Assembly: GCF_021026295.1 (NCBI RefSeq)
Contig: NZ_JAJNDA010000003.1
Location: 1-64,000, forward strand
DNA length: 64,000 nt
Source of the DNA: Actinomycetospora soli
GTDB lineage: Bacteria > Actinomycetota > Actinomycetes > Mycobacteriales > Pseudonocardiaceae
Direction of reading: 5' to 3'
The notes beneath the pieces were generated by a model. It was not told where the DNA came from, searched no databases, and worked only from the letters and a program-made list of their open reading frames with translations. The position numbers were made by a program, and so were the translations under genes. Shown piece after piece: positions 1 to 64,000 of the stretch. Each line of letters opens with the position of its first letter. Position 1 is the first letter of the stretch.

Positions 1-1488
1 GAGGCGGCGCAGTCCGAGGAGCAGGCGGCGCAGCTCGGACGGCTCGGTGCTCCACCCCGGTATCCCGGTCGACAGCGCGGCTGCCGGGGCGGGATCGGGT
101 GCGGGCGTCGGCGACCGCAGGTTCGCGCCGGGGGAACGGCGGGGCAGGCCGGCGGCGGTGGCGGCCTGCTCCTCCTCCGGCGCGGGTCCGGGGTCCGCCG
201 CGGCCGGCGCGGGGGCCGGGTCGAGCGGCGGGGCGGTGATGATCGGGTAGGGCACCGGGGCGGGGACCTCGGTGGTGTCGTCGTCGACCGGGGACGGCGG
301 GGGCGGCACCACGACGACGGGCGCGAACAGCGACGCGGCCCGCGGCGCGGGGATCGTGGGCGCGGCGGGGGCCGCCGGGACGGGCTCGGCCGGTTCGCGG
401 GCGGCCGGGACCTCCGGGGCGGTCCGCCACGTCCGGGCCTGGCGGACGGTCAGGGGACGCCGCCGGGGGTCCCGCAGGCCGGGCTCGGTGCCGGGTCGGT
501 CCTGCTCCGGGTCGGCCTCGGGCGTCGGCGGGATGTCGGTCGTCGACGGCGTGCCGGTCCCACCGGACGCGTGCAGGTCGCCGTCGTCGTCCCCGTCCGG
601 GATCGGTGACGGCTCACCGGAGACGTCCGGGATGCGCACGGCGCCACTGGCGTCGGCCGGGGCGGCCGGGGCGGCCGGAGGCGGCGGGACCTCCTCGGGC
701 ACCAGCAGGGCCGGCCGACCGGCCGGCGGGGCGGACGGCGGCGAGGACGGCGGGAGCGGGGTGGCCGGTCGGCGCTCCGGCAGGAACGCCAGGGCGGGCA
801 CGTCGGAGCCGGGGCGGGGGGTGGGCCGGGGCAGGTCGTGGTCGGGGGCCCGTCGGGGTGCCGGCGCGAGGGGCACGGGCGTCCCGGCCGACGGCATCGC
901 GGCCGGCAGGGACCCGGTGGCGGGGCCGTTCGACCGGGGTGCCGCGAGCGGGACGGCGGGCGGGACGGCGGGCGGGGTCGCCGGCGACCGGCGCCGCTCG
1001 ACGCGGTCGGCGGGCGCGGCCTCCCGGGTGGACCCGGCACTCTCCGCGGGCAGCACCCGGGGGCCCGCAGGCAGGGTTCGCGTGCGCCTCGTGCCGACGC
1101 CGGCGAGGGCGCGCCGGGCGAGCGCGAGGTTGCCCTGCTCCCGGTCGATGCGCAGCACCACCCAGACGTCCTCGCCCACGCCGGGGACGGTGCGCACCAG
1201 GTGGTGGGCGGACTCCGTCGTCAGGACGACGTCCTCCATCGTGCGCCCGCGTTCGCGCGAGACGTCGGCGATCCGCCGGGCCCAGGTGAGGACGGCGAGG
1301 TCCGCGTCGGGCGGGCCGCCGAGCTCCCCGCGGACGTGGTCACCGATCGCGTCCACGACGAGGACGTGGCGGGCGCCGGGGAGGTCTCCGAGCGCGACCA
1401 GGGAGTCCGGCAGGGCGGTGACCGCCCCCGGGGTGCCGGTGAGCGGGACCGCGTCGACTGGGGAGGTCCCCCGACCGAGTGCGACCAC
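1..1488 (-). CDS. Proline-rich protein with roadblock-like N-terminus (partial)
   Basis: The reading frame is open from a GTG at 1488 to the left window edge (496 codons, no stop), so the C-terminus is missing. The start is supported by GAAGGA six bases upstream and by a good promoter at 1526-1554. Residues 1-135 form an alpha/beta segment (VLVVDAIGDHV, a helix WARRIADVSRERG, then VWVVLRIDREQGNLALARRAL) that resembles a roadblock/LC7 fold; that family call is tentative. Residues 140 onward are a long disordered stretch rich in Pro, Ala, Asp and Glu, then a Leu/Arg-rich end (PSELRRLLLGLRRL). No membrane segment or signal peptide is visible. By analogy with actinobacterial roadblock proteins it could be a small-GTPase or signalling partner, but no such partner is in view. 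Confidence 0.6.
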   Translation of the reverse strand, partial: MVALGRGTSPVDAVPLTGTPGAVTALPDSLVALGDLPGARHVLVVDAIGDHVRGELGGPPDADLAVLTWARRIADVSRERGRTMEDVVLTTESAHHLVRTVPGVGEDVWVVLRIDREQGNLALARRALAGVGTRRTRTLPAGPRVLPAESAGSTREAAPADRVERRRSPATPPAVPPAVPLAAPRSNGPATGSLPAAMPSAGTPVPLAPAPRRAPDHDLPRPTPRPGSDVPALAFLPERRPATPLPPSSPPSAPPAGRPALLVPEEVPPPPAAPAAPADASGAVRIPDVSGEPSPIPDGDDDGDLHASGGTGTPSTTDIPPTPEADPEQDRPGTEPGLRDPRRRPLTVRQARTWRTAPEVPAAREPAEPVPAAPAAPTIPAPRAASLFAPVVVVPPPPSPVDDDTTEVPAPVPYPIITAPPLDPAPAPAAADPGPAPEEEQAATAAGLPRRSPGANLRSPTPAPDPAPAAALSTGIPGWSTEPSELRRLLLGLRRL

Positions 1489-1834
1489 GCGATTCCTTCG
1501 TCGGTCCGATGAACAGGACCGACGCACCGTAGGTTCGCGGTGCGTGAGCGGCAACGAGTCCGAACGGACCAACGACGTCCGATTCATCCGTCTGCCGACG
1601 AACGCTGCGTCCCCGGTCCGGGTCGTGCGCACCAGTGCTGGTCCTCGGGCCGGACGCCCTACTCGCTCCGCATCCGGATGAATCCGTGCCGCGCGTTCGG
1701 CTACCAGCTAGGCCCGTTCAGGGCAGTCCCACGCGCGCATTCAGCGGTGGGCGCTGGTCCCACCGGCCGTTGGAACACGGTGTCAGGGTTCCGTGAGCAT
1801 CGGGAAACACCACCGGAACGGAGCAGTGCAGCGC
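1489..1834. other. Intergenic region
   Basis: This gap of about 345 bases separates two minus-strand genes. Apart from the promoter at 1526-1554 I see no coding signal, RNA gene or strong hairpin. The upstream gene ends at 1835 and no clear terminator follows it. Confidence 0.5.
1526..1554 (-). promoter_or_regulatory. Sigma70-type promoter of the roadblock-like gene
   Basis: Read on the minus strand there is a -35 box TTGCCG (1549-1554), a 17-base spacer and a -10 box TACGGT (1526-1531), about 38 bases before the GTG at 1488. Spacing and both boxes fit the actinobacterial housekeeping consensus. Confidence 0.6.
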
Positions 1835-3733
1835 TCAGCGAGCGGGTGGCGTGCACGACACCTCGGCGAGCACCGGGTCGCGCGGGAACCGCAGCTCGGT
1901 CCGGGCCGGGGCGCCGACGAGGTTGTCCCAGAACCGTGTCCAGGTCAGCGGCGCCGAGACCGAGTCCCGCAGCTCCACGATCGCCGGGCACCGCAACGCC
2001 CGGGCCGCGGCGGCCACGTCCGCACCGGTCGCCGCCCGGCTGTCGACGGCCGCTCCCCCACCGGCCGCGACGAACCACGCGGCGGGGAGGTTCTTGTCGT
2101 GGCCGGTGCGCCCGTCGGGGACGTTGGTGGTGTGGGCCGCGAGGGGGTCGGCGAGGCCCACGGTGTCGGTGACCCGCACGTCGAGCGGGTTCAGCGCGCC
2201 GGCGGCACCCAGGTTCAGGAACACGAGACCCGAGGGGCTGCCGGGGGCGAGCGGCACGAGGTCCCACTCCGGTCCCGCGGGCCCCGTGCCGCGCGCGAGC
2301 AGCGCCACCACCGGCCGCGGAGCGTCCGCCACGAGCGCCGCGCCACCGGCCACGTAGGGGTGGGCGCGGTAGTCGTCGGCGGTGACGGGGTGCGGGTTGC
2401 CGAGCAGCTGCGTGTAGAAGCCGCGCTCGTCGGCGATCCCGGACGGCGAGATCCCGTGGTAGTTCGGCCGCGCCGTGGTGCCGACGACGGCCGCCCACAC
2501 CGCGAGGACCACCAGCGGCAGCACGGTCCGCCGGCGCACCGGCAGGGCCATCACCGGCAGCAGCATCGCGAAGATCGCCGGGAGCAGCATCCGGGCGTGC
2601 ATGAAGTCGCCGCCGACACGCGTGACGTAGAGCAGCATCGCGAGCCCGCCCAGCACCGGCGCCACGGCCACCGCGACGGTGCCCGCCCGGTCCCAGGCGC
2701 GGGTGCGGCGCACGTCCGCCCCGCCCTCCGGCAGGGTGGCCGCGGCGGCGTCCCGACGACGGGCCCACCAGCCCGACCGCGCGACGCGCTGGGCCACCAT
2801 CAGCAGGGCGGCTGCGGCGAGCACCCCGGCCGGGACGAGGAGCCAGTAGGTCGCCACGGTGTCGCGCAGGTAGGAGTAGCCGCGGCCCCAGCGGGAAACC
2901 CCGGCCTCCTTCGCGAGGGCCGTCGACGGCACGAGCAGGCCGTAGTAGCCCGCGCGGAACACCTCGTACGCGAGGGCCGGTGCCACGCAGAGGGCGCCGA
3001 GCCCGACGACCCGTCCCGCACCGCGGCGGTCCCGGGGCTGCTCGAGGACGGCGAGCGCGATCCCACCCGCGGCGGCGACGACGGCCAGGTCGGGGCGCAC
3101 GAGCGGGCCGAGCCCCAGGACGAGCGCGACCGGCCAGGCCGCCCCCGGCCGTCGTCGGGACCCCGCGGCGACGAACAGCCGGGGCTCGCGCTGGGAGCGG
3201 CGCACCAGCAGCCACCACGCGAACGCGAGCCAGGAGAAGGACAGACCGGTCTCCAGGCCCGACGTCCCGAAGTCCCAGAACGGCGGCATCGCGAGGACCA
3301 CGAGCGCCCCGGCGGGCACCACCACGCGGCCGAGTCCGGTCAGCCGGCGGGCCGCGTCCATGCCGAACCCGAGGGCCGCGACCGAGAGCAGGCCGCCGAC
3401 CACGAGCGCGGCCGGTTCCGGCGGCACGGGCAGCAGGGCGAGGCCGAGCAGCACGACGGTCCAGAGCGTGGAGGTGTTGGTCTCCACCCGCTCGCCGACG
3501 TTGAACACGGGGCCGTGGCCCTCGAGGATCTGCCGGACCGTGCGCAGGAAGATCAGGCCGTCGTCGGAGACCCAGCGCCGCTGCCAGACGAGCAGGCCGT
3601 AGGCCACGACCGCGAGGGAGAGCGCGACCGCGGTGACCGTCACCGGACGTCGACGCGCCCGCCGGGCGAGGTCGGCCGGCAGGGCGCGGACGCGCGTCGG
3701 GGAGGCGGACGCCTGGGCCATCGTGTCGCTCAT
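1835..3733 (-). CDS. AftB-like membrane arabinofuranosyltransferase (GT-C fold)
   Basis: A 632-residue polytopic protein. After a cytoplasmic N-terminus and one membrane helix, an acidic pair (D57, D58 in WVSDDGLIF) lies in the first outer loop, followed by VFNVGERVETNTSTLW. This is the layout of GT-C glycosyltransferases of the AftB/ZomB type, which add terminal beta-1,2-arabinofuranose to cell-wall arabinan from decaprenyl-phosphoarabinose. About ten more hydrophobic helices follow, then a soluble extracytoplasmic C-terminal domain from roughly residue 400. Length matches AftB (about 630). The ATG at 3733 overlaps the dgt stop by 4 bp (ATGA), implying translational coupling. The alternative is another GT-C transferase with a different acceptor. 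Confidence 0.65.
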   Translation of the reverse strand: MSDTMAQASASPTRVRALPADLARRARRRPVTVTAVALSLAVVAYGLLVWQRRWVSDDGLIFLRTVRQILEGHGPVFNVGERVETNTSTLWTVVLLGLALLPVPPEPAALVVGGLLSVAALGFGMDAARRLTGLGRVVVPAGALVVLAMPPFWDFGTSGLETGLSFSWLAFAWWLLVRRSQREPRLFVAAGSRRRPGAAWPVALVLGLGPLVRPDLAVVAAAGGIALAVLEQPRDRRGAGRVVGLGALCVAPALAYEVFRAGYYGLLVPSTALAKEAGVSRWGRGYSYLRDTVATYWLLVPAGVLAAAALLMVAQRVARSGWWARRRDAAAATLPEGGADVRRTRAWDRAGTVAVAVAPVLGGLAMLLYVTRVGGDFMHARMLLPAIFAMLLPVMALPVRRRTVLPLVVLAVWAAVVGTTARPNYHGISPSGIADERGFYTQLLGNPHPVTADDYRAHPYVAGGAALVADAPRPVVALLARGTGPAGPEWDLVPLAPGSPSGLVFLNLGAAGALNPLDVRVTDTVGLADPLAAHTTNVPDGRTGHDKNLPAAWFVAAGGGAAVDSRAATGADVAAAARALRCPAIVELRDSVSAPLTWTRFWDNLVGAPARTELRFPRDPVLAEVSCTPPAR

Positions 3734-4959
3734 CGTCCCTCCCCGCGCCGGTGCCAGGACCGGGCCTGCGCGTCGGTCAGGACCGCGACCTGGTCGACGA
3801 CGACCCGCAGCCGCGCCGCGTCGTCCGGGGCAGCGTCCCACGCCGGGCGGAACGCGGGGTCCAACGCGTCCGGTGCGCCGTCCCACAGTCGCCCGACCAG
3901 GTCCGTCAGCAGCCCCCGTTCGGCCTCCTGCGCGCTGAGCCGGACGGGGTCGGACATCACCCAGCGCACCGCGGCCGCCTTGAGCAGGGTCACCTCGGAG
4001 CGCGCCCAGCCCGGGACGACGAGGTCGTCGGTCGGCTCCGGGCACTCGCGGCCGGTCGTCGCGATCGTCTCCTCGACCGCCGCGGCCACGAACCGGCCCA
4101 CGAGCTCGCTGGTGAGGCGCTTGAGCGCGACCTGGGCGGCGAGGCTGCCCGGGGCGTCGAGGTCGGCGACCGCCCGCAGCGGCGGGAACGCCGCGAGCCG
4201 GTCCGCCGCGCGGGCCAGCTCGTCGGCCTCGCCGGCGAAGGCCGCGGCCGCCAGGGCGATCAACCCGTCGTCGGGAACGGCGAGGCGGGCGGGGTCGATC
4301 CGGGCGGCGAGGATCGCGTCCTCGACGTCGTGGACGGAGTAGGCGACGTCGTCGGACCAGTCCATGACCTGCGCCTCCAGGCAGGCGCGGCGGTCGGTCG
4401 GGTCACGGATCCACGCGAAGACCTCGACGTCGTCGGCGTAGACGCCGAACTTCGACCGTCCCCCGGGGCTGCGGCTCCACGGGTACTTCATGCAGGCGTC
4501 GAGCGTGGCGCGGGTGAGGTTGAGACCCGAGGCGGGGCCCTCCTCCAGCGTCTTCGGCTCGAGCCGGGTGAGCAGCCGCAGCGTCTGCGCGTTGCCCTCG
4601 AACCCGCCGGCCTCGGCCGCGACCGCGTCGAGGGCCCGTTCGCCGTTGTGCCCGAACGGCGGGTGGCCGATGTCGTGGGCGAGGCCCGCGGTGTCGACGA
4701 CGTCCGGGTCGAGCCCGAGCTCCTCGGCCATCCCCCGGCCGATCTGCGCGACCTCCAGGGAGTGCGTGAGACGCGTCCGCGGCACGCCGGTGATCTCCGC
4801 GTCCTCCCCCGGGCCCACCACCTGGGTCTTGCCCGCCAGCCGCCGCAGCGCCGCCGAGTGCAGCACCCGCCCGCGGTCGCGCGCGATCGGCGAGCGCCGG
4901 TCCCGGCCGCGCTTGGGCGCCTCGGGTGAGAAGCGCTCGTCCCGACGACGGATGGTCAC
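3730..4959 (-). CDS. dgt: Deoxyguanosinetriphosphate triphosphohydrolase-like protein
   Basis: 409 residues. It hydrolyses dNTPs to deoxynucleoside plus triphosphate and so adjusts dNTP pools in the cytoplasm. The HD-domain metal ligands are visible: H66 in RLTHSLEVAQ, H95-D96 in GLAHDIGHPPFGHNGE, and the later Asp in DDVAYSVHDVED. The N-terminal SPIARDRGRVLHSAALRRL segment is typical of the dGTPase type 2 subfamily. In mycobacteria the homologue sits near dnaG, which may lie elsewhere here. It overlaps the downstream AftB-like gene by 4 bp, an unexpected coupling of nucleotide metabolism with cell-wall glycosylation. Confidence 0.9.
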   Translation of the reverse strand: MTIRRRDERFSPEAPKRGRDRRSPIARDRGRVLHSAALRRLAGKTQVVGPGEDAEITGVPRTRLTHSLEVAQIGRGMAEELGLDPDVVDTAGLAHDIGHPPFGHNGERALDAVAAEAGGFEGNAQTLRLLTRLEPKTLEEGPASGLNLTRATLDACMKYPWSRSPGGRSKFGVYADDVEVFAWIRDPTDRRACLEAQVMDWSDDVAYSVHDVEDAILAARIDPARLAVPDDGLIALAAAAFAGEADELARAADRLAAFPPLRAVADLDAPGSLAAQVALKRLTSELVGRFVAAAVEETIATTGRECPEPTDDLVVPGWARSEVTLLKAAAVRWVMSDPVRLSAQEAERGLLTDLVGRLWDGAPDALDPAFRPAWDAAPDDAARLRVVVDQVAVLTDAQARSWHRRGEGR

Positions 4960-4993
4960 GGCACCGCCCGTTCCGGCTCCGCTCCGCGGCCCG

Positions 4994-5612
4994 TCACTGC
5001 AGGCCGGGGTCGGAGAAGTCCGACGAGGCGTGCGCGAGGTGGTAGTAGATCAACCCCGCCGTCTCGCGGACGATGTAGAAGACCTGCGTGCGTCGGGTCT
5101 GCGACACCGGGCCGCCCTTGGCCGGCGACGTGGTGGCGTCGAGCCCCACGTCCCGGGCCATGGTGCGCGAGCGCAGCGAGTGCCACGGGTCGGACACGAT
5201 GACCGCCGAGCTCCACCCGCGCTGCCGGGCCACCGAGCCGACGGCCTCGAAGCTGCCCAGGGTGTCGCTGCCCTCGTCGATCGCGAGCACGTCGCGGTTG
5301 GGCACGCCGTGCTCGGTGAGCCACCGGTCGCCGCTCTCGGCCTCGGAGAACTGGTCCCCGCGGGCCGCCCCGCCGACCGTGACGATCCGGGGCGCGACGC
5401 CCTGCTGGTAGAGCGCGAGGGCGTGCTCCAGCCGGGCCTCGAGCACCGGGGACGGGCGGCCGTCGTACTGGGCGGCGCCGAGCACCAGGATCATGTCGGT
5501 CGACGAGCCACCACACGCGCGCCGCCGTCCCGCCGACCAGCAGCAGGGCGATGACCAGCGCGCCGACGACGACCCGCGGCGCCCACGTGAGGGCCGCCCG
5601 CGAGCGGCTCAC
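4994..5612 (-). pseudogene. DUF218 (YdcF/SanA-like) membrane protein, frameshifted
   Basis: Two frames together make one normal DUF218 protein. A GTG at 5612 (4-bp GTGA overlap with the xdhC stop) starts a frame encoding a membrane anchor (VVVGALVIALLLVGGTAARVWWLVDR). The DUF218 domain itself (MILVLGAAQYDGRPSPVLEAR, then IVTVGGAA and VSDPWHSLRSRTMARDVG) lies one frame over, from about 5500 to 4994. Total length is 3n+1, so removing one base near 5495-5502 restores a single protein of about 205 residues. As read, translation would either stop early or start at the ATG at 5494 without an anchor and without a convincing ribosome site. DUF218 proteins act at the envelope. The break may be a true mutation or a sequence error. 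Confidence 0.7.
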
Positions 5613-6619
5613 GCCCCGATCTGCCCGCGCCCGGCGGACAGCGCCCCGGGGTCGCGGCCGGACCGGACGGCGAGCACCTCGGCGACGACCGACACCGCGG
5701 TCTCGGCGGGGGTGCGGGCCCCGAGGTCGAGCCCGACCGGCCCGTGGATCGTCGCGAGCTGCTCCTCGGTGACGCCCGCGGCGAGCAGCCGCTCGCGGCG
5801 CGCGGCCTGGGTGCGGCGCGACCCGAGGGCGCCGAGGAACCCGCGCCCGTGACGCAGGCCCGCGAGCAGGGCCTCGTCGAAGGCCGGGTCGTGGTCGAGC
5901 AGCACGAGGACGTCGGCGTCGGTGAACGCCTCGACCGCGGCGGTGGTCTCCGCGACCGTGCCCACCGTGCGGCAGCCCCAGCCGAGGACGCCCGCCTGGG
6001 CGGCCAGGGCCTCGCCGAGCGCGCCGGCCCCGACGACCAGCAGGGAGGGCACCGGGACCCAGAGGTCGACGAGCACCTCGGTGCCCGCGAGCTCGGTGCG
6101 GTCGGTGGCGGTGGCGCCGCGCCGCAGCAGGCCGGCGAGGTGCTCGGTCGCGGCGGTGTCCAGGGCGCCGGAGCCGAGGGTGCCGTGCCGCTCGGCGAGG
6201 TCGCCCCCGACGAGGACCAGCGCGGCGGTGCCGTCGGTGGTCGAGACCAGCGCGGCCGGGACGCCGTCGGCGAAGCCCCGCGCGAGGGCGTGCGCGGCAT
6301 CGCCGTCGAGGGGGTGCGCGAGGAGCGTGGCGCCGCCCGCGCACGCGAGGCCGGCGGCGACCGCGTCGTCCTCCGCGACGTGCGCCTCCTGCGTGCTCGG
6401 GGCGCTCAGGGCCGTGCGGGCCAGCTCCGTGGCGGGCCCCTCGAGGGCGCCCCGGAGCAGGTCCCCCGCCGTGACGATCTCGCCCATCAGCGTGCCGCGC
6501 GCGGCCAGGAGCTGCCCGGGTTCGACGGTGCCGAAGCCGTGCCGCGCGAGCACGCGCACGACGCCGACGGGGGCGGCCGGGTCGTCGCCCCCGGCCAGGA
6601 CCTCACTCAGCTGGGTCAC
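5609..6619 (-). CDS. XdhC/CoxI family protein
   Basis: 336 residues, GTG start. This family binds the molybdenum cofactor and helps its sulfuration and insertion into xanthine dehydrogenase or CO dehydrogenase-type enzymes. The N-terminal XdhC_CoxI domain (residues 1-110) is followed by a Rossmann-like XdhC_C domain with LLVVGAGALGEALA, a DHD element, FLGALGSRRTQAARRERL and IHGPVGLDLGARTPAETAVSV, all hallmark stretches. No molybdenum hydroxylase gene is adjacent. The nearest candidate client is the large subunit at 35036-37423. Its stop overlaps the GTG of the DUF218 gene. Confidence 0.88.
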   Translation of the reverse strand: MTQLSEVLAGGDDPAAPVGVVRVLARHGFGTVEPGQLLAARGTLMGEIVTAGDLLRGALEGPATELARTALSAPSTQEAHVAEDDAVAAGLACAGGATLLAHPLDGDAAHALARGFADGVPAALVSTTDGTAALVLVGGDLAERHGTLGSGALDTAATEHLAGLLRRGATATDRTELAGTEVLVDLWVPVPSLLVVGAGALGEALAAQAGVLGWGCRTVGTVAETTAAVEAFTDADVLVLLDHDPAFDEALLAGLRHGRGFLGALGSRRTQAARRERLLAAGVTEEQLATIHGPVGLDLGARTPAETAVSVVAEVLAVRSGRDPGALSAGRGQIGA

Positions 6620-6677
6620 GGGATCCAGCGTAGGTGAGGGGTCCGACGGCCCGGCCGCACCCGTCGTCCCCGACGGG

Positions 6678-8105
6678 TCAGCAGCCGATGAGCCGCGCGG
6701 CGAGGTAGCCCTCGAGCTGGTCGAACGAGACCCGCTCCTGGGTCATCTCGTCGCGGTGGCGCACCGTGGCGGCGCGGTCCTCCATCGAGTCGAAGTCGAC
6801 GGTGACGCAGAACGGCGTGCCGATCTCGTCCTGGCGCCGGTAGCGGCGGCCGATGGCCCCGGCGTCGTCGAAGTCGACGTTCCAGTGCTGCCGAAGCCGG
6901 GCCGCGACGTCGCGCGCGACCGGCGAGAGGTCGGCGTTGCGGCTCAGGGGCAGCACCGCCGCCTTCACCGGCGCGAGGCGCGGGTCGAGCTTGAGCACGG
7001 TGCGCTTGTCGACGCCGCCCTTGGCGTTCGGCGCCTCGTCTTCGGTGTAGGCCTCGAGCAGGAACGCCATCATCGGACGGCCGACGCCGGCCGCGGGCTC
7101 GATGACGTAGGGCTTGTAGCGGGAGTCGGTCGCCTGGTCGTAGTAGCTCAGGTCGACGCCCGAGTGGTTCGAGTGCGTCGTGAGGTCGAAGTCGGTGCGG
7201 TTCGCGATGCCCTCGAGCTCGCCCCACTCCTGGCCGGCGTTGAACCCGAAGCGGTACTCCACGTCCACGGTGCGCTTGGAGTAGTGGGAGAGCTTCTCCT
7301 TCGGGTGCTCGTAGTGGCGCAGGTTCTCCCGCGCGATCCCGAGCTCGGTGTACCAGCGGGTCCGCTCGTCGATCCAGTACTGGTGCCACTGCTCGTCGGA
7401 GCCCGGCTCGACGAAGAACTCCATCTCCATCTGCTCGAACTCGCGCGTGCGGAAGATGAAGTTGCCCGGCGTGATCTCGTTGCGGAAGCTCTTGCCGACC
7501 TGGCCGATGCCGAACGGCGGCTTCTTGCGCGCCGTCGACATGACGTTGGCGAAGTTCACGAAGATCCCCTGCGCGGTCTCCGGGCGCAGGTAGTGCAGGC
7601 CCTCCTCGGACTCCACGGGCCCGAGGTAGGTCTTCAGCATCATGTTGAACTCGCGCGGCGGGGTGTACTGGCCGCGGTTGCCGCAGTTCGGGCAGGGCAC
7701 CGTCGAGAGGTCGAAGTGGACGTGGCCCTCGGCGTCGGTGGACTCGAGCGACGGCCCGCCGGTGCGCTCGGCGAAGTCCTCGGCGAGCTGGTCGGCGCGG
7801 AACCGGCGGTGGCAGTTCGTGCACTCCACCAGCGGGTCGGTGAACACGTCGACGTGCCCCGAGGCGACCCACACCTGGCGCGGCAGGATCACGCTCGAGT
7901 CGAGGCCGACGACGTCGTCGCGGCCCTGCACCATGTACCGCCACCACTGGCGCTTGATGTTGTCCTTGAGCTCGACGCCCAGGGGGCCGTAGTCCCAGGC
8001 CGACCGGGTACCGCCGTAGATCTCGCCCGAGGGGAAGACGAAACCGCGTCGCTTGCACAGATTGACGACGGTCTCGATGCGGGCGCTGCCGGTGGGGGTG
8101 GGCAC
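6678..8105 (-). CDS. glyS: Glycyl-tRNA synthetase (class II, dimeric type)
   Basis: 475 residues. It charges tRNA-Gly. The GTG at 8105 is chosen because AGGAG lies eight bases upstream and because [21 protein letters not shown] aligns with normal N-termini. Class II features include [20 protein letters not shown] near the N-terminus, the motif 2 region [20 protein letters not shown] and motif 3 [14 protein letters not shown], with a C-terminal anticodon-binding domain. A Cys4-type element (ECTNCHRRF and PCPNCGNRG) is present around residues 100-160. Position beside smtB-zur matches mycobacteria. I see no T-box leader. Confidence 0.95.
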
Positions 8106-8167
8106 TGAGGACTCTCCTGTTGCTGCTCGCTGGCCCACCCAGCGTATCGAGCGGGTCCGGACCGGCC

Positions 8168-8491
8168 TCAGCCGAGGATGCTCGGGTGCTCGACGCACCC
8201 GCCGTCGGGAAGCCCGGTCAGCCGCCGCTCGAAGGTGGCCTCCTCCGCGGTGGAGGCCGTGGACAGGAACGGGACCACGTGCTCGCGGACGTCGAAGGGC
8301 TGCAGCGCGCGCCGGTAGGCGGTGAGGGACTCGAACACGGCCACCAGGACCCACTCCCCCGGCGCCTCGACGGCCCGCGCGACCTCGACCCGCTCGCAGC
8401 CGGGCTGCGGGGCCAGAAGCCCGACGGCGCGCCGGGCGCGGTCGAGGAACTCCGCCTCGTCGTCGGGGCGGAAGCGGCAGACCAGGAGCAC
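8168..8491 (-). CDS. Antibiotic-biosynthesis-monooxygenase (ABM) domain protein
   Basis: 107 residues with a GTG start at 8491. The pattern is a single ferredoxin-like ABM fold: a strand [10 protein letters not shown], a helix [17 protein letters not shown], strands with [21 protein letters not shown], a helix [13 protein letters not shown], and VVPFLSTAS. Such small proteins form dimers and act as heme- or quinone-related monooxygenases or as general stress proteins. Substrate cannot be told. It lies downstream of a divergent promoter region shared with the small membrane protein and ArsR/Zur genes. Confidence 0.75.
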
Positions 8492-8505
8492 CGCCGGACC
8501 TTATC

Positions 8506-8518
8506 GACACCGGGTGTC
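8506..8518. promoter_or_regulatory. 13-bp palindrome in divergent promoter (possible ArsR-type operator)
   Basis: GACACCGGGTGTC is a perfect 6-1-6 inverted repeat between the divergent ABM gene (8491) and the small-membrane-protein/smtB-like/zur operon (8565). A -10-like TATGGG lies just beside it. An autoregulatory operator for the ArsR-family protein encoded in this operon is the natural guess. Confidence 0.4.
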
Positions 8519-8564
8519 AGTATGGGATTCTGGAGGGCGACGAGCGTCGCCGGAGAGGAGCGCC

Positions 8565-8864
8565 GTGGCGAACGGACGCGGACGACGGCCCGCGCGGGGC
8601 GACCTGCGCCGCCCGCTGCTGCCCGGGACCGGGCCGTTGGCCGGGGTGTCGCCGGTGCTCGTGTTCCTGGTCGTCGCGGTCGTCTTCGGGGCGGGCGTGA
8701 TCCTCGGCGGGGCCGTCGGCGCGCTGCTGCTCGCGCTGCTGTGCGTCGGGGTCGCGGCGCTGCTCGCCACCACGTGGACCGCGATGTCCCGTCCGGAGCG
8801 GCTGGCGCGGGCGCTGGTGCTCGTCGTGCTGGTGCTGGTGACGATCGGGGTGGCGTGGCGATGA
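8565..8864 (+). CDS. Small two-helix membrane protein
   Basis: 99 residues from the GTG at 8565, which has GGAGAGGAG just upstream. A basic N-terminus (NGRGRRPARGDLRR) is followed by two hydrophobic helices (VLVFLVVAVVFGAGVILGGAVGALLLALL and ALVLVVLVLVTIGVAWR) separated by a short loop with SRPERLAR. I recognise no enzymatic motif. It overlaps the ArsR gene by 4 bp (ATGA), so it is made together with the zinc-regulator pair. A role in metal homeostasis is only suggested by that context. Confidence 0.7.
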   Translation: MANGRGRRPARGDLRRPLLPGTGPLAGVSPVLVFLVVAVVFGAGVILGGAVGALLLALLCVGVAALLATTWTAMSRPERLARALVLVVLVLVTIGVAWR

Positions 8865-9196
8865 CGGTCTCCCACGAGGCGCCGACGGTGCCCGACGCCC
8901 CCGCGCCGCTGGAGCCGGGCACGCTCGAGGCCGCCGGGGAGCTGCTGCGCGCCCTGGCCGCACCGGTGCGGATCGCGGTCGTCATGCAGCTGCGGGTCTC
9001 GCCGCGCTGCGTGCACGAGCTGGTGGACACCCTCGGCGTCACGCAGCCGCTGATCAGCCAGCACCTGCGGGTGCTCAAGGCGGCCGGCGTGGTCCGGGGC
9101 GAGCGACGCGGCCGCGAGGTGGTCTACCGGTTGGTGGACGATCACCTGGCCCATATCGTGGTCGACGCCGTCGAACACGTGCAGGAGGACGCATGA
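8861..9196 (+). CDS. smtB: ArsR/SmtB-family metalloregulator
   Basis: 111 residues. It has a winged-helix ArsR fold: helix LEAAGELLRALAAPVRIAVVMQL, then VSPRCVHELVDTLGVTQPLISQHLRVLKAAGVV (recognition helix) and wing RGERRGREVVYRLVD. The C-terminal helix carries His/Asp ligands (VDDHLAHIVVDAVEHVQ) of the alpha5-type zinc site seen in SmtB-like sensors. Placement directly before a Fur-family gene and beside glyS reproduces the mycobacterial smtB-zur operon, in which SmtB controls zur expression in response to zinc. Confidence 0.88.
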   Translation: MTVSHEAPTVPDAPAPLEPGTLEAAGELLRALAAPVRIAVVMQLRVSPRCVHELVDTLGVTQPLISQHLRVLKAAGVVRGERRGREVVYRLVDDHLAHIVVDAVEHVQEDA

Positions 9197-9229
9197 GTGC
9201 GGGAGACGCAACGCAGCGGAGCTCGACCC

Positions 9230-9643
9230 ATGGTCTCTGAATCACGCCCGACCGTGGTCCCCGGGCAGCGGTCGACCCGGCAGCGCGCGGCGATCGGCGA
9301 CCTCCTCGACGAGCTCGACGACTTCCGCTCCGCCCAGGACATCCACGAGGAGCTCCGGCGCCGCGGTGAGGGCATCGGCCTGACCACCGTCTACCGCACG
9401 CTGCAGGCGCTCGCCGACGCCGGTGAGATCGACGTCCTGCGCACGACGGCGGGCGAGGCCTCCTACCGCCGCTGCTCCGACACCCATCACCACCACCTGG
9501 TGTGCCGCGTCTGCGGGCGCACGGTCGAGGTGGAGGGACCCGCCGTCGAGCACTGGGCGGAGAAGGTGGCCGTGGAGCACGGGTTCGCCGAGATCGACCA
9601 CACGGTGGAGATCATCGGCACCTGTTCGGGCTGCCGTTCCTGA
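9230..9643 (+). CDS. zur: Fur-family zinc uptake regulator
   Basis: 137 residues from the ATG at 9230 (GGAG nine bases upstream); a GTG at 9197 is an alternative start. The N-terminal winged helix holds RSTRQRAAIGDLLDELD and LTTVYRTLQALADAGEID (recognition helix). The dimerisation domain has HHHH at 86-89, CxxC at 92-95 and a second CxxC at 132-135, the structural zinc site of Fur proteins. As Zur it would repress zinc-uptake genes when zinc is plentiful. It ends just before the large palindromes at 9677-9790. Confidence 0.9.
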   Translation: MVSESRPTVVPGQRSTRQRAAIGDLLDELDDFRSAQDIHEELRRRGEGIGLTTVYRTLQALADAGEIDVLRTTAGEASYRRCSDTHHHHLVCRVCGRTVEVEGPAVEHWAEKVAVEHGFAEIDHTVEIIGTCSGCRS

Positions 9644-9676
9644 CGACGGGTCGCGCCGGCGGCGGGGCCCGGAGAC

Positions 9677-9723
9677 AGCCGTGGCCCACCGCTGACGTCC
9701 GGCGTCAGCGGTGGGCCACGGCT
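9677..9723. terminator. Perfect 21-bp hairpin between convergent zur and bccT
   Basis: The left arm 9677-9697 (AGCCGTGGCCCACCGCTGACG) pairs perfectly with 9703-9723 around the loop TCCGG. It sits between converging genes and could stop transcription from both sides. There is no T-tract, as is common in actinobacteria. The same core recurs immediately downstream and at 52624-52672. Confidence 0.7.
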
Positions 9724-9749
9724 GACACCCGGCCCGTGCACACGTGCGC

Positions 9750-9790
9750 CGTGGCGACCTGCTGACGTCCGGCGTCAGCGGTGGGCCACG
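9750..9790. repeat. Second, degenerate copy of the GCTGACGTCCGGCGTCAGC hairpin
   Basis: This copy keeps the inner stem GCTGACG-TCCGG-CGTCAGC and outer CGTGG/CCACG pairing but has mismatches between them. Bases 9750-9770 are identical to 52624-52644, which shows that it is a dispersed repeat. Confidence 0.6.
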
Positions 9791-9802
9791 ACTGCTCTGC
9801 GA

Positions 9803-11701
9803 CTACTCCCGGTCGGCGCTCGGACGCCCGGCGGTCTCCCGCTCGGCGCCGCCCGTCGGACCCACCTGCAGCGTGTCGTCGACCCCGTCCGCGTCCGGGC
9901 GCCCCGGGGCGTCCGCGGGCACCGGCTCGTCGGACTCGCGGAACGGGTCGCCGTTGCGGCGGACGTCGGCGTAGGTGACGCGCTCGCCTGCCTCGTTCAC
10001 CGTCGTCCGCCAGGGACCGTCGGCGTCGGCCGGGAACGACTGCACCCGCAGGTAGAAGTCGTCCCCGTGCTTGTCGGTGCCGTAGTCGATCGCCTGCTCG
10101 ATCACCTCGGTGCCCTTGATCTCGCGCAGCACGACCGGGTCGTGGTTGAGATCGCGGGTGAGGGCGACGCACAGGGCGATCATGATGATCACGAACGGCG
10201 CGGCGACCAGGATCGTCAGGTTCTGCAGGCCGGACAGGGCGTCCTCGCCGCCGACCAGCAGCATCACCATCGCGACGAGGCCCATCGTGGCGCCCCAGAA
10301 GATGACGACCCACTTCTTCGGCTCGTCGGTGCCGCGCTGCGAGAGCGTGCCGGTGACGATCGACGCGGCGTCCGCGCCGGAGACGAAGAAGATGGCGACC
10401 AGCACCATCACCAGGATGCCGGTGACCGTGGCCAGCGGGTAGGCCTGCAGCACCGAGAACAGCTGCGTCTCGGTGTCGGCGCCGGCCGGGTTCAGGCCCG
10501 CCTGCTGCTGGGTGATCGCCGTCCCGCCGAAGATCGCGAACCAGAGCAGCGACACGAGGCTCGGCACGAGGATCACGCCGCCGACGAACTGGCGGATCGT
10601 GCGGCCGCGGCTGATCTTCGCCAGGAACATGCCGACGAACGGGGTCCAGGAGATCCACCAGGCCCAGTAGAAGACCGTCCACGACGAGAGCCAGTCGAGC
10701 ATCGGCGCGCCGCCGGTCGCCTCGGTGCGGCCCACCATCTCGAAGAACTCCGAGAAGTAGGCGCCGACCGCGGTGGGCAGCAGGTCGAGGATGATCACCG
10801 TCGGGCCGACGACGAACACGAACAGCGCCAGCACGCCGGCCAGCACCATGTTGATGTTCGAGAGCCACTGGATGCCCTTGGCGACGCCCGAGACCGCGGA
10901 CAGGATGAACGCCGCCGTCAGGACGATGATGATCGGGACGAGCACCTCGTTGCCCGCGTCGGGCAGGAAGCCCGTGGCGTCGAGGCCGCCGCCGATCTGC
11001 AGGGCGCCGAGGCCGAGCGAGGCCGCGGAGCCGAACACCGTCGCGAAGATCGCGATGATGTCGATGACCCGGCCGGGCGTGCCGTTGGCGGCCTTCTCGC
11101 CGATCAGCGGGATGAAGGCCTGGCTGATGAGCTGGCGACGCCCCTTGCGGAACGTCGAGTACGCGATCGCGAGGCCGACGACGGCGTAGATCGCCCACGG
11201 GTGCAGCGTCCAGTGGAACAGCGAGGTGGCCATCGCGGTGCGCAGCGACTCCACCTGGTCCCCGCCGACCACCGACCCCGGCGGCGGGCTGGTGAAGAAC
11301 GACAGCGGCTCGGCGACGCCGTAGAACATCAGTCCGATGCCCATGCCGGCCGAGAACATCATCGCGATCCACGACACGGTGCGGAACTCGGGCTGCTCGT
11401 CCTCTTCACCGAGCTTGATGCGACCGAACTTCGAGAACGCGAGCCAGAGCGCGAACACCACGAAGCCGGTGGCGGCGAGGATGAACAGCCACCCGCCGCC
11501 CTTGATCAGCCCGCTGATCATGCCGCTGGACACCGAGCTCAGCGACTCCGTGCTGAGGATGCCCCAGAGCACGAAGACCACGGCCAGCGAGGCGCCGACG
11601 CCGAAGACGACCTTGTCGACGGGCACGCCCTTCACGTCGGCGGCCGTTCCACCCTGTTCCTCCGGTGATGTCCCGGGAGGGCTCTCCTGCTGCTGTGTCA
11701 T
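9803..11701 (-). CDS. BCCT family betaine/carnitine/choline transporter
   Basis: 632 residues with 12 predicted membrane helices. BCCT signatures are clear: GMGIGLMFYGVAEPLSFF in TM3, the Trp-rich TM8 segment WAWWISWTPFVGMFLAKISR, and GRTIRQFV after it. These proteins import compatible solutes such as glycine betaine, usually sodium-coupled, for osmoprotection. The long acidic cytoplasmic C-terminus (from about residue 510, rich in Asp and Pro) could act in osmosensing, as in BetP. It stands alone, convergent to zur. Substrate specificity cannot be read from sequence. Confidence 0.9.
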   Translation of the reverse strand: MTQQQESPPGTSPEEQGGTAADVKGVPVDKVVFGVGASLAVVFVLWGILSTESLSSVSSGMISGLIKGGGWLFILAATGFVVFALWLAFSKFGRIKLGEEDEQPEFRTVSWIAMMFSAGMGIGLMFYGVAEPLSFFTSPPPGSVVGGDQVESLRTAMATSLFHWTLHPWAIYAVVGLAIAYSTFRKGRRQLISQAFIPLIGEKAANGTPGRVIDIIAIFATVFGSAASLGLGALQIGGGLDATGFLPDAGNEVLVPIIIVLTAAFILSAVSGVAKGIQWLSNINMVLAGVLALFVFVVGPTVIILDLLPTAVGAYFSEFFEMVGRTEATGGAPMLDWLSSWTVFYWAWWISWTPFVGMFLAKISRGRTIRQFVGGVILVPSLVSLLWFAIFGGTAITQQQAGLNPAGADTETQLFSVLQAYPLATVTGILVMVLVAIFFVSGADAASIVTGTLSQRGTDEPKKWVVIFWGATMGLVAMVMLLVGGEDALSGLQNLTILVAAPFVIIMIALCVALTRDLNHDPVVLREIKGTEVIEQAIDYGTDKHGDDFYLRVQSFPADADGPWRTTVNEAGERVTYADVRRNGDPFRESDEPVPADAPGRPDADGVDDTLQVGPTGGAERETAGRPSADRE

Positions 11702-11823
11702 ACCGGTACGCCCCCCGGCATCCCGGCGGGCGTCCTCCTCTCCGGATGCGACGTCCGGAGCAGCCTACGGGAGGAAAGGGACATACACCGCGCAATCGGG
11801 GGAAATCCCGGCGTGACCCGCAG

Positions 11824-12234
11824 TCAGGAACCACCCGCGAGATCGGCCCGGACCTGCGAGGCCGTTGACACGACGAGCATGAGCAGGGTGCCGAGCGGAT
11901 CCGCGGCCAGGCCCTCGGCCGGGAACGCGTAGCGCAGGGTCACGTCCCACCCGGCGTCGGTCCGCACGACGCCGAGCGTGCCGAAGAGCCCCTGGCCCGC
12001 CCGCTCGGCCATCCGGCGCGGGACGTCGTCGTCGGGGAGGTCCCAGGCGACGACGCAGGTCAGCGAGAGCACGGCGAGGCCCTCGACGAGCTCCACCCCC
12101 TGCACCGCGCACGGCACGTCGCCGTGCCGGAAGGAGAGCGCGCCGTCGTCGTCGACGCGGACCTCCACGAACTTCTCGAGTGCCTCGCGGGCGGTGATCA
12201 GCAGGGTGGCGGTGGTGGCGGCCTCGCGGCTCAC
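11824..12234 (-). CDS. Conserved hypothetical protein next to uppS
   Basis: 136 residues starting at a GTG that directly abuts the uppS stop (TGA-GTG). It is a compact alpha/beta protein: a helix TLLITAREALEKFVEVRVDDDG, several strands (VELVEGLAVLSLTCVVAWDL, WDVTLRYAFP) and a final helix LGTLLMLVVSTASQVRADL. I do not recognise a catalytic motif. The position corresponds to the small hypothetical gene between zur and uppS in mycobacteria. A type III secretion chaperone/YbjN-like fold is possible from the strand pattern but unproven. Confidence 0.75.
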   Translation of the reverse strand: MSREAATTATLLITAREALEKFVEVRVDDDGALSFRHGDVPCAVQGVELVEGLAVLSLTCVVAWDLPDDDVPRRMAERAGQGLFGTLGVVRTDAGWDVTLRYAFPAEGLAADPLGTLLMLVVSTASQVRADLAGGS

Positions 12235-13113
12235 TCAGCTCTCCTCGGCAGGGTCGACCCCGGCGTCGACCCCGGACGCGTCGACGGCGCCACCGTAGCG
12301 GCGGTCGCGCGCGGCGTAGATCTCGCAGGCCTGCCAGAGGTGCCGGCGGTCGAAGTCGGGGAACAGCGTGTCGAGGAAGACCATCTCGGCGTACGCGGAC
12401 TGCCAGAGCAGGAAGTTCGACGTCCGCTGCTCCCCCGAGCTGCGCACGAACAGGTCGACGTCGGGCATGTCCGGCTCGTCGAGGTACCGGGCGAGAGCAC
12501 GCTCGTCGATCCGCTCCGGGTCGAGCTCGCCGCGCGCGGCCCGTCGCGCCAGCTCCCGCGCGGCCCCGACGATCTCCGCGCGACCGCCGTAGTTGACGCA
12601 CATGGTGAGGGTGACGACGTCGTTGTCCTTCGTCAGCTCCTCGGCGATCTCGAGCTCCTTGATGACGCTGCGCCACAGCCGCGGCCGCTGACCCGACCAG
12701 CGCACCCGCACGCCCATCGCGTGCATCTCGTCGCGCCGGCGCCGGATCACGTCGCGGTTGAACCCGAGCAGGAAGCGGACCTCCTCGGGGCTGCGCCGCC
12801 AGTTCTCCGTCGAGAAGGCGTAGGCGCTGATCCACTTGACGCCGACGTCGATGCAGCCGCGCACCACGTCCAGCAGCTGGGCCTCGCCGTGCCGGTGCCC
12901 CTCGATCCGCGGCAGCCCGCGCTGGTTGGCCCAGCGACCGTTGCCGTCCATCACGAGCGCGACGTGGTTCGGCACGAGCTCCGCGGGGATCGCCGGCGCC
13001 GTGGCGCCCGACGGGTGCGGGGTCGGCGGCATCACCGTGGGGTCGCCCGGACCGCGCAGCCGGGCTCCCGACCGGCCACGGCTCCGTCCGGCGCGCTGGC
13101 GCAGGGGGCTCAC
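12235..13113 (-). CDS. uppS: Isoprenyl (decaprenyl) diphosphate synthase, cis-type
   Basis: 292 residues. It extends an allylic diphosphate with cis-isoprene units to give the polyprenyl carrier for cell-wall synthesis. The conserved core is [20 protein letters not shown] (catalytic Asp), [27 protein letters not shown] and [25 protein letters not shown]. The GTG at 13113 is chosen because it overlaps the recO stop by 4 bp and gives the length usual for actinobacterial Z-decaprenyl diphosphate synthases (about 290). Confidence 0.93.
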
Positions 13114-13970
13114 ACGACTCCTTCCGATGCTTCCCGACGACGGGTGTCGTCGGCCTCCTCCGCCGTCGGGACCCCGTCCTCCAGGTCCACCCGGGGGACC
13201 GCGCCGCGGCGGTCGACGAGCGGGAGCGAGCGCAGCTGGCGCTCGAGGTGCCACTGCAGGTGGGCGGCCACGAGGCCCGCGGCGTCGCGGCGGGCGTCGG
13301 GCGGGCTCTGCTCGGCGGCGGTCCAGTCGCCGTCGCGCAGGGCCTCGAGCAACCGCCAGGTCCACCACGACGGGACGACCGCGCCGCCGGGACGGCAGTC
13401 GTCGCACACCGCTCCCCCGGCCGCCACCGCGAAGCGGCGGTGGAACCCGTGCGTCCCGTCGGGGGCGTCGAGGGGCGTCTCGGGCTCGACGCCGCAGCGG
13501 GCGCACTCGGTGACGGCGGGCGCGTACCCGGCGATGACCATCGCGCGCAGCAGGTAGGCGTCGAGGACGAGGTGCGGGTCGCGCTGCCCGACGGCGAGGC
13601 CGCGCAGGGCGCCGACCAGCAGCAGGAACAGCTCGCGGGCCGGCTCGCCCTCCTCGGGGGTGAGCCGGTCGGCGGTCTCGAGCAGGGCGCAGCCCGCCGT
13701 GTACCGGGGGTAGTCCGCGACCAGGTCGCCCCCGAAGGCGTCGACCGTCTGCACCTGCGTGACGATGTCGAGGCTGCGACCGGTGTGCAGCTGCACGTCG
13801 ACGTGACCGAACGGCTCGAGGCGCGCGCCGAACTTCGAGGTGGTCCGGCGGACGCCCTTCGCGGTGGCGCGGATCTTGCCGTGGTGCTGGGTCAGGAGGG
13901 TGACGATCCGGTCGGCCTCACCGAGTTTCTGACACCGCAGCACCACGCCGGTGTCGCGGTAGAGGCCCAC
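13110..13970 (-). CDS. recO: DNA repair protein RecO
   Basis: 286 residues, GTG start. It mediates RecFOR loading of RecA onto SSB-coated single-stranded DNA. The N-terminal OB fold begins [20 protein letters not shown] and includes [19 protein letters not shown]. The zinc-binding CARC...CDDC-like pairs (CARCG near residue 154 and CDDCRPGG near 196) are present. It leads the recO-uppS-hypothetical operon. Confidence 0.93.
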
Positions 13971-14025
13971 GGACCCATCCTGGCACTCCGGTCCGACGGT
14001 CGGCGTCGTTCACTCGCTCGGCCCA

Positions 14026-14054
14026 TTGGAGCGTCGACGCCTCCGGTCTACTGT
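14026..14054 (+). promoter_or_regulatory. Promoter of the DUF4190 gene
   Basis: A -35 box TTGGAG (14026-14031), a 17-base spacer and a -10 box TACTGT (14049-14054) precede the ATG at 14090. GGGAGGA lies eight bases before the ATG as ribosome site. Confidence 0.55.
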
Positions 14055-14089
14055 CACGCTCAGTCACATCTGACCCGGGAGGACCCGCC

Positions 14090-14428
14090 ATGACCACTCC
14101 GCAGCAGCAGCCCTTCGTCCCCGACCCGACCGCCTACGCCCAACCCCCGGCCCAGCCCGTGGGGTACGGCCCGCCGGTCGCCCACGCGCCGGCCCGGCGC
14201 ACCAACGTGCTGTCGATCGTGGCGCTCGTCGCGGCGTTCTTCGTGCCGCTCGCCGCGGTGGTCTGCGGGTGGGTGTCGCTGCGCCAGATCGCGCGCAGCG
14301 GCGAGAACGGACGTCCGCTGGCGATCACGGCCCTCGTCCTCGGTGGCATCGGCTGTGCGCTGTGGATCCTGTTCTGGGTGCTGATCATCGCCGGCGGAGG
14401 CAGCTTCTCGTACTCGTACTCGATCTGA
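14090..14428 (+). CDS. DUF4190-domain membrane protein
   Basis: 112 residues. A Pro/Gln/Tyr-rich cytoplasmic head (residues 1-40) is followed by two membrane helices: VLSIVALVAAFFVPLAAVVCGW and ALVLGGIGCALWILFWVLIIAGGG. Between them is the DUF4190 loop VSLRQIARSGENGRPLAI. The tail ends SFSYSYSI. Function of the family is unknown. A GGCCGGCC repeat pair follows the stop and may form a weak terminator. Confidence 0.8.
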   Translation: MTTPQQQPFVPDPTAYAQPPAQPVGYGPPVAHAPARRTNVLSIVALVAAFFVPLAAVVCGWVSLRQIARSGENGRPLAITALVLGGIGCALWILFWVLIIAGGGSFSYSYSI

Positions 14429-14540
14429 GGCCGGCCGGCGGCTGGTCGGCGGACCCGGCCGGCCCCGGTCCCGAGGTTCACGTCAGACAGGGCCCGCAAC
14501 CCGCGACGATGCCTGGTGTCACCCTCGATGGCGCCCTAGC

Positions 14541-14921
14541 GTGGCCCGCGTGGAGATCGCCGGACGGGTCCTCGACGCGCTCGCCTCGACCACGGCGGAC
14601 GGGCCGCCGCCGGACCTGTTCGCCCCGGACGCCGTCACGTGGCACTCCTTCGACGAGGTCGAGGCCCCGACGGTGCCGGCGACCTTCGACTCGCTGCGTG
14701 CGATCCGGGCCGTGGTCCCCGACTTCACGATGGTCGACGTCCGCGCCTACGGCGGGGAGCCGGGCCTGGCGCAGTACGTCGTCACCGGCACGCTGCCCGA
14801 CGGGTCGCGCCTGCACGCCCCGGCCGCCCTGGTCGTGCACTCCCGCGACGGGCTGGTCACGCGCATCGAGGAGTACGTCGACACCGGTCAGCTGGCGCCG
14901 CTGTTCGCGCACCTCGGCTGA
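14541..14921 (+). CDS. SnoaL/NTF2-like protein
   Basis: 126 residues from a GTG. The cone-shaped NTF2-like fold is suggested by an N-terminal helix (VEIAGRVLDALAS), WHSFDEVEAPTV, IRAVVPDFTMVDVRAY and VTRIEEYVDTGQLAPLF. SnoaL-like proteins are polyketide cyclases or ketosteroid-isomerase-type enzymes, or simple ligand-binding domains. No neighbouring biosynthetic genes point to a substrate. Confidence 0.75.
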   Translation: MARVEIAGRVLDALASTTADGPPPDLFAPDAVTWHSFDEVEAPTVPATFDSLRAIRAVVPDFTMVDVRAYGGEPGLAQYVVTGTLPDGSRLHAPAALVVHSRDGLVTRIEEYVDTGQLAPLFAHLG

Positions 14922-14967
14922 CCGGCGGTCTCGCGGCTCCGAGGACGGGGCGTCCCTGTCAGTGGAT

Positions 14968-14993
14968 GACAGCAACGACGCTCTCCTGCCACG
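14968..14993. repeat. Dispersed 26-bp element, copy 1
   Basis: These 26 bases match the reverse complement of 23677-23702 with one mismatch. The element lies between the converging SnoaL-like and era genes. The full hairpin is only preserved at the 23677-23735 copy. Confidence 0.6.
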
Positions 14994-15003
14994 GGGAGCC
15001 GGG

Positions 15004-15903
15004 TCAGAACCCCAGCTTGCGCAGCTGACGCGGGTCGCGCTGCCAGTCCTTGGCCACCTTGACGAACAGGTCGAGGTGGACCTGCGTGCCCAGCATCTTC
15101 TCGATCTGCTGCCGGGAGTTGGTCCCGACCTCCTTGAGCCGCGACCCGCCCCGGCCGATCACGATGGCCTTCTGCGACTGCCGCTCGACGAAGATCTCGG
15201 CGCGGATCTTGAGGGTCTTCCCCTCGACCATCTCCTCGACGACGACGGCCAGCGAGTGCGGCAGCTCGTCGCGCACGCCCTCGAGCGCGGCCTCCCGGAT
15301 GAACTCCGCGATCATCGTGGTCTCGGGCTCGTCGGACAGCTCGCCCTCGGGGTAGAGCGGCGGGCCGGGCGGCATCTGCCCGAGCAGCAGGTCGGTCAGC
15401 AGCTCGACCTGCTTCCCCGACACCGCGGACACCGGGACGATCTCGGCGAAGTCGGCGAGCTCCTGCAGCTCCAGCAGGCGCTGGGCGATCACCTCGGGCC
15501 GGGCGAGGTCGGTCTTGGTCAGGATCCCGACGACGGGGGTCCGGTCGGCGACCTTGCGCAGCTCCGAGACGATGAACCGGTCGCCCGGCCCCACCGCCTG
15601 GTCGGCCGGCGCGCAGAAGCCGATCACGTCGACCTCGGCCCAGGTCGTGCGCACCACGTCGTTGAGCCGCTCCCCCAGCAGGGTCCGCGGCTTGTGCAGC
15701 CCCGGGGTGTCGACGAGCACGAGTTGCCCGTCGTCCCGGTGGACGATGCCGCGGATCGCGTGGCGGGTGGTCTGCGGGCGCGACGACGTGATCGCGACCT
15801 TCTGCCCCACCAGCGCGTTCGTCAGGGTCGACTTGCCGACGTTCGGGCGGCCCACGAAGCAGGCGAACCCGGAGCGGAAGTCCTCCGGCCAGGGCTGGGT
15901 CAC
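15004..15903 (-). CDS. era: GTPase Era
   Basis: 299 residues. It binds 16S rRNA and assists 30S assembly. The G domain shows G1 GRPNVGKST, G3 DTPGLHKP and G4 TKTD. The C-terminal KH domain has IRAEIFVERQSQKAIVIGRGG followed by VHLDLFVKVAKDWQRDPRQL. The GTG at 15903 overlaps the stop of the 2-hydroxyglutarate oxidase gene by 4 bp. It is part of the ybeY-corC-lhgO-era run. Confidence 0.95.
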   Translation of the reverse strand: MTQPWPEDFRSGFACFVGRPNVGKSTLTNALVGQKVAITSSRPQTTRHAIRGIVHRDDGQLVLVDTPGLHKPRTLLGERLNDVVRTTWAEVDVIGFCAPADQAVGPGDRFIVSELRKVADRTPVVGILTKTDLARPEVIAQRLLELQELADFAEIVPVSAVSGKQVELLTDLLLGQMPPGPPLYPEGELSDEPETTMIAEFIREAALEGVRDELPHSLAVVVEEMVEGKTLKIRAEIFVERQSQKAIVIGRGGSRLKEVGTNSRQQIEKMLGTQVHLDLFVKVAKDWQRDPRQLRKLGF

Positions 15904-17162
15904 GCCGCGTCCTTGCCCTCGAGCCGCGCCACGATCTCGCGCCCGATCGGCAAAGCCGCCGTCGCGGCGGGCGACGGGGCGTTGAGCACGTGCAGTACCC
16001 GGATGTCGCCCTCGTCCGCGGTGTCCTCCCTGAACAGGAAGTCGTCCACCAGCGACCCGTCCGGCCGCACCGCCTGGGCCCGCACGCCCGCACGGCGCAT
16101 GACGTCGTGCGGCGGGTGCAGGTCGGCGGCCGTGGTGCCGGGCAGCATCTTCGAGACCGCCTTCGCCATCGCGGCCTTCGACAGCGAGCGCTGCATCTCG
16201 CCGATCCCGTAGCGCCACTGCTTGCCCGCGAGGGCGAGGAAGCCGGGGTCGGTGAGGGTCCCGGCGAGCTCGCGCACCTTCAGCGTCCGCCAGTCGTAGC
16301 CCTCCCGGGCGAGCGCCAGGACGGCGTTCGGTCCCACGTGCACGGACCCGTCGACCCCGCGGGTGGCGTGCACCCCGAGGAACGGGAACGCCGGGTCCGG
16401 CACCGGGTAGACGAGGCCACGGATGGCGTCGGCCTTCGGCCCGCGCAGGTCGGAGTACTCGCCGCGGAAGGGCACGATGCGCACGCCCGGGTCGAACCCC
16501 GAGGCGCGGGCGATCTCGTCCGAGCGTAGGCCCGCGCACACCACGACCTGCCCCGCGAGCAGGTCGCCGCGGTCGGTGCGCACCACGACGTCGGAACGCC
16601 GCCGCACCGCCGACCGCACGGCGCGCCCGGTGTGGATCACCGCGCCGCGCGCGACGGCGAGCTCGGCCAGCTTCGCGGTGATCGCCTCGTAGTCGCAGAT
16701 GCCGGTCGACGGGACGAACAGCCCGGCGACGGCGCTGACGGCGGGCTCGCGCTCGCGCACCCCCGCCGCGTCCAGCTCGTGCACCTCGACGCCGTTGGCC
16801 CGCCCGCGGCGCACCAGCTCGGCCATCCGCGGCAGCTCGTCCTCCGAGGTGGCCGCGACGACCTTGCCGCACTCGACGTAGGGCAGGTCGTGCTCCGCGC
16901 AGAACGTCTTCGTCTCCGCGCAGCCGGCCACCGCGAGCCGGGCCTTCAGCGAGCCCGGCGCGTAGTAGAGCCCGGAGTGGATGACGTTGGAGTTGCGCCC
17001 CGTCTGGTGCCCGGCCAGCGACGACTCGCGCTCGACGAGCGCGACCGACGTGTGCCCGGCGTCGAGCAGGGCCGTGAGCACGGCGAGCCCCACGATCCCG
17101 CCGCCGACCACGACGACGTCGTGCCGCGGGCTGGGCCCCGGGACTCCTGACACGTCACCCAC
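15900..17162 (-). CDS. lhgO: L-2-hydroxyglutarate oxidase (DAO family)
   Basis: 420 residues, GTG start. It oxidises L-2-hydroxyglutarate to 2-oxoglutarate using FAD. The N-terminal dinucleotide motif is [21 protein letters not shown]. Family stretches include [63 protein letters not shown] and [15 protein letters not shown]. Its insertion between corC and era, with overlaps on both sides (8 bp and 4 bp), is unlike mycobacteria and suggests co-expression with ribosome-biogenesis genes rather than a linked pathway. Confidence 0.88.
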
Positions 17163-18594
17163 GCTGGTCCTCTCCCGTCTCGCCCGCCCGGCGCCCGAGC
17201 TCGGCCCCGGTCCGTCGCCCGCTCGCGCTCACGAGCGTGTCGGTCTCGTCCCCGTCGTCCCCGTCGTCCCCGCGCCCGGTGTCGTCGGACTCCTCCGACG
17301 GCGGGTGCGGGTCCCACACCAGCACGGACACGATGCGCATCCGGCCCCGATCGTCCTCGCCGCCCTCGGCGCGCAGGCGCAGGCCCCCGACCTCGGCCTC
17401 GGCGCCGGGCAGCGGCACCCGCCCGAGCCGCTGAGCGAGCAGGCCGCCGACCGTGTCCACGTCCTCGGCCTCGAACTCGACGCCCGTGGCCTCCTCGAGG
17501 TCCTCCACGGGCAGCCGCGCGGACACCCGCAGCGACCCGTCGTCGAGCCGGTCGACGGGGCGGTGCTCCGCCGTGTCGTACTCGTCGGTGATCTCCCCGA
17601 CGATCTCCTCCAGGATGTCCTCGATCGTCACCAGCCCGGCGATCCCGCCGTACTCGTCGACGACGAGCGCCATGTGGTTGCGGGTGCGCTGCATCTCCCG
17701 GAGCAGGTCGTCGACCTGCTTGGAGTCCGGCACGAAGGCCGCCGGTCGCATGATCTCGCCGACCGCGCCGGAGTGGTCCGACGGCGCGTGCTGCGGGTCG
17801 TTCTGCCGCGCGGTGGTGAAGCGCACCAGGTCCTTGAGGTACACGACCCCGACCGTGTCGTCGACGTTCTCCCCGATCACCGGGATGCGCGAGTAGCCCG
17901 AGCGCAGCGCCAGGGCGAGGGCCTGCCGGACCGACTTGTCCCGCTCGATCCACACCATCTCGGTGCGCGGGACCATCACCTCGCGCACGATCGTGTCGTC
18001 GAGCTCGAACACCGACTGGATCATGGAGCGCTCGTCGTCGTCGACGAGCCCGCGGGCCTCGGCCATGTCGACCAGCTCGCGCAGCTCCACCTCCTGGCTG
18101 AACGGCCCGTCCCGAAAGCCGCGACCGGGCGTGATCGCGTTGCCGACGAGGATCAGCAGCGAGGCCAGCGGACCGAGCAGCCGGGCGAGGGCGCGGATCG
18201 GCACGGCGACGGCGAGCCCCACGCCGTAGGGGTGCTGCAGGCCGATCGTGCGCGGCCCGACCCCGATCAGCACGTAGGACACGACCACGACGACGAGCGC
18301 CGCGATCGTCACCGCCCAACCCTCGGAGGACACGAGCTGCAACGCCACGTAGGCGCCGAGCACCGTGGCCACCGCCTCGCAGGTCAGGCGCATCAGGAGC
18401 AGGAGGTTGAGGTGGCGCGGCTTGTCCGCGACGACCGCGGCCAGCGACCGCGCGCCCGCCCGGCCCTCCCGCACGAGCCCGTCGACCCGCGCCGGCGACA
18501 TCGTGGTGATCGCCGAGTCGGCCGCCGCGAACACCCCGGCCAGCGGGACCAGGACGAGCGCGGCGATCAGTTGCCCGATCTGGGCGGCGGTCAC
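17155..18594 (-). CDS. CorC/HlyC family CNNM-CBS membrane protein
   Basis: 479 residues from a GTG that overlaps the ybeY stop by 4 bp. Four N-terminal hydrophobic segments form a CNNM/DUF21 domain ([42 protein letters not shown]). A CBS pair follows ([47 protein letters not shown]), then a CorC_HlyC transporter-associated domain around residues 350-420. The tail is acidic. The family is linked to magnesium/cobalt handling. This position is conserved in actinobacteria next to ybeY. Confidence 0.88.
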
Positions 18595-19151
18595 GACGGA
18601 CTCTCGTCCAGGCCCACCGTGCCCAGCAGCTTCGCGTCGGCGGCCCGCTGCCGTTCGCGGGTGAGCCGGTCGCGCTCGGCGCGGGCGCGCTCGGCCACCT
18701 CGGCCCGCCAGCCCCCGAGCAGCTCGCCCTGCAGGCCGAACATCTCGGCCTCCTCGTCGGGCTCCGCGTGGTCGTACCCCAGCAGGTGGAGCACGCCGTG
18801 CACGGTCAGCAGGTGCAGTTCGTCGTCGAGCGAGTGTCCCGCCGACACCGCCTGGTCCCGCGCGAAGGCCGGGCACAGCACGATGTCGCCGAGCAGGCTC
18901 GGCCCGGACGGCGGGGCGTCCGGCCGCTTGGCCGTGTCCAGCTCGTCCATCGGGAAGCTCATGACGTCGGTCGGCCCCGGCAGGTCGAGCCACCGCTCGT
19001 GCAGCTCGGCCATCGGCTCGAGCTCCACGAGGAGGATCGACAGCTCGGCGAGGGGGCTCACCCCCATCCGGTCGAGCGCGTAGCGGGCGACGTCGACGAT
19101 CGGCGCCTCGTCGACGTCGACCCCCGACTCGTTCGCGATCTCGATGCTCAT
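18591..19151 (-). CDS. ybeY: Endoribonuclease YbeY
   Basis: 186 residues. It takes part in 16S rRNA maturation and ribosome quality control. The zinc-binding signature [17 protein letters not shown] supplies the three histidines. [13 protein letters not shown] is the conserved stretch before it. The ATG at 19151 follows the phoH stop without a gap (TAG-ATG). Confidence 0.94.
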
Positions 19152-20241
19152 CTAGCGGCCCCGCCGTTCCCGACGGTTCTGCGGCGGGCCGTTGCGCGGG
19201 GGCACGGCCTTGGGGCCGCTGTTCTGCCGCGCGTCCCACCGGCCGTAGGCGTCGATGATCTCCGCGACCAGCCGGTGGCGGACCACGTCGGCGCTGGTCA
19301 GTTCGCTGAAGTAGACGTCGTCGACGCCGTCGAGGATCTCCCGCACCACGGCCAGCCCGGAGGTCTGGCCCCCGGGGAGGTCGACCTGCGTGACGTCGCC
19401 GGTGACGACGATCCGCGAGTCGTACCCGAGCCGCGTCAGGAACATCTTCATCTGTTCCGGCGTGGTGTTCTGGGCCTCGTCGAGGATGATGAACGCATTG
19501 TTGAGGCTGCGGCCGCGCATGTAGGCCAGCGGCGCGATCTCGATCGTGCCGGCCGCGAGCAGCTTCGGGACCGCCTCGGTGTCCATCATGTCGTGCAGCG
19601 CGTCGTACAGCGGGCGCAGGTACGGGTCGATCTTCTCCGAGAGCGTGCCGGGCAGGAACCCGAGCCGCTCCCCCGCCTCGACGGCGGGGCGGGTGAGGAT
19701 GATCCGGCTGACCTGCTTGGCCTGCAGCGCCTGCACGGCCTTGGCCATCGCCAGGTACGTCTTGCCGGTGCCGGCCGGGCCGATCCCGAAGACGATGGTG
19801 TTGACGTCGATCGCGTCGACGTAGCGCTTCTGGTTGAGCGTCTTGGGCCGGATCGTGCGTCCGCGCCGGGACAGGATGTCCAGGCTCAGCACCTCGGCCG
19901 GCGACGCCGACTCCGCGGCGTCGTCGCCGAGCATGCGCACGGTGCGCCGCACGGCGTCGGGGTCGATCTGCTGGCCGCGGCTGGCGAGGACCACCAGCTC
20001 GGCGAAGACCCGCTCGGCGAACGCCACGTCGGGCGGCGCGCCGGTGAGGGTCAGCTCGTTGCCGCGGACGTGGACGTCGGCGTCCAGCAGCTCCTCGGCC
20101 TCGCGGAGGTTCTCGTCGCGCTTGCCCAACAGCGCGAGCAGCGCGGACTCGGGGACGACGATGCGCGACTCGCCGGACGAGTCGGTGGACGTGGGACTCA
20201 GGATGCGTGCTCCCCGTGCGGTGATGCGTGCGTGAACCAGT

Positions 20242-20261
<20 letters not shown>
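19152..20261 (-). CDS. phoH: PhoH-like ATPase
   Basis: Up to 369 residues. It is a P-loop NTPase of the PhoH family, linked to RNA metabolism and usually next to ybeY. The Walker A is [13 protein letters not shown], Walker [11 protein letters not shown], followed by [19 protein letters not shown]. An N-terminal KH-like segment spans residues 30-100. The start is uncertain. The GTG at 20261 overlaps the ABC-F gene by 20 bp and has a weak ribosome site. A CTG at 20201 has GGGGAG eight bases upstream and begins [17 protein letters not shown], closer to the usual N-terminus. Confidence 0.9.
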
Positions 20262-21870
<1,609 letters not shown>

Positions 21871-21938
21871 GACGACACTCCGGACGCGGAGGGCGAGGAC
21901 CCCGCCGGGCGTGTGCCGCAGCGCGGGTCGAGGCGTCG

Positions 21939-21950
21939 TCAGAGCTCCAT
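21939..21950 (-). promoter_or_regulatory. Candidate three-codon leader ORF (Met-Glu-Leu) upstream of ABC-F
   Basis: On the minus strand ATG-GAG-CTC-TGA lies 68 bases before the ABC-F start. A -10-like TACGGT (21961-21966) ends ten bases before this ATG, so the transcript would be nearly leaderless and begin with the mini-ORF. No clear -35 is seen. Confidence 0.3.
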
Positions 21951-22022
21951 GATGGGACCGACCGTAGCAGCCCCGGCGAGCGCAGGCGCGCGCTTTTCCG
22001 GCGTCGCGGCCCGCGCCACCGG

Positions 22023-22928
22023 TCACCGCAGGAGGCCGAGCACCTCCTCGCGCACCGTCCGCCAGGCGGGCGCGGCCGGGTCGATGAGCTGGAAGTGGTC
22101 GACGCCGGGCAGCTCGACCAGGCGCGCCTGGCCACGAGCGGCCGTCGCCGCGGCGACGTAGCGGCGGGACTGGTCGATCGGCACCGTGTCGTCGGCGGTC
22201 CCGTGCACCGCCACGACCGGGCACGACGCGGGGACCAGCGCGGCCGGCGAGGCGACGGCGTAGCGCGCGGCCTGGGTGACCGGGTCGCCGCCGAGCAGGT
22301 CCTGCGTGGCGGCGCCGCCGAGGTTCTGCTGGGCCGCGGCGACCAGGTCGAGCACGCCGGCCTGCGCGACGACGCCCCGCGGGACGACCACCGGGTCCGC
22401 CCCGGGCGCCGGCGCCTGCAGCCGCGAGCGCGAGGCCGCCCACGCCGCGAGGTGCCCGCCGGCGGAGTGGCCGAGGAGCACGACCTTCGTCAGGTCCAGG
22501 GAGCGGCCCGCACGGCGGGCGGTCTCCTCGCCCGGCCCGGCGAGCAGGTCCACCGCCGCGGCGACGTCGGCGAGCGTCGTCGGGAAACCGCCGCCGTTGC
22601 CGACGCGCCGGTACTCGACGTTCAGCGCCGCGACGTCGGCGTTGGTGAGGTCCACCGCGAGCGGCGTCCCCAGCTCGAGGCCGTACGCCGCGCGCCAGTA
22701 GCCGCCGTGGATCACCACGACGACCGGCAGCGGCCCCTCCGGCCCCTCCCCGGGGTCGCCCGGCGGCAGGTGGAGCACCGCGTACTGCGACGGGTCCGGG
22801 CCGTAGCGCAGCGGCACCGGCTCGGGGGTGCCCGGGCGCGGCGCCGGCGTCGTCCCGGCGGGGCTCGTCGTGCAGGCCGCGAGCAACCCCGTGAGTCCGA
22901 GCAGCCCGAGCAGCGAACGGCGGGCCAT
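22023..22928 (-). CDS. Secreted alpha/beta hydrolase lipoprotein
   Basis: 301 residues. A lipoprotein signal is clear: MARRSLLGLLGLTGLLAAC with lipobox LAAC. The mature part is an alpha/beta hydrolase with oxyanion motif VVVIHGGYW, nucleophile elbow LLGHSAGGHLAAW, and the acid and histidine regions VAVHGTADDTVP and PGVDHFQLID. It resembles kynurenine formamidase/esterase-type hydrolases (HGGYW motif), but export points to an extracellular ester or amide substrate. The ATG overlaps the rsmE stop (TGATG). Confidence 0.85.
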   Translation of the reverse strand: MARRSLLGLLGLTGLLAACTTSPAGTTPAPRPGTPEPVPLRYGPDPSQYAVLHLPPGDPGEGPEGPLPVVVVIHGGYWRAAYGLELGTPLAVDLTNADVAALNVEYRRVGNGGGFPTTLADVAAAVDLLAGPGEETARRAGRSLDLTKVVLLGHSAGGHLAAWAASRSRLQAPAPGADPVVVPRGVVAQAGVLDLVAAAQQNLGGAATQDLLGGDPVTQAARYAVASPAALVPASCPVVAVHGTADDTVPIDQSRRYVAAATAARGQARLVELPGVDHFQLIDPAAPAWRTVREEVLGLLR

Positions 22929-23674
22929 CACGCGTCCCACCGACCCGTGCGCAGGCCCAGCGCACCGAGCGCGACGGCCGCCGCGGTCGAGGTCCGCAGC
23001 ACGTCCGGGCCGAGGCGCACGGGCGTCGCCCCGGCCGCCACGAGCCGCTCCGTCTCGGCCTCGGTCACGCCGCCCTCCGGGCCCACGAGCAGGACGACCT
23101 CCTCGCCGAGCGCCACGTCCGCCACCGACACCTCCGCCGTCGCCTCCAGGAGCAGGGCCGTGCTGTGTTCGAGACGTCGGGCGAGCTGGTTCGTCGTCAT
23201 CGGCTCGGCGACCTCGGGCACCCACGCCCGGCGCGACTGCTTGGCCGCCTCGGTGACGCTCGACCGCCACCGCGCGAGCTGCTTCGCCCCGCGCGGCCCG
23301 TCGTCCCACTGGGTCACGCAGCGCTCCGCCCGCCACGGGATGACCGCGTCGATCCCCGCCTCGGTCGCGGTCTCGACGGCGAGCTCCCCGCGGTCGCCCT
23401 TCGCCAGGGCCTGGGCCAGCACCAGGCGCGTTCCCGACGGCGGGTCGGTGCGGGTCTCGCGGACCTCCGCGGTCACGTGGCCCTTGCCGACCGCCGTGAC
23501 CTCCGCGCGCGCCCGCGTCCCGGCACCGTCCCCGACGAGGATCACCTCGCCGGGCGCCACCCGCTTCACGTCGGCCGCGTGCCGGCCCTCGGCGCCCTCG
23601 AGGGTGACCACACCCGACGTCGGGACCTCCTCGACGAGGAACAGCGCCGGGCGGCTCCAGTCCGCCCGGCTCAC
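22928..23674 (-). CDS. rsmE: 16S rRNA (uracil1498-N3)-methyltransferase
   Basis: 248 residues, GTG start. It is a SPOUT-fold methyltransferase of 16S rRNA. An N-terminal PUA-like part (FLVEEVPTSGVVTLEGAEGRHAADVKRV) precedes the knotted domain with LAQALAKGDRGELAVETATEAG, ERCVTQWDD, LLVGPEGGVTEAE and LGPDVLRTSTAAAVALGAL. Position next to dnaJ and hrcA matches mycobacteria. A large hairpin (23677-23735) lies directly before the start codon and no strong ribosome site is visible. Confidence 0.94.
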   Translation of the reverse strand: MSRADWSRPALFLVEEVPTSGVVTLEGAEGRHAADVKRVAPGEVILVGDGAGTRARAEVTAVGKGHVTAEVRETRTDPPSGTRLVLAQALAKGDRGELAVETATEAGIDAVIPWRAERCVTQWDDGPRGAKQLARWRSSVTEAAKQSRRAWVPEVAEPMTTNQLARRLEHSTALLLEATAEVSVADVALGEEVVLLVGPEGGVTEAETERLVAAGATPVRLGPDVLRTSTAAAVALGALGLRTGRWDA

Positions 23675-23676
23675 GA

Positions 23677-23735
23677 CGTGGCAGGAAAGCGTCGTTGCTG
23701 TCGTCCGGCGTCAGCATCGACGCTTTCCTGCCACG
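23677..23735. repeat. 18-bp-arm palindrome between dnaJ and rsmE
   Basis: Arm 23677-23694 (CGTGGCAGGAAAGCGTCG) pairs perfectly with 23718-23735. Inside, TGCTG/CAGCA can pair around TCGTCCGGCGT. It lies in the 5' untranslated region of rsmE between two codirectional genes. The left 26 bases recur at 14968-14993. Confidence 0.7.
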
Positions 23736-23747
23736 ACGGGGTGGACG

Positions 23748-24899
23748 TCACCGCGTGCGCCCGGCCTTCCGGCGCCCGAACAGCCCGTTGCGGGCCTGGC
23801 CCGCGTACTCCGGCTGCTCCTCGCCGCGCAGCGCCGCGAGTTCGCGGAGCAGCTCGGTCTGGCGGGCGTCGAGCTTCTCCGGCACGGCCACGTCGAGGTG
23901 CACGAGCAGGTCGCCGCGGCCGTCGGTGCGCCCGGACGAGCGCAACCGCGGCATCCCCTTGCCGCGCAGCGTGTGCACGGTGCCCGGCTGCGTGCCCGGG
24001 TCGATGTGCAGCTCCTCGTCGCCCTCGAGCGTGCGCTGGCGCAGCGTCGTGCCGAGCGCCGCGGCCGTCATCGGGAGGCCGACGTGGCAGTGCAGGTCGA
24101 CACCGTCGCGCTCGAAGTACTCGTGCGGGGCCTCGGTGACCTCGACGTACAGGTTGCCGGCCGGACCACCGCCGGGGCCGACCTCGCCCTGCCCGGCCAT
24201 CCGGATCCGCATGCCGTCGCCGACGCCCGGGGGCACCTGGACGGTGACCGTGCGCCGCGCGCGGACGCGCCCGTCGCCGGCGCACTGCTGGCACGGGTTC
24301 GGGATGATCTCGCCGAGCCCGCGGCACACCGGGCACGGGCGGGCCGTGACGACCTGCCCGATGAAGGAGCGCTGCACGTTCTGGATCTCGCCGCGGCCGC
24401 CGCAGGTGTCGCAGGGCACCGGGTGGGACCCGGCCTCCGCGCCGCCGCCCTGGCAGCGCTCGCAGAGCACCGCCGTGTCGACGGTGAGCTCGCGTGCCAC
24501 CCCGGCGGCGCACTCCTCGAGGGTGAGGTCGATGCGGATCAGGGCGTCCTCGCCGGGCTGCACGCGCCCGCGCGGACCGCGCCCGCCACCACCGCCGGCC
24601 GCCCCGAAGAACGCGTCCATGATGTCGCCGAGCCCGCCGAAGCCGGCCCCGCCGAACCCGCCGGCGCCGCCGAAACCACCGCCCGCGGTGGCGTTCGGGT
24701 CGCCGCCGAGGTCGACGATGCGGCGCTTCTCCGGGTCGGAGAGCACCTCGTAGGCGCTCTTGACCTGCTGGAAGCGCTCCGCGGCGTCGGGGTTGACGTC
24801 GGGGTGGAGCTCTCTGGCGAGCTTCCGGTACGCCCGGCGGATCTCCGCGTCGTCGGCCTCCCGGCTGACGCCGAGGATGTCGTAGTAGTCCGTGGCCAC
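23748..24899 (-). CDS. dnaJ: Chaperone protein DnaJ (type I)
   Basis: 383 residues from a GTG. It is an Hsp40 co-chaperone that stimulates DnaK. The J domain ([32 protein letters not shown]) contains HPD. A Gly/Phe-rich linker spans residues 73-105. Four zinc-finger repeats are visible: [24 protein letters not shown] and CQQCAGDG. The C-terminal substrate-binding domains follow. Pairing with hrcA identifies it as the dnaJ2 type of actinobacteria, separate from the dnaK-linked copy. Confidence 0.94.
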
Positions 24900-24945
24900 A
24901 GTCCGATGTCGTCCTTGATCCGTTGAGTACTGGGGAGCGTTCCGG

Positions 24946-25965
24946 TCAGCGTCCGCCGACGATCTCGCCGACGTAGCGCGCGACGGCCCGGACCGCCGCG
25001 ATCGTGCTGGGGTAGTCCATCCGGGTCGGACCGACCACGCCCATCCCACCGAGCGCCGGCGCCGACACGGGGCCGTAGCCGATGGAGACGGTGGAGGTCG
25101 CGAACAGGTCCTCGGCCTCGTTCTCCTCACCGATGCGTACCGTGACCTGCGCCGGGTCGCTCGACGCGGCGAGCAGCCGCAGCACCACGACCTGCTCCTC
25201 GAGCGCCTCGAGCACGCCCCGCAGCGACGCCGCGTCGGCGCCCTGCCGGGCGAGGTTCGCGGTGCCACCGAGCACGAGCCGCTCCTCGGGGTGCTCCACG
25301 AGCGCCTCGACGAGCACGGCGCTCACCGTGGTGACCACCGTCCGCAGGTCGGCGGCCTCCTCGGGCAGGGTCGCGACCGCGGCGGCGGCCGTCGCCAGGG
25401 GCTTCCCGACGAGGGCCTGGTTCAACATCGTCCGCAGCCGCGCGACGTCCTCGTCGGACAGGACGTCGCCGAGGTCGACCACCCGCTGGTCCACCCGGCC
25501 CGTGTCGGTGATCAGCACGAGCATCAGGCGGGCGGGGGTGAGGCTCACGACCTCGAGGTGGCGCACCGTCGAGCGCGTCAGCGTCGGGTACTGCACCACC
25601 GCGACCTGCCGCGTGAGCTGGGCGAGCAGACGCACGCTGCGACGCAGCACGTCGTCGAGGTCGACGGCGCCGTCGAGGAACGTCGCGATGGCCTTCCGCT
25701 CGGCCGCCGACAGGGGCTTGACCTGCGCGAGCCGGTCGACGAACAGGCGGTAGCCCTTGTCCGTGGGGATCCGGCCGGCGCTGGTGTGCGGCTGGATGAT
25801 GTAGCCCTCGTCCTCGAGCGCGGCCATGTCGTTGCGGACCGTCGCGCTGGAGACGCCCAGGTTGTGGCGATCGACGATGCCCTTGCTGCCGACGGGTTCG
25901 TTGGTGGCGACGAAGTCCGCGACGATGGCACGCAGGACCGCGACCCGGCGCTCCTCGGCGTTCAT
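24946..25965 (-). CDS. hrcA: Heat-inducible transcription repressor HrcA
   Basis: 339 residues from the ATG at 25965, preceded by GAGGAGGT. It represses chaperonin genes at CIRCE elements and is activated for DNA binding by GroEL. The N-terminal winged helix has [20 protein letters not shown] and [19 protein letters not shown], followed by [14 protein letters not shown]. The GAF-like domain follows. I found no CIRCE in front of this operon, so HrcA probably acts elsewhere. Confidence 0.94.
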
Positions 25966-26127
25966 CCCGTCGACCTCCTCACGCGTCCGAGAACCCGACA
26001 CTCCATGGTAGGCGAGACATGGGTGCGAGGTCGGACGGCCGTGAGCGTGGTCGGCTCAGGCTTCCGGGTCGGTCGCGGGACCGGTGCCGGCGGCAGCGGT
26101 TCAGCCCACCGCCACCGGGCGCGGCAG

Positions 26128-27657
26128 TTAGGAGAGCACCCCCTCGAGCGAGCGCACCACCACCTGCGCGGTCTCCGCGGTGTCCGGGTCGGCGAACGGG
26201 TTCTCGGCGTGCCCGCGCCACCGGCCCAGTGCGGCGAGGGCCACGGCCCGCAGGTCGCCGGCCCCGGTGTCGTCGGCGACCCCGAGGCGGGCGGTCGGCG
26301 CCGGGCCCTGGTCGCCCAGCAGCCGCTCGGCCTCCTCGGTGAGCGCGGTGCCGGCGCGGCCGGGCACGTCGAGCGGCCGGCGCCGCAGGCGGGTCAGCAC
26401 GTCGAGCTCGACGATCTCGTGGGCGCCCGAGCGCACCCGCTCCACGTGCTCGGCGAGCGCGGCCAGAGCCGCCGGCGCGACGGGCCGCGGCACCCCCGCC
26501 CGCGGGACCGGGGAGGGCCGCGGGTCGACCACACCGGTCGTCGGGACGCCGCTGCGGGCCCGGGCGAGGAAGCGCTCGACGGCGAGCAGGGCCGAGCGGG
26601 CCTGGAAGACGTCGCGCCGGGCGAGGAACCGGGCCGCGAGGATGTCGCGCAGCTCGTCGAGACCGCTGCGGCGCCCGAGCTCGGTGGCGAGGGCGGCCGA
26701 GTCGTCGACCCCGCGGCGCAGCAGGGAGGTGGCGAGCCGGACGCCGAACAGCCCGAAGCGGTCCAGCAGCGCGAGCCGGGTCCCCGACGGCAGGACACCG
26801 GAGGCCTGCACGAACCGGTCGGCGGTGAGCAGTTGCGCGTCGAGCTCGGCGCGGTCGAGGCGGGCGAGCGCGCGCAGCGCCGTGAACTCCACCCCGCGCA
26901 GGGTGCGGGCGGTCTCCGCGACGAGGCCCGCGACCGTCGTCGTCGTGGCACACCACGGGCGCAGCGCCGGGTCGGTCCGGTAGCGGCGGGCGACCTGCTG
27001 GGCGGCCATCACCGCGTCGATGCGCCCGCCACCGACCTCGTCGGCGCGGGAGAGCACCACCAGCGTGCCCGCGGCGCCGACGTTCTCGGCCACACGGTCG
27101 CCGTAGGACTCCAGGAACGCGACGTCGGGTTCGTGCAGGTGGCGGACGAGGTGGACGACGCAGTCCACGACGTCCTCGGAGAACTCGCCCCAGACGCTGC
27201 GGGTCGCGGGGGAGTCGACGCCGGGCGTGTCGATGAGCGTGACGTCGCGCAGGTGCTGGGTCGGCCAGTCCACGTGCAGGGCGGCGACCCGGGCGAGGTC
27301 GAGCCGCTCGGTCTCGATCACGAGCGAGCCGCGGCGGTGCAGAGCGGGCAGCTCGACCGGGTCGTCGTCGCGGCGCGCGCCCCGGTAGGTCACCCCGATG
27401 CGGGGGCTGGGTCCGTCGGCGTAGTGGGTCGTGACGCGGGTGCACTCCCCCACCCCGGTCGGCGCGATCTGCTCGCCGACCAGGGCGTTCAACAGCGTCG
27501 ACTTGCCCGTCTTGATCGACCCGGCGAGCGCGACCCGCAGCGGGCCGCCGAGCCGGGCGCGCTGCGCGGTGAGGGCGCCGACCGCGTGCGGGTCGCCGGC
27601 GAAGACCGTGACGGCGTGGTCGAGGACGCCGCGCGTCTCGTCGAGCAGGCGGCTCAC
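26128..27657 (-). CDS. IniC-like dynamin-family GTPase, locus A
   Basis: 509 residues; GTG start overlapping the upstream GTPase stop by 4 bp. The G domain has G1 AGSIKTGKSTLLNALVG, switch region ECTRVTTHY, G3 LIDTPGVDS and a degenerate G4 VLSRADEV. After residue 200 it is helical, with ARTLRGVEFTALRALARLDRAELDAQ and LDRFGLFGVRLATSLLRRG, the latter typical of IniC-like bacterial dynamins. Such proteins assemble on membranes. It is the last gene of the iniB-iniA-iniC-like operon. A close paralogue lies at 56178-57746. Confidence 0.8.
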   Translation of the reverse strand: MSRLLDETRGVLDHAVTVFAGDPHAVGALTAQRARLGGPLRVALAGSIKTGKSTLLNALVGEQIAPTGVGECTRVTTHYADGPSPRIGVTYRGARRDDDPVELPALHRRGSLVIETERLDLARVAALHVDWPTQHLRDVTLIDTPGVDSPATRSVWGEFSEDVVDCVVHLVRHLHEPDVAFLESYGDRVAENVGAAGTLVVLSRADEVGGGRIDAVMAAQQVARRYRTDPALRPWCATTTTVAGLVAETARTLRGVEFTALRALARLDRAELDAQLLTADRFVQASGVLPSGTRLALLDRFGLFGVRLATSLLRRGVDDSAALATELGRRSGLDELRDILAARFLARRDVFQARSALLAVERFLARARSGVPTTGVVDPRPSPVPRAGVPRPVAPAALAALAEHVERVRSGAHEIVELDVLTRLRRRPLDVPGRAGTALTEEAERLLGDQGPAPTARLGVADDTGAGDLRAVALAALGRWRGHAENPFADPDTAETAQVVVRSLEGVLS

Positions 27658-29693
27658 CGGACACCTCCGGACGTGAGCTGCCGGTCGTGAGGGGAGGATT
27701 CGAGCGCTCTCGTGGCGCGAGGGTTCCCCTCGCGCGGGAGGGCGACCGCGAACCCGGCCCGACACGTCGCCACGCGCCCGGCGAGCAGCTCCACGCGCGC
27801 CAGCTCGGCCGTGACGTCGCGCAGCCGCCGGTCCCGACGTCCGCTCTCGACCTCCTGCGCGGCCGCGGCGGCGGTCACGGCCTCCGCCACCGACCGGGCG
27901 AGGGACTCGGCCTGCGCGGTGAAGTGGTCGCGCAGGGTGCGCTGGACGTCGCGCAGCAGGTCGCGCGACCGCTTGCTCGCCAGGTGCAGGACCTCGTCCC
28001 CGTGGCGGCGCACCGCCTGCTTGGCCTCGGCCCGGCGCCGCTGCAGCGCCCGTTTCCGCTCGTCCCGGATCGTCTTCGACCCGAGCAGGACCCCGGCCCC
28101 GACGGAGAACGGGTTGATCAGCGCGAGACCCGACAGCGTCGTCACCATCCCGACCATCAGCACCCCGCCGTACGACCCCCGCATCCCGACGACGAAGCCG
28201 TTGGCCCAGCCGATCCGCTCCAGGTCGGGGACCTCGATCCCCGGGACGTCGGGCAGTTCCGCCCGCACGACCATCCCGCCGGGCATCGTCTGCTCCAGCG
28301 GCGACTCGGGCGGGGTCGGCGCCACGACCGCGGCGGGCTCCGCCCCGGGCAGCTGCGAGCGCACCGAGCCGCCGGAGATCGCGAAGTGGTCGGCCACCCG
28401 CTCGGCGAGCCGCCAGGTGCGCTCCCCGGCCCAGATGAACGTCGTCGTGACCCCTTCCGAGATCTCCTCGGTGAACCACGGCGCGAAGGTGTCCCACGTC
28501 GACGCCGGGTCGGCCGCGTCGAGCGCCTCCTCCCCGGCGCGCACCACGTGCCGGATGCGGTCGCGCAGGTCCCAGTCGATGTCGGAGACCAGGTCCGCGA
28601 CCCCGTCGGCGAGCGTCTGCTGCCAGCGGGCGCTGCGCTCCTTGAGCTCGGCGGCGCGGTCGCGGGCGGCGGACAGCTCCCGGGTCATCTCGGCCGCGGC
28701 CTCCGGGTCGGAGAGCCCGATCCGCTCCGCCTCGAGGGCCGCGCCGAACTCGGTGACGGCCTCGGCGACCTGGTCGAGCACCGCGACGGTGTGTCGCGCT
28801 CCCGCCGGGTCCGCGACCTCGCCGCGCAGCAGGTCGGCCAGCGCCGGCACGCCGGACTCGGCGAGCAGCTCGTCGTCGCCGACCCGGCGGGCGTGGGCCG
28901 CGAGCGTCGCCGACACCGGGACCACCGGCACCCGCCGCAGGTCGTGCGCCCGCAGGTGGCGCAGGTCGAGGTCCCGGACCTCCCGCCAGCGCGGGTGCAG
29001 GTCGACCTTGGTGAGCGCGAGGACGACGACGGCGCACTGCCGGTCGGCCGCGCGCAGCAGGGCCAGCTCCGGGGCCGTGAGCTCCCTCGACGCGTCGGTC
29101 ACGACGACGACCGCGTGCGCGGCCGGGAAGCCCGCCCGGACGGCGAGCCCGCGGGCGGAGCGGGGCCCGCCCTCGCCGGGGGTGTCGACCAGGACGAGCC
29201 CGTCGCCGACGAGCCCGTCCGGCAGCTCGACCTCGGCGTGCGACCAGGCCGGGCCGGCGGTGTCGCGCCCGGAGACGGCGGCGGTCAGCTCGGCGGCGGA
29301 GACCCGCCGTCGGACCGGGGCCTCGTCCGGACCGTCCGGACCGTCACGCCCGTCGGGGCCGTCCGGACCGTCACCCGCCACCAGCACCGCGGACGGCGCC
29401 GGGCCGTGGCGCACGACGGTGGGGAGCCGGGTGGTGACGTCGTCGTGCACCGGGCAGACCGAGGTGCCCGCGAGCGCCGAGACCAGCGCGCTCTTGCCCT
29501 GCTTGAAGTCCCCGACGACGAGGACCCGCGCCCCGGGGTCCGCGAGACGGTCGGCCGCGGCGGCGAGGTCGGCCGCGAGGTCGGGGCGGCCGTAGGCCGT
29601 GGCGGCCCGGACGGCGAGTGCCGTCACCGCCCGCGCCTCGTCCCGGTCCGGGCCCGTCTCCGGTCCCGGTTCCCCCGCGTCCTGCCCCTCCAC
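27654..29693 (-). CDS. IniA-like dynamin-family GTPase, locus A
   Basis: 679 residues from a GTG with GGGGGAC upstream. G1 is GDFKQGKSALVSAL (61-74), G3 VDTPGEGG, G4 LALTKVDLHP. A long helical bundle follows (RSARWQQTLADGVADLVSDIDWDLRDR), then a hydrophobic paddle (residues about 495-540: GMRGSYGGVLMVGMVTTLSG, INPFSVGAGVLLGSKT) for membrane insertion, and a coiled-coil tail. Mycobacterial IniA, a membrane-remodelling dynamin induced by cell-wall drugs, has this layout. Unlike its paralogue at 57743, the G domain contains collagen-like GPD/GRD triplets before EAPVRRR. Confidence 0.82.
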   Translation of the reverse strand: MEGQDAGEPGPETGPDRDEARAVTALAVRAATAYGRPDLAADLAAAADRLADPGARVLVVGDFKQGKSALVSALAGTSVCPVHDDVTTRLPTVVRHGPAPSAVLVAGDGPDGPDGRDGPDGPDEAPVRRRVSAAELTAAVSGRDTAGPAWSHAEVELPDGLVGDGLVLVDTPGEGGPRSARGLAVRAGFPAAHAVVVVTDASRELTAPELALLRAADRQCAVVVLALTKVDLHPRWREVRDLDLRHLRAHDLRRVPVVPVSATLAAHARRVGDDELLAESGVPALADLLRGEVADPAGARHTVAVLDQVAEAVTEFGAALEAERIGLSDPEAAAEMTRELSAARDRAAELKERSARWQQTLADGVADLVSDIDWDLRDRIRHVVRAGEEALDAADPASTWDTFAPWFTEEISEGVTTTFIWAGERTWRLAERVADHFAISGGSVRSQLPGAEPAAVVAPTPPESPLEQTMPGGMVVRAELPDVPGIEVPDLERIGWANGFVVGMRGSYGGVLMVGMVTTLSGLALINPFSVGAGVLLGSKTIRDERKRALQRRRAEAKQAVRRHGDEVLHLASKRSRDLLRDVQRTLRDHFTAQAESLARSVAEAVTAAAAAQEVESGRRDRRLRDVTAELARVELLAGRVATCRAGFAVALPREGNPRATRALESSPHDRQLTSGGVR

Positions 29694-30006
29694 GTCGTCC
29701 CCCCGCGTCGGTCTCCGCTCCCGGACGTGGCCCTCCTCGGACCAGTCCGTTGGGCCGTTCGGACGACCCTAACGCGCGCGCCCGGCCACACCGGGGCGAC
29801 GCGGACGCCCGGACGGTGGACAGCGGGACGGCTCGTCGGGGCCGGACACGAGAACAGCCGGGACCCCTGACGTGGAGGGGTCCCGGCTGTTCGGGTCGGG
29901 TCGCGGCGGGCGCGGTCGCCACGACCCGTCCCGGGGGCGAGGTGCGGGGGGCAGCCCCCGGGACGTCGTGCTCGGCGCGGGCGCCCCGGACGGGGCGCCC
30001 GATCCG
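29694..30006. other. Intergenic region between iniB-like and iniA-like genes
   Basis: This 313-base gap holds the terminator-like hairpin at 29852-29892. The part next to the iniA-like start (29694-29850) has no convincing promoter boxes, and no small reading frame is evident. Confidence 0.5.
29852..29892. terminator. 17-bp hairpin between iniB-like and iniA-like genes, locus A
   Basis: Arm 29852-29868 (GAACAGCCGGGACCCCT) pairs perfectly with 29876-29892 around a seven-base loop. It follows the iniB-like gene on the minus strand, so iniA-iniC transcription would depend on read-through or a separate promoter. Locus B has a hairpin in the same place. Confidence 0.75.
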
Positions 30007-30945
30007 TCAGTCGTCGACGCCGTCGTCCACGGCGTCGGCGAGGTCGTCGGCGGTGACGGGGCCGCCGTCGGAGAACACAGAGTCGGAGATCGAGTTGTCG
30101 GTCTCCGTGGTGGTCTCCGTGCTGGTCTCGTTGCCGCTGTCGGTGACGGAGTTGTCCGACTCGTCGGTGACCGTGATCGTCTCGGTCTCCGAGTTGTCCG
30201 GCGTGGCGTCGCCCTGCGAGGAGGCGGCACCGGAACCGAAATTGGTGGCCGATTCGTCGGTGTTCTCGCCGGCCGCGGTGTCGTTCAGCGAGACGGCCGA
30301 GCCGTTGTTCGCGGCGATCGAGCCGCCGACGCTCGCGGCGTCGCCCTCACCGAAGGCCGCGGTGCCGTCGCCGTTCATCATGTTGCCCTCGCCGGCCTGC
30401 GAGCCGTCGCCGGTCGCGACCGGGGCGGTGATGTCCTCGCCCGCGGCCACCGCGCCGTCGCCGGAGGCGATCGTCGGGCTGATGTCGAGCGTGGTGGTCA
30501 CGTCGCCGTTGGCGCGGATGTTCTGCTCGAGGTTGGTCTCGAAGTTCGTGTCGTGCGAGTCGTACGCGTAGTTGTTCGTCACGTACTGGAGCTGCTGGAT
30601 GACCTTCTCGATCTCCGGCGAGTGCGGCGGGAGGACGGGGCCGGGGATCCAGTGGTGCTCGCCGCCACCGTGGTGGTGGTGCTCCTCGCCGACGACCGCG
30701 ACGGCCGAGGCGGAGGCGGCGCGGACGTCGTCGTCGTAGCGGGCGGCGACGGCGGCCGGCGCGTGGTCCATGACGAGCGGCAGGGCGTCCCGCACGTCGG
30801 CGAAGCACATCCCGTCCAGGCCGGCCGCCGCGAGGGTGGCCTGGGGGTTGGCGTCGAACTCCGCCTGGGTCTGCGGGTCGCGCAGCAGGTCGAGCAGGAA
30901 CTGCAGCAGGGTCTTGGCCTCGGTCGCCGGCATCGTCGTCTCCAT
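30007..30945 (-). CDS. IniB-N-domain protein with Gly/Asp-rich repeat tail, locus A
   Basis: 312 residues; AAGGAG precedes the first ATG, and a second ATG five codons in is also usable. Residues 10-65 form the IniB N-terminal helical domain (LLQFLLDLLRDPQTQAEF, NPQATLAAAGL). Residues 86-98 are His-rich (EEHHHHGGGEHH). YVTNNYAYD begins an acidic, Thr/Asn/Ser-rich repetitive tail with GDG steps (GDGAVAAGED, ATGDGSQAGEGNMMNGDG, AAFGEGDA), possibly beta-solenoid or disordered. No signal peptide or membrane helix is seen. It is divergent from the Hsp70-like gene. The exact role is unknown. Confidence 0.8.
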   Translation of the reverse strand: METTMPATEAKTLLQFLLDLLRDPQTQAEFDANPQATLAAAGLDGMCFADVRDALPLVMDHAPAAVAARYDDDVRAASASAVAVVGEEHHHHGGGEHHWIPGPVLPPHSPEIEKVIQQLQYVTNNYAYDSHDTNFETNLEQNIRANGDVTTTLDISPTIASGDGAVAAGEDITAPVATGDGSQAGEGNMMNGDGTAAFGEGDAASVGGSIAANNGSAVSLNDTAAGENTDESATNFGSGAASSQGDATPDNSETETITVTDESDNSVTDSGNETSTETTTETDNSISDSVFSDGGPVTADDLADAVDDGVDD

Positions 30946-31242
30946 GTGCTCCTTCCGGACCTGTCTGATCCGGCGTTGGGAGCAACGTTAGAAATCCCGA
31001 GCCGCCTCGACATCGGTGTTCCCCCCGCGAACCCGATCCGGGGAGGAGGGGGATCCGACCACCCCCCGGGGATCGCGACCCCCGGGTCCCGTTCACCCCA
31101 CCAGCCCCACCGTTCACCCGACTCTCGACGCCCACTCGGGTGGCGACCCTCAACTGTGACTCTTCTTCCTCCGATTGGCGCAGTATGTTGCGCTTGACGG
31201 GGGAGCGCCGGTGTGCGGTCGACCGAGTGATGGGGGAATACG
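30946..31242. promoter_or_regulatory. Divergent promoter region of locus A
   Basis: The 297 bases between the iniB-like and Hsp70-like starts must hold both promoters. On the minus strand TAACGT lies upstream of the iniB-like ribosome site. Near 31170-31190 a GCGCA-N6-TGCGC inverted repeat surrounds TATGTT and may be an operator for the plus-strand genes. Boxes are too weak to fix start sites. Confidence 0.4.
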
Positions 31243-33477
31243 GTGGGTTACGACCTGGGGGTCGACCTGGGCGGGACGACGGTCGTCGCGGCGGTCCTGC
31301 GTGACGGCGAGGCCCGCGCGGACGCCGTCGGACTCGGGACCGACGGGTCCCCGAGCATGCCCGCCACCGCCCACCGCGGCAGCGACGGGGTCGTGCGGAC
31401 CGGGGCGGACGCCGAGCGGCGCGCCGCCCTCGAGCCCGACCGCGCCGTCCGCGACGTCACGGCGCGCCTCGGCGACGACGTCCCCCTGATCGTCGGCGAC
31501 GAGCCGTGGCGCGCGGACGACGTGGCCGCGGAGATCGTGCTGGCCGCCGTGCGGCGGGTCGCCGCCCTCGAGGGCGGTGCCGCGCGGGCGCTCGCCGTCA
31601 CGCACCCCGCCGGCTGGGGCTCGCACCGCGAGCGCACGCTGCGCCGGGCGCTGGTCCGGGTCGGGCTGGGACACGCCACGCTCGTGGCCGAGTCGCGGGC
31701 GGCCGTGCTCGCCGCGTCCACCTACGGCGGGCTGCGTGCCGGCCGGGTCGCCGCGGTGTACGACCTCGGCGGCCGCCGCTTCCGCGCCGCCGTCATCCGA
31801 CGCGGCGCGCGCGGCGTGGTCGCCTCCGGCACGGAGGGCGGTGCCGCCGCGCCCGGCACGACGACGACCGAGGTGCTCGCCGACTCCGGCGCCCCGGTCC
31901 GCGCCGGGGGCACCGACGTCGACGCGGCCGTCCTCGCGCACGTCCGCGAGGAGCTCGGCGAACCGTTCGACGCGGCGCTCGCCGCCCTCGACGACAACGC
32001 CTCCCGCCACGCGCTCGCCACCCTCCAGCGGTCCGCGCGGGTGGCCAAGGAGCGGCTGTCGGCCGACACCGAGGCGCCGCTGCGGGTGACGGTCGGCCCC
32101 CTGGACACGACCGTCCGCATCACCCGCGCCGACCTCGAGGCCCGCATCACGCCGCTGGTCGCGGCCACCGTCGACGCCTTCGCCGGGACCCTCGAGGCCG
32201 CCGGCGTGACGCCCGACCAGGTCGTCCTCGTCGGCGGCTCGTCCCGCATCCCGCTCGTCGCGCGCCTGCTCGCCGAGGAGCTCGGCCGCCCGGTGCACCC
32301 CGAGCTCGACCCCATCACGGTCGTCGCCGAGGGTGCGGCCCTCGCCGCGGCCGGACACGCCGCGGCCCGTCGGCACGAGGCCCTCACCGGCCCCGCCTCC
32401 GGTTCCTTCCCGACGACCGGCCCCGCCTCGGGTGCCTTCCCGACGACCGGTCCCGCCTCGGGTGCCTTCCCGACGACCGGTCCCGCCTCGGGTGCCTTCC
32501 CGGCGACCGGGCCGGCGTCCGCGCCGTTCGCCGCCACCGCGGCGGGTGTGCGGGAGCGGCGCCGGGTCGAGGCGGAGCGGCGACCGGTCCCGACCGGGGC
32601 GTCCGACCGACCCGCGCCGGTCGAGCGGCACGCCGCCGTCGGCGCCGCCATCGCCGCGGGCGCCGCGCTCGGGGCGTCCGCCGCCCGGTCGCGCACCCCG
32701 GTCGCGACCTCGGCACCCGCCTCCGGCGACGGCGACTGGGGTCCCCCCTCCGCCCTGCCCGCCACGACCGAGGAGGCACGTCCCGCACGGTCGGGCTCGA
32801 CGGCGCTCATGGAGCGGCCCCGGACCCCGAACGACGACGTGCCGCGCCCGCCGGTCGCGACCGCCGCCGCGCCGGTCGGCGAGCACGCCCCCCAGGGGGT
32901 GTTCCAGCGCTACCGGACGGCGCTGCTCGTGCTCCTGGTCCTCCTCGTGCTGGCCGCCGCGGCCGTGCTCGTGCCGATCCCCGGACTGACGACCGCCCGG
33001 ACCTCGTCGACCACGACCACCACGCCGGCCCCGACCACGCCGCCGCCCGGACCGACCCCGGCGGCCGCCGCGCCGCTCGTCCCGCTCCCGCCGACCGGGC
33101 CGGCGTCCTCCCCCGAGGCTGCACCACCCGCCGACGGGACGACGGAGCAGGAGCAGTCCTCCGACGCCGGGACCACCACCCGCCGACCGGCCACGACGAC
33201 CCGCTCCTCCCGCACCCCGACCGCGCAGAACGTGCGACCCGCGGGCGGCTCGGCCCCGGTCGCCGCGCCGCAGGCCGTGGGGCCCGCCCCGTCCCCGGCC
33301 GCGGTGCAGCCCGCCCGGCCGGCGCAGCCCGCCCCACAGGAGCCCGCCGCGTCGGCGCCCTCCCCCGACGTCGCGAGCCCCGCGGCGCAGGCCCCCGCGG
33401 CCACCCCGTCGGCCGCGGACACGCCCGTCGCCTCGGCGCCGAGCAGTGTCGCGCCGACGACCGGGACGCCCTCGTGA
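31243..33477 (+). CDS. Membrane-anchored Hsp70-like protein with degenerate ATPase site, locus A
   Basis: 744 residues, GTG start. Residues 1-375 form an Hsp70-type actin fold: DLGVDLGGTT, VTHPAGWGSHRERTLRRAL and VLVGGSSRIPLVARLLAEEL. No substrate-binding beta domain follows. Instead come five 10-residue repeats (TGPASGAFPT, 382-431), a linker, one membrane helix (about 560-582) and a Pro/Thr-rich tail of about 160 residues that should lie outside the cell. The phosphate-2 loop reads DLGGRRFR in place of DLGGGTFD, and the DnaK Lys70 position is Thr73, so ATP hydrolysis is doubtful. It overlaps the LuxR gene by 4 bp. Confidence 0.82.
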   Translation: MGYDLGVDLGGTTVVAAVLRDGEARADAVGLGTDGSPSMPATAHRGSDGVVRTGADAERRAALEPDRAVRDVTARLGDDVPLIVGDEPWRADDVAAEIVLAAVRRVAALEGGAARALAVTHPAGWGSHRERTLRRALVRVGLGHATLVAESRAAVLAASTYGGLRAGRVAAVYDLGGRRFRAAVIRRGARGVVASGTEGGAAAPGTTTTEVLADSGAPVRAGGTDVDAAVLAHVREELGEPFDAALAALDDNASRHALATLQRSARVAKERLSADTEAPLRVTVGPLDTTVRITRADLEARITPLVAATVDAFAGTLEAAGVTPDQVVLVGGSSRIPLVARLLAEELGRPVHPELDPITVVAEGAALAAAGHAAARRHEALTGPASGSFPTTGPASGAFPTTGPASGAFPTTGPASGAFPATGPASAPFAATAAGVRERRRVEAERRPVPTGASDRPAPVERHAAVGAAIAAGAALGASAARSRTPVATSAPASGDGDWGPPSALPATTEEARPARSGSTALMERPRTPNDDVPRPPVATAAAPVGEHAPQGVFQRYRTALLVLLVLLVLAAAAVLVPIPGLTTARTSSTTTTTPAPTTPPPGPTPAAAAPLVPLPPTGPASSPEAAPPADGTTEQEQSSDAGTTTRRPATTTRSSRTPTAQNVRPAGGSAPVAAPQAVGPAPSPAAVQPARPAQPAPQEPAASAPSPDVASPAAQAPAATPSAADTPVASAPSSVAPTTGTPS
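32386..32535 (+). repeat. 30-bp tandem repeat inside the Hsp70-like gene
   Basis: Five units of 30 bases (32386, 32416, 32446, 32476, 32506) encode TGPASGAFPT-type decapeptides. Units 2-4 are nearly identical and the last is degenerate. The in-frame unit length allows expansion or loss without frameshift. Confidence 0.9.
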
Positions 33478-34991
33478 CTCCCGAGCCCACCGACGGCGCC
33501 GCAGCCACCCGGGCCGCGCTCGCTGGCGACTCCGACACCGCCCTGCGACTCGCCGACGTCGCGTTGCGCACCGGTGACGGCGCCGACCGCCTGCTCGGTG
33601 CCCGGGTGCTCGCCGCGGTCCTCCCCCAGCGCGGGCTGCTCGCCCGGGCCGCGGAGGTGCACCGATGGCTCGCGCGGCAGGACGCGGCCACTCCGGACGC
33701 CGTGGTCAGCCTGCTCGGCACCGGCGCGCTCGACGAGGCGCGCGGCGCGCTCGCCCCCGCGGCCGACGCACTGCCCGGGCTGCGCGACGGCGCCGACACG
33801 CTCACCGCCGAGGGGCTGCTCGCCTCGGTCGACGGCCGCGACACGACGGCGGGTACCTCCCTGTCCTTGCTGGTCCGCGCGACGACCTCCCTCGCGGCGA
33901 CCGGTGAGCGGACCCCGGCCGCCGACTCCCCCGCCGCCCTCGGCGCGCTGCTCGCGCTGCACCGCGGGGAGCCGGAGCTCGCGGACCCGCTGCTCGACCT
34001 CGCCGTCGACGCGGACCTCGGCGGCCCCGCCCTGCGCCGTCGGCACCTGCTCCTGCGGGCGTGGTCGGCGATGCTGCGCGACGACGAGGCCGCCGCCCGC
34101 GCCGCCCTGGCCGCCGCCGACGACCTGCCGGGCACCCCGGAGCCGCGCGACGCGCTCGTCACCGTGGCCTGCGAGGTCGCCCTCGCCCGCCGGGCCGGCG
34201 ACACCCGCCGCCTGCTCGACCTGTGGTCGCGCGCCCGGCAGGCCCTCCTGCGCCACCCCGTCGACCTGTACTGCCTGCTGCCCGTCGGCGAACTCGCGAT
34301 CGCCGCGGCCCGGCTCGGCGAGAGCCGGTGGGTCGACCCGCACCTCGCCGAGGCCACCGCCCTCCTCGCGTCGCTGGGCGACCCGCCCTCGTGGTCGACC
34401 TCCTGGCACTGGGCGCGGCTGCACGCGGCCATCACCGCCGACGACCGCGCCGCCGCCGGCGACCACGCGGCCGCCCTCGAGGACGCCGCGCAGACCAACG
34501 ACCGCGCGGTCGCCCCCGCCCGCGCCGCCCGCGTGTGGCTCGCGGTGCTGGCGGGCGAGATCGACGCCGAGGCGGTCGTCGCGACGGCGACCGCCCTACG
34601 TGCGGTCGGCCTCGCCTGGGACGGCGCGCGCCTCGCCGGCGAGGCCGCCATCCGCACCACCGACCGCACCGACTCGGCCACCCTCCTCGCCTGCGCCCGC
34701 GCCCTCCAGGCCGGCCGCGTCCCCACGGCGCCCGAGCCCCTTCCCGACGCCGGGTCCTCCCGGGCCGCCGCGGTCACCCGCGCCCGGCGGGAGGCGACGT
34801 TGACCGACCGGGAGCGCGACATCGCCGAACTCGTACTGGAGGGCCTCACCTACCGCGAGATCGCCGGGCGCCTGTTCCTCTCGACGAAGACGGTCGAGCA
34901 CCATGTCGCGCGCATCCGCCGTCGCCTCGGCTCGGAGAGCCGGGCCGAGCTGTTCAGCGAGCTGAAGGTGCTGGTCGCATGTGAGCACTAA
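33474..34991 (+). CDS. LuxR-type transcriptional regulator, locus A
   Basis: 505 residues from a GTG overlapping the Hsp70-like stop. Residues 1-420 are a helical-repeat domain rich in Ala/Leu/Arg (AALGALLALHRGEPELADPL, RRRHLLLRAWSAM, ARRAGDTRRLLDLWSRARQ) that resembles TPR-type sensor regions; no P-loop is present. The C-terminal LuxR HTH is clear: LTDRERDIAELVLEGLTYREIAGRLFLSTKTVEHHVARIRRRLG. It is presumably the private regulator of the divergent iniB-like operon. The stop codon lies inside the 40-bp palindrome at 34981-35020. Confidence 0.82.
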   Translation: MTPEPTDGAAATRAALAGDSDTALRLADVALRTGDGADRLLGARVLAAVLPQRGLLARAAEVHRWLARQDAATPDAVVSLLGTGALDEARGALAPAADALPGLRDGADTLTAEGLLASVDGRDTTAGTSLSLLVRATTSLAATGERTPAADSPAALGALLALHRGEPELADPLLDLAVDADLGGPALRRRHLLLRAWSAMLRDDEAAARAALAAADDLPGTPEPRDALVTVACEVALARRAGDTRRLLDLWSRARQALLRHPVDLYCLLPVGELAIAAARLGESRWVDPHLAEATALLASLGDPPSWSTSWHWARLHAAITADDRAAAGDHAAALEDAAQTNDRAVAPARAARVWLAVLAGEIDAEAVVATATALRAVGLAWDGARLAGEAAIRTTDRTDSATLLACARALQAGRVPTAPEPLPDAGSSRAAAVTRARREATLTDRERDIAELVLEGLTYREIAGRLFLSTKTVEHHVARIRRRLGSESRAELFSELKVLVACEH

Positions 34992-35020
34992 CGGTCGCTA
35001 TAGCGACCGTTGGTGCTCAC
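34981..35020. repeat. 40-bp palindrome, copy 1 (gene-end element)
   Basis: GTGAGCACTAAC, the 16-base core GGTCGCTATAGCGACC, and GTTGGTGCTCAC. The arms pair with a single G-T type exception. It carries the TAA stop of the LuxR gene and lies before the end of the convergent hydroxylase gene. The same core is found at 41402 and 51927. Confidence 0.9.
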
Positions 35021-35035
35021 CTGCGCGCAGCGCAC

Positions 35036-37423
35036 CTACACGTCGACCGACGCCGCCTCCGGGTCGCCCGAGGCCCCGCCGCGCACCGGCAGGGTGGCGA
35101 ACACGGCCGGCGGCTCCGACCACGGCTCGGCGAGGGTGCCTGCCTCGGCGTCGCGGACGGTGTGCCACACCCGGTCCGGGGTGAGCGGCATGTCGACGTG
35201 GCGCACCCCGAGGTGGGCGAGCGCGTCCACGACGGCGTTCTGCACCGCCGGCGTCGACCCGATCGTCGCCGCCTCGCCGATCCCCTTCGCCCCGAGCGGG
35301 TTGTACGGGGTGGGCGTCTCGGTCGACGCGGCCTCGAACATCGGCAGCTCCGCGGCGGTCGGCAGCAGGTAGGCGGCGAACGAGCCGGTCGTGGGGTTGC
35401 CGTCGGCGTCGTAGGAGAAGCCCTCCCACAGCGCCTGCGAGATGCCCTGCACCAGCCCGCCGTGCTGCTGGCCCGCGACGAGGGTCGGGTTGAGCACGCG
35501 CCCGCAGTCGTCGACCGCGATGTGCCGGATCGGCGTGACCCGCCCCGTGTCCAGGTCCACCTCGACGACGCTGACGTGCGCGCCGAACGGGTAGGTCGCG
35601 CCGGGCTGCGACTCGTCGCGCGCCTCGGCCAGCGACACCCCCTGCTCGTGGGCGGCCGTGGCGACCTCGGCCCACGACAGCGACCGCCCGGGGACGCCCG
35701 CCACGCCGACCGACCCGTCGTCGAGAACGGCGATGTCCTCCGGCGCCGCCTCGAACACCGAGGCGACCACCTCGCGAGCCCGCGAGAGGACCGTGTCGGC
35801 GGCGACGAGGACGCTGGAGCCGGCCAGCTGCAGCGACCGCGACCCGCCGGTGCCGCCGCCGTGCGGGACGGTGGCGGTGTCGGACTGGACGAAGCGGATG
35901 CGCTCCATCGGGATGCCGAGCCGGTCGGAGACGATCATCGCGAACGACGTCGCGTGTCCCTGCCCGTGCCCGGAGGTGCCGACGGCGACCGTGGCCCCGC
36001 CGTCGTCGTCGACCGTGACCTTCCCGTACTCCTGCGCGGCGCCACCCGCCGTCACCTCGACGTACACCGCGAGGCCGACGCCCAGCACCACCCGGTCGCC
36101 GCGGTCCCGACGACGGGCCTGCTCGGCCCGGAGCTCGTCGTACCCGGCGAGGCGCAGCGCCTCGTCGAGGGGCTTGGCGTAGTCGCCGGAGTCGTAGAGC
36201 GAGCCGGTGACGGTCGTGTAGGGGAACTGGTCGGGGGCGAGGAAGTTGCGGCGGCGCAGCTCGGCGGGGTCCATCCCCAGCTCGGCGGCACCCATGTCGA
36301 CGAGCCGCTCCAGCATCGCCGCGGCCTCGGGGCGACCGGCGCCGCGGAAGGCGCCCATCGGCGTCGTCGTGGTGAGCGCGGCCGCGGCGCCGTACGAGAT
36401 CGCCGGGATGCGGTAGACGCCCTGGGCCATGTTGCGGGTCGGGCCGAGCGCGAGGGCGCCGCCGAACCCGGCGTAGGCCCCGGCGTCGCCGACGACCCGC
36501 GCGCGGAGGCCGACGATCGTCCCGTCGCGGCGCAGCCCGAGCTCGGCGTACTGCACCTGGCCGCGGCCGTGCGGCATCGCGGTGAGGTTCTCGCTGCGGG
36601 TCTCGGTCCAGGTCACCGGCCGGCCGAGCCGGCGGGCGAGCTCGATGACCACGGCGTGTTCGGGGGCCATGCCGGCCTTGCCGCCGAAGCCGCCGCCGAC
36701 GTGCGGGGCGACGACGCGCACCCGCTGCGGGTCCCAGCCCCACTGCGTGGCGACCTGGTCGCGCAGGCCGTGCGGCATCTGGGTGGAGACGTGGACCGTG
36801 ATGTCGTACGTGTCGTCGCCGGGCTCGGCCGTGACCGAGTTGCCCTCCATCGGCGCGACCGCGAGGCGCTGGTTGACGATGCGCGCCCGGACCACGACCT
36901 CGGCGTCGGCGAGCGGGTCCGGGTCGTCGGGGCCGTCGGCGTCGCGCATGCCGGCGGCGAGGTTGGAGCCGAGCTCCTCGAACTGCAGCGGGGCGCCGGC
37001 GGCGAGCGCCGCCTCGGGGTCGACGACGGGCTCGAGCGGGTCGTAGTCGACCTCGACGAGCTCGGCGGCGTCGACCGCCTCGGCCGTCGTCGTCGCGACG
37101 ACCGCCGCCACCATGTCGCCGACGAACCGCACCTTCCCGCGGGCGAGCAGCGGCCGGGCGCAGGCGTCGTTGAGGACCATGAACTGGCGGTGGTCGGGCA
37201 GGTCGACGAGGTCCTCGGCGGTCACCACGGCGACGACGCCGGGCGCCTCACGGGCCTTGTCGACGCTCACGCCCTCCAGCCGCGCGTGCGCCAGCGGCGA
37301 CCGCACGAAGACGACGTGCAGCGCGCCCGGCGGGACGATGTTGTCGACGTAGGTGGCGCGACCGCGGATCAGCTCCGGGTCCTCGACGCGGCGGACGGCG
37401 GTTCCGAGAATCGACCCTGGCAT
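35036..37423 (-). CDS. Molybdopterin-binding large subunit, xanthine dehydrogenase/CO dehydrogenase family
   Basis: 795 residues. It is the catalytic Mo-cofactor subunit of a molybdenum hydroxylase. An N-terminal a/b-hammerhead domain (GTAVRRVEDPELIRGRATYVDN) is followed by cofactor-binding stretches APHVGGGFGGKAGMAPEH, TPMGAFRGAGRPEAAAM, VTAGGAAQEYGKV, SGHGQGHATSFAMI and the C-terminal GAKGIGEAATIGSTPA with its catalytic Glu. The loop lacks the CO-dehydrogenase cysteine (AYRCSFR), so the substrate is probably an aldehyde or N-heterocycle. No FAD or 2Fe-2S subunit gene is adjacent, which is unusual. Confidence 0.88.
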   Translation of the reverse strand: MPGSILGTAVRRVEDPELIRGRATYVDNIVPPGALHVVFVRSPLAHARLEGVSVDKAREAPGVVAVVTAEDLVDLPDHRQFMVLNDACARPLLARGKVRFVGDMVAAVVATTTAEAVDAAELVEVDYDPLEPVVDPEAALAAGAPLQFEELGSNLAAGMRDADGPDDPDPLADAEVVVRARIVNQRLAVAPMEGNSVTAEPGDDTYDITVHVSTQMPHGLRDQVATQWGWDPQRVRVVAPHVGGGFGGKAGMAPEHAVVIELARRLGRPVTWTETRSENLTAMPHGRGQVQYAELGLRRDGTIVGLRARVVGDAGAYAGFGGALALGPTRNMAQGVYRIPAISYGAAAALTTTTPMGAFRGAGRPEAAAMLERLVDMGAAELGMDPAELRRRNFLAPDQFPYTTVTGSLYDSGDYAKPLDEALRLAGYDELRAEQARRRDRGDRVVLGVGLAVYVEVTAGGAAQEYGKVTVDDDGGATVAVGTSGHGQGHATSFAMIVSDRLGIPMERIRFVQSDTATVPHGGGTGGSRSLQLAGSSVLVAADTVLSRAREVVASVFEAAPEDIAVLDDGSVGVAGVPGRSLSWAEVATAAHEQGVSLAEARDESQPGATYPFGAHVSVVEVDLDTGRVTPIRHIAVDDCGRVLNPTLVAGQQHGGLVQGISQALWEGFSYDADGNPTTGSFAAYLLPTAAELPMFEAASTETPTPYNPLGAKGIGEAATIGSTPAVQNAVVDALAHLGVRHVDMPLTPDRVWHTVRDAEAGTLAEPWSEPPAVFATLPVRGGASGDPEAASVDV

Positions 37424-37475
37424 GCGCTCGACGCTATGCCTTCGAGTGCGCTCGAACGCAAGGTGCCGGAGGCCC

Positions 37476-37515
37476 GTGAGTACTTCCGACGGTGATAGCC
37501 GTCAGAAGTGCTCAC
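37476..37515. repeat. 40-bp palindrome, variant copy 4
   Basis: GTGAGTACTTC-CGACGG-TGATAG-CCGTC-A-GAAGTGCTCAC has the same length and outer GTGAGYAC/GTRCTCAC as the other copies but a different core. It contains the TGA stop of the yihY-like gene and lies just upstream of the hydroxylase gene start. Confidence 0.75.
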
Positions 37516-38474
37516 ATGCGCAGCACCTTCCCGACCAGCCCCGCCGACGCGCCGACCGCCAACGTCCCGCCCGCACGGCGCAGGCCACCCGCCGTCGTGG
37601 TCTCCGCGTCCGTCGCCGACGTCGCGCTCCACACCGTGACGAACAGCAGCCAGCGCATCAGCGTGTAGACGAACAGGAGCAGCCCGACGAGGGCTCCGAG
37701 GGTCGCGACCGCGGGCGAGTGCGTGAGCAGCGCCAGGTAGAGGCCGCCGAGCTGCTGCAGGGCCGCGAGCCCGAGCGCCCCGACGGCGGCCGGCAGCAGG
37801 ACCTCCCGCACCGGACGCCGGGCGCGCGGCAGCTTGGCGAGGCACCAGCCGACCACCACCCAGTTCGCCAGCAGCCCGACCACCAGCGACCCGGCCGTGA
37901 GCAGCACCCGCGCCCCGAGGGTGCCGCCGAGTCCGAGCGCCTCGAGGACCTGAGTGCCGATCCGCCCGCTCAGGGCCGCCGAGGCGAACGAGAGCACCAT
38001 GGCGACGCCGATACCGAGCAGCGTCACCACGTCGGAGAGCACCGTCCGCCACAGCCGCTCCCGCGGTCGCGACTGGCCCAGCATCGCGGTCACCGAGTCG
38101 CGGACGTGGGCTATCCAGCTCCAGCCGGAGAACAGCGCGATCGCGAGCGCGAGCACCCCGAGCCGACCGCGCTCGCCCACCACGGTGTGCACCACCCCGC
38201 CGACCGCGCCGGAGGCGCCGGCCGGCAGCGCGACCGCGAGTGCGGCGTCGAGTTGGGCGAGGACGACACCGTCGGCGGCGAGCACGAACCCGGTCGCCGC
38301 CACCGCGAGCATCAGCAGCGGCACGAGCGCGAGCAGCGTGAAGAAGGTCAGGGCCGCCGCGTGGTGGTTGCCGTCCCGGTCGCGGTAGCGCCCGACCGTG
38401 CGGACGAGCCGCCGGACCGACGGCGCCTCGGCCACCCGTCGTCGTGCCGCCCCGATCCGCGTCATGGGGGCCAC
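37512..38474 (-). CDS. YihY/BrkB family inner membrane protein
   Basis: 320 residues with six hydrophobic helices. Family features include the N-terminal RDRDGNHHAAALTFFTLLALVPLLML, IALFSGWSWIAHVRDSVTAMLGQ and the C-terminal LFVYTLMRWLLFVTVWSAT. The family was once called RNase BN but is a membrane protein of unsettled function, possibly a transporter. Start may be the GTG at 38474 or the ATG at 38465. The stop lies in the variant palindrome. Confidence 0.85.
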   Translation of the reverse strand: MAPMTRIGAARRRVAEAPSVRRLVRTVGRYRDRDGNHHAAALTFFTLLALVPLLMLAVAATGFVLAADGVVLAQLDAALAVALPAGASGAVGGVVHTVVGERGRLGVLALAIALFSGWSWIAHVRDSVTAMLGQSRPRERLWRTVLSDVVTLLGIGVAMVLSFASAALSGRIGTQVLEALGLGGTLGARVLLTAGSLVVGLLANWVVVGWCLAKLPRARRPVREVLLPAAVGALGLAALQQLGGLYLALLTHSPAVATLGALVGLLLFVYTLMRWLLFVTVWSATSATDAETTTAGGLRRAGGTLAVGASAGLVGKVLRM

Positions 38475-38508
38475 CCTCGCACCCCGGCCGCGCCCGACGC
38501 GGGACCGG

Positions 38509-39267
38509 TCAGCCCACGATCGCGGGCAGCACCTCGGAGATCCCGCCGCGGAGCACCACGGAGGCGACCGGGTCGTACGGCGTCGGCTCGGCGTTCACGA
38601 TGATCACCTCGGCGCCGACCGCGCAGGCGACGTCCACCAGGCCGGCCGCCGGGTGCACGCCGAGCGAGGTGCCGATCGCGAGGAACAGGTCGCAGGCCAG
38701 CGTCGCGTCGCGGGCGCGGGTGAGCACGTCGACGTCGAGCATCTCGCCGAACATGATCGTGGTGGCCTTGAGGATGCCGCCGCAGTCCACGCAGCGCGGG
38801 TCGTCCTCACCGGCCCGCACGCGGTCGCGGGCCTCGGCCATCGGCGCGACCGCGCCGCAGCCCAGGCACACCGTCCCGTGGTTGCTCCCGTGCAGCTCGG
38901 CGACCAGGCCCGGGGACGACCCCGCCTTCTGGTGCAGCTCGTCGATGTTCTGGGTGAGCAGCGCGAGGAGGCGGCCCGAGCGCTCGAGCTCGACCAGCGC
39001 CTCGTGCGCCCGGCCCGGGACCGCCGCGAACATCGGGTGGTCGAGCCGCTCGCGCCACGCCTCGCGGCGGACCTCGGGATCGTCGCGGTAGTTGTCGATG
39101 TTCCAGATCAGCTCGGCCTTCGGGTTCTTCGTCCACACTCCCTCGGGCCCCCGGAAGTCGGGGATCCCGGAGTCGGTGGAGACGCCCGCGCCGGTGAGGA
39201 CGGTGATCCGCTGCGCCCGGGCGATCAGCTCCCGGGCCCGCTCGATGTCATCCGGCATGCGTGCCAC
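38509..39267 (-). CDS. Sir2-family NAD-dependent protein deacylase
   Basis: 252 residues. The NAD site is VLTGAGVSTDSGIPDFRGPEGVW with LLTQNIDELH. The catalytic His is in ELHGSNHG. Zinc cysteines are CLGCG and CVDCGG. The end of the fold has AIGTSLGVHPAAGLVDVA and VIIVNAEPTPYD. It removes acyl groups from lysines; acyl specificity is not evident. It sits four bases upstream of the hydrolase gene end with both on the minus strand. Confidence 0.93.
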   Translation of the reverse strand: MARMPDDIERARELIARAQRITVLTGAGVSTDSGIPDFRGPEGVWTKNPKAELIWNIDNYRDDPEVRREAWRERLDHPMFAAVPGRAHEALVELERSGRLLALLTQNIDELHQKAGSSPGLVAELHGSNHGTVCLGCGAVAPMAEARDRVRAGEDDPRCVDCGGILKATTIMFGEMLDVDVLTRARDATLACDLFLAIGTSLGVHPAAGLVDVACAVGAEVIIVNAEPTPYDPVASVVLRGGISEVLPAIVG

Positions 39268-39271
39268 CGTG

Positions 39272-39925
39272 TCACGCGAGCAGGGCCGCGGCGACCGCGT
39301 CCGGGTGCGACAGCGCCGCCAGGTGACCGCCGGGCACCACCTCCGCCTCGACGCCGAGCCGTGCCCGGGCGAGCCGCGCGACGAACGCCGGGGGGAAGAG
39401 CCGGTCGTCGCGGGCGGCGAGGACGCGGGTCGGGACGTCGGGCCACCGCTCGAGCGGGTACGGGGCGTCGAAGAGCGCCGCGGACGGCCACGACGGGTCG
39501 GTCGGCTCGGGCAGCACCTCGGGGGCCACGTCGTGCAGGAAGGTCACGTCCACGTCGAACCCGGGGCCCGGCACGACGGCGGCCGGGTCGAGTCCCTGCG
39601 CGCGTGCGGCCTCCGACGCCGCCGCCGCGTGCCCGGTGGCCTCCCACCACGCCCCGGCGGTCTCCCCCGGCGCCGGGACCATCGGCGCCAGCAGCACCAC
39701 ACCCGCCGTCGGGACGACGGACGCCGCGAGGCCGACGACGAAGGCGCCCATCGACTGTCCGACGAGCACCGCGGGCTCGCCGGTAGGGACCGCCTCGACG
39801 CACTCCTCCCAGGTCACGGCGTCGGGCGGCAGCTCGACCGCCACCGCGTCGGGCAGCAGCGGGAGCACGCGGGACCAGGAGGCCGCGCCGCCGCCGGCGC
39901 CGTGGACGAGGACGATCCGGCTCAC
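39272..39925 (-). CDS. Alpha/beta hydrolase
   Basis: 217 residues, GTG start overlapping the aldo/keto reductase stop by 4 bp. Features are the oxyanion motif IVLVHGAGGGAASW, the nucleophile elbow VLVGQSMGAFVVGLAA, LAARDDRLFP with the acid, and GGHLAALSHPDAVA with the His. It resembles the EstC/salicylate-esterase-like small hydrolases. It is probably made with the reductase, which is itself broken here. Confidence 0.85.
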   Translation of the reverse strand: MSRIVLVHGAGGGAASWSRVLPLLPDAVAVELPPDAVTWEECVEAVPTGEPAVLVGQSMGAFVVGLAASVVPTAGVVLLAPMVPAPGETAGAWWEATGHAAAASEAARAQGLDPAAVVPGPGFDVDVTFLHDVAPEVLPEPTDPSWPSAALFDAPYPLERWPDVPTRVLAARDDRLFPPAFVARLARARLGVEAEVVPGGHLAALSHPDAVAAALLA

Positions 39926-40780
39926 GCGTCGAGTGTCGCGAGGTCCTCCGCCGACAGCGACACCGACCCGGCCGCGACGTTCTCCTCCAGATGCCCGACC
40001 GACCGGGTACCGGGGATGACCATCGCCCGCGGCGACCGCGCGAGCACCCACGCGAGACCGACCTGGGACGGGGTCGCCCCGAGCCGCGCGGCCACCTGCT
40101 GCACGGCCGGCAGCGACGTCACGTGCGTCTGCCCGGGGAACGCGCCGCCGAGCGGGAAGTACGGGACCCAGGCGACGTCGTGCTCCCGGCAGAGGTCGAG
40201 CACGGCCTCGGACGACCGGTCGACCAGCGAGTACGCGTTCTGCACGCAGACGATCCCGGCCGGGAGCGCGTGGCGCAGCTGGTCCGCCGACACGTGCGAG
40301 AGCCCGAGCGCGCCGATCAGCCCCTCGTCCCGCAGCGCGGTCAGGGCGGCGAGCTGGTCGTCGAGGTCCACGACCTGGTCGCCCTCGGCGACGAGCCCGG
40401 GCGGGGCGTCGGCGCGGCGGAGGTTCACGACGTCGAGCCGACGCCCCGCCGAGTGAGCGCAGGTTCGCCTCCACCTGGGCGCGCAGCTGCTCCGGGCGCT
40501 GGGCGAGGCGCAGGTGGATCTCGCCGGTCGCGGGCTCCGCGCCGACCTTGCTGACGACCACCACGTCGTCGCCCGGCGCGAGGGCCGCCCGGATGCGGCG
40601 GTTGACCACGCCGTCGCCGTAGAACTCGGCGGTGTCGACGTGGTCGACGCCCAGCTCACGGGTGCGGCGCAGGACGGCGACCGCCTCGTCGTCGGACACG
40701 GCGGGCCCGAGGTGCATCGCGCCGTACCCGACGCGCGCGACCTCGTGCTCCCCCAGCTCCGCGGTGCCTCCGGGACGCAT
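39922..40780 (-). pseudogene. Aldo/keto reductase, frameshifted
   Basis: From the ATG at 40780 one frame encodes a normal AKR N-terminus (ELGEHEVARVGYGAMHLG, VDHVDTAEFYGDG with catalytic Asp/Tyr, VVVVSKVG with Lys) up to EANLRSLGG at about 40450. The remaining protein (RRLDVVNLRRADAPPG, GALGLSHVSADQLRHAL, AWVPYFPLGGAF, MVIPGTRSVGHLEEN) continues in another frame. Total length is 3n+1. Removing one base from the four-base homopolymer at 40444-40447 gives LGGRRLDVVNLR and an intact protein of about 285 residues. It is divergent from tetR. Confidence 0.75.
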
Positions 40781-40805
40781 GGCTCCACCCCTCGTCCGTC
40801 GTGAT

Positions 40806-40821
40806 CCGGAGTAGCCTCCGG
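40806..40821. promoter_or_regulatory. TetR-type operator, site 1
   Basis: CCGGAGTAGCCTCCGG is a palindrome with inner GGAGNNGCCTCC, matching site 2 at 40849-40860. It lies in the divergent tetR/aldo-keto reductase promoter region. Confidence 0.5.
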
Positions 40822-40848
40822 TTCCACCGAGGACGCTACACCTGAAAC

Positions 40849-40860
40849 GGAGGCGCCTCC
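40849..40860. promoter_or_regulatory. TetR-type operator, site 2
   Basis: GGAGGCGCCTCC is a perfect 12-bp palindrome four bases before the tetR ATG. With site 1 it defines GGAGNNGCCTCC. The typical position suggests autoregulation and control of the reductase-hydrolase operon. Confidence 0.55.
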
Positions 40861-40864
40861 AGAT

Positions 40865-41422
40865 ATGCCGCGTGCCGATGCCGCCCGGAACCGCGCCCGC
40901 CTGCTCGAGGCGGCCGCCGCCGCGTTCCTGGCCGGAGGTGACCCGACGCTGGAGTGGATCGCCCGCGACGCCGGCGTCGGGATCGGCACGCTCTACCGGC
41001 ACTTCCCCACCCGCGAGGCGCTCGTCGAGGCGGTCTACCGCGCGGAGCTCGAGAGGCTGTGCCGCGACGTCGACCCCGGCCCGCACGCCGCGACCGCGTT
41101 CCGCGCCTGGCTCGACCGCTACGCCGAGTTCGTGCTCACCAAGCGCGGCATGGCCGACACGTTCCGCGCGATGGTCGCCGACGGCTCCCTCGCCCCGCTG
41201 CGGACGCGCGAGCACGTCGGCGCGGCCGTCGACACCTTCCTGACGGCGGGTGCGGCCGACGGATCGCTGCGTCCCGGGGTCGCGGCGGACGACGTCGTGA
41301 CCCTGCTCGTGGGCGTCGTCGTCACGCTCCAGGACGCCGACGACCGTGCGCGGACGGGGCGGCTGCTGGACCTGGTGTGCTCCGCACTCGTGAGCACTAA
41401 CGGTCGCTATAGCGACCTTTAG
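40865..41422 (+). CDS. TetR-family repressor
   Basis: 185 residues. The N-terminal HTH is NRARLLEAAAAAFLAGG, LEWIARDAGVGIGTLYRHFPTREALVEAVY. The C-terminal ligand domain is helical. The final residues (LVSTNGRYSDL) are encoded by the 40-bp palindrome at 41390-41429, showing that the element has been recruited into the coding end. It is divergent from the aldo/keto reductase and likely represses it through the GGAGNNGCCTCC sites. Confidence 0.88.
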   Translation: MPRADAARNRARLLEAAAAAFLAGGDPTLEWIARDAGVGIGTLYRHFPTREALVEAVYRAELERLCRDVDPGPHAATAFRAWLDRYAEFVLTKRGMADTFRAMVADGSLAPLRTREHVGAAVDTFLTAGAADGSLRPGVAADDVVTLLVGVVVTLQDADDRARTGRLLDLVCSALVSTNGRYSDL

Positions 41423-41429
41423 TGCTCAC
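41390..41429. repeat. 40-bp palindrome, copy 2
   Basis: GTGAGCACTAAC, core GGTCGCTATAGCGACC (41402-41417) and TTTAGTGCTCAC. Both converging genes end inside it: tetR at 41422 and the methyltransferase at 41419, so their stops overlap. Outer flanks GTGCTCCGCAC and GCGAAGCAC extend the pairing. Confidence 0.9.
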
Positions 41430-42438
41430 GAGCGAAGCACATCACCGCCAGCCGCCAGTCGAACCACGGCCCGGACGTCGCCGCGATCGCACGGGTGAGG
41501 TGGTCGTCGAACAGGGCGGCCGAGACGGTGGCCCGGCGCTGCGGCTCCAGTCCCTGCAGCAGCGGTTGCCCGAACGACACGCGGATCGCCGCGGCGACCG
41601 CCCGCGCGTAGTCGGCGCCGTCCCCGTACCGGCGCCACAGCGGGTCACCGAGCTCCACGGACTCGAACCGCTCGAGCCCCAGGCCGAGGTCGGCGGTGGA
41701 CGGGGCGCGCCACTCCGCCTCCGTGCGGTACCACGCCGGGACCACCATCGCGTCCCGCTCCGCCGCATCCAGCACCCCGGACCCGACGAGGACGTCCAGG
41801 CCCCGGGCGAGTTCCTCCATCACGGGCTCCGCGCCCGAACGCCGCGGGTGCCCCGAGGCCGCACCGCTGACGACGACGAGCCGCGCCCCGGGCCGCAGCT
41901 CGGCCGCCCTCGCCGTCAGGAACGCCGCCCAGTCCGACGCCGCGGCGCGCTCCCACACCGCGGCCTGCTCCCCGGTCGCGACGGTCGGCCAGAACCCGTC
42001 CAGGGCGCCCGGGGCCGCCCGCAGCCAGTGCACCGCGATCGAGCTCCACCCGAGCCCGACGGTGCCGGCGGGGAGCAGCTGCTCGTAGAACGACCGCCCG
42101 ATCGCGGCCGTGTACACGCCCGGCCGCCGGTAGGAGTCCGGGTCCTCGGCCACGGTGCGGAAGAGCGAGGAGAAGTCGTTGTCCGGCAGGTCCGTGTGGA
42201 CCACCAGCACCGACTGCTCAGCACCCTGCACCCCCTGCAGGGTCTCGACCGCGGCTGCCATCGGCGCCAGCGAGTTCCGGCCCTCCGACGCGCCGTAGTC
42301 GACGACGGTGACCGTCCCTTCCGGCCCGGGCGGCGCGGTCCGGGCGGCCTCCCGCAGGAGGTCGAGCGCGAACTCCGCCGACGCGGCCTGGGCCGAGGCA
42401 TGGGCGTTGTAGCGCCCACCGCCCTCCATCGCCGTCAT
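41419..42438 (-). CDS. SABATH-type SAM-dependent carboxyl methyltransferase
   Basis: 339 residues from the ATG at 42438; a GTG at 42474 would add 12 residues. The family (plant salicylate/jasmonate methyltransferases and bacterial relatives) shows GGGRYNAHASAQ at the N-terminus, VVDYGASEGRNSL for SAM binding, VVHTDLPDNDFSSLF, and GLGWSSIAVHWL for the substrate pocket. It would methylate a small carboxylic acid. Such genes are uncommon in bacteria. The stop lies in the palindrome shared with tetR. Confidence 0.82.
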   Translation of the reverse strand: MTAMEGGGRYNAHASAQAASAEFALDLLREAARTAPPGPEGTVTVVDYGASEGRNSLAPMAAAVETLQGVQGAEQSVLVVHTDLPDNDFSSLFRTVAEDPDSYRRPGVYTAAIGRSFYEQLLPAGTVGLGWSSIAVHWLRAAPGALDGFWPTVATGEQAAVWERAAASDWAAFLTARAAELRPGARLVVVSGAASGHPRRSGAEPVMEELARGLDVLVGSGVLDAAERDAMVVPAWYRTEAEWRAPSTADLGLGLERFESVELGDPLWRRYGDGADYARAVAAAIRVSFGQPLLQGLEPQRRATVSAALFDDHLTRAIAATSGPWFDWRLAVMCFAREH

Positions 42439-42483
42439 GTGCGCCCCGCGTCCGTCCGGATCCGTGTCCGGCACGGACCGTAC

Positions 42484-43947
42484 TCACGAGGCCGTGGGCC
42501 TCCTCAGGAACGTTCCGGTCGGCTCGCCGACGACCTTGCCGTCGGCGTAGACGGTCCGGCCGCGCAGGAAGGTACGGGTCACGATCGCGCCGATCTCCAG
42601 CCCGCGGAAGGGCGTGTACTCCTGGGTGGACTCGGAGTCGGCCGGGTCGACGACCCACGAGCGGTCGGGGTCGACGAGCGCGATGTCGGCGTCGAACCCG
42701 GGCGCGAGGTCACCCTTCGTGGCGCCGAGCCCGAAGCGCTGCGCCGGGGCCGTCGAGGTCAGCTCGGCGATCCGCGACAGCGGCAGGCCGCGCTTGAGCC
42801 CCTCCCCCACGAGCCCCGGCAGCAGGTACTCGGTGCCGCCGAAGCCGGACTTGGCCGCGAAGACGTCCTCGTGGTCGTCGCCGAACTTGGTCGCCTCCTT
42901 GCAGCACGCGTGGTCGGACACGACCCAGGAGACGTCGCCCGCGAGCACGTGCCGCCACAGGGCCTCGACGTCCTCGCGCGGCCGCAGCGGCGGGTTGACC
43001 TTGCCGCCCACGCCGTCGGCGGTGTGGATGTCGGCGAGCAGGTGCCCGACCGTCACCTCCCGCCGGAAGTCGACGTGCGGGAACGTCTGCGCCATGAGCA
43101 TCGCGGCCTCGAGCGCCTTGCCCGACGACAGGTGGAGCAGGTTGATCGTCGGCAGTCCGGTCTCGTGCGCGAGGTACGACGCGATCGTCACGGCGAGCCC
43201 CTCGGAGTGCGGCGGCCGCGACGCGCTGTAGGCCTCGAGGCCCGAGAGCCGCCCCTCCTGCTCGACGATCCTCGTGTACGCCGTCATGATCTCGGCGGTC
43301 TCGCAGTGCAGCGACAGCGAGATGGCGTCGGCGATGTCCGGCCGGGCCTCCCGCGCGCGCTGGATGCCGCGCATGACGAACTCGAAGTGGGCGATGTCGT
43401 AGCGCTCGCCCTCGGGGATCATGAGGAAGTCGTTCTGGTCGTTCGAGCGCCCGTGCAGCCCGTGGCTGCCGTAGAACATGAAGATCTTGAACGACGTGAC
43501 GCCGTGCTCGTCGACCAGCGCCGGGATCTCGTCGATGTGCCCGGCCTGCATCGGCGCGAGGTGGAAGGCGTAGTCGACGTACGAGCGCCCCTCGGACGCC
43601 TCGAGCACCCGCGGGAAGAACTCGGCGTACGGGCCGCCGGTGTTCAGGTAGTACTGCCCGGTGCGCATGTAGGTCAGGGACGTGGTGACGCCGCCCTGCG
43701 CGCACGCCCGGCTCTCGGTCGCGGTGTCCTCGGAGAGCGGGTTGTAGATGCCCCAGTGCTGGTGGGCGTCGACCACGCCGGGGAACGCGAGCTGGCCATG
43801 CCCGTCGACGACCTCGCGGGCGTCGGTGCCGAGGTCGGGCCCGACGGCGGCGACGCGGCCGCCGTCGACGGCGATGTCGCCGAGCGGGGCGTCGTCGACG
43901 CCGGGCCGGACGACGCGGACGTTGCGCAGGATCAGGTCGTGGGTCAT
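42484..43947 (-). CDS. Hydantoinase/dihydropyrimidinase-like amidohydrolase
   Basis: 487 residues. It is a cyclic-amidohydrolase fold with two metals expected: DAHQHW (the usual HxH), a candidate carboxylated lysine in SFKIFMFYG, histidines in SLHCETAEI and LLHLSSGKAL, and Asp in SDHACCKEA. The end GDLAPGFDADIALVDP is typical. It hydrolyses a cyclic amide or imide such as a hydantoin, dihydropyrimidine or allantoin-like ring. The ATG overlaps the flavoprotein stop (ATGA). It belongs to the IclR-controlled cluster, so the substrate is probably a ring that yields the later CoA-activated acid. Confidence 0.85.
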   Translation of the reverse strand: MTHDLILRNVRVVRPGVDDAPLGDIAVDGGRVAAVGPDLGTDAREVVDGHGQLAFPGVVDAHQHWGIYNPLSEDTATESRACAQGGVTTSLTYMRTGQYYLNTGGPYAEFFPRVLEASEGRSYVDYAFHLAPMQAGHIDEIPALVDEHGVTSFKIFMFYGSHGLHGRSNDQNDFLMIPEGERYDIAHFEFVMRGIQRAREARPDIADAISLSLHCETAEIMTAYTRIVEQEGRLSGLEAYSASRPPHSEGLAVTIASYLAHETGLPTINLLHLSSGKALEAAMLMAQTFPHVDFRREVTVGHLLADIHTADGVGGKVNPPLRPREDVEALWRHVLAGDVSWVVSDHACCKEATKFGDDHEDVFAAKSGFGGTEYLLPGLVGEGLKRGLPLSRIAELTSTAPAQRFGLGATKGDLAPGFDADIALVDPDRSWVVDPADSESTQEYTPFRGLEIGAIVTRTFLRGRTVYADGKVVGEPTGTFLRRPTAS

Positions 43948-45368
43948 GCGGGGACCTCCTGGTGGGTCAGCAGGGACGCGAGGTGGTCGGCGGCGCGGTA
44001 GGCCAGGCCGAGGGCGGGGAGCAGGCCGTTGCCGGCCAGGTAGCCGGCGGCGCCGTGGCCGGACATCCCGACCGCGGCGCCCCCGGACGCGTAGAGCGAG
44101 CCGAGCGGGCGCCCGGCGGCGTCGAGCACGCGGGCGTCGGCGTCGACGGCGAGCCCGCCCTGGGTGTGGAAGAGCGCGGGGACGATCTCGACGGCGGCGT
44201 AGGGCGCCTCGAGCGGGGCGGCGACGCTCCGCCGTCCGACCCGGTCGGCCGCCGACTCCCCCCGCGCGACGGCGGCGGCGTCGGCGATCTCCGCCTCCAG
44301 CACACCGGCGTCGACGCCGAGGCGGTCGGCGAGCTCACCGGTCGTCGCGCCCCACCGCACCGCGCCGGCGTCGACGACGTCGCGGTAGTCGGTGAACCCC
44401 TGGGTCAGGCCGTCGATGCGGGCGTCGAACACCACCCAGCCGCGGGCGCCGGGACGGGCCGCGAGCATCGCGGCGTACTCCGAGTAGCCGACCGTCTCGT
44501 CGGCGAAGCGGCGCCCGTCGGCGTCGACGACGATCGCGCCGTTCATGACGGTGGTCCAGGTCAGCAGGGTGCGCGCGGCGGCGGAGAGCCCGGCGTGGCC
44601 CTGGTAGGCGTCGAGGAACCCGGAAGCCGCGCCCAGCTCGCCGCCGAGACGCAGCGCGTCGCCGGTCGAGTACTCGCTGCCGTGGTACGCCGCGTCCGCG
44701 ATCTCCGGCAGGTGCTGCGCGACGAGCTCCGGTGCGGCGCCGTAGCCGTTGGTCGCGAGCAGGACGGCCGCCGCGGTCAGCTCCTCCGACCCGCCGTCGG
44801 GACGGGTCAGGGTGACCCGCCATTCCGAGCGAGGGGCACCCTCGGTCGATCTGACCGACCGAAGGGCACCTTCGCTCGACAGCGGAGACAGCCCCGTCAA
44901 CCGCGCCGGGCAGAGCAGGTCGATCGACGACGACGCCTCGACCGCCTCGGTGAGGCCGCGCAGCAGCGTGGAGCCGTGGTGGCCGGGCAGCGTGTGGCAG
45001 CGCCGCACGGAGTGGCCCGGGTAGTCGACCGCGGCGAGCTCGATCGGCAGGCCGACGTGGTCGGCGAGCCACTCGACGAGCTCCGCCCCGAGGTGCGCCA
45101 GGGTCCCGGCGACGGTCGGGTCGGCCTCGCCGTGGGTCTTCGCCGCGACGTCGGCGAGGAAGCGCTCCGGCGAGTCCTCGACGCCCGCGGCGCGCTGGAA
45201 GCGGCTGCCGGGCCCCGGGATCATCGCCGTCGACATCGCGGTGTTGTTGCCCCGCCGGAAGTGCGGGTTCGCCTCGGCGACCACCACCTGCCGGCCGTGC
45301 TGCGCGGCCCGCAGCGCCCCGGCGAGGCCACCGCCCGCGCCGGCGACGAGCAGGTCGACGTCCGCCAT
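43944..45368 (-). CDS. FAD-dependent oxidoreductase (fumarate reductase/ketosteroid dehydrogenase-like)
   Basis: 474 residues; CGGAGG lies before the ATG. The FAD motif is LLVAGAGGGLAGALRAAQHG. TAMSTAMIPGPGSRFQ, AAVLLATNGYGA and the C-terminal GGLAVDADARVLD and SGGAAVGMSGHGAAGYLAGNGL mark the succinate dehydrogenase/fumarate reductase flavoprotein group, which also includes ketosteroid dehydrogenases. It probably desaturates or reduces a small acid. An in-frame palindromic insertion (44826-44878) encodes residues near EGALRSVRSTEGAPRSE. An IclR-type site lies 12 bases before the start. Confidence 0.85.
   Translation of the reverse strand: MADVDLLVAGAGGGLAGALRAAQHGRQVVVAEANPHFRRGNNTAMSTAMIPGPGSRFQRAAGVEDSPERFLADVAAKTHGEADPTVAGTLAHLGAELVEWLADHVGLPIELAAVDYPGHSVRRCHTLPGHHGSTLLRGLTEAVEASSSIDLLCPARLTGLSPLSSEGALRSVRSTEGAPRSEWRVTLTRPDGGSEELTAAAVLLATNGYGAAPELVAQHLPEIADAAYHGSEYSTGDALRLGGELGAASGFLDAYQGHAGLSAAARTLLTWTTVMNGAIVVDADGRRFADETVGYSEYAAMLAARPGARGWVVFDARIDGLTQGFTDYRDVVDAGAVRWGATTGELADRLGVDAGVLEAEIADAAAVARGESAADRVGRRSVAAPLEAPYAAVEIVPALFHTQGGLAVDADARVLDAAGRPLGSLYASGGAAVGMSGHGAAGYLAGNGLLPALGLAYRAADHLASLLTHQEVPA
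44826..44878. repeat. Palindromic element inserted within the flavoprotein gene
   Basis: A 53-base imperfect palindrome begins CGAGCGAGGGG and ends CCTTCGCTCG. On the coding strand each half is a small hairpin: CGAAGG-TGC-CCTTCG and CGAGGG-TGC-CCCTCG, with compensating base changes. They flank GGTCG-GTCAGAT-CGACC. It is read through in frame as a surface-loop-like segment. Confidence 0.75.
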
Positions 45369-45379
45369 GCTCGACCTCC

Positions 45380-45396
45380 GTTCCGTTGAGAGAAAC
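45380..45396 (-). promoter_or_regulatory. Putative IclR operator 1 (flavoprotein operon)
   Basis: On the minus strand GTTTCTCTCAACGGAAC fits the four-site consensus GTTYCNNYCARCGGWAC. It lies between the flavoprotein start (45368) and the divergent iclR gene. Confidence 0.6.
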
Positions 45397-45501
45397 GCAC
45401 CTCGACGGATGCGTCCCGCCTCATGAGAGCAGCTCCACGGCAACGACACAACAACTGCACGCCGTTGACTTGACGGCGCCCCGCCCGACGATGAACCCTG
45501 T

Positions 45502-45518
45502 GTTTCGTCCAGCGGTAC
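45502..45518 (+). promoter_or_regulatory. Putative IclR operator 2 (iclR operon)
   Basis: GTTTCGTCCAGCGGTAC lies 15 bases before the iclR GTG and downstream of a TTGACT box (45465-45470), where a bound repressor would block initiation. Confidence 0.6.
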
Positions 45519-45533
45519 GACCTGGAGGTGCAG

Positions 45534-46322
45534 GTGCCCGAACAGACCGGCGGGACCGAGGCGACGGCCCGCGTGGCGGACGTCCTGCTGTTGTTCGTCG
45601 ACGGCCCGTCGACCCAGGGGGTCTCGCACATCGCCCGGGAGCTGGGGCTGTCGAAGGCGGTCGTGCACCGCATCCTGACCTCGCTGGCCGGGCGCGGGAT
45701 GGTCGCGCTGGACCCGGTGAGCCGGGAGTACCGGCTCGGGCCGGCCGCTGCCGCGATCGGGGCACGGGCACTGCGCGAGTCCGACCTGCGCCAGGCCGCG
45801 CTCCCCCTGCTGCGCGAGCTGCGGGACGAGACGCGCGAGACCGCCACGCTCTCCACGCCGGTGCCGCACGGCCGGGTCTACCTGGACCAGGTGGTCGGCA
45901 CGCACGAGATCAAGATGACCGTCGAGCTCGGCCGCCGGTTCCCGCTGCACGCCGGCAGCTCCGGCAAGTGCATGCTCGCGTTCCTCGGCGCGGAGGAGCG
46001 CGAGCAGGCGCTGGCCGAGCCCCTCGAGGCGCTCACGCCGGGCACCGTCGTCGACCCCGAGGTCCTGCGCCCCGAGCTCGACCGGATCGTCGCCGCGGGC
46101 TACGCGGCGTCGATGGGCGAGCGCCAGGCCGACGCCGGCTCGGTCGCCGCCCCGGTCTTCGGGGTCTCCGGCGACGTGCTCGGCGCCATCTCGGTGTGCG
46201 GACCCCGCTACCGCGTCACCGACGAGTTCGTCACCGCGATCGCCCCGCGCGTCGTCGCCGTGGCCGACCGCATCTCCCACCGTCTCGGCGCCGCCCCGCG
46301 GCGCCCGGAAAGGACCGCATGA
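45534..46322 (+). CDS. IclR-family transcriptional regulator
   Basis: 262 residues from the GTG at 45534 (GGAG six bases upstream); a GTG at 45528 is an alternative. The N-terminal winged helix has VADVLLLFVDGPSTQGVSHIARELGLSKAVVHRILTSL and EYRLGPAAAAIGA. The IclR effector domain has VYLDQVVGTHEI, PLHAGSSGKCMLAFL and AISVCGPRYRVTDE. It leads the CoA-transferase operon and overlaps the next gene by 4 bp. Matching palindromic sites at 45380, 45502, 50490 and 50598 are its probable targets. Confidence 0.9.
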   Translation: MPEQTGGTEATARVADVLLLFVDGPSTQGVSHIARELGLSKAVVHRILTSLAGRGMVALDPVSREYRLGPAAAAIGARALRESDLRQAALPLLRELRDETRETATLSTPVPHGRVYLDQVVGTHEIKMTVELGRRFPLHAGSSGKCMLAFLGAEEREQALAEPLEALTPGTVVDPEVLRPELDRIVAAGYAASMGERQADAGSVAAPVFGVSGDVLGAISVCGPRYRVTDEFVTAIAPRVVAVADRISHRLGAAPRRPERTA

Positions 46323-47500
46323 CCGCCCTCGCCGGACTCAAGGTCCTCGACGTCGCGACCCTGTTCGCCGGCCCGCTCGCCGCCACCCTGCTCGGCGACC
46401 ACGGCGCCGACGTGATCAAGGTCGAGCACCCGCGCGGCGACCCGAGCCGCACCCACGGCGCCGCCAAGGACGGCGTCGGCCTGTGGTGGAAGATGCTCGG
46501 CCGCAACAAGCGCTCGATCACGCTCGTGCTCTCCACCCCGGAGGGGCAGGAGGTGTTCCGCGAGCTCGCCGCGGACGCCGACGTGATCATCGAGAACTTC
46601 CGCCCCGGCACCCTCGAGCGCTGGGGGCTCGGACCCGACGTGCTCCGCGAGCGCAACCCCGGGCTCGTCCTGGCGCGGGTCACCGGCTTCGGCCAGTTCG
46701 GCCCCTACGCGTCGCGGCCCGGCTTCGGCACGCTCGCCGAGGCCATGAGCGGGTTCGCCGCGATCACCGGCGAGCCCGACGGCCCGCCCACGTTGCCGCC
46801 CTTCGGCCTCGCCGACGGCGTCACCGCCCTGACCACGGCCTTCGCGATCATGACGGCGCTGCGGGCCCGCGAGCAGACCGGGCGCGGCCAGGACGTCGAC
46901 ATGGCGATCATCGAGCCGCTGCTCACCGTGCTCGGCCCGCAGCTCATCGCCTACGACCAGCTCGGCGAGCTGCAGCCCCGCCACGGCAACCGCTCCTCGA
47001 ACAACGCCCCGCGCAACACCTACCGGTGCGCGGACGGGCGCTGGGTCGCGGTGTCGACGAGCGCGCAGTCGATCGCCGAGCGGGTCATGCGCCTGGTCGG
47101 GCGCCCGGAGCTGATCGACGAGCCGTGGTTCGCCGCGGGCTGGTCGCGCGCGCAGCACGCCGACGAGCTCGACGAGGCGGTCGGTACCTGGATCGCGGCC
47201 CGCGACCGCGACGAGGTCGTCGCCGCGTTCGAGAAGGCCGAGGCGGCCGTCGCCCCGATCTACACCGCGGCCGACGTGCTCGCCGACCCGCAGTACGACG
47301 CGCTCGGCAGCGTCGTCACCGTCGACGACGAGGAGCTCGGCCCGGTCCGCTTCCAGAACGTCCCGTTCCGCCTCTCCGAGACCCCGGGCGCCGTCCGCAC
47401 CGCCGGCCCGCCGCTCGGCCGGCACACCGCGGAGGTCCTCGCCGAGGTCGGCGTCGACGCGGACCGGCTCGAGGCGCTGCGCGCCGCGGGGGCGGTGTGA
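46319..47500 (+). CDS. Family III CoA-transferase (CaiB/BaiF)
   Basis: 393 residues. It moves CoA between carboxylic acids. Features are LKVLDVATLFAGPLAATLLGDHGADVIKVEHPRGDP, VIIENFRPGTLERWGLG (the Asp/Glu region), GFGQFGPYASRPGFGTLAEAMSG and NNAPRNTYRCADGRWVAVS. It is followed immediately by a CitE-like lyase, so it probably makes the acyl-CoA that the lyase cleaves. Succinyl-CoA is a likely donor. Confidence 0.9.
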   Translation: MTALAGLKVLDVATLFAGPLAATLLGDHGADVIKVEHPRGDPSRTHGAAKDGVGLWWKMLGRNKRSITLVLSTPEGQEVFRELAADADVIIENFRPGTLERWGLGPDVLRERNPGLVLARVTGFGQFGPYASRPGFGTLAEAMSGFAAITGEPDGPPTLPPFGLADGVTALTTAFAIMTALRAREQTGRGQDVDMAIIEPLLTVLGPQLIAYDQLGELQPRHGNRSSNNAPRNTYRCADGRWVAVSTSAQSIAERVMRLVGRPELIDEPWFAAGWSRAQHADELDEAVGTWIAARDRDEVVAAFEKAEAAVAPIYTAADVLADPQYDALGSVVTVDDEELGPVRFQNVPFRLSETPGAVRTAGPPLGRHTAEVLAEVGVDADRLEALRAAGAV

Positions 47501-48306
47501 ACGGGTTCGGGGTCGCCCGGAGCTGGCTGTACGTGCCCGGCCACCGGCCCGACCTCGTCGCGAAGGCCCTCGCCGGCGACGCCGAGGCCGTCGTCGTGGA
47601 CCTCGAGGACGCCGTGCCGGTGGGCGCGAAGCAGGCCGCGCGGGAGACGCTCGGCATCCTGCGCAGCGCGAAGCCGGTCTGGGTCCGGATGAACCCTCCC
47701 GGCGACGCGGTCGGGCGCCTCGATCTCGAGGCGCTCGCCGGGCTGTCGGTCGACGGGGTCCGCGTGCCGAAGGCGACCGACCCCGCCGTCGTGCGGGACG
47801 TGGCGCAGGCGCTCGAGACGCCGCTGCACCTGCTGCTGGAGTCCGCGCTCGGCGTCGAGCGGGCCTTCGAGCTGGCGACGGCGCACGAGCTCGTCGTCGG
47901 GCTGTCCCTCGGCGAGGCCGACCTCGCGGCCGACCTGCGCGTGCGCGACCGCACCGCGCTGGAGTGGGCGCGCCAGCGGGTGGTGGTCGCGAGCCGGGCG
48001 GCGGGCCTCGCGAGCCCGGTCGCGCCGGTGTGGACCGACGTCGCCGACCTGACCGGCCTCGCCGCCGACTCCGCCGCCGCGCGGAACCGCGGCTTCCACG
48101 GCCGCTCGGTGATCCACCCGAGCCAGGTGCCGGTGGTGCACCGCGCCTTCACCCCCTCCCCCGACGAGCTCGCCCACGCCCGTGCGCTGCTCGCCTCGCT
48201 GGAGGACTCGACCGAGACCGCCTTCCTCGACGCCGACGGCCGCTTCGTCGACCCCGCCGTGGTCGCCGGGGCGCGGGCGCTGCTCGCCCAGAACCAGGAG
48301 ACGTGA
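47497..48306 (+). CDS. CitE-like (HpcH/HpaI) acyl-CoA lyase
   Basis: 269 residues from a GTG overlapping the CoA-transferase stop. The TIM-barrel lyase motifs are SWLYVPGHRPDLVAKAL, VVVDLEDAVP (metal Asp/Glu), VWVRMNP (Arg), LLLESALGV (Glu), GLSLGEADLAADLRV and GFHGRSVIHPSQV. CitE-like enzymes cleave malyl-, methylmalyl- or citramalyl-CoA, or citryl groups, to give acetyl- or propionyl-CoA plus an oxoacid. Confidence 0.88.
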   Translation: MNGFGVARSWLYVPGHRPDLVAKALAGDAEAVVVDLEDAVPVGAKQAARETLGILRSAKPVWVRMNPPGDAVGRLDLEALAGLSVDGVRVPKATDPAVVRDVAQALETPLHLLLESALGVERAFELATAHELVVGLSLGEADLAADLRVRDRTALEWARQRVVVASRAAGLASPVAPVWTDVADLTGLAADSAAARNRGFHGRSVIHPSQVPVVHRAFTPSPDELAHARALLASLEDSTETAFLDADGRFVDPAVVAGARALLAQNQET

Positions 48307-49118
48307 TGACCACCGCGACCTCGACCCGCGCCCTGCTCGACGCGATCGCCGGCGGCGTGCGCACCGTCGAGCTCGGGCAGCCGCTGTTCACCGGCATGCC
48401 CTGCTCGCCGAACCACCCCGGCTTCCGCATGACGCTCATCCGCCGCCACGGCGACATGGTCCGTCCCGACGGCGGGTCCGCGTCCAACGAGATGATCGTG
48501 ACCGGCGGCCACGTCGGCACCCACGTCGACGCCCTCTCCCACGTCAGCCACGAGGGCTGCCTGCACGGCGGGGTCGACGCGATGGAGGCCCAGGTCGGCG
48601 GGGTGCACCGCGAGCACGGCGCGGAGACGATCCCGCCGATGATCACCCGGGGCGTGCTGCTCGACGTCGCGGCCGCCCGGGGCGTGGACTCGCTCGCCCC
48701 GGGCGAGGCCGTGACCGCGGAGGATCTCGCGGCCGCGGGCCCCGAGCCCGGCGCCGGCGACGTCGCCCTGGTGCGCACCGGCTGGGCCCGCCACTTCGGC
48801 GACGCCGCGACCTACCTCGGGCAGGCCGACGGCGTGCCCGGCGTCGACGAGAGCGGCGCCCGGTGGCTCGCCGAGCGCGGGGTGGTCGCCGTCGGCGGCG
48901 ACACCACCGCCTTCGAGTGCATCCCGCCGGGGGCCGGCCACCGCGTGCTGCCGGTGCACCGGGTCCTGCTCGTGGAGCACGGCATCCACATCGTCGAGCA
49001 CCTCGCCCTGGAGGACGCCCACGACGCCGGCCTCACGGAGTTCCTGTTCGTCATGGCGCCGCTGCGCATCGTCGGCGGCACCGGGTCGCCGGTCCGCCCG
49101 GTGGCGGTGGTCGCGTGA
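48306..49118 (+). CDS. Cyclase family protein (kynurenine formamidase-like metal hydrolase)
   Basis: 270 residues; the start overlaps the lyase stop by one base (TGATG). The metal motif HVGTHVDALSHVSHEG (HxxTHxDxxxH) and VALVRTGWARHFG, GGDTTAFE and VLLVEHGIHIVEHLAL mark the cyclase/Arg formamidase superfamily. It hydrolyses an amide or lactone. Together with the hydantoinase-like enzyme it suggests stepwise opening of a nitrogen ring. Confidence 0.86.
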   Translation: MTTATSTRALLDAIAGGVRTVELGQPLFTGMPCSPNHPGFRMTLIRRHGDMVRPDGGSASNEMIVTGGHVGTHVDALSHVSHEGCLHGGVDAMEAQVGGVHREHGAETIPPMITRGVLLDVAAARGVDSLAPGEAVTAEDLAAAGPEPGAGDVALVRTGWARHFGDAATYLGQADGVPGVDESGARWLAERGVVAVGGDTTAFECIPPGAGHRVLPVHRVLLVEHGIHIVEHLALEDAHDAGLTEFLFVMAPLRIVGGTGSPVRPVAVVA

Positions 49119-50512
49119 GGACCCCCGCCCAGCAGGTCGCCGACCTCGCCGCGAAGGTCGCCCACGAGGGCCTGCCCGACGAGCTGCGCGACGACCTCGC
49201 CGCCCGCACCGTCGACCTGCTCGGCAACTGCCTGGGCGCGCGGTCCGAGGAGCCGGGGCGGATCGTCTCGGCGGTCGTCGAGGAGTGGGGCGGTACGGGC
49301 GCGGCGACCTCGTTCGCCGACGGCTCGCAGCTCCCCGCCCCGTCGGCCGCCCTGGTCAACGGCACGCTCGCGCACTCCCTCGACTTCGACGACACCCACC
49401 TGCCGTCGGTCCTGCACCCGTCGGCGGCCGTGCTGCCCGCGGCGTTCGCGGTGGCGGAGGCGGTCGGGGCGAGCGGGCCGGCCTTCCTCGACGCGGCCGC
49501 CGTCGGGGTGGAGCTGACCTGCCGGCTCGGGATGGCCGGGTACGACGCGGAGCTCGGCAACTCGGTGTTCTTCGAGTACGGCCAGCACGCGACCGCGATC
49601 TGCGGCGCGGTCGGGGCGGCGGTCGCGGCGGGGATGCTGCGGGGGCTGGACGCCGAGCAGCTGACCTCGACGATCGGGATCGCCGCGTCGATGGGCGCGG
49701 GCGTCATCGAGGCCAACCGGACCGGCGGCACCGTCAAGCGGGTGCACTGCGGCTGGGCCGCGCACGCCGGCGTCGCGGCCGCCGACCTCGCCCGCCACGG
49801 GCTCACCGGTCCCCCGACCGTCCTCGAGGGCCGCTTCGGCTTCCTGCAGGCGTTCTGCGGCGACCGGGTGCGGATCGACGAGGTCACCGAGGGGCTCGGC
49901 GAGCGCTGGGAGACCCTGCGCGTGTTCTACAAGCCCTACCCCTGCAACCACTTCACGCACGCCGGCATCGACGCCGCCCTCGCCCTGCGCGACCGCGGGG
50001 TCTCCCCCGACGACGTCGAGCGCCTCGTCCTCGGCATCCCCGCGCCGGTCATGCGCACCATCGCCGAGCCGCCCGCGGAGAAGGCGCACCCGCGCTCGGG
50101 CTATCACGCGGCGTTCTCCGGGCCGTACACCGTCGCCGCCGCCCTCACCGGCGACCGCGGCGGACTCGGCGTCTCGCACGCCGACTTCACCGACACCGTG
50201 GCCGCCGACCCGGCGCGCCTCGCCCTCGCCGGGCGGGTGGAGTGCGTTCCCGACGACGAGGCCACCGCGGGCTTCCCCCGCGCCTTCCCCGCCGTCCTCA
50301 CCGCGCACCTGCGCTCGGGCGAGGTGCTCACCGAGCGGGTGCGCGACAACCGGGGCGGGCCCGCACGCCCCCTGTCCGCCGACGAGCACCGCACCAAGTT
50401 CGCCATGAACGGCGGGGCGCCGGAACTCGCCGACCGCGTCTGGGAACTGCGCGGCGATTCCTCTCCCCGCGATCTGTCGAACGCCCTCCGTTCCTATCAG
50501 CGGAACAATTGA
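49115..50512 (+). CDS. MmgE/PrpD family protein
   Basis: 465 residues from a GTG overlapping the cyclase stop. The family includes 2-methylcitrate dehydratase, cis-aconitate decarboxylase and iminodisuccinate epimerase. Features are the N-terminal helical bundle with ALVNGTLAHSLDFDDTHLPSVLHPSAAVLPAA, GRTGGTVKRVHCGWAAHAG-like VKRVHCGWAAHAGVAA, and FYKPYPCNHFTHAGIDAAL. It probably hydrates/dehydrates or epimerises a di- or tricarboxylic acid. Its last codons carry operator 3. Confidence 0.87.
   Translation: MRTPAQQVADLAAKVAHEGLPDELRDDLAARTVDLLGNCLGARSEEPGRIVSAVVEEWGGTGAATSFADGSQLPAPSAALVNGTLAHSLDFDDTHLPSVLHPSAAVLPAAFAVAEAVGASGPAFLDAAAVGVELTCRLGMAGYDAELGNSVFFEYGQHATAICGAVGAAVAAGMLRGLDAEQLTSTIGIAASMGAGVIEANRTGGTVKRVHCGWAAHAGVAAADLARHGLTGPPTVLEGRFGFLQAFCGDRVRIDEVTEGLGERWETLRVFYKPYPCNHFTHAGIDAALALRDRGVSPDDVERLVLGIPAPVMRTIAEPPAEKAHPRSGYHAAFSGPYTVAAALTGDRGGLGVSHADFTDTVAADPARLALAGRVECVPDDEATAGFPRAFPAVLTAHLRSGEVLTERVRDNRGGPARPLSADEHRTKFAMNGGAPELADRVWELRGDSSPRDLSNALRSYQRNN
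50490..50506 (+). promoter_or_regulatory. Putative IclR operator 3
   Basis: GTTCCTATCAGCGGAAC lies in the last codons of the PrpD-like gene, just before TTGACA (50509-50514). It is a GTTCC-N7-GGAAC inverted repeat. Confidence 0.6.
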
Positions 50513-50543
50513 CAATCCCACGTCACGAGCCTCACCTGCGCTC

Positions 50544-50573
50544 TTGACCTGATCTCGTCCGACACGCCATTCT
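50544..50573 (+). promoter_or_regulatory. Candidate promoter of the MFS gene
   Basis: TTGACC (50544-50549), an 18-base spacer and CATTCT (50568-50573) lie between IclR-type sites 3 and 4, about 70 bases before the MFS ATG. Confidence 0.45.
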
Positions 50574-50597
50574 TCACGTCGACGCCACTCGGCATTC

Positions 50598-50614
50598 GTT
50601 CCTTCCAACGGAAC
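50598..50614 (+). promoter_or_regulatory. Putative IclR operator 4 (MFS transporter)
   Basis: GTTCCTTCCAACGGAAC is a perfect GTTCC-N7-GGAAC repeat, 29 bases before the MFS start and downstream of the candidate promoter. Confidence 0.65.
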
Positions 50615-50643
50615 GACAAATCCTTCCGGACAGGTGAGGACCG

Positions 50644-51918
50644 ATGCCCACCCGATTTCGCTGGGTCACGATCGCGCTGATCGTCGCTCTCATCGTCATC
50701 AACTACATCGACCGCAGTGCGATCTCCTACGCGGTGACGCCGTTCAAGGCCGAGTTCGGGATCACCGACACGCAGTACGGCGTGGTCTCGAGCGTGTTCT
50801 CGATCGGCTACGCGGTCTTCGCGTTCCTCTCCGGTCCGCTCGTCGACCGGTTCGGACCGCGCAAGGTGCTCATCACCGCGGTGGCCCTGTTCTCGCTGAC
50901 CACCGCGCTGATCCCGCTCGCGGGCGGCTTCGTCGGCCTGCTGCTCATCCGCATCGTGCTCGGCGCGGCCGAGGCCCCGGCGTTCCCCGCCGCGACCCGC
51001 ACGGCCGGCCGCTGGCTGCCCGCCGCCGAGCGCGGTTTCGCCCTCGCCCTCATCGGCGGCGTCGCCGTGTCCGGCAGCCTGCTGATCGCCGGCCCCCTGC
51101 TCACGCAGCTCATCGGCGCCGTCGGCTGGCGCGGGATGTTCTGGGTGATCGGCGGGCTGGGCCTGCTCTGGATCGTCGTCGCGGCCGGGCTGCTGCGCAG
51201 CACCCCGGAGGACGCCCCGCAGGTCAACGACGCCGAGCGCGCGCTCATCCTCGCGGGCCGCGAGGCCGAGGTGGAGCACGAGACGCCGGGCCGCACCGAC
51301 TGGGGCGCGATCTTCCGCAACCGCAACCTGTGGATCTGCGCGGTCGGCTACTTCTCGTGGGGCTTCATGTTCTGGGGCTTCATGTACTGGCTGCCGCAGT
51401 TCCTCTCCACCTCGTTCGGGCTCTCGCTCAAGGCGGTGGGCGCCTTCGCGATCGCCCCGTGGGCCGCGGGTGTCGTGGGGGCCCTCGTCGGGGGCTTCCT
51501 CGTCGACCGGGTCTACAAGCGCACGCAGAGCGTGCGGAGCCGCTACACGATCATGGGTGTCGCGCTGCTGTGCTCCGGCGCCTCGCTGATCCCGGTGTTC
51601 CTCGACCCGACCCTCACGGTCGCCCTCATCTCGATCTCGTGCGGCGTGGGCTTCGGCTTCGTCACCGGCGGGATCTGGTGGGTCGCCTCCATCGACGCCG
51701 AGCCCCGCCAGCCCGGCACCGCGGCCGGCTTCGCGGACGCCGCCTTCGCGATCTCCGGCGTCATCGCGCCGGTCGCCATGGGCGCGATCGTGCAGAGCAC
51801 CGGGACGTTCACCAGCGGATTCGTGACGATGTCCGTGCTCGCGCTGATCGGTGCCCTGCTGATGCTGTTCGCCACCCGGGAGCCGGCCCGCGAGGAGCGC
51901 GCTGTGCTTCGCACGTGA
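50644..51918 (+). CDS. MFS transporter, anion:cation symporter type
   Basis: 424 residues, 12 helices, GGTGAGGA before the ATG. The N-terminal INYIDRSAISYAVTPFKAEFGI and GPLVDRFGPRKVL, and later APWAAGVVGALVGGFLVDR, match the organic-anion branch (glucarate, phthalate or nicotinate carriers). It probably imports the substrate of the IclR-controlled cluster. The stop lies in the 40-bp palindrome at 51915-51954. Confidence 0.9.
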   Translation: MPTRFRWVTIALIVALIVINYIDRSAISYAVTPFKAEFGITDTQYGVVSSVFSIGYAVFAFLSGPLVDRFGPRKVLITAVALFSLTTALIPLAGGFVGLLLIRIVLGAAEAPAFPAATRTAGRWLPAAERGFALALIGGVAVSGSLLIAGPLLTQLIGAVGWRGMFWVIGGLGLLWIVVAAGLLRSTPEDAPQVNDAERALILAGREAEVEHETPGRTDWGAIFRNRNLWICAVGYFSWGFMFWGFMYWLPQFLSTSFGLSLKAVGAFAIAPWAAGVVGALVGGFLVDRVYKRTQSVRSRYTIMGVALLCSGASLIPVFLDPTLTVALISISCGVGFGFVTGGIWWVASIDAEPRQPGTAAGFADAAFAISGVIAPVAMGAIVQSTGTFTSGFVTMSVLALIGALLMLFATREPAREERAVLRT

Positions 51919-51954
51919 GCAGAAAAGGTCGCTATAGCGACCTTTTCTGCTCAC
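51915..51954. repeat. 40-bp palindrome, copy 3
   Basis: GTGAGCAGAAAA, core GGTCGCTATAGCGACC (51927-51942) and TTTTCTGCTCAC pair perfectly along all 40 bases. Relative to copies 1 and 2 both arms changed together. The stops of the MFS gene (51918) and the convergent methyltransferase (51951) lie inside it. Confidence 0.92.
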
Positions 51955-52598
51955 CTGCGCGCAGCGCACAGCACGACGGCCGGACCGATCGGCGGATCGG
52001 GCGGGAGCCGCAGCTCCGCGACGAGCTGCAGCCCCGCCCGCTCGAGCAGGGCGACGAGCTGCTCCGGCCGCCACCGGTGGGTCGTCCACCGCACCGGCAC
52101 CCCGTACGCCTCGGTGCGCTCGAGGTCGTCGTCGCCGACGTGGGTCGCGATCAGCACCTGCCCACCCGGGACCAGGGCCCGGGCGAACGCGGCGAGGACG
52201 TCCGCCAGCACGTCACGCGGCAGGTTGAACAGCGACCACCACCCGAGCAGGCCGCCGTGGGACGCGTCGGGGAGCTCCAGCTCCGTCGCGGACGCCACGG
52301 CGAACTCGCACTGCGGGTGCAACCGGCGGGCGTGCTCGACCATCCGCGGCGACAGGTCCACCCCGGTCACGTCGAGGCCGCGTTCCGCGAGGTAGGCCGT
52401 GACCAGCCCGGGCCCGCACCCGACGTCGAGGACCGGCCCCCGCCCCGCCACCGAGGCCGCGAACGCGTCCACCGTCGCCCGCAGCCAGGGGTGCGTGCGG
52501 ATGTCGCCCAGCCCCGTCGACTCGACCATCTCGACGTAGGCGTCGGCCGCCCGGTCGTAGGACTCGCGCACGGCGTCGAGGTCGTCGGGGCGGCGCAC
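51951..52598 (-). CDS. Class I SAM-dependent methyltransferase
   Basis: 215 residues, GTG start. Motif I is VLDVGCGPGLVTAYLAERG; the post-I Asp is VTGVDLSPRMVEHARRLHP; motif II to III is DASHGGLLGWWSLFNLP and LVPGGQVLIATHVGDDD. It resembles small-molecule or UbiE-like methyltransferases. The substrate cannot be inferred, and the neighbours are unrelated. Confidence 0.85.
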   Translation of the reverse strand: MRRPDDLDAVRESYDRAADAYVEMVESTGLGDIRTHPWLRATVDAFAASVAGRGPVLDVGCGPGLVTAYLAERGLDVTGVDLSPRMVEHARRLHPQCEFAVASATELELPDASHGGLLGWWSLFNLPRDVLADVLAAFARALVPGGQVLIATHVGDDDLERTEAYGVPVRWTTHRWRPEQLVALLERAGLQLVAELRLPPDPPIGPAVVLCAARR

Positions 52599-52623
52599 GG
52601 CTCGGGAGCCTAGACGGGTGCAG

Positions 52624-52672
52624 CGTGGCGACCTGCTGACGTCCAGTGCGCGCCGTGGGCCACCGCTGACAC
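52624..52672. repeat. Degenerate copy of the zur-bccT hairpin family
   Basis: Bases 52624-52644 equal 9750-9770, and GTGGGCCACCGCTGAC follows. The palindrome is decayed here. It lies between the divergent methyltransferase and SDR genes. Confidence 0.55.
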
Positions 52673-52797
52673 TCGTCGAGGGTCAGCTCCACCGCGTCGA
52701 CCGTAGGGGTGGATCGCCGATCCCCGGATGAGCGCGCCGTGGTGCGGGATCCCGGGCGGCGCCAGTCTCGGTGTCAGCCCACCGAGAAGGAGTCACC

Positions 52798-53724
52798 ATG
52801 CGGGAGATCACCGTCCCCGACCTCACCGGCCGCCTCGCCGTCGTCACCGGCGGCAGCGACGGCGTCGGCCTCGGCCTGGCCACGCGGCTCGCCGCCGCGG
52901 GTGCCGAGGTCCTGCTGCCCGTCCGCAACCCGCGCAAGGGCGAGGCAGCTCGCACCACGATCCGCAGCGCGGTCCCGTCCGCCCGCGTCGGGCTGCGCGA
53001 GCTCGACCTGTCCTCGCTGGCCTCCGTCGACGCGCTCTCGGCCACGCTGCGCCGCGAGGGCCGGCCGATCCACCTGCTCGTCAACAACGCCGGCGTCATG
53101 ACGCCCCCCGACCGCCAGGTCACCGCCGACGGCTTCGAGCTGCAGTTCGGCACCAATCACCTCGGGCACGTCGCGCTCGTCGCGGGCCTGCTGCCGCTGC
53201 TGCGGGCCGGGAGCGCCCGCGTGGTGCACCAGATCAGCATCGCGGCGGCCGGCGGGACGATCCACTGGGACGACCTGCAGTGGGAGCGTTCCTACGACGG
53301 CATGGCCGCCTACCGCCAGTCGAAGATCGCGTTCGGGCTCTACGGCCTCGAGCTCGAGCGGCGGAGCCGGGCGAACGGCTGGGGTATCACCAGCCTGCTG
53401 TCGCACCCCGGTGTGGCGCCGACGAGCCTCCTCGCGGCCCGACCCGAACTCGGCCGCTCGCAGCCGGCGCGGGGTCGTCGCATCATCGGCGCCCTCTCGC
53501 GGATCGGTCTCATCGGGACCCCGGAGAGCGCCGGCCTACCGGCGTTGTACGCCGCCACGTCACCCGACGCGGTCGGCGGTCACCTCTACGGACCGTCCGG
53601 GCCCGGGCACGTCGGCGGCGGGCCCGGCGAGCAGAAGCTCTACCGGCCGCTGCGCGACGACGCCGAGGCGGCGCGGGTCTGGCAGGTCTCGGAGCAGCTG
53701 GTCGGGCGGCTCACGCCGTCCTGA
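52798..53724 (+). CDS. Short-chain dehydrogenase/reductase
   Basis: 308 residues from the ATG at 52798 with AAGGAG five bases upstream. The Rossmann motif is [24 protein letters not shown], the Ser in [10 protein letters not shown] and [18 protein letters not shown] (YxxxK) complete the active site. RNPRKGEAA suggests NADP. It resembles the light-dependent protochlorophyllide reductase/retinol dehydrogenase-like SDRs of actinobacteria. The 3' end overlaps the convergent HAD gene by 14 bp. Confidence 0.88.
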
Positions 53725-54292
53725 GTCCGAGCGTCGCGAGCGCCGCGTCCGGTCCGTCCCACACGTGCGCGGTCCAGCCGTGCGCGCGGGCGGCCTCGAC
53801 GTTGGGGGGACGGTCGTCGAAGAACACGCACTCGCCCGGGGTCGTGCCGTAGGCGGCGTCGGCGGCCGCGTAGATCGCCGGGTCCGGCTTGACCAGCCCG
53901 ACCTCGGCGGAGAACACGAGCGTCTCGAACCCGTCCGACCACGCCGCGTCCCGCACCGTCCGCGCGAGGTGCGCCGGGGCGTTGGAGAGCACGGCGGTGC
54001 GCCGACCCGCGAGCGCGGCGAGGAACTCGGCCGATCCCGACGGCAGGTCGGCCCACTTGGTCGCGTCGATGCCGGTCAGCTCGGCGGCGTCGTCGGGGGT
54101 GACGGTCACCCCGAGCCGATCGCCCACCGCGGTCCAGTAGGCGAGGTCGGAGCCGCCGAGGTCGAACGCCTGCCTCGGCGGCCCGTAGTAGACCTCCTCC
54201 AGCGCCGGGCGGGACACCCCGAGCCGCTCCGCGACGGCGGCCATCACCTGGTCCGAGCGCACGAGGACACCGCCGAGGTCCAGGACGATCAC
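53711..54292 (-). CDS. HAD-superfamily hydrolase (IA)
   Basis: 193 residues from a GTG. HAD motifs are [10 protein letters not shown] (the second Asp of DxD is replaced by Gly, LDLGG, as in many subfamily IA members), [20 protein letters not shown] and [19 protein letters not shown]. It is likely a phosphatase or epoxide-hydrolase N-domain-like protein. Substrate is unknown. Confidence 0.85.
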
Positions 54293-54445
54293 GCTGCCGA
54301 CCGTAGACGGGTGCCTCGGCCCGCGCCGCCGGAGCCGCCGCACCGGTCCCCCGTCGGCTGCGCCTCGACGGTCGTCGCGGGGAGTCGACCGGCCCCGCTC
54401 GCCCTGTCGTCGTGAATCACCGTGACGAGGGCACCCGGGGGCCGT

Positions 54446-55275
54446 TCACGACGCGAGCAGGTCGGCCAGGTCCGCGGCGCCCGGTACCGACCGGACGTGG
54501 ACGTGCACCGTGCGACCCAACGGCGGGGCGAGCGGCAGCACGACGACGCCCGCGGGCAGCGGATCCGGCAGGGCGAGCGCGGGCAGCACACCGTGATCCC
54601 CGCGGCCGCCATCGCGAGCACCGTCCCGACGTCGCGCACCACGTGCGCCGGCACCCACGACTCCCCGTGCGCGACGTACCCGTCCTCCAGCTGCGGACCG
54701 CACGTCCCGCCCGGGTCGGCCACGCCCGCCTCGACCAGCGCCCGGAGGCCGACCGGGCCGCGGCCCACCAGCGGGTGCCGCGCCGGGAGCACCGCGAGGA
54801 ACGCGTCCTCCCGCTCGAGGTGCGCGTCCGCCCCGGCGAAGTGCTCGGGGCCCCACGTCGACACCGCGAGGTCGACGGTCCCCGCCGCGAACCACGCCGC
54901 CAGCTCGTCGTCGTCACCCTGCACCACCCAGACCCGGCCCGGCACCCGCCGCACCACCGCCGGCACGAGCTGCACGGTCGCCGAGTGGACCGCGCCCACC
55001 CGCAGGTCGGCCCGCTCCCCGCGCTGCGCCAGCCCCGCCACGGCGTCGAGGTGACCCCGCACCGCCCGGGCGTGGTCGGCGACCTCCCGGCCGGTCGCCG
55101 TCAACGTCACGACCGGGCCGCGGTGCGCCACCGGCACCCCGAGCCGCCGTTCCAGGGTCGCGACCGACCGGCTCACCGCCGACTGCGTCCGCCCCAGCGC
55201 CGCGGCCGCCCGGGTGAAGCTGCCGTGCTCGGCGAGGGCCAGCACGGCGTCCAGCTGCGCCAGCGCGACGTCCAT
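54446..55275 (-). pseudogene. LysR-family regulator, frameshifted
   Basis: The HTH (LDAVLALAEHGSFTRAAAALGRTQSAVSRSVATLERRLG) and most of the effector domain read normally from the ATG at 55275 to AAAGITV near 54590. The family C-terminus (LPALALPDPLPAGVVVLPLAPP, VRSVPGAADLADLLAS) continues in another frame to a stop at 54446. Total length is 3n+2. Removing the extra CA/TG of the CACAC run at 54587-54591 restores one protein of about 276 residues. It is divergent from the EamA exporter, its expected target. Confidence 0.75.
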
Positions 55276-55346
55276 GAGCACACATCATGCCGGGTAGGAG
55301 GCGAAGTCGTTGGACTCATGTCCGGCCCCGGACTTCTCCTATCGGC

Positions 55347-56246
55347 ATGGCCCGCACCCGCGTCGTCCCCGCGCTCGTCCTCCTCTGGCTCTGCTGGGGC
55401 TCGTCGTTCCCCGCGATGCGCGTCGTGGTCGAGTCGCTGCCGCCCCTCACCACGTCCGGCGCGGTCTTCCTGACGGCGGGTGTCGTCCTCGCGGTGGTGC
55501 ACGCCCGCGACCTGCGGCGGGCGCCCCTGCTCGCGCTGCGCCGGGCCGCGCTGGTCGGCGCGTGCCTGCTCGGGGCGCAGGGCCTCGCGGTGGTCGCGGT
55601 GGTGCGCGTCCCGGCATCGACGTCGGCGCTGCTCGCGCCGTCGATCCCGCTGTGGCTGGTGGTGCTGCGGGCGGCCCTCGGCGAGCGGGTGGGGGCGCGG
55701 GAGCTGGCCTGCCTGGCCGTCGGGCTCGGCGGGGTCGCGGTGATCGTGGTGATCGAGGCGGGCGGGCCGGGGTGGACGCCCTGGGTGCTGCTGGTGCTCG
55801 GGACGAGCATCCTGTGGGCCGCCGGGACACTCGTCGCCGCCCGCAGCGTGGTCCTCCCCGCGCCCGGGGCGACCACCGCGGTGCAGCTCGTGACGGGCGG
55901 CGCGCTCGTCCTCACCGCCGGCCTGGCGCTCGACCCGGCCCCACCCGGCGTCGGGAACGCCTCCTCGTGGGCGGCCGTGGCGGTGCTCCTCGTGGTCGAC
56001 TCGCTCGGCGGGTTCGCCCTGTTCACGTGGCTGCTGCGGCACGCGCCGGTGTCGGTGGTCGGCACGTACGCGTACGCGGTGCCGGTGGTCGCCTACCTCG
56101 CGGGCGTGCTGGTCCTGGGCGAGCCGTTCCACCCGGTGGTGCTGGTCGGCGCCGCGCTCGTGCTGGGCGCGGTCGCGCTACAGGTGCGTCAGCACGCCCT
56201 CGCAGGACCGCACGACCGCGCGGGCGACCTCCGCCGCGGCGCGTGA
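55347..56246 (+). CDS. EamA/DMT-family transporter
   Basis: 299 residues with ten hydrophobic helices in two EamA repeats. The N-terminal VLLWLCWGSSFPAMRVVVESLPP and the second-repeat APVSVVGTYAYAVPVVAYLAGVLVLGEPFHPV are typical. Such proteins export amino acids or metabolites. The last 23 codons overlap antisense with the end of the iniC-like gene (56178-56246). It is divergent from the LysR gene. GGACTCATGTCC-like dyads between them could be LysR sites. Confidence 0.88.
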   Translation: MARTRVVPALVLLWLCWGSSFPAMRVVVESLPPLTTSGAVFLTAGVVLAVVHARDLRRAPLLALRRAALVGACLLGAQGLAVVAVVRVPASTSALLAPSIPLWLVVLRAALGERVGARELACLAVGLGGVAVIVVIEAGGPGWTPWVLLVLGTSILWAAGTLVAARSVVLPAPGATTAVQLVTGGALVLTAGLALDPAPPGVGNASSWAAVAVLLVVDSLGGFALFTWLLRHAPVSVVGTYAYAVPVVAYLAGVLVLGEPFHPVVLVGAALVLGAVALQVRQHALAGPHDRAGDLRRGA

Positions 56247-57746
56247 GGTCAGCGGCGACTCCGCCCGGGTGCGCCACCGGTCGAGCGCCTCGAGGGCCGC
56301 GGCGCGGGGGTCGTCGGCGCCGCCGAGCCGGTCGGCCGGGTCGGGACCGTCGCCGCCGAGCAGGCGCTCGGCCTCCGGCTGGGTTTCCGGGGGCATCGTC
56401 ACCTGCCCCTGGCGCAGCGCCGCGAGCAGGCGCTGCTCGGTGAACTCGTGGGCGCCGGAGAGGACGCGCTCCAGCTCGGCGGCGAGCGCACCGGCGTCGG
56501 GACGCGGCGCCCGCGCGAGCACCATCTCGACCGCGAGCAGCGCCGACCGCGCCTTGTGCACGTCGCGGCGCCCGACCACCCGCGACGCGAGCACCTCGCG
56601 CAACTCCTCGAGCCCGGAGCGCCGGACCAGCTCCTCGGCCAGCGACACCGAGTCGACCACGCCCCGCCCGGTGCGCGCGCCCCGGCGCAGCACCGTGGTC
56701 GCGGTGCGGATGCCGTAGACGCCGAACCGGTCCATCAGCGCGCGCCGCGTGGGCGCGTCGAGCCGCACGCCGTCCGGGTCGGACGCGAGGGCCTCGGCGA
56801 CGACGGCGGGCGGCTCGGCCGCGCAGAACCGGTCGACCGAGAGCAGCAGCGCGTCGACCTCCGCGCGGGGCGCCCGGGCCAGCGCCCGCAGCGCCGTGAA
56901 CTCGGCCTGCCGCAGCGTCCGCGCGGTCTCGGCGAGCAGCCCGTCGACCGCGACGACCGTCTGGCACAGGGGCCGCAGCGCCGGGTCGGCGCGGTACGCC
57001 CGGGCGACCTGACCCGCCGTCGTGATGGCGTCCAGTCCGCCGCCGCCGATCTCGTCGGCGCGCGAGAGGACCACGACGGTGCCGGACGCGCCCACCGCGC
57101 CGAGGCCGCCCGCGCCACCGCGGGCGAGGTCGGCGAACGCCTCGAGGAACCCGACGTCGTTGCGGTGCGCGTGGCGCATCAGGTAGACGACGGCGTCGGC
57201 GCCGGAGGGGCGGTCGTCGGGGGTGACGAAGGCGAGTGTGCGCCGCGAGTTCGTCTCGCGGATCGAGTCGAGCCCGGGGGTGTCGACGAGCGTCGTCTCG
57301 GCCAGCCCGCGGGAGGGCCAGTCGACGAGCAGCCGCCCCACCCGCGCCGGGTCGACGCCGCGCAGGTCGATCCGCAGACCCTCCCGGTCCTGCGCGAACG
57401 GGACGGGGCCGCGGCGCCCGTCGACGTCCTCGCGCGTGACGGTCGGCGAGGGCGCGTCGCGGTACCAGGTGACCAGCCGCGTGCACTCGCCCGCGTCGGT
57501 CGCCGCCACCCGCTCCCCCACCAGGGCGTTGAGCAGGGTCGACTTGCCGGCCTTCAGCGTCCCGGCCAGCGCCACGCGCAACGGCTCGTCGAGCCGGGCC
57601 CGCGCGTCGTGCAGCACCGCCCGCGCCCAGTCGGTGGCCGGATCCGCGGGCCCACCGCCGTAGAGCCGCTGCGCGTTCCCGACGACGGCCCGGGCCTGGT
57701 CGGTCAGCCGGCCGGCGGTCGGCCGGGGGTCCACGTGGCGGGTCAC
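56178..57746 (-). CDS. IniC-like dynamin-family GTPase, locus B
   Basis: 522 residues, GTG overlapping the iniA-like stop by 4 bp. G1 AGTLKAGKSTLLNALVG, ECTRLVTWY, G3 LVDTPGLDS, and VLSRADEIGGG in place of G4 match the locus A paralogue (AGSIKTGKSTLLNALVG, VLSRADEVGGG). The helical part has ARTLRQAEFTALRALARAPRAEVDAL and MDRFGVYGIRTATTVLRRG. It is the last gene of the operon. The 3' end overlaps the EamA gene by 69 bp on the other strand. Confidence 0.8.
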   Translation of the reverse strand: MTRHVDPRPTAGRLTDQARAVVGNAQRLYGGGPADPATDWARAVLHDARARLDEPLRVALAGTLKAGKSTLLNALVGERVAATDAGECTRLVTWYRDAPSPTVTREDVDGRRGPVPFAQDREGLRIDLRGVDPARVGRLLVDWPSRGLAETTLVDTPGLDSIRETNSRRTLAFVTPDDRPSGADAVVYLMRHAHRNDVGFLEAFADLARGGAGGLGAVGASGTVVVLSRADEIGGGGLDAITTAGQVARAYRADPALRPLCQTVVAVDGLLAETARTLRQAEFTALRALARAPRAEVDALLLSVDRFCAAEPPAVVAEALASDPDGVRLDAPTRRALMDRFGVYGIRTATTVLRRGARTGRGVVDSVSLAEELVRRSGLEELREVLASRVVGRRDVHKARSALLAVEMVLARAPRPDAGALAAELERVLSGAHEFTEQRLLAALRQGQVTMPPETQPEAERLLGGDGPDPADRLGGADDPRAAALEALDRWRTRAESPLTSRAAAEVARAVVRSCEGVLTHL

Positions 57747-59554
57747 GCCCCGACCAGCCGGGCCGTCCCGACGCTCTCCCGGATTCGGCGCGCCCGCTTC
57801 TCCAGGGCGTCGAGCCGCTCGATCTCGGCCTCGACGTCGGCGAGCCGGGCCTGGCGCTTCGCCCCGTCGGCCTCCACCGCCTTCGCGGCCTGCGAGGTCG
57901 CGTTGAGGGAGCGCTCGAGCTGCTCGGCGGTGCCCGTGAAGTGGTCGCGCAGGGTCCGCTGGACCTCGCGGAGCATGTCGCGGGAGTTCTTGCCCGCCTG
58001 GAAGATCACGTCGTCGACGTGGCGTCGGACCGCCTGCTTGGCCTCGGCCTGACGACGCCTCAGCGCGCGCTTGCGCTCGTCGACCAGCGTCTTCGAGCCG
58101 AGCAGCAGGCCCGCGCCGACCGAGAACGGGTTGAGCAGCGCCATCCCCGCGATGGTGGTGAGCATGCCGATCATCAGGACGCCACCGTAGGAGCCGCGCA
58201 TCCCGATCATCAACGACTGCGAGAGCCCGAACTTCTCGTGGTCCGGCGCGGCCAGCATCCCGACCGGGTCGGCCGCCATCGCCTGCCCCTCCGGCGAGGC
58301 CATCGGGGGCAGGACGCCGGCGCCGTCCTCGGCGAAGTGGGTCGCGACCCGCTCCGCGAGCCACCGCGTGCGCTCCTCGGCCCACACCACGTTGGTGGCC
58401 ACCGCCGCCGACACCTGCTGGTGCAGCCACGGGGCGAACTGTTCCCACGTCTTGGCCGGGTCGGTGTCGTCGAGGGCCGCCTCCGCGTCGGCGGTGACGG
58501 TGCGCAGCCGGTCGCGCAGGTCGTACTCGATGTCGGAGACGAGGTCCTGGGTGCCGTCGTTGAGGGTCTGCTGCCAGCGGGCGGCCCGGTCGCGCAGGGC
58601 GGCCACGCGGGCCTTGGACCGTTCGAGCTCGTCGTCGATGCGCCGGGCCCGGTCGGGATCGGCCAGGGCGTCACGCTCGGCGCGGAAGCGGGCGGCGAGC
58701 TGCTCGCAGACGACGAGCACCTCGTCCGTGGCCATCCGGGTCCGCCGGGCGTGGCGGCCGCCGACGACCTGCTCGCGCAGCAGCTCCCGCACCTCCGGGA
58801 CGCCGGACTCGGCGAGCAGGGAGGCCTCGTCGTGCAGGGCCAGCACGGCCGACGTGGGCAGGATCGGGATGCGGCGCAGCGACTCGTGGGCGTGGTCGAG
58901 GTGGCCGCGGTCGAGGTCGGCGATCCGGCGCCAGTGCGGGTGCAGATCGGTGCGGGTGAGCACCACCGCGACCGTCGGGCACACCGCGGCGGCCGTGCGC
59001 ACCAGGGCCAGCTCGGGGGCGGTCAGCTCGCGGCCCGCGTCGCAGACCAGCAGCACCGCGTCCGCTCCGGGCAGCTCGGCCATCGTCGAGACCGACGCGG
59101 GCGAGGCCAGCCCGCCCGCGCCCGGGGTGTCGACGAGCCGCAGGCCCTCGAGCACGTCGACCGGCAGCGTCGCCTCGGCGTGCGACCAGCCGGCCGCGTT
59201 GTCCGGGTTGCCCGCCTCGGTGACGTGCTCGGCGAGCTGGGCCGGGGAGATCGACTGCTGCTCCTGCCCGCCCTCGACGGCGCGGACCAGGGTCACGCCG
59301 CGCTGGGTGCCGCGCACGCAGATGGTCGGCACCGTCGTGGCCTTGTGGGCGTCGGTCGGCAGGGCGCGGCCGCCGAGCAGGGCGTTCACCAGCTCGGTCT
59401 TGCCGGCCTTGAACTCGCCCATCACCAGCACGCGCGCCCGGTCGTCGGCGACCGACGCGGCCACCGTCGAGAGCCGCTTCTCCAGGTCCGGCCGCCCGTA
59501 GGCGGTCGCGGCCTGGCGTGCGGTCTTCACCAGGTCGACCAGGTCCCTGCTCAC
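57743..59554 (-). CDS. IniA-like dynamin-family GTPase, locus B
   Basis: 603 residues from a GTG preceded by GGGAGG. G1 is GEFKAGKTELVNALL (46-60), G3 VDTPGAGG, and G4 reads TRTD where locus A has TKVD. The stalk has RAARWQQTLNDGTQDLVSDIEYDLRDR. The membrane paddle is GMRGSYGGVLMIGMLTTIAG, NPFSVGAGLLLGSKT, almost identical to locus A. A C-terminal coiled coil (ADVEAEIERLDALEKRARRI) follows. It lacks the collagen-like insert of the paralogue. Membrane remodelling is inferred from IniA and bacterial dynamins. Confidence 0.82.
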   Translation of the reverse strand: MSRDLVDLVKTARQAATAYGRPDLEKRLSTVAASVADDRARVLVMGEFKAGKTELVNALLGGRALPTDAHKATTVPTICVRGTQRGVTLVRAVEGGQEQQSISPAQLAEHVTEAGNPDNAAGWSHAEATLPVDVLEGLRLVDTPGAGGLASPASVSTMAELPGADAVLLVCDAGRELTAPELALVRTAAAVCPTVAVVLTRTDLHPHWRRIADLDRGHLDHAHESLRRIPILPTSAVLALHDEASLLAESGVPEVRELLREQVVGGRHARRTRMATDEVLVVCEQLAARFRAERDALADPDRARRIDDELERSKARVAALRDRAARWQQTLNDGTQDLVSDIEYDLRDRLRTVTADAEAALDDTDPAKTWEQFAPWLHQQVSAAVATNVVWAEERTRWLAERVATHFAEDGAGVLPPMASPEGQAMAADPVGMLAAPDHEKFGLSQSLMIGMRGSYGGVLMIGMLTTIAGMALLNPFSVGAGLLLGSKTLVDERKRALRRRQAEAKQAVRRHVDDVIFQAGKNSRDMLREVQRTLRDHFTGTAEQLERSLNATSQAAKAVEADGAKRQARLADVEAEIERLDALEKRARRIRESVGTARLVGA

Positions 59555-59575
59555 CGAGCCTCCCAACGCACACGA

Positions 59576-59605
59576 AGGCCGGGACACGGTCTCGTGTCCC
59601 GGCCT
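59576..59605. terminator. 13-bp hairpin between iniB-like and iniA-like genes, locus B
   Basis: AGGCCGGGACACG pairs perfectly with CGTGTCCCGGCCT around a four-base loop. The position matches the hairpin at 29852-29892 in locus A, but the sequence differs. Confidence 0.75.
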
Positions 59606-59692
59606 CGTCGTCACCCCGGGGACGTTACGCGGCGCGCTCCGACCGTCGCGCCGCTCGTCCCCGGGGCGGGTGTTGCCCCCTGCTCAGACGAC

Positions 59693-60622
59693 TCAGAGAG
59701 CGTGGTCGAGCAGGCCGAGGTCCACCGAGTTGTGGTGCACGTCGAGGTTGGTCGACGCGTCGGTGTTGGTGTTGCCCGAGTCGTGGGTCGAGGCGTCGGT
59801 GTCGGTGTTGCCCACGTCGTGCTGGTGGTTCGACGAGTCGACGTGGCTCGAGTTGTCCTGGTCCGAGTTGTCGGTGTGCGTCGAGTTGTCGTTGTGCGAG
59901 TCGGTGTTCTCGCCGTTGGCGCCCGACACCTGGTTGCCGTCGCCGAAGGCGTTCGAGTTGTTCACCGTGCCGGAGCCGGTGGAGATGACGCCGCCGTCGC
60001 CGGTGCCGACGTGGTCGAGCGACGTGGCGTTGCCCGCACCGAAGGCGGTGGTGGAGCCGTCGCCGGAGACCTGGTTGCCGTCACCCACGAAGCTGTGGTC
60101 GCCGGTCACGACCGGGGCGTTGTTGTCGCCACCGATGAAGCTGCCGTGCTCACCGACGTTGGTCGTGGTGTTGTCGACGTGGATGTCGGCGTCGTCGCCG
60201 GCCCAGATCTTGGTGATGTTGTTGGTCTCGTTGTACGTGTTGTGCGAGTTGTCGACGAAGTTGTAGTTGTTCGTCACGTAGTTCAGGTGCGCGATCGACT
60301 GCTCGATCGGCGAGCAGTGCGCGGCCGGGCGGCCCTCGTCGTCGCAGTCGATCGGCTTGCAGTGGTGGTCGTCGTCGTGGTGCTTCGGCTCGGCGTCGTA
60401 GCAGTGGTCGTCGTCGCAGTCGTCCTCGTACTGCGCGCACTTCTCGGCGTCGACCTTCTCTAGGACGACCGGGAGGAGCTCCTTGATGTCGTCGACGCAG
60501 ACGTCGCCGAGGCCGGCGGCGTGCAGGGCGGCCTCCGGGTTGTCGCGGAAGTCGGCGAGCGCCTCGTGGTTGCTCAGCAGGTCCATGAGGAACTCGAGCA
60601 GCGTCTTCTCGGCCACGGCCAT
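59693..60622 (-). CDS. IniB-N-domain protein with Cys/His/Asp-rich segment, locus B
   Basis: 309 residues. The N-terminal IniB-type helices (TLLEFLMDLLSNHEALADF, NPEAALHAAGL) match locus A. Residues 62-103 contain six Cys and many His/Asp (KCAQYEDDCDDDHC, HHDDDHHC, DC, HC), a plausible metal-binding region. LNYVTNNYNF then starts an Asn/Asp/Gly/Ser-rich tail with VTGDHSFVGDGNQVSGDGS and AFGAGNA, repeating the locus A pattern, and ends in NTDTDAST/NTNTDAST repeats. No signal peptide is seen. Function is unknown; scaffold or metal sensor are guesses. Confidence 0.8.
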   Translation of the reverse strand: MAVAEKTLLEFLMDLLSNHEALADFRDNPEAALHAAGLGDVCVDDIKELLPVVLEKVDAEKCAQYEDDCDDDHCYDAEPKHHDDDHHCKPIDCDDEGRPAAHCSPIEQSIAHLNYVTNNYNFVDNSHNTYNETNNITKIWAGDDADIHVDNTTTNVGEHGSFIGGDNNAPVVTGDHSFVGDGNQVSGDGSTTAFGAGNATSLDHVGTGDGGVISTGSGTVNNSNAFGDGNQVSGANGENTDSHNDNSTHTDNSDQDNSSHVDSSNHQHDVGNTDTDASTHDSGNTNTDASTNLDVHHNSVDLGLLDHAL

Positions 60623-60879
60623 GGTGTGTGCCCCTGTAGGTCGGAGTGTGAGCGCTGCGGGCCGGACGACCCGAGCGGCGTGGTGAGAACAGTCGTCGTC
60701 CGGGGCCGCCCGGCCATCGGGGCTCCCGCCGGGTTCCCGGACCGACCCCCTAGGGGATCCGGGCCCGGTCCCCCGGTCAGCACCCCGGGGTCACGGCACG
60801 TGAACCAGCTCCACCATCCGAACGGAGCAGGGTCACTCGTTCGAGCTACGAATGTGTAACGGTCATCGGGATCGGGTCG
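60623..60879. promoter_or_regulatory. Divergent promoter region of locus B
   Basis: The 257 bases between the iniB-like and Hsp70-like starts must drive both operons. On the plus strand TTCG-N5-CGAA and a TAACGG box lie about 25 bases before the first ATG. On the minus strand TACAGG precedes the iniB-like ribosome site. No sequence clearly shared with the locus A promoter region was found by eye. Confidence 0.4.
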
Positions 60880-63030
60880 ATGATGCGCACGAGTCAGCGA
60901 CACGGTGCCGCCCCGTCCGGGCGGCCGGGGCGGATGGAGCTGGGTGTGACGATGGTGGACCCGCGGCACGCGGGAACGGCAGGGCGCGGGACCCCCGTCG
61001 CCTACGACCTGGGCATCGACCTGGGCACCACGTTCACCGCCGCCGCCGTCCATCTGGCTCCGGCCCCCGACGTGCGCGTGGTCGGCCTCGACCGCGGCGC
61101 CGTCCAGGTCCCCTCCGTGCTCCTCGTCGACGACGACGGGTCCCTGCTCGTCGGCGGCGAGGCCGAGGCCCGCGCCCCGTTCGCGCCGCAGCGCGTGGTC
61201 CGCGAGTTCAAGCGTCGTCTGGGCGACGACACCCCGATCGTGGTCGCCGGCGAGGGCTTCTCCGCCGACGGCGTGGCCGCCGAGATGGTGCGCTGGACCG
61301 CCGACCGGGTCGCCGAGCAGCAGGGGTGCGCGCCCCGCCGCCTCGCCGTCGCCCACCCCGCAGGCTGGGGTGCCTACCGCCGCCGCGTCTTCACCGAGGC
61401 CCTCGCCGAGGTCGGCCTGCACGACGTCGTCCTGCTCACCGAACCCGAGGCCGCCGCCTCCGCGCACGCCGCCGCCGGCCGACTGCCGGTCGGGCGCACC
61501 GTCGCCGTGTACGACCTCGGCGGCGGCACCTTCGACGCCGCCGTCGTGCGCGGCGTGCCCGCCTCCCCCGTCGCACCGGTCGGTCTGACCGTGCTCGGCC
61601 GCGGCCAGGGCATCGAGGCCCTCGGCGGCATCGACTTCGACGAGGCGCTGTTCTGGCACGTCTGCTCCGAGCTCGGCGGCGCGGTCGCCTCGCTCGACCC
61701 GGCCGACCCCGCCACCGTCCGCGCCGTCTCCGGGCTGCGCCGCGCGTGCGTCCTCGCGAAGGAGGCGCTCTCGGTCGACACCGAGGCCGTCGTCGACGTC
61801 CGCCTCCCGAACGTCACCACCCGCGTCCGGGTCACCCGCGGCGAGTTCGAGGAGATGATCGCGCCGGCCCTGCGCCAGACGATCGACGTCCTCGGCGAGG
61901 TCCTCGACTCCGCTCGCGTCCGCCCCGCCGACCTCGACGGCGTCCTGCTCGTCGGCGGCTCGTCCCGCATCCCGCTGGTCGCGCGCCTGCTCTCCGCCGA
62001 GCTCGGCCGCCCGGTGTCGATCGACCCCGACCCGACCACCGTCGTCGCCCGCGGCGCCACCTGGGCCGCCGCGGCCGCCTCCGGCGTCGTCCGCCCGCCC
62101 TCCGGCGCCTTCCCGGCCGTCTCCGGTTCCTTCCCCGCCGTGTCGGGCCCCTTCCCGACGCCGGGTCGTGCCCCGATCTCCGGTCCCTTCGAGCGTCCCG
62201 AGCCGCGCACCGAGTTCGTCGGTCCGGCCGCGGCCCTGCTCGCCCACGCCGAGGCGGACCCCCGCACCGAGTTCGTCGGCCCGGCCGCGGCGCTCCGTTC
62301 CTTCGGCGACGACCCCGTGACCCGCCCCGTGCGCCTGCGCCCGCAGGTCGACGACGAGCCGGTCACCGACACGCTCGGCTCCGGCCTCCCGAGCCGCACC
62401 CCGATGCCGACGAGCGCGCTGCCGCCCGCCGCGGTCGCCGCCCCGGCGCCGTGGCCCGGCCCGCTCGCGCCGCCGAGCAAGCCCGACACCCGCAAGCGCC
62501 GCCTCGCCATCGGCGCCGGCGCGGCCGGGGTGCTGGTCGTCGCAGGTGTCGTGGCGGTGGCGGTCCCGATGGTCAAGAACACCAATGGCGAGGCCAGCAT
62601 CGCCGCCACGCCGGCCCCCTCTGCCCCGGCCGCACCGGCCGCCGCCCCTGCCGTCGGCGACGCCGGCACCCTCCCGCCGAACACCCTCGGCGGTGGTGAG
62701 CACGCGCGCGGTGCCACGCCCGTAGCCGCCTCGAAGAGCCGCGCTGCTGCGACTCCGGCGGTACCCGCCGCGGTGAAGCCCGTGGCACCCGTCGCGCCCG
62801 CCGTCGTGCCGCCGCCCGCGGCCGCCCCGGCACCGGCGCCAGCTCCCGCACCGGTGGTGAACAACCCGCCCCCCGCTCCGGTTCCGTCACAGACCCAGCG
62901 GGACGATCCGCCGCCGCAGCCGAAGCCCGACCCTGCTCCCCAGCCCAAGCCGTCGCCTCAGCCCTCGCCGACGCCGGGGAGCTCGACCGCCAATGCTCCG
63001 GCTGCGGGTGAGAAGACGGCGCAGGCGTGA
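60880..63030 (+). CDS. Membrane-anchored Hsp70-like protein, locus B
   Basis: Up to 716 residues; starts at later ATGs (MELGV, MVDPRH) are possible. The actin-fold ATPase is well preserved: DLGIDLGTTFT, K111 in REFKRRLGD, AHPAGWGAYRRRV, TEPEAAASAHA, phosphate-2 DLGGGTFDAAV (212 onward) and LLVGGSSRIPLVARLL. No DnaK substrate domain follows. There are SGxFP repeats (about 408-427), two RTEFVGPAAAL repeats (443 and 462), one membrane helix (about 542-565) and a Pro/Ala tail outside. It overlaps the LuxR gene by 4 bp. A chaperone or actin-like signalling role is inferred only from the fold. Confidence 0.84.
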   Translation: MMRTSQRHGAAPSGRPGRMELGVTMVDPRHAGTAGRGTPVAYDLGIDLGTTFTAAAVHLAPAPDVRVVGLDRGAVQVPSVLLVDDDGSLLVGGEAEARAPFAPQRVVREFKRRLGDDTPIVVAGEGFSADGVAAEMVRWTADRVAEQQGCAPRRLAVAHPAGWGAYRRRVFTEALAEVGLHDVVLLTEPEAAASAHAAAGRLPVGRTVAVYDLGGGTFDAAVVRGVPASPVAPVGLTVLGRGQGIEALGGIDFDEALFWHVCSELGGAVASLDPADPATVRAVSGLRRACVLAKEALSVDTEAVVDVRLPNVTTRVRVTRGEFEEMIAPALRQTIDVLGEVLDSARVRPADLDGVLLVGGSSRIPLVARLLSAELGRPVSIDPDPTTVVARGATWAAAAASGVVRPPSGAFPAVSGSFPAVSGPFPTPGRAPISGPFERPEPRTEFVGPAAALLAHAEADPRTEFVGPAAALRSFGDDPVTRPVRLRPQVDDEPVTDTLGSGLPSRTPMPTSALPPAAVAAPAPWPGPLAPPSKPDTRKRRLAIGAGAAGVLVVAGVVAVAVPMVKNTNGEASIAATPAPSAPAAPAAAPAVGDAGTLPPNTLGGGEHARGATPVAASKSRAAATPAVPAAVKPVAPVAPAVVPPPAAAPAPAPAPAPVVNNPPPAPVPSQTQRDDPPPQPKPDPAPQPKPSPQPSPTPGSSTANAPAAGEKTAQA

Positions 63031-64000
63031 GCGCCCCCGAGCTCGAGCGCCCGATGACCACGGATCTCGTCGTCCTCGCGGAGCAGGCCGCCCTGACCGG
63101 CGAGCTCGTCGAGGCCGCCCGGTGCGCCGACGAGGTGCTGGCCACCGACGCGCCCGAACGCGACCTCGTCCGCGCCGCGCGCGTGCTCGCCGCGGTACAC
63201 GCCCACCGCGGGATGCTGACCGACGCCGCGGAGCTCCACGCCTGGGTCGCCGCCGTCGCCCCGGCCGGCGCCTCCCCCGCCGCCGCCGTCGCTCTCGTCG
63301 GCACCGGCCGCGAGCTCCCCGACTCCCCCGCCGACCTACGCCGTCCCGCGCCTCCGACCCTCCGGACCGGGGCCGACGGCCTCGTCGGGAAGGCGATCCG
63401 CGCGAGCGTGCGGCCCGGCGGGTCGGCGTCGGCGCTGTCCGAGCTGACCCGGGCCGCCGCCATGCTCGAGTGCTGCGCCACCCCGGTGCTGCACGACGAC
63501 TCCCCGGCCGCCCTCGGCGCCCTGGTCGCCCTGCACCGCGGGGAGCCCGACCTCGCCCGGACCCTCGTCGACCGCGCGATCGCCACCGACCTCGGTGGCG
63601 CGCCCTACCGCCGCCGGCACCTGCTGCTGCGCGCGTGGGCGGACATGGCGGGCGGCGACCTGCTCGCGGCCCGTGCCGGGCTCGACGCCGCGAACGCCCG
63701 CCCGGAGCCGGTGCACGCGCGGGACGAGCTGGTGGCGGTGGCGCTGGAGGCCGGCCTGGTCCGGCGCGCCGGCGACACCCGCGGCCTGCTCGCCGTGTGG
63801 TCCCGCGCGCGCGAGGCGGTGCTGCGGCACGCCGTCGACCTGTGGTCGCTCCTCCCGATCGGCGAGCTCGCCGTCGTGGCCGGACGCCTGGGCCAGCTGG
63901 GGTGGCTCGCCCCGCACCTGCAGGCCGGCGACGAGCTGCTCGCCGCTCTCGGCGAGCCGGTGCTCTGGGCCGCGCCGTGGCACTGGTGCGCCTTCCTCGC
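63027..64000 (+). CDS. LuxR-type regulator, locus B (partial)
   Basis: The first 324 codons are present from a GTG overlapping the Hsp70-like stop; the C-terminus, including the expected HTH, is beyond the window. It aligns along its length with the locus A regulator, for example SPAALGALVALHRGEPDLAR, GGAPYRRRHLLLRAWADMAG, RRAGDTRGLLAVWSRARE and VDLWSLLPIGELAVVAGRLG. No P-loop is visible in the helical-repeat sensor part. Confidence 0.75.
   Translation, partial: MSAPELERPMTTDLVVLAEQAALTGELVEAARCADEVLATDAPERDLVRAARVLAAVHAHRGMLTDAAELHAWVAAVAPAGASPAAAVALVGTGRELPDSPADLRRPAPPTLRTGADGLVGKAIRASVRPGGSASALSELTRAAAMLECCATPVLHDDSPAALGALVALHRGEPDLARTLVDRAIATDLGGAPYRRRHLLLRAWADMAGGDLLAARAGLDAANARPEPVHARDELVAVALEAGLVRRAGDTRGLLAVWSRAREAVLRHAVDLWSLLPIGELAVVAGRLGQLGWLAPHLQAGDELLAALGEPVLWAAPWHWCAFL

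Follow-up and report, generated by a model that had tools for sequence, protein, structure and literature searches.

A paralogous iniBAC/IniR-type gene cluster with an Hsp70-like fifth gene in Actinomycetospora soli

The window, the whole 64,000-nucleotide stretch of DNA analysed here from Actinomycetospora soli, contains a five-gene cluster (module A) organized as two divergent groups. The minus strand encodes an IniB-like protein of 312 aa (30007..30945; IniB_NTERM 2.4e-18) and two dynamin GTPases, an IniA-like protein of 679 aa (27654..29693; Dynamin_N 8.7e-13, above the cut-off) and an IniC-like protein of 509 aa (26128..27657; GTG start; Dynamin_N 4.3e-14). iniC directly follows iniA, with a 4 bp overlap. 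The plus strand encodes an Hsp70-like protein of 744 aa (31243..33477; HSP70 2.3e-25), labelled IniH in this analysis, and a short LuxR-type protein of 505 aa (33474..34991; GerE 2e-14), and a GTGA overlap joins the hsp stop to the luxR-type start. All five open reading frames are intact. A sequence-only reading had described an IniB-N-domain protein with two dynamins on one strand and a coupled Hsp70-fold/LuxR pair on the other, and family searches (Dynamin_N, HSP70, GerE, IniB_NTERM, NF038175) support each of the five genes.

All five genes recur in a second copy (module B), which runs from 56178 to beyond position 64000. Its proteins share 41–50% identity with those of module A over aligned parts, gene by gene (49% for the IniC-like proteins). 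The minus strand carries an IniC-like dynamin (56178..57746), an IniA-like dynamin (57743..59614), and an IniB-like protein (59693..60622; IniB_NTERM 7.5e-16). The plus strand carries an Hsp70-like protein (60880..63030; HSP70 1.9e-39) and a short regulator (63027..64000) that continues past the window end and is 515 aa in full (L126). Elsewhere in the genome, contig C69 carries a third, related cluster.

Profile alignment shows that the "LuxR" gene of module A corresponds to the last two thirds of IniR, the activator known to control iniBAC, and has no ATPase domain. The match to the IniR model NF038181 (1.6e-91, model positions 333–826 of 827) excludes an unrelated regulator. The score of 307.9 bits falls below the equivalog cut-off of 750, indicating a homologue rather than an equivalog. 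Two full-length IniR homologues from the same bacterial family are also below this cut-off (404 and 415 bits), so what sets the module A protein apart is its lack of the first third rather than its score; four mycobacterial-type IniR proteins exceed the cut-off. In the alignment, the AAA/STAND NTPase domain is absent from the regulators of both modules and kept in most of the aligned relatives, and it is present in the third-cluster IniR (L125, model positions 5–825 of 827). The MalT-like middle and the LuxR HTH are both present in the module A protein. Its AlphaFold2 model is a helical superhelix (pLDDT 92.5) that aligns with MalT domain III (Z 18.5, 5.6 Å over 334 residues), a likeness of fold only, as Rap-type superhelices score just as high.

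By its profile match, the Hsp70-like protein is an Hsp70 nucleotide-binding domain (NBD) without the substrate-binding domain. The PF00012 matches support an actin-like NBD in both modules (2.3e-25 and 1.9e-39) and stop at profile position 376 or 377 of 599 (105–376 in module A, 103–377 in module B). Catalytic motifs are intact in module B, including VYDLGGGTFD. In module A the catalytic Lys, Thr, and Asp are replaced by T, R, and R (K-to-T; GGGTFD-to-GGRRFR). One membrane helix is predicted in each protein, near residue 561 in module A (Kyte-Doolittle 3.2) with a C-terminal tail of 165 residues (23% proline), and at 544 in module B with a tail of 154 aa. The earlier description of a membrane helix with a Pro-rich tail fits module A as a prediction and does not generalize: a helix is predicted in 42 of 86 non-redundant loci and is absent from 40 of the 63 loci with a degenerate Hsp. 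On the IniA tree, the catalytic state of this protein switched five or more times, and the gene was retained throughout. A peptide following the NBD, P.RP..[ILVA]..PL, is conserved in 44 of 86 Hsp proteins and was not seen in that of module A; it may resemble the interdomain linker of DnaK. Searched across the class, the Hsp NBD alignment hits 283 of 296 genomes at 1e-40 and thus cannot tell this subfamily from ordinary DnaK. Mycobacterial-type members score about 200–210 bits among the matches listed, similar to DnaK, and were assigned by gene context and membrane helix.

The IniB-like protein of module A matches NF038175 at 65.8 bits (cut-off, 40). Its AlphaFold2 model is confident only for about residues 1–70, with no confident fold beyond; the protein has an N-terminal helical domain followed by a low-complexity, probably disordered region. 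A Foldseek search with this model gave weak matches only, the best to borosin precursors (E 0.64). A profile built from an alignment with the module A IniA as its first row (A3) finds Mycobacterium smegmatis IniA (6j72) at 4e-251. In full IniC proteins the P-loop is mostly kept, with Arg in place of Lys in 7 of 86 loci, and the stretch between the P-loop and G3 is shortened in many of the 86. An apparent loss of the IniC P-loop was discarded as an artefact of taking the best-scoring domain segment alone.

The Hsp70-like gene is a regular and largely overlooked member of the iniBAC system. It is present in all 49 fetched regions with iniA, and among the 71 named loci that have iniA, 67 have it too. 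Eight of eight further mycobacterial-type regions also contain it, adjacent to iniR and with a membrane helix predicted in every case. Apparent absences in four regions of the same genus (L120, L122, L123, L124) were traced to an overlapping wrong-frame ORF that had displaced hsp. Over all fetched iniA regions of the mycobacterial-type genus, hsp is in the cluster in 12/12 and adjoins iniR in 11, which shows that its presence is not special to M. smegmatis. Co-oriented hsp and iniR genes within 1.5 kb were found in 97 pairs, 64 of which have an in-frame iniR start available that overlaps the hsp stop by 4 bp, an upper count because the start nearest that overlap was chosen. In a Pseudonocardia-type order, hsp is beside iniB and iniR lies beyond iniC (L163, L176, L187, L222). 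Seven regions carry the Hsp subfamily together with iniA/iniC but lack both IniB and IniR, three with these genes within 3 kb and four with genes 9–13 kb apart. Of 20 further regions, eight have the Hsp subfamily but no dynamins, and four the reverse. The Hsp70/IniR pair adjoins iniBAC genes in most sampled loci from several actinobacterial families, the outcome sought by the proposed synteny check, and this conserved synteny rules out a chance clustering of the five genes.

Two motifs, RATCCCCTAAY and RATCCCCGATG, were identified upstream of iniB, both oriented toward the gene. Of 113 non-redundant iniB upstream regions, 90 contain the first and 85 the second, compared to 5.3 and 4.1 in shuffles; the motifs were derived from the same regions in which they were counted. 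Sense copies upstream of luxR genes that do not face iniB are rare (1/107 for each box). The commonest box spacings are 35–36 and 59–61 bp. The two motifs are probable IniR sites, although box 2 could instead be a promoter element. Module B has a putative box 2 (AGCCCCGATG, 60709..60728, minus strand, 15.3 bits) and a putative box 1 (GGATCCCCTAG, 60745..60764, minus strand, 12.6 bits) 36 bp from it. Module A has a putative box 2 with core ACACCGATG (31005..31024, minus strand, 13.2 bits) 79 bp upstream of the iniB start, shared with three fetched module A orthologues (L119, L122, L124); a convincing box 1 was not found upstream of its iniB. Shared regulation of the divergent operons, as earlier envisaged, looks one-way, with the putative boxes pointing mainly to iniB. 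The portions available to us of open-access papers on IniR did not contain an IniR binding motif.

Patterns of divergence were compared across 86 loci. Hsp divergence tracks that of IniC (partial correlation 0.53; 0/300 permutations as high) more than that of IniR (0.13; 16/300 as high), and the Hsp-IniR value is −0.07 in loci with intact IniC. In 46 IniC-degenerate loci the partial correlations of Hsp are 0.04 with IniC, 0.39 with IniA, and 0.24 with IniR (0/300 permutations for the last). An earlier Hsp-IniC divergence comparison used best-scoring domain segments rather than full proteins. Joint catalytic loss in Hsp and IniC occurs in 46 of 47 IniC-degenerate loci, mostly in one clade. The associated Fisher P value (5e-9) was set aside as proof of joint decay, the loci forming largely one clade on the IniA tree; an independent-pairs test on that tree was not significant.

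The sequence-only reading knew of no described system with this composition. The cluster is instead a paralogous iniBAC/IniR system and is not wholly unknown. In mycobacteria, IniR activates iniBAC and binds DNA upstream of it, and a dnaK-like gene beside iniR has already been mentioned for M. smegmatis, according to the accessible text of Boot 2017 (PMC5760070), which also draws a parallel to the retention of MalT at the maltose transporter. No description of an Hsp70 as part of an iniBAC module beyond Boot 2017 was found in the literature searched, which was available in part. Shared with the mycobacterial system are the IniB N-terminal domain, IniA and IniC, the order B-A-C, and an IniR-type regulator in the cluster. 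The window differs in that its IniR lacks the AAA domain, two paralogous modules occur together, and the Hsp70-like gene is regular here and in most sampled relatives, whereas the accessible text of PMC5760070 mentions it for M. smegmatis only. Compared to Hsp70/DnaK chaperones, the window proteins share the NBD, with intact motifs in module B, but lack a substrate-binding domain, have a predicted membrane helix and Pro-rich tail, and in module A have lost catalytic residues. Compared to MalT-type STAND regulators, the superhelical sensor and LuxR HTH are shared and the NTPase domain is missing from both modules. DO-GTPase/HSP70 conflict systems (Kaur 2020, PMC7159879) likewise encode GTPases with Hsp70, some without a peptide-binding domain, but use a different TRAFAC GTPase family together with GAP1; the available text contained no dynamin, iniA, or IniR, and these systems were set aside as the identity of the cluster.

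We tentatively interpret the modules as a duplicated, derived iniBAC/IniR envelope-stress response in which IniH is a fifth component that works primarily with the dynamins (probability roughly 0.45). IniR would bind direct-repeat boxes upstream of iniB and turn on iniB-iniA-iniC. The IniA/IniC pair would then remodel or bud damaged membrane, and IniB would have an accessory role. The available text of PMC6715688 reports GTP-dependent fission activity for IniA and finds purified IniC too unstable for study, and a review (PMC11077946, seen in part) links loss of iniAC in M. tuberculosis to lower vesicle output. Complete IniH is predicted to sit in the membrane, with its NBD cytoplasmic and its disordered tail outside, and may act there as an ATP-dependent assembly or tethering factor for the dynamins, above all IniC. 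Production of IniH together with IniR might allow the state of the dynamin machinery to be reported to the regulator, and the module A IniR could be a MalT-like ligand-operated superhelix. Since its catalytic residues are lost, module A IniH could only be a tether or scaffold, and with no AAA domain in IniR either, the regulatory arm of module A has neither ATPase. A broader version is unlikely: a membrane-anchored Hsp70-type ATPase as the missing IniA/IniC partner across actinobacteria, driving IniC assembly or disassembly at the damaged envelope as Hsp70 and dynamin do in eukaryotic vesicle traffic and also gating IniR, such that in this genus the regulator gave up its own ATPase and the Hsp70 became the switch.

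The earlier idea of a sensor feeding the regulator survives as one reading among others, with the ATPase motifs of the Hsp destroyed in module A; the Hsp may act with the dynamins, with the regulator, or with both. We lean toward the dynamins, given the stronger tracking of IniC and the seven regions with dynamin pairs and no IniR (three within 3 kb). The wide spacing in the other four of those seven regions weakens the dynamin reading and strengthens its rival, and co-orientation of hsp and iniR speaks as strongly for a tie between Hsp and regulator as for one with the dynamins. Also counting against the main interpretation are the vanishing Hsp-IniC correlation in IniC-degenerate loci, the concentration of joint catalytic loss in one clade, the further regions that have only the Hsp or only dynamins, and the want of a convincing box 1 in module A. 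It is possible, though doubtful, that IniH acts mainly with the regulator, as a membrane tether or anti-activator holding IniR until the envelope is damaged, a reading that resembles the earlier sensor idea. Consistent with this are the 97 close co-oriented pairs (64 with a possible overlap), retention of module A IniH despite its lost motifs, a superhelical IniR with no NTPase of its own, and the modest Hsp-IniR correlation in IniC-degenerate loci (0.24, 0/300). It is opposed by the weak overall correlation (0.13, and −0.07 with intact IniC), the Pseudonocardia-type order, and the occurrence of hsp near dynamins without IniR.

A role as a folding chaperone dedicated to IniC or IniR, which membership in the Hsp70 family and the reported instability of purified mycobacterial IniC (PMC6715688, in the text available) could suggest, is improbable given a Pfam match confined to the NBD part of the profile and the repeated loss of catalytic residues from a retained gene. 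Decay of module A, leaving only module B functional, would account for its lost Hsp catalysis, missing box 1, and long IniA branch (0.68), but none of its five reading frames is interrupted and its orthologues persist in three further genomes of the genus with identical Hsp changes (L119, L122, L124), making this very improbable. Least of all do we expect a dynamin-based anti-phage or conflict system. PADLOC matched the dynamins weakly to LeoBC (5.7e-11) and LeoA (4.1e-5, 2.4e-5), and GTPase/Hsp70 conflict systems exist (PMC7159879, as far as its available text goes); however, homology of IniA, IniB, and IniR and a conserved gene content, rather than variable effectors, argue against it, and at 0.001 PADLOC matched neither IniB nor the Hsp, and its match to the regulator was of HTH size only.

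The iniBAC promoter is in use as a reporter of cell-wall drugs, and the dynamins of the operon have been linked to the release of extracellular vesicles. Where damage sensing by IniR and the action of IniC are at issue, the Hsp70-like protein is a candidate missing component. Putative IniR operator sequences can now be proposed across genera, and in harmless actinobacteria these questions about sensing and IniC become testable through natural variants with a short IniR, a dead Hsp, or a degenerate IniC.

The five genes that the sequence-only reading had described at 26128–34991 (module A) were confirmed by ORF positions and family searches. The minus strand carries iniC-, iniA- and iniB-like genes, coding for two dynamin GTPases and an IniB-domain protein; the plus strand carries hsp, which is Hsp70-like, and a LuxR-type regulator gene, and these two share 4 bp. 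The same gene set occurs again from 56178 (module B), with 41–50% identity to module A across aligned parts; its regulator extends beyond 64000 and is complete in the fetched locus L126 (515 aa). Contig C69 carries a third, related cluster: iniB-, iniA- and iniC-like genes, an hsp that is truncated at the start of the contig and whose motifs are intact, and a full-length homolog (869 aa) of IniR, the known mycobacterial iniBAC activator. Six searched flanking ORFs are unrelated to the module and belong to ABC transporter, hydrolase, molybdopterin oxidoreductase, BrkB, EamA, and LysR families. Next after module A iniC, ~127 bp further downstream and in the same orientation, come hrcA-like (24946–26001) and dnaJ-like heat-shock genes, named by eye. 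A 30-nt inverted repeat (23674–23738, 90% complementary, 5-nt loop) lies close to where the dnaJ-like gene ends. A loopless 25-nt inverted repeat (51910–51959, 96% complementary), close to the end of an ORF that was judged transporter-like by eye, resembles a strong terminator separating convergent genes. The IniB model (30007–30945) is confident in the helical N-terminal domain only, and its resemblance to borosin RiPP precursors is weak (Foldseek E 0.64 and worse).

IniB_NTERM was found in 29 of 296 genomes sampled from the class, in 161 of 200 genomes of the family, and in 8 of 18 of the genus. IniA (1e-40) occurs in 40 of the class genomes and IniR (1e-50) in 27, all of which also have IniA. 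Sixty regions around IniB matches were fetched; four had no module gene and one was module B itself, leaving 55, including the third cluster. The prediction that the Hsp70/LuxR pair would be found near ini-like genes elsewhere holds: 49 of the 55 have iniA, and hsp is present in all 49 (45 directly, four after correction of an overlap artefact). Among the six without iniA, no hsp was found in L090, L116, L117, L118, and L130, yet another search places an Hsp match inside L130. Ten further regions comprised L255 (no iniA), L256 (iniA, with a 201-bit Hsp match 6 kb off that may be an ordinary DnaK), and eight from genus g3, all with iniA and an hsp that adjoins iniR and has a predicted helix. 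With the earlier g3 loci L127, L132, L134, and L146, hsp is present in 12 of 12 iniA regions and beside iniR in 11; in L146 it is located beyond iniC. We call g3 mycobacterial-type because four tested IniR proteins (1272–1434 bits) pass the 750-bit equivalog cut-off and L127 IniA matches that of M. smegmatis (1014 bits). Five mycobacterial-type loci (L247, L248, L250, L252, and L253) have at least two Hsp-like genes near iniR and iniC.

The best 80 of 568 relatives from the IniR-alignment search, a named set that shares species with the unnamed collections and so partly overlaps them, include hsp in 74, iniA in 71, and all five genes in 60. Their genera include Pseudonocardia, Amycolatopsis, Lentzea, Saccharothrix, Geodermatophilus, Micromonospora, Arthrobacter, Georgenia, and Rhodococcus. 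Of these iniA loci, 67 of 71 have hsp; three of the others (L156, L178, and L179) stop shortly past the last module gene, and L165 continues for ~3.5 kb past the last iniB without it. Co-oriented hsp and iniR no more than 1.5 kb apart form 97 pairs, with a 4-bp overlap possible in 64, the start giving that overlap being preferred in scoring. In the Pseudonocardia-type order, hsp remains adjacent to iniB and iniR lies beyond iniC.

The Pfam HSP70 match of the Hsp70-like proteins is limited to the nucleotide-binding domain. In module A the catalytic Lys is replaced by Thr, and GGGTFD, with its Thr and Asp, has become GGRRFR; module B is intact. The roles given to these residues are those of DnaK. 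All three are present in 23 of 86 non-redundant loci and not in the other 63, and at least five changes, which we read as losses, are needed on the IniA tree. Of the 23 intact proteins, 19 have a predicted membrane helix (tails 141–251 aa), as do 23 of the 63 degenerate ones; the four intact exceptions include a contig-end fragment (L125, the third cluster) and two borderline scores. Given this frequency among intact proteins, Hsp in its complete form probably has an active nucleotide-binding domain anchored to the membrane and a tail on the outside. The module A protein has probably kept its predicted anchor and lost catalysis.

Partial correlations of distance matrices (86 loci, 300 permutations), which are suggestive only as partner evidence, were highest for Hsp-IniC (0.53, 0/300 as high), followed by Hsp-IniR (0.13, 16/300) and Hsp-IniA (−0.01, 147/300), and partial IniC sequences gave the same ranking. 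The values for IniC, IniR, and IniA were 0.59, −0.07, and −0.14 in 39 IniC-intact loci, 0.04, 0.24, and 0.39 in 46 IniC-degenerate loci, and 0.57, −0.21, and 0.43 in 22 loci with both intact. GTPase residues of IniC are degenerate in 47 of 86 loci, 46 of which also have a degenerate Hsp, and IniA is intact in 83; the joint degeneration is largely one clade on the IniA tree. Twenty further regions were selected for strong Hsp or IniA matches. Eight have Hsp, iniA, and iniC, with IniR absent from seven and IniB undetected in all; four have dynamins without Hsp, and eight have Hsp alone. The nearest dynamin is <3 kb from Hsp in L232, L233, L234, and L240 and 9–13 kb away in L227, L228, L229, and L231. 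In these eight loci, from other families, dynamin pairs accompany the Hsp subfamily, and IniB and IniR are mostly absent; in L235, L236, and L241–L246 the subfamily occurs and dynamins are absent. A purely regulatory role for Hsp is compatible with the correlations and the further regions. Taking correlations, degeneration pattern, and further regions together, we lean toward a role for Hsp alongside the dynamins, with a further tie to the regulator.

Upstream of iniB, 113 non-redundant regions (out of 154) were surveyed for two putative IniR sites. Box 1 (RATCCCCTAAY) occurs in 90 (first-order shuffles, 5.3; reverse strand, 14), box 2 (RATCCCCGATG) in 85 (4.1 and 7), both in 75, and tandem box 1 in 62. 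Distances between boxes are most commonly 35–36 and 59–61 bp, with a few at 48–49. Real-DNA controls were counted on the redundant set. Upstream of hsp not facing iniB (n = 19), boxes 1 and 2 number 1 and 0 in sense and 2 and 4 in antisense; upstream of luxR not facing iniB (n = 107), 1 and 1 in sense and 1 and 0 in antisense. Where hsp faces iniB (n = 99), they point toward iniB in 95 and 91 and toward hsp in 14 and 5. Of 12 dynamin regions that do not belong to the main set, two reach the threshold for box 1 (L239 and L234, the latter with a diverged IniR) and four for box 2. Both boxes are present in module B; module A and three fetched orthologs have box 2, with box 1 only as a distant match at −299 in two, and box 2 of the third cluster is weak (10.9 bits). 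The boxes differ from the HpoR site reported for BCG, and an in-text find located no IniR motif in the searchable text of Boot 2017 (PMC5760070). We infer that IniR binds these putative sites.

The module A LuxR protein matches the NCBIfam IniR model at positions 333–826/827 (1.6e-91) and lacks its first third, the ATPase domain. When aligned with 16 relatives, modules A and B and L119 are without the Walker-A-bearing part, which is present in most others. Regulators of other loci in the genus are about 507–527 aa, measured from the hsp stop codon, and full-length homologs of the family fall under the 750-bit cut-off (404 and 415 bits). The AlphaFold model, an all-helical superhelix with an HTH, is confident (mean pLDDT 92.5); Rap proteins and MalT domain III are among its top structural matches (Z 18.5–19), which show fold only, given the helical repeats. 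The system belongs with iniBAC/IniR and has a regular Hsp70-like component that is barely mentioned in searchable papers, Boot 2017 noting a dnaK-like gene next to iniR in M. smegmatis; the mechanism of the system is one that we infer. The regulator in this genus is a derived form. The IniR AAA domain has been proposed as an ATP sensor (PMC6104191), and sensing of ATP through that domain is not possible in modules A and B.
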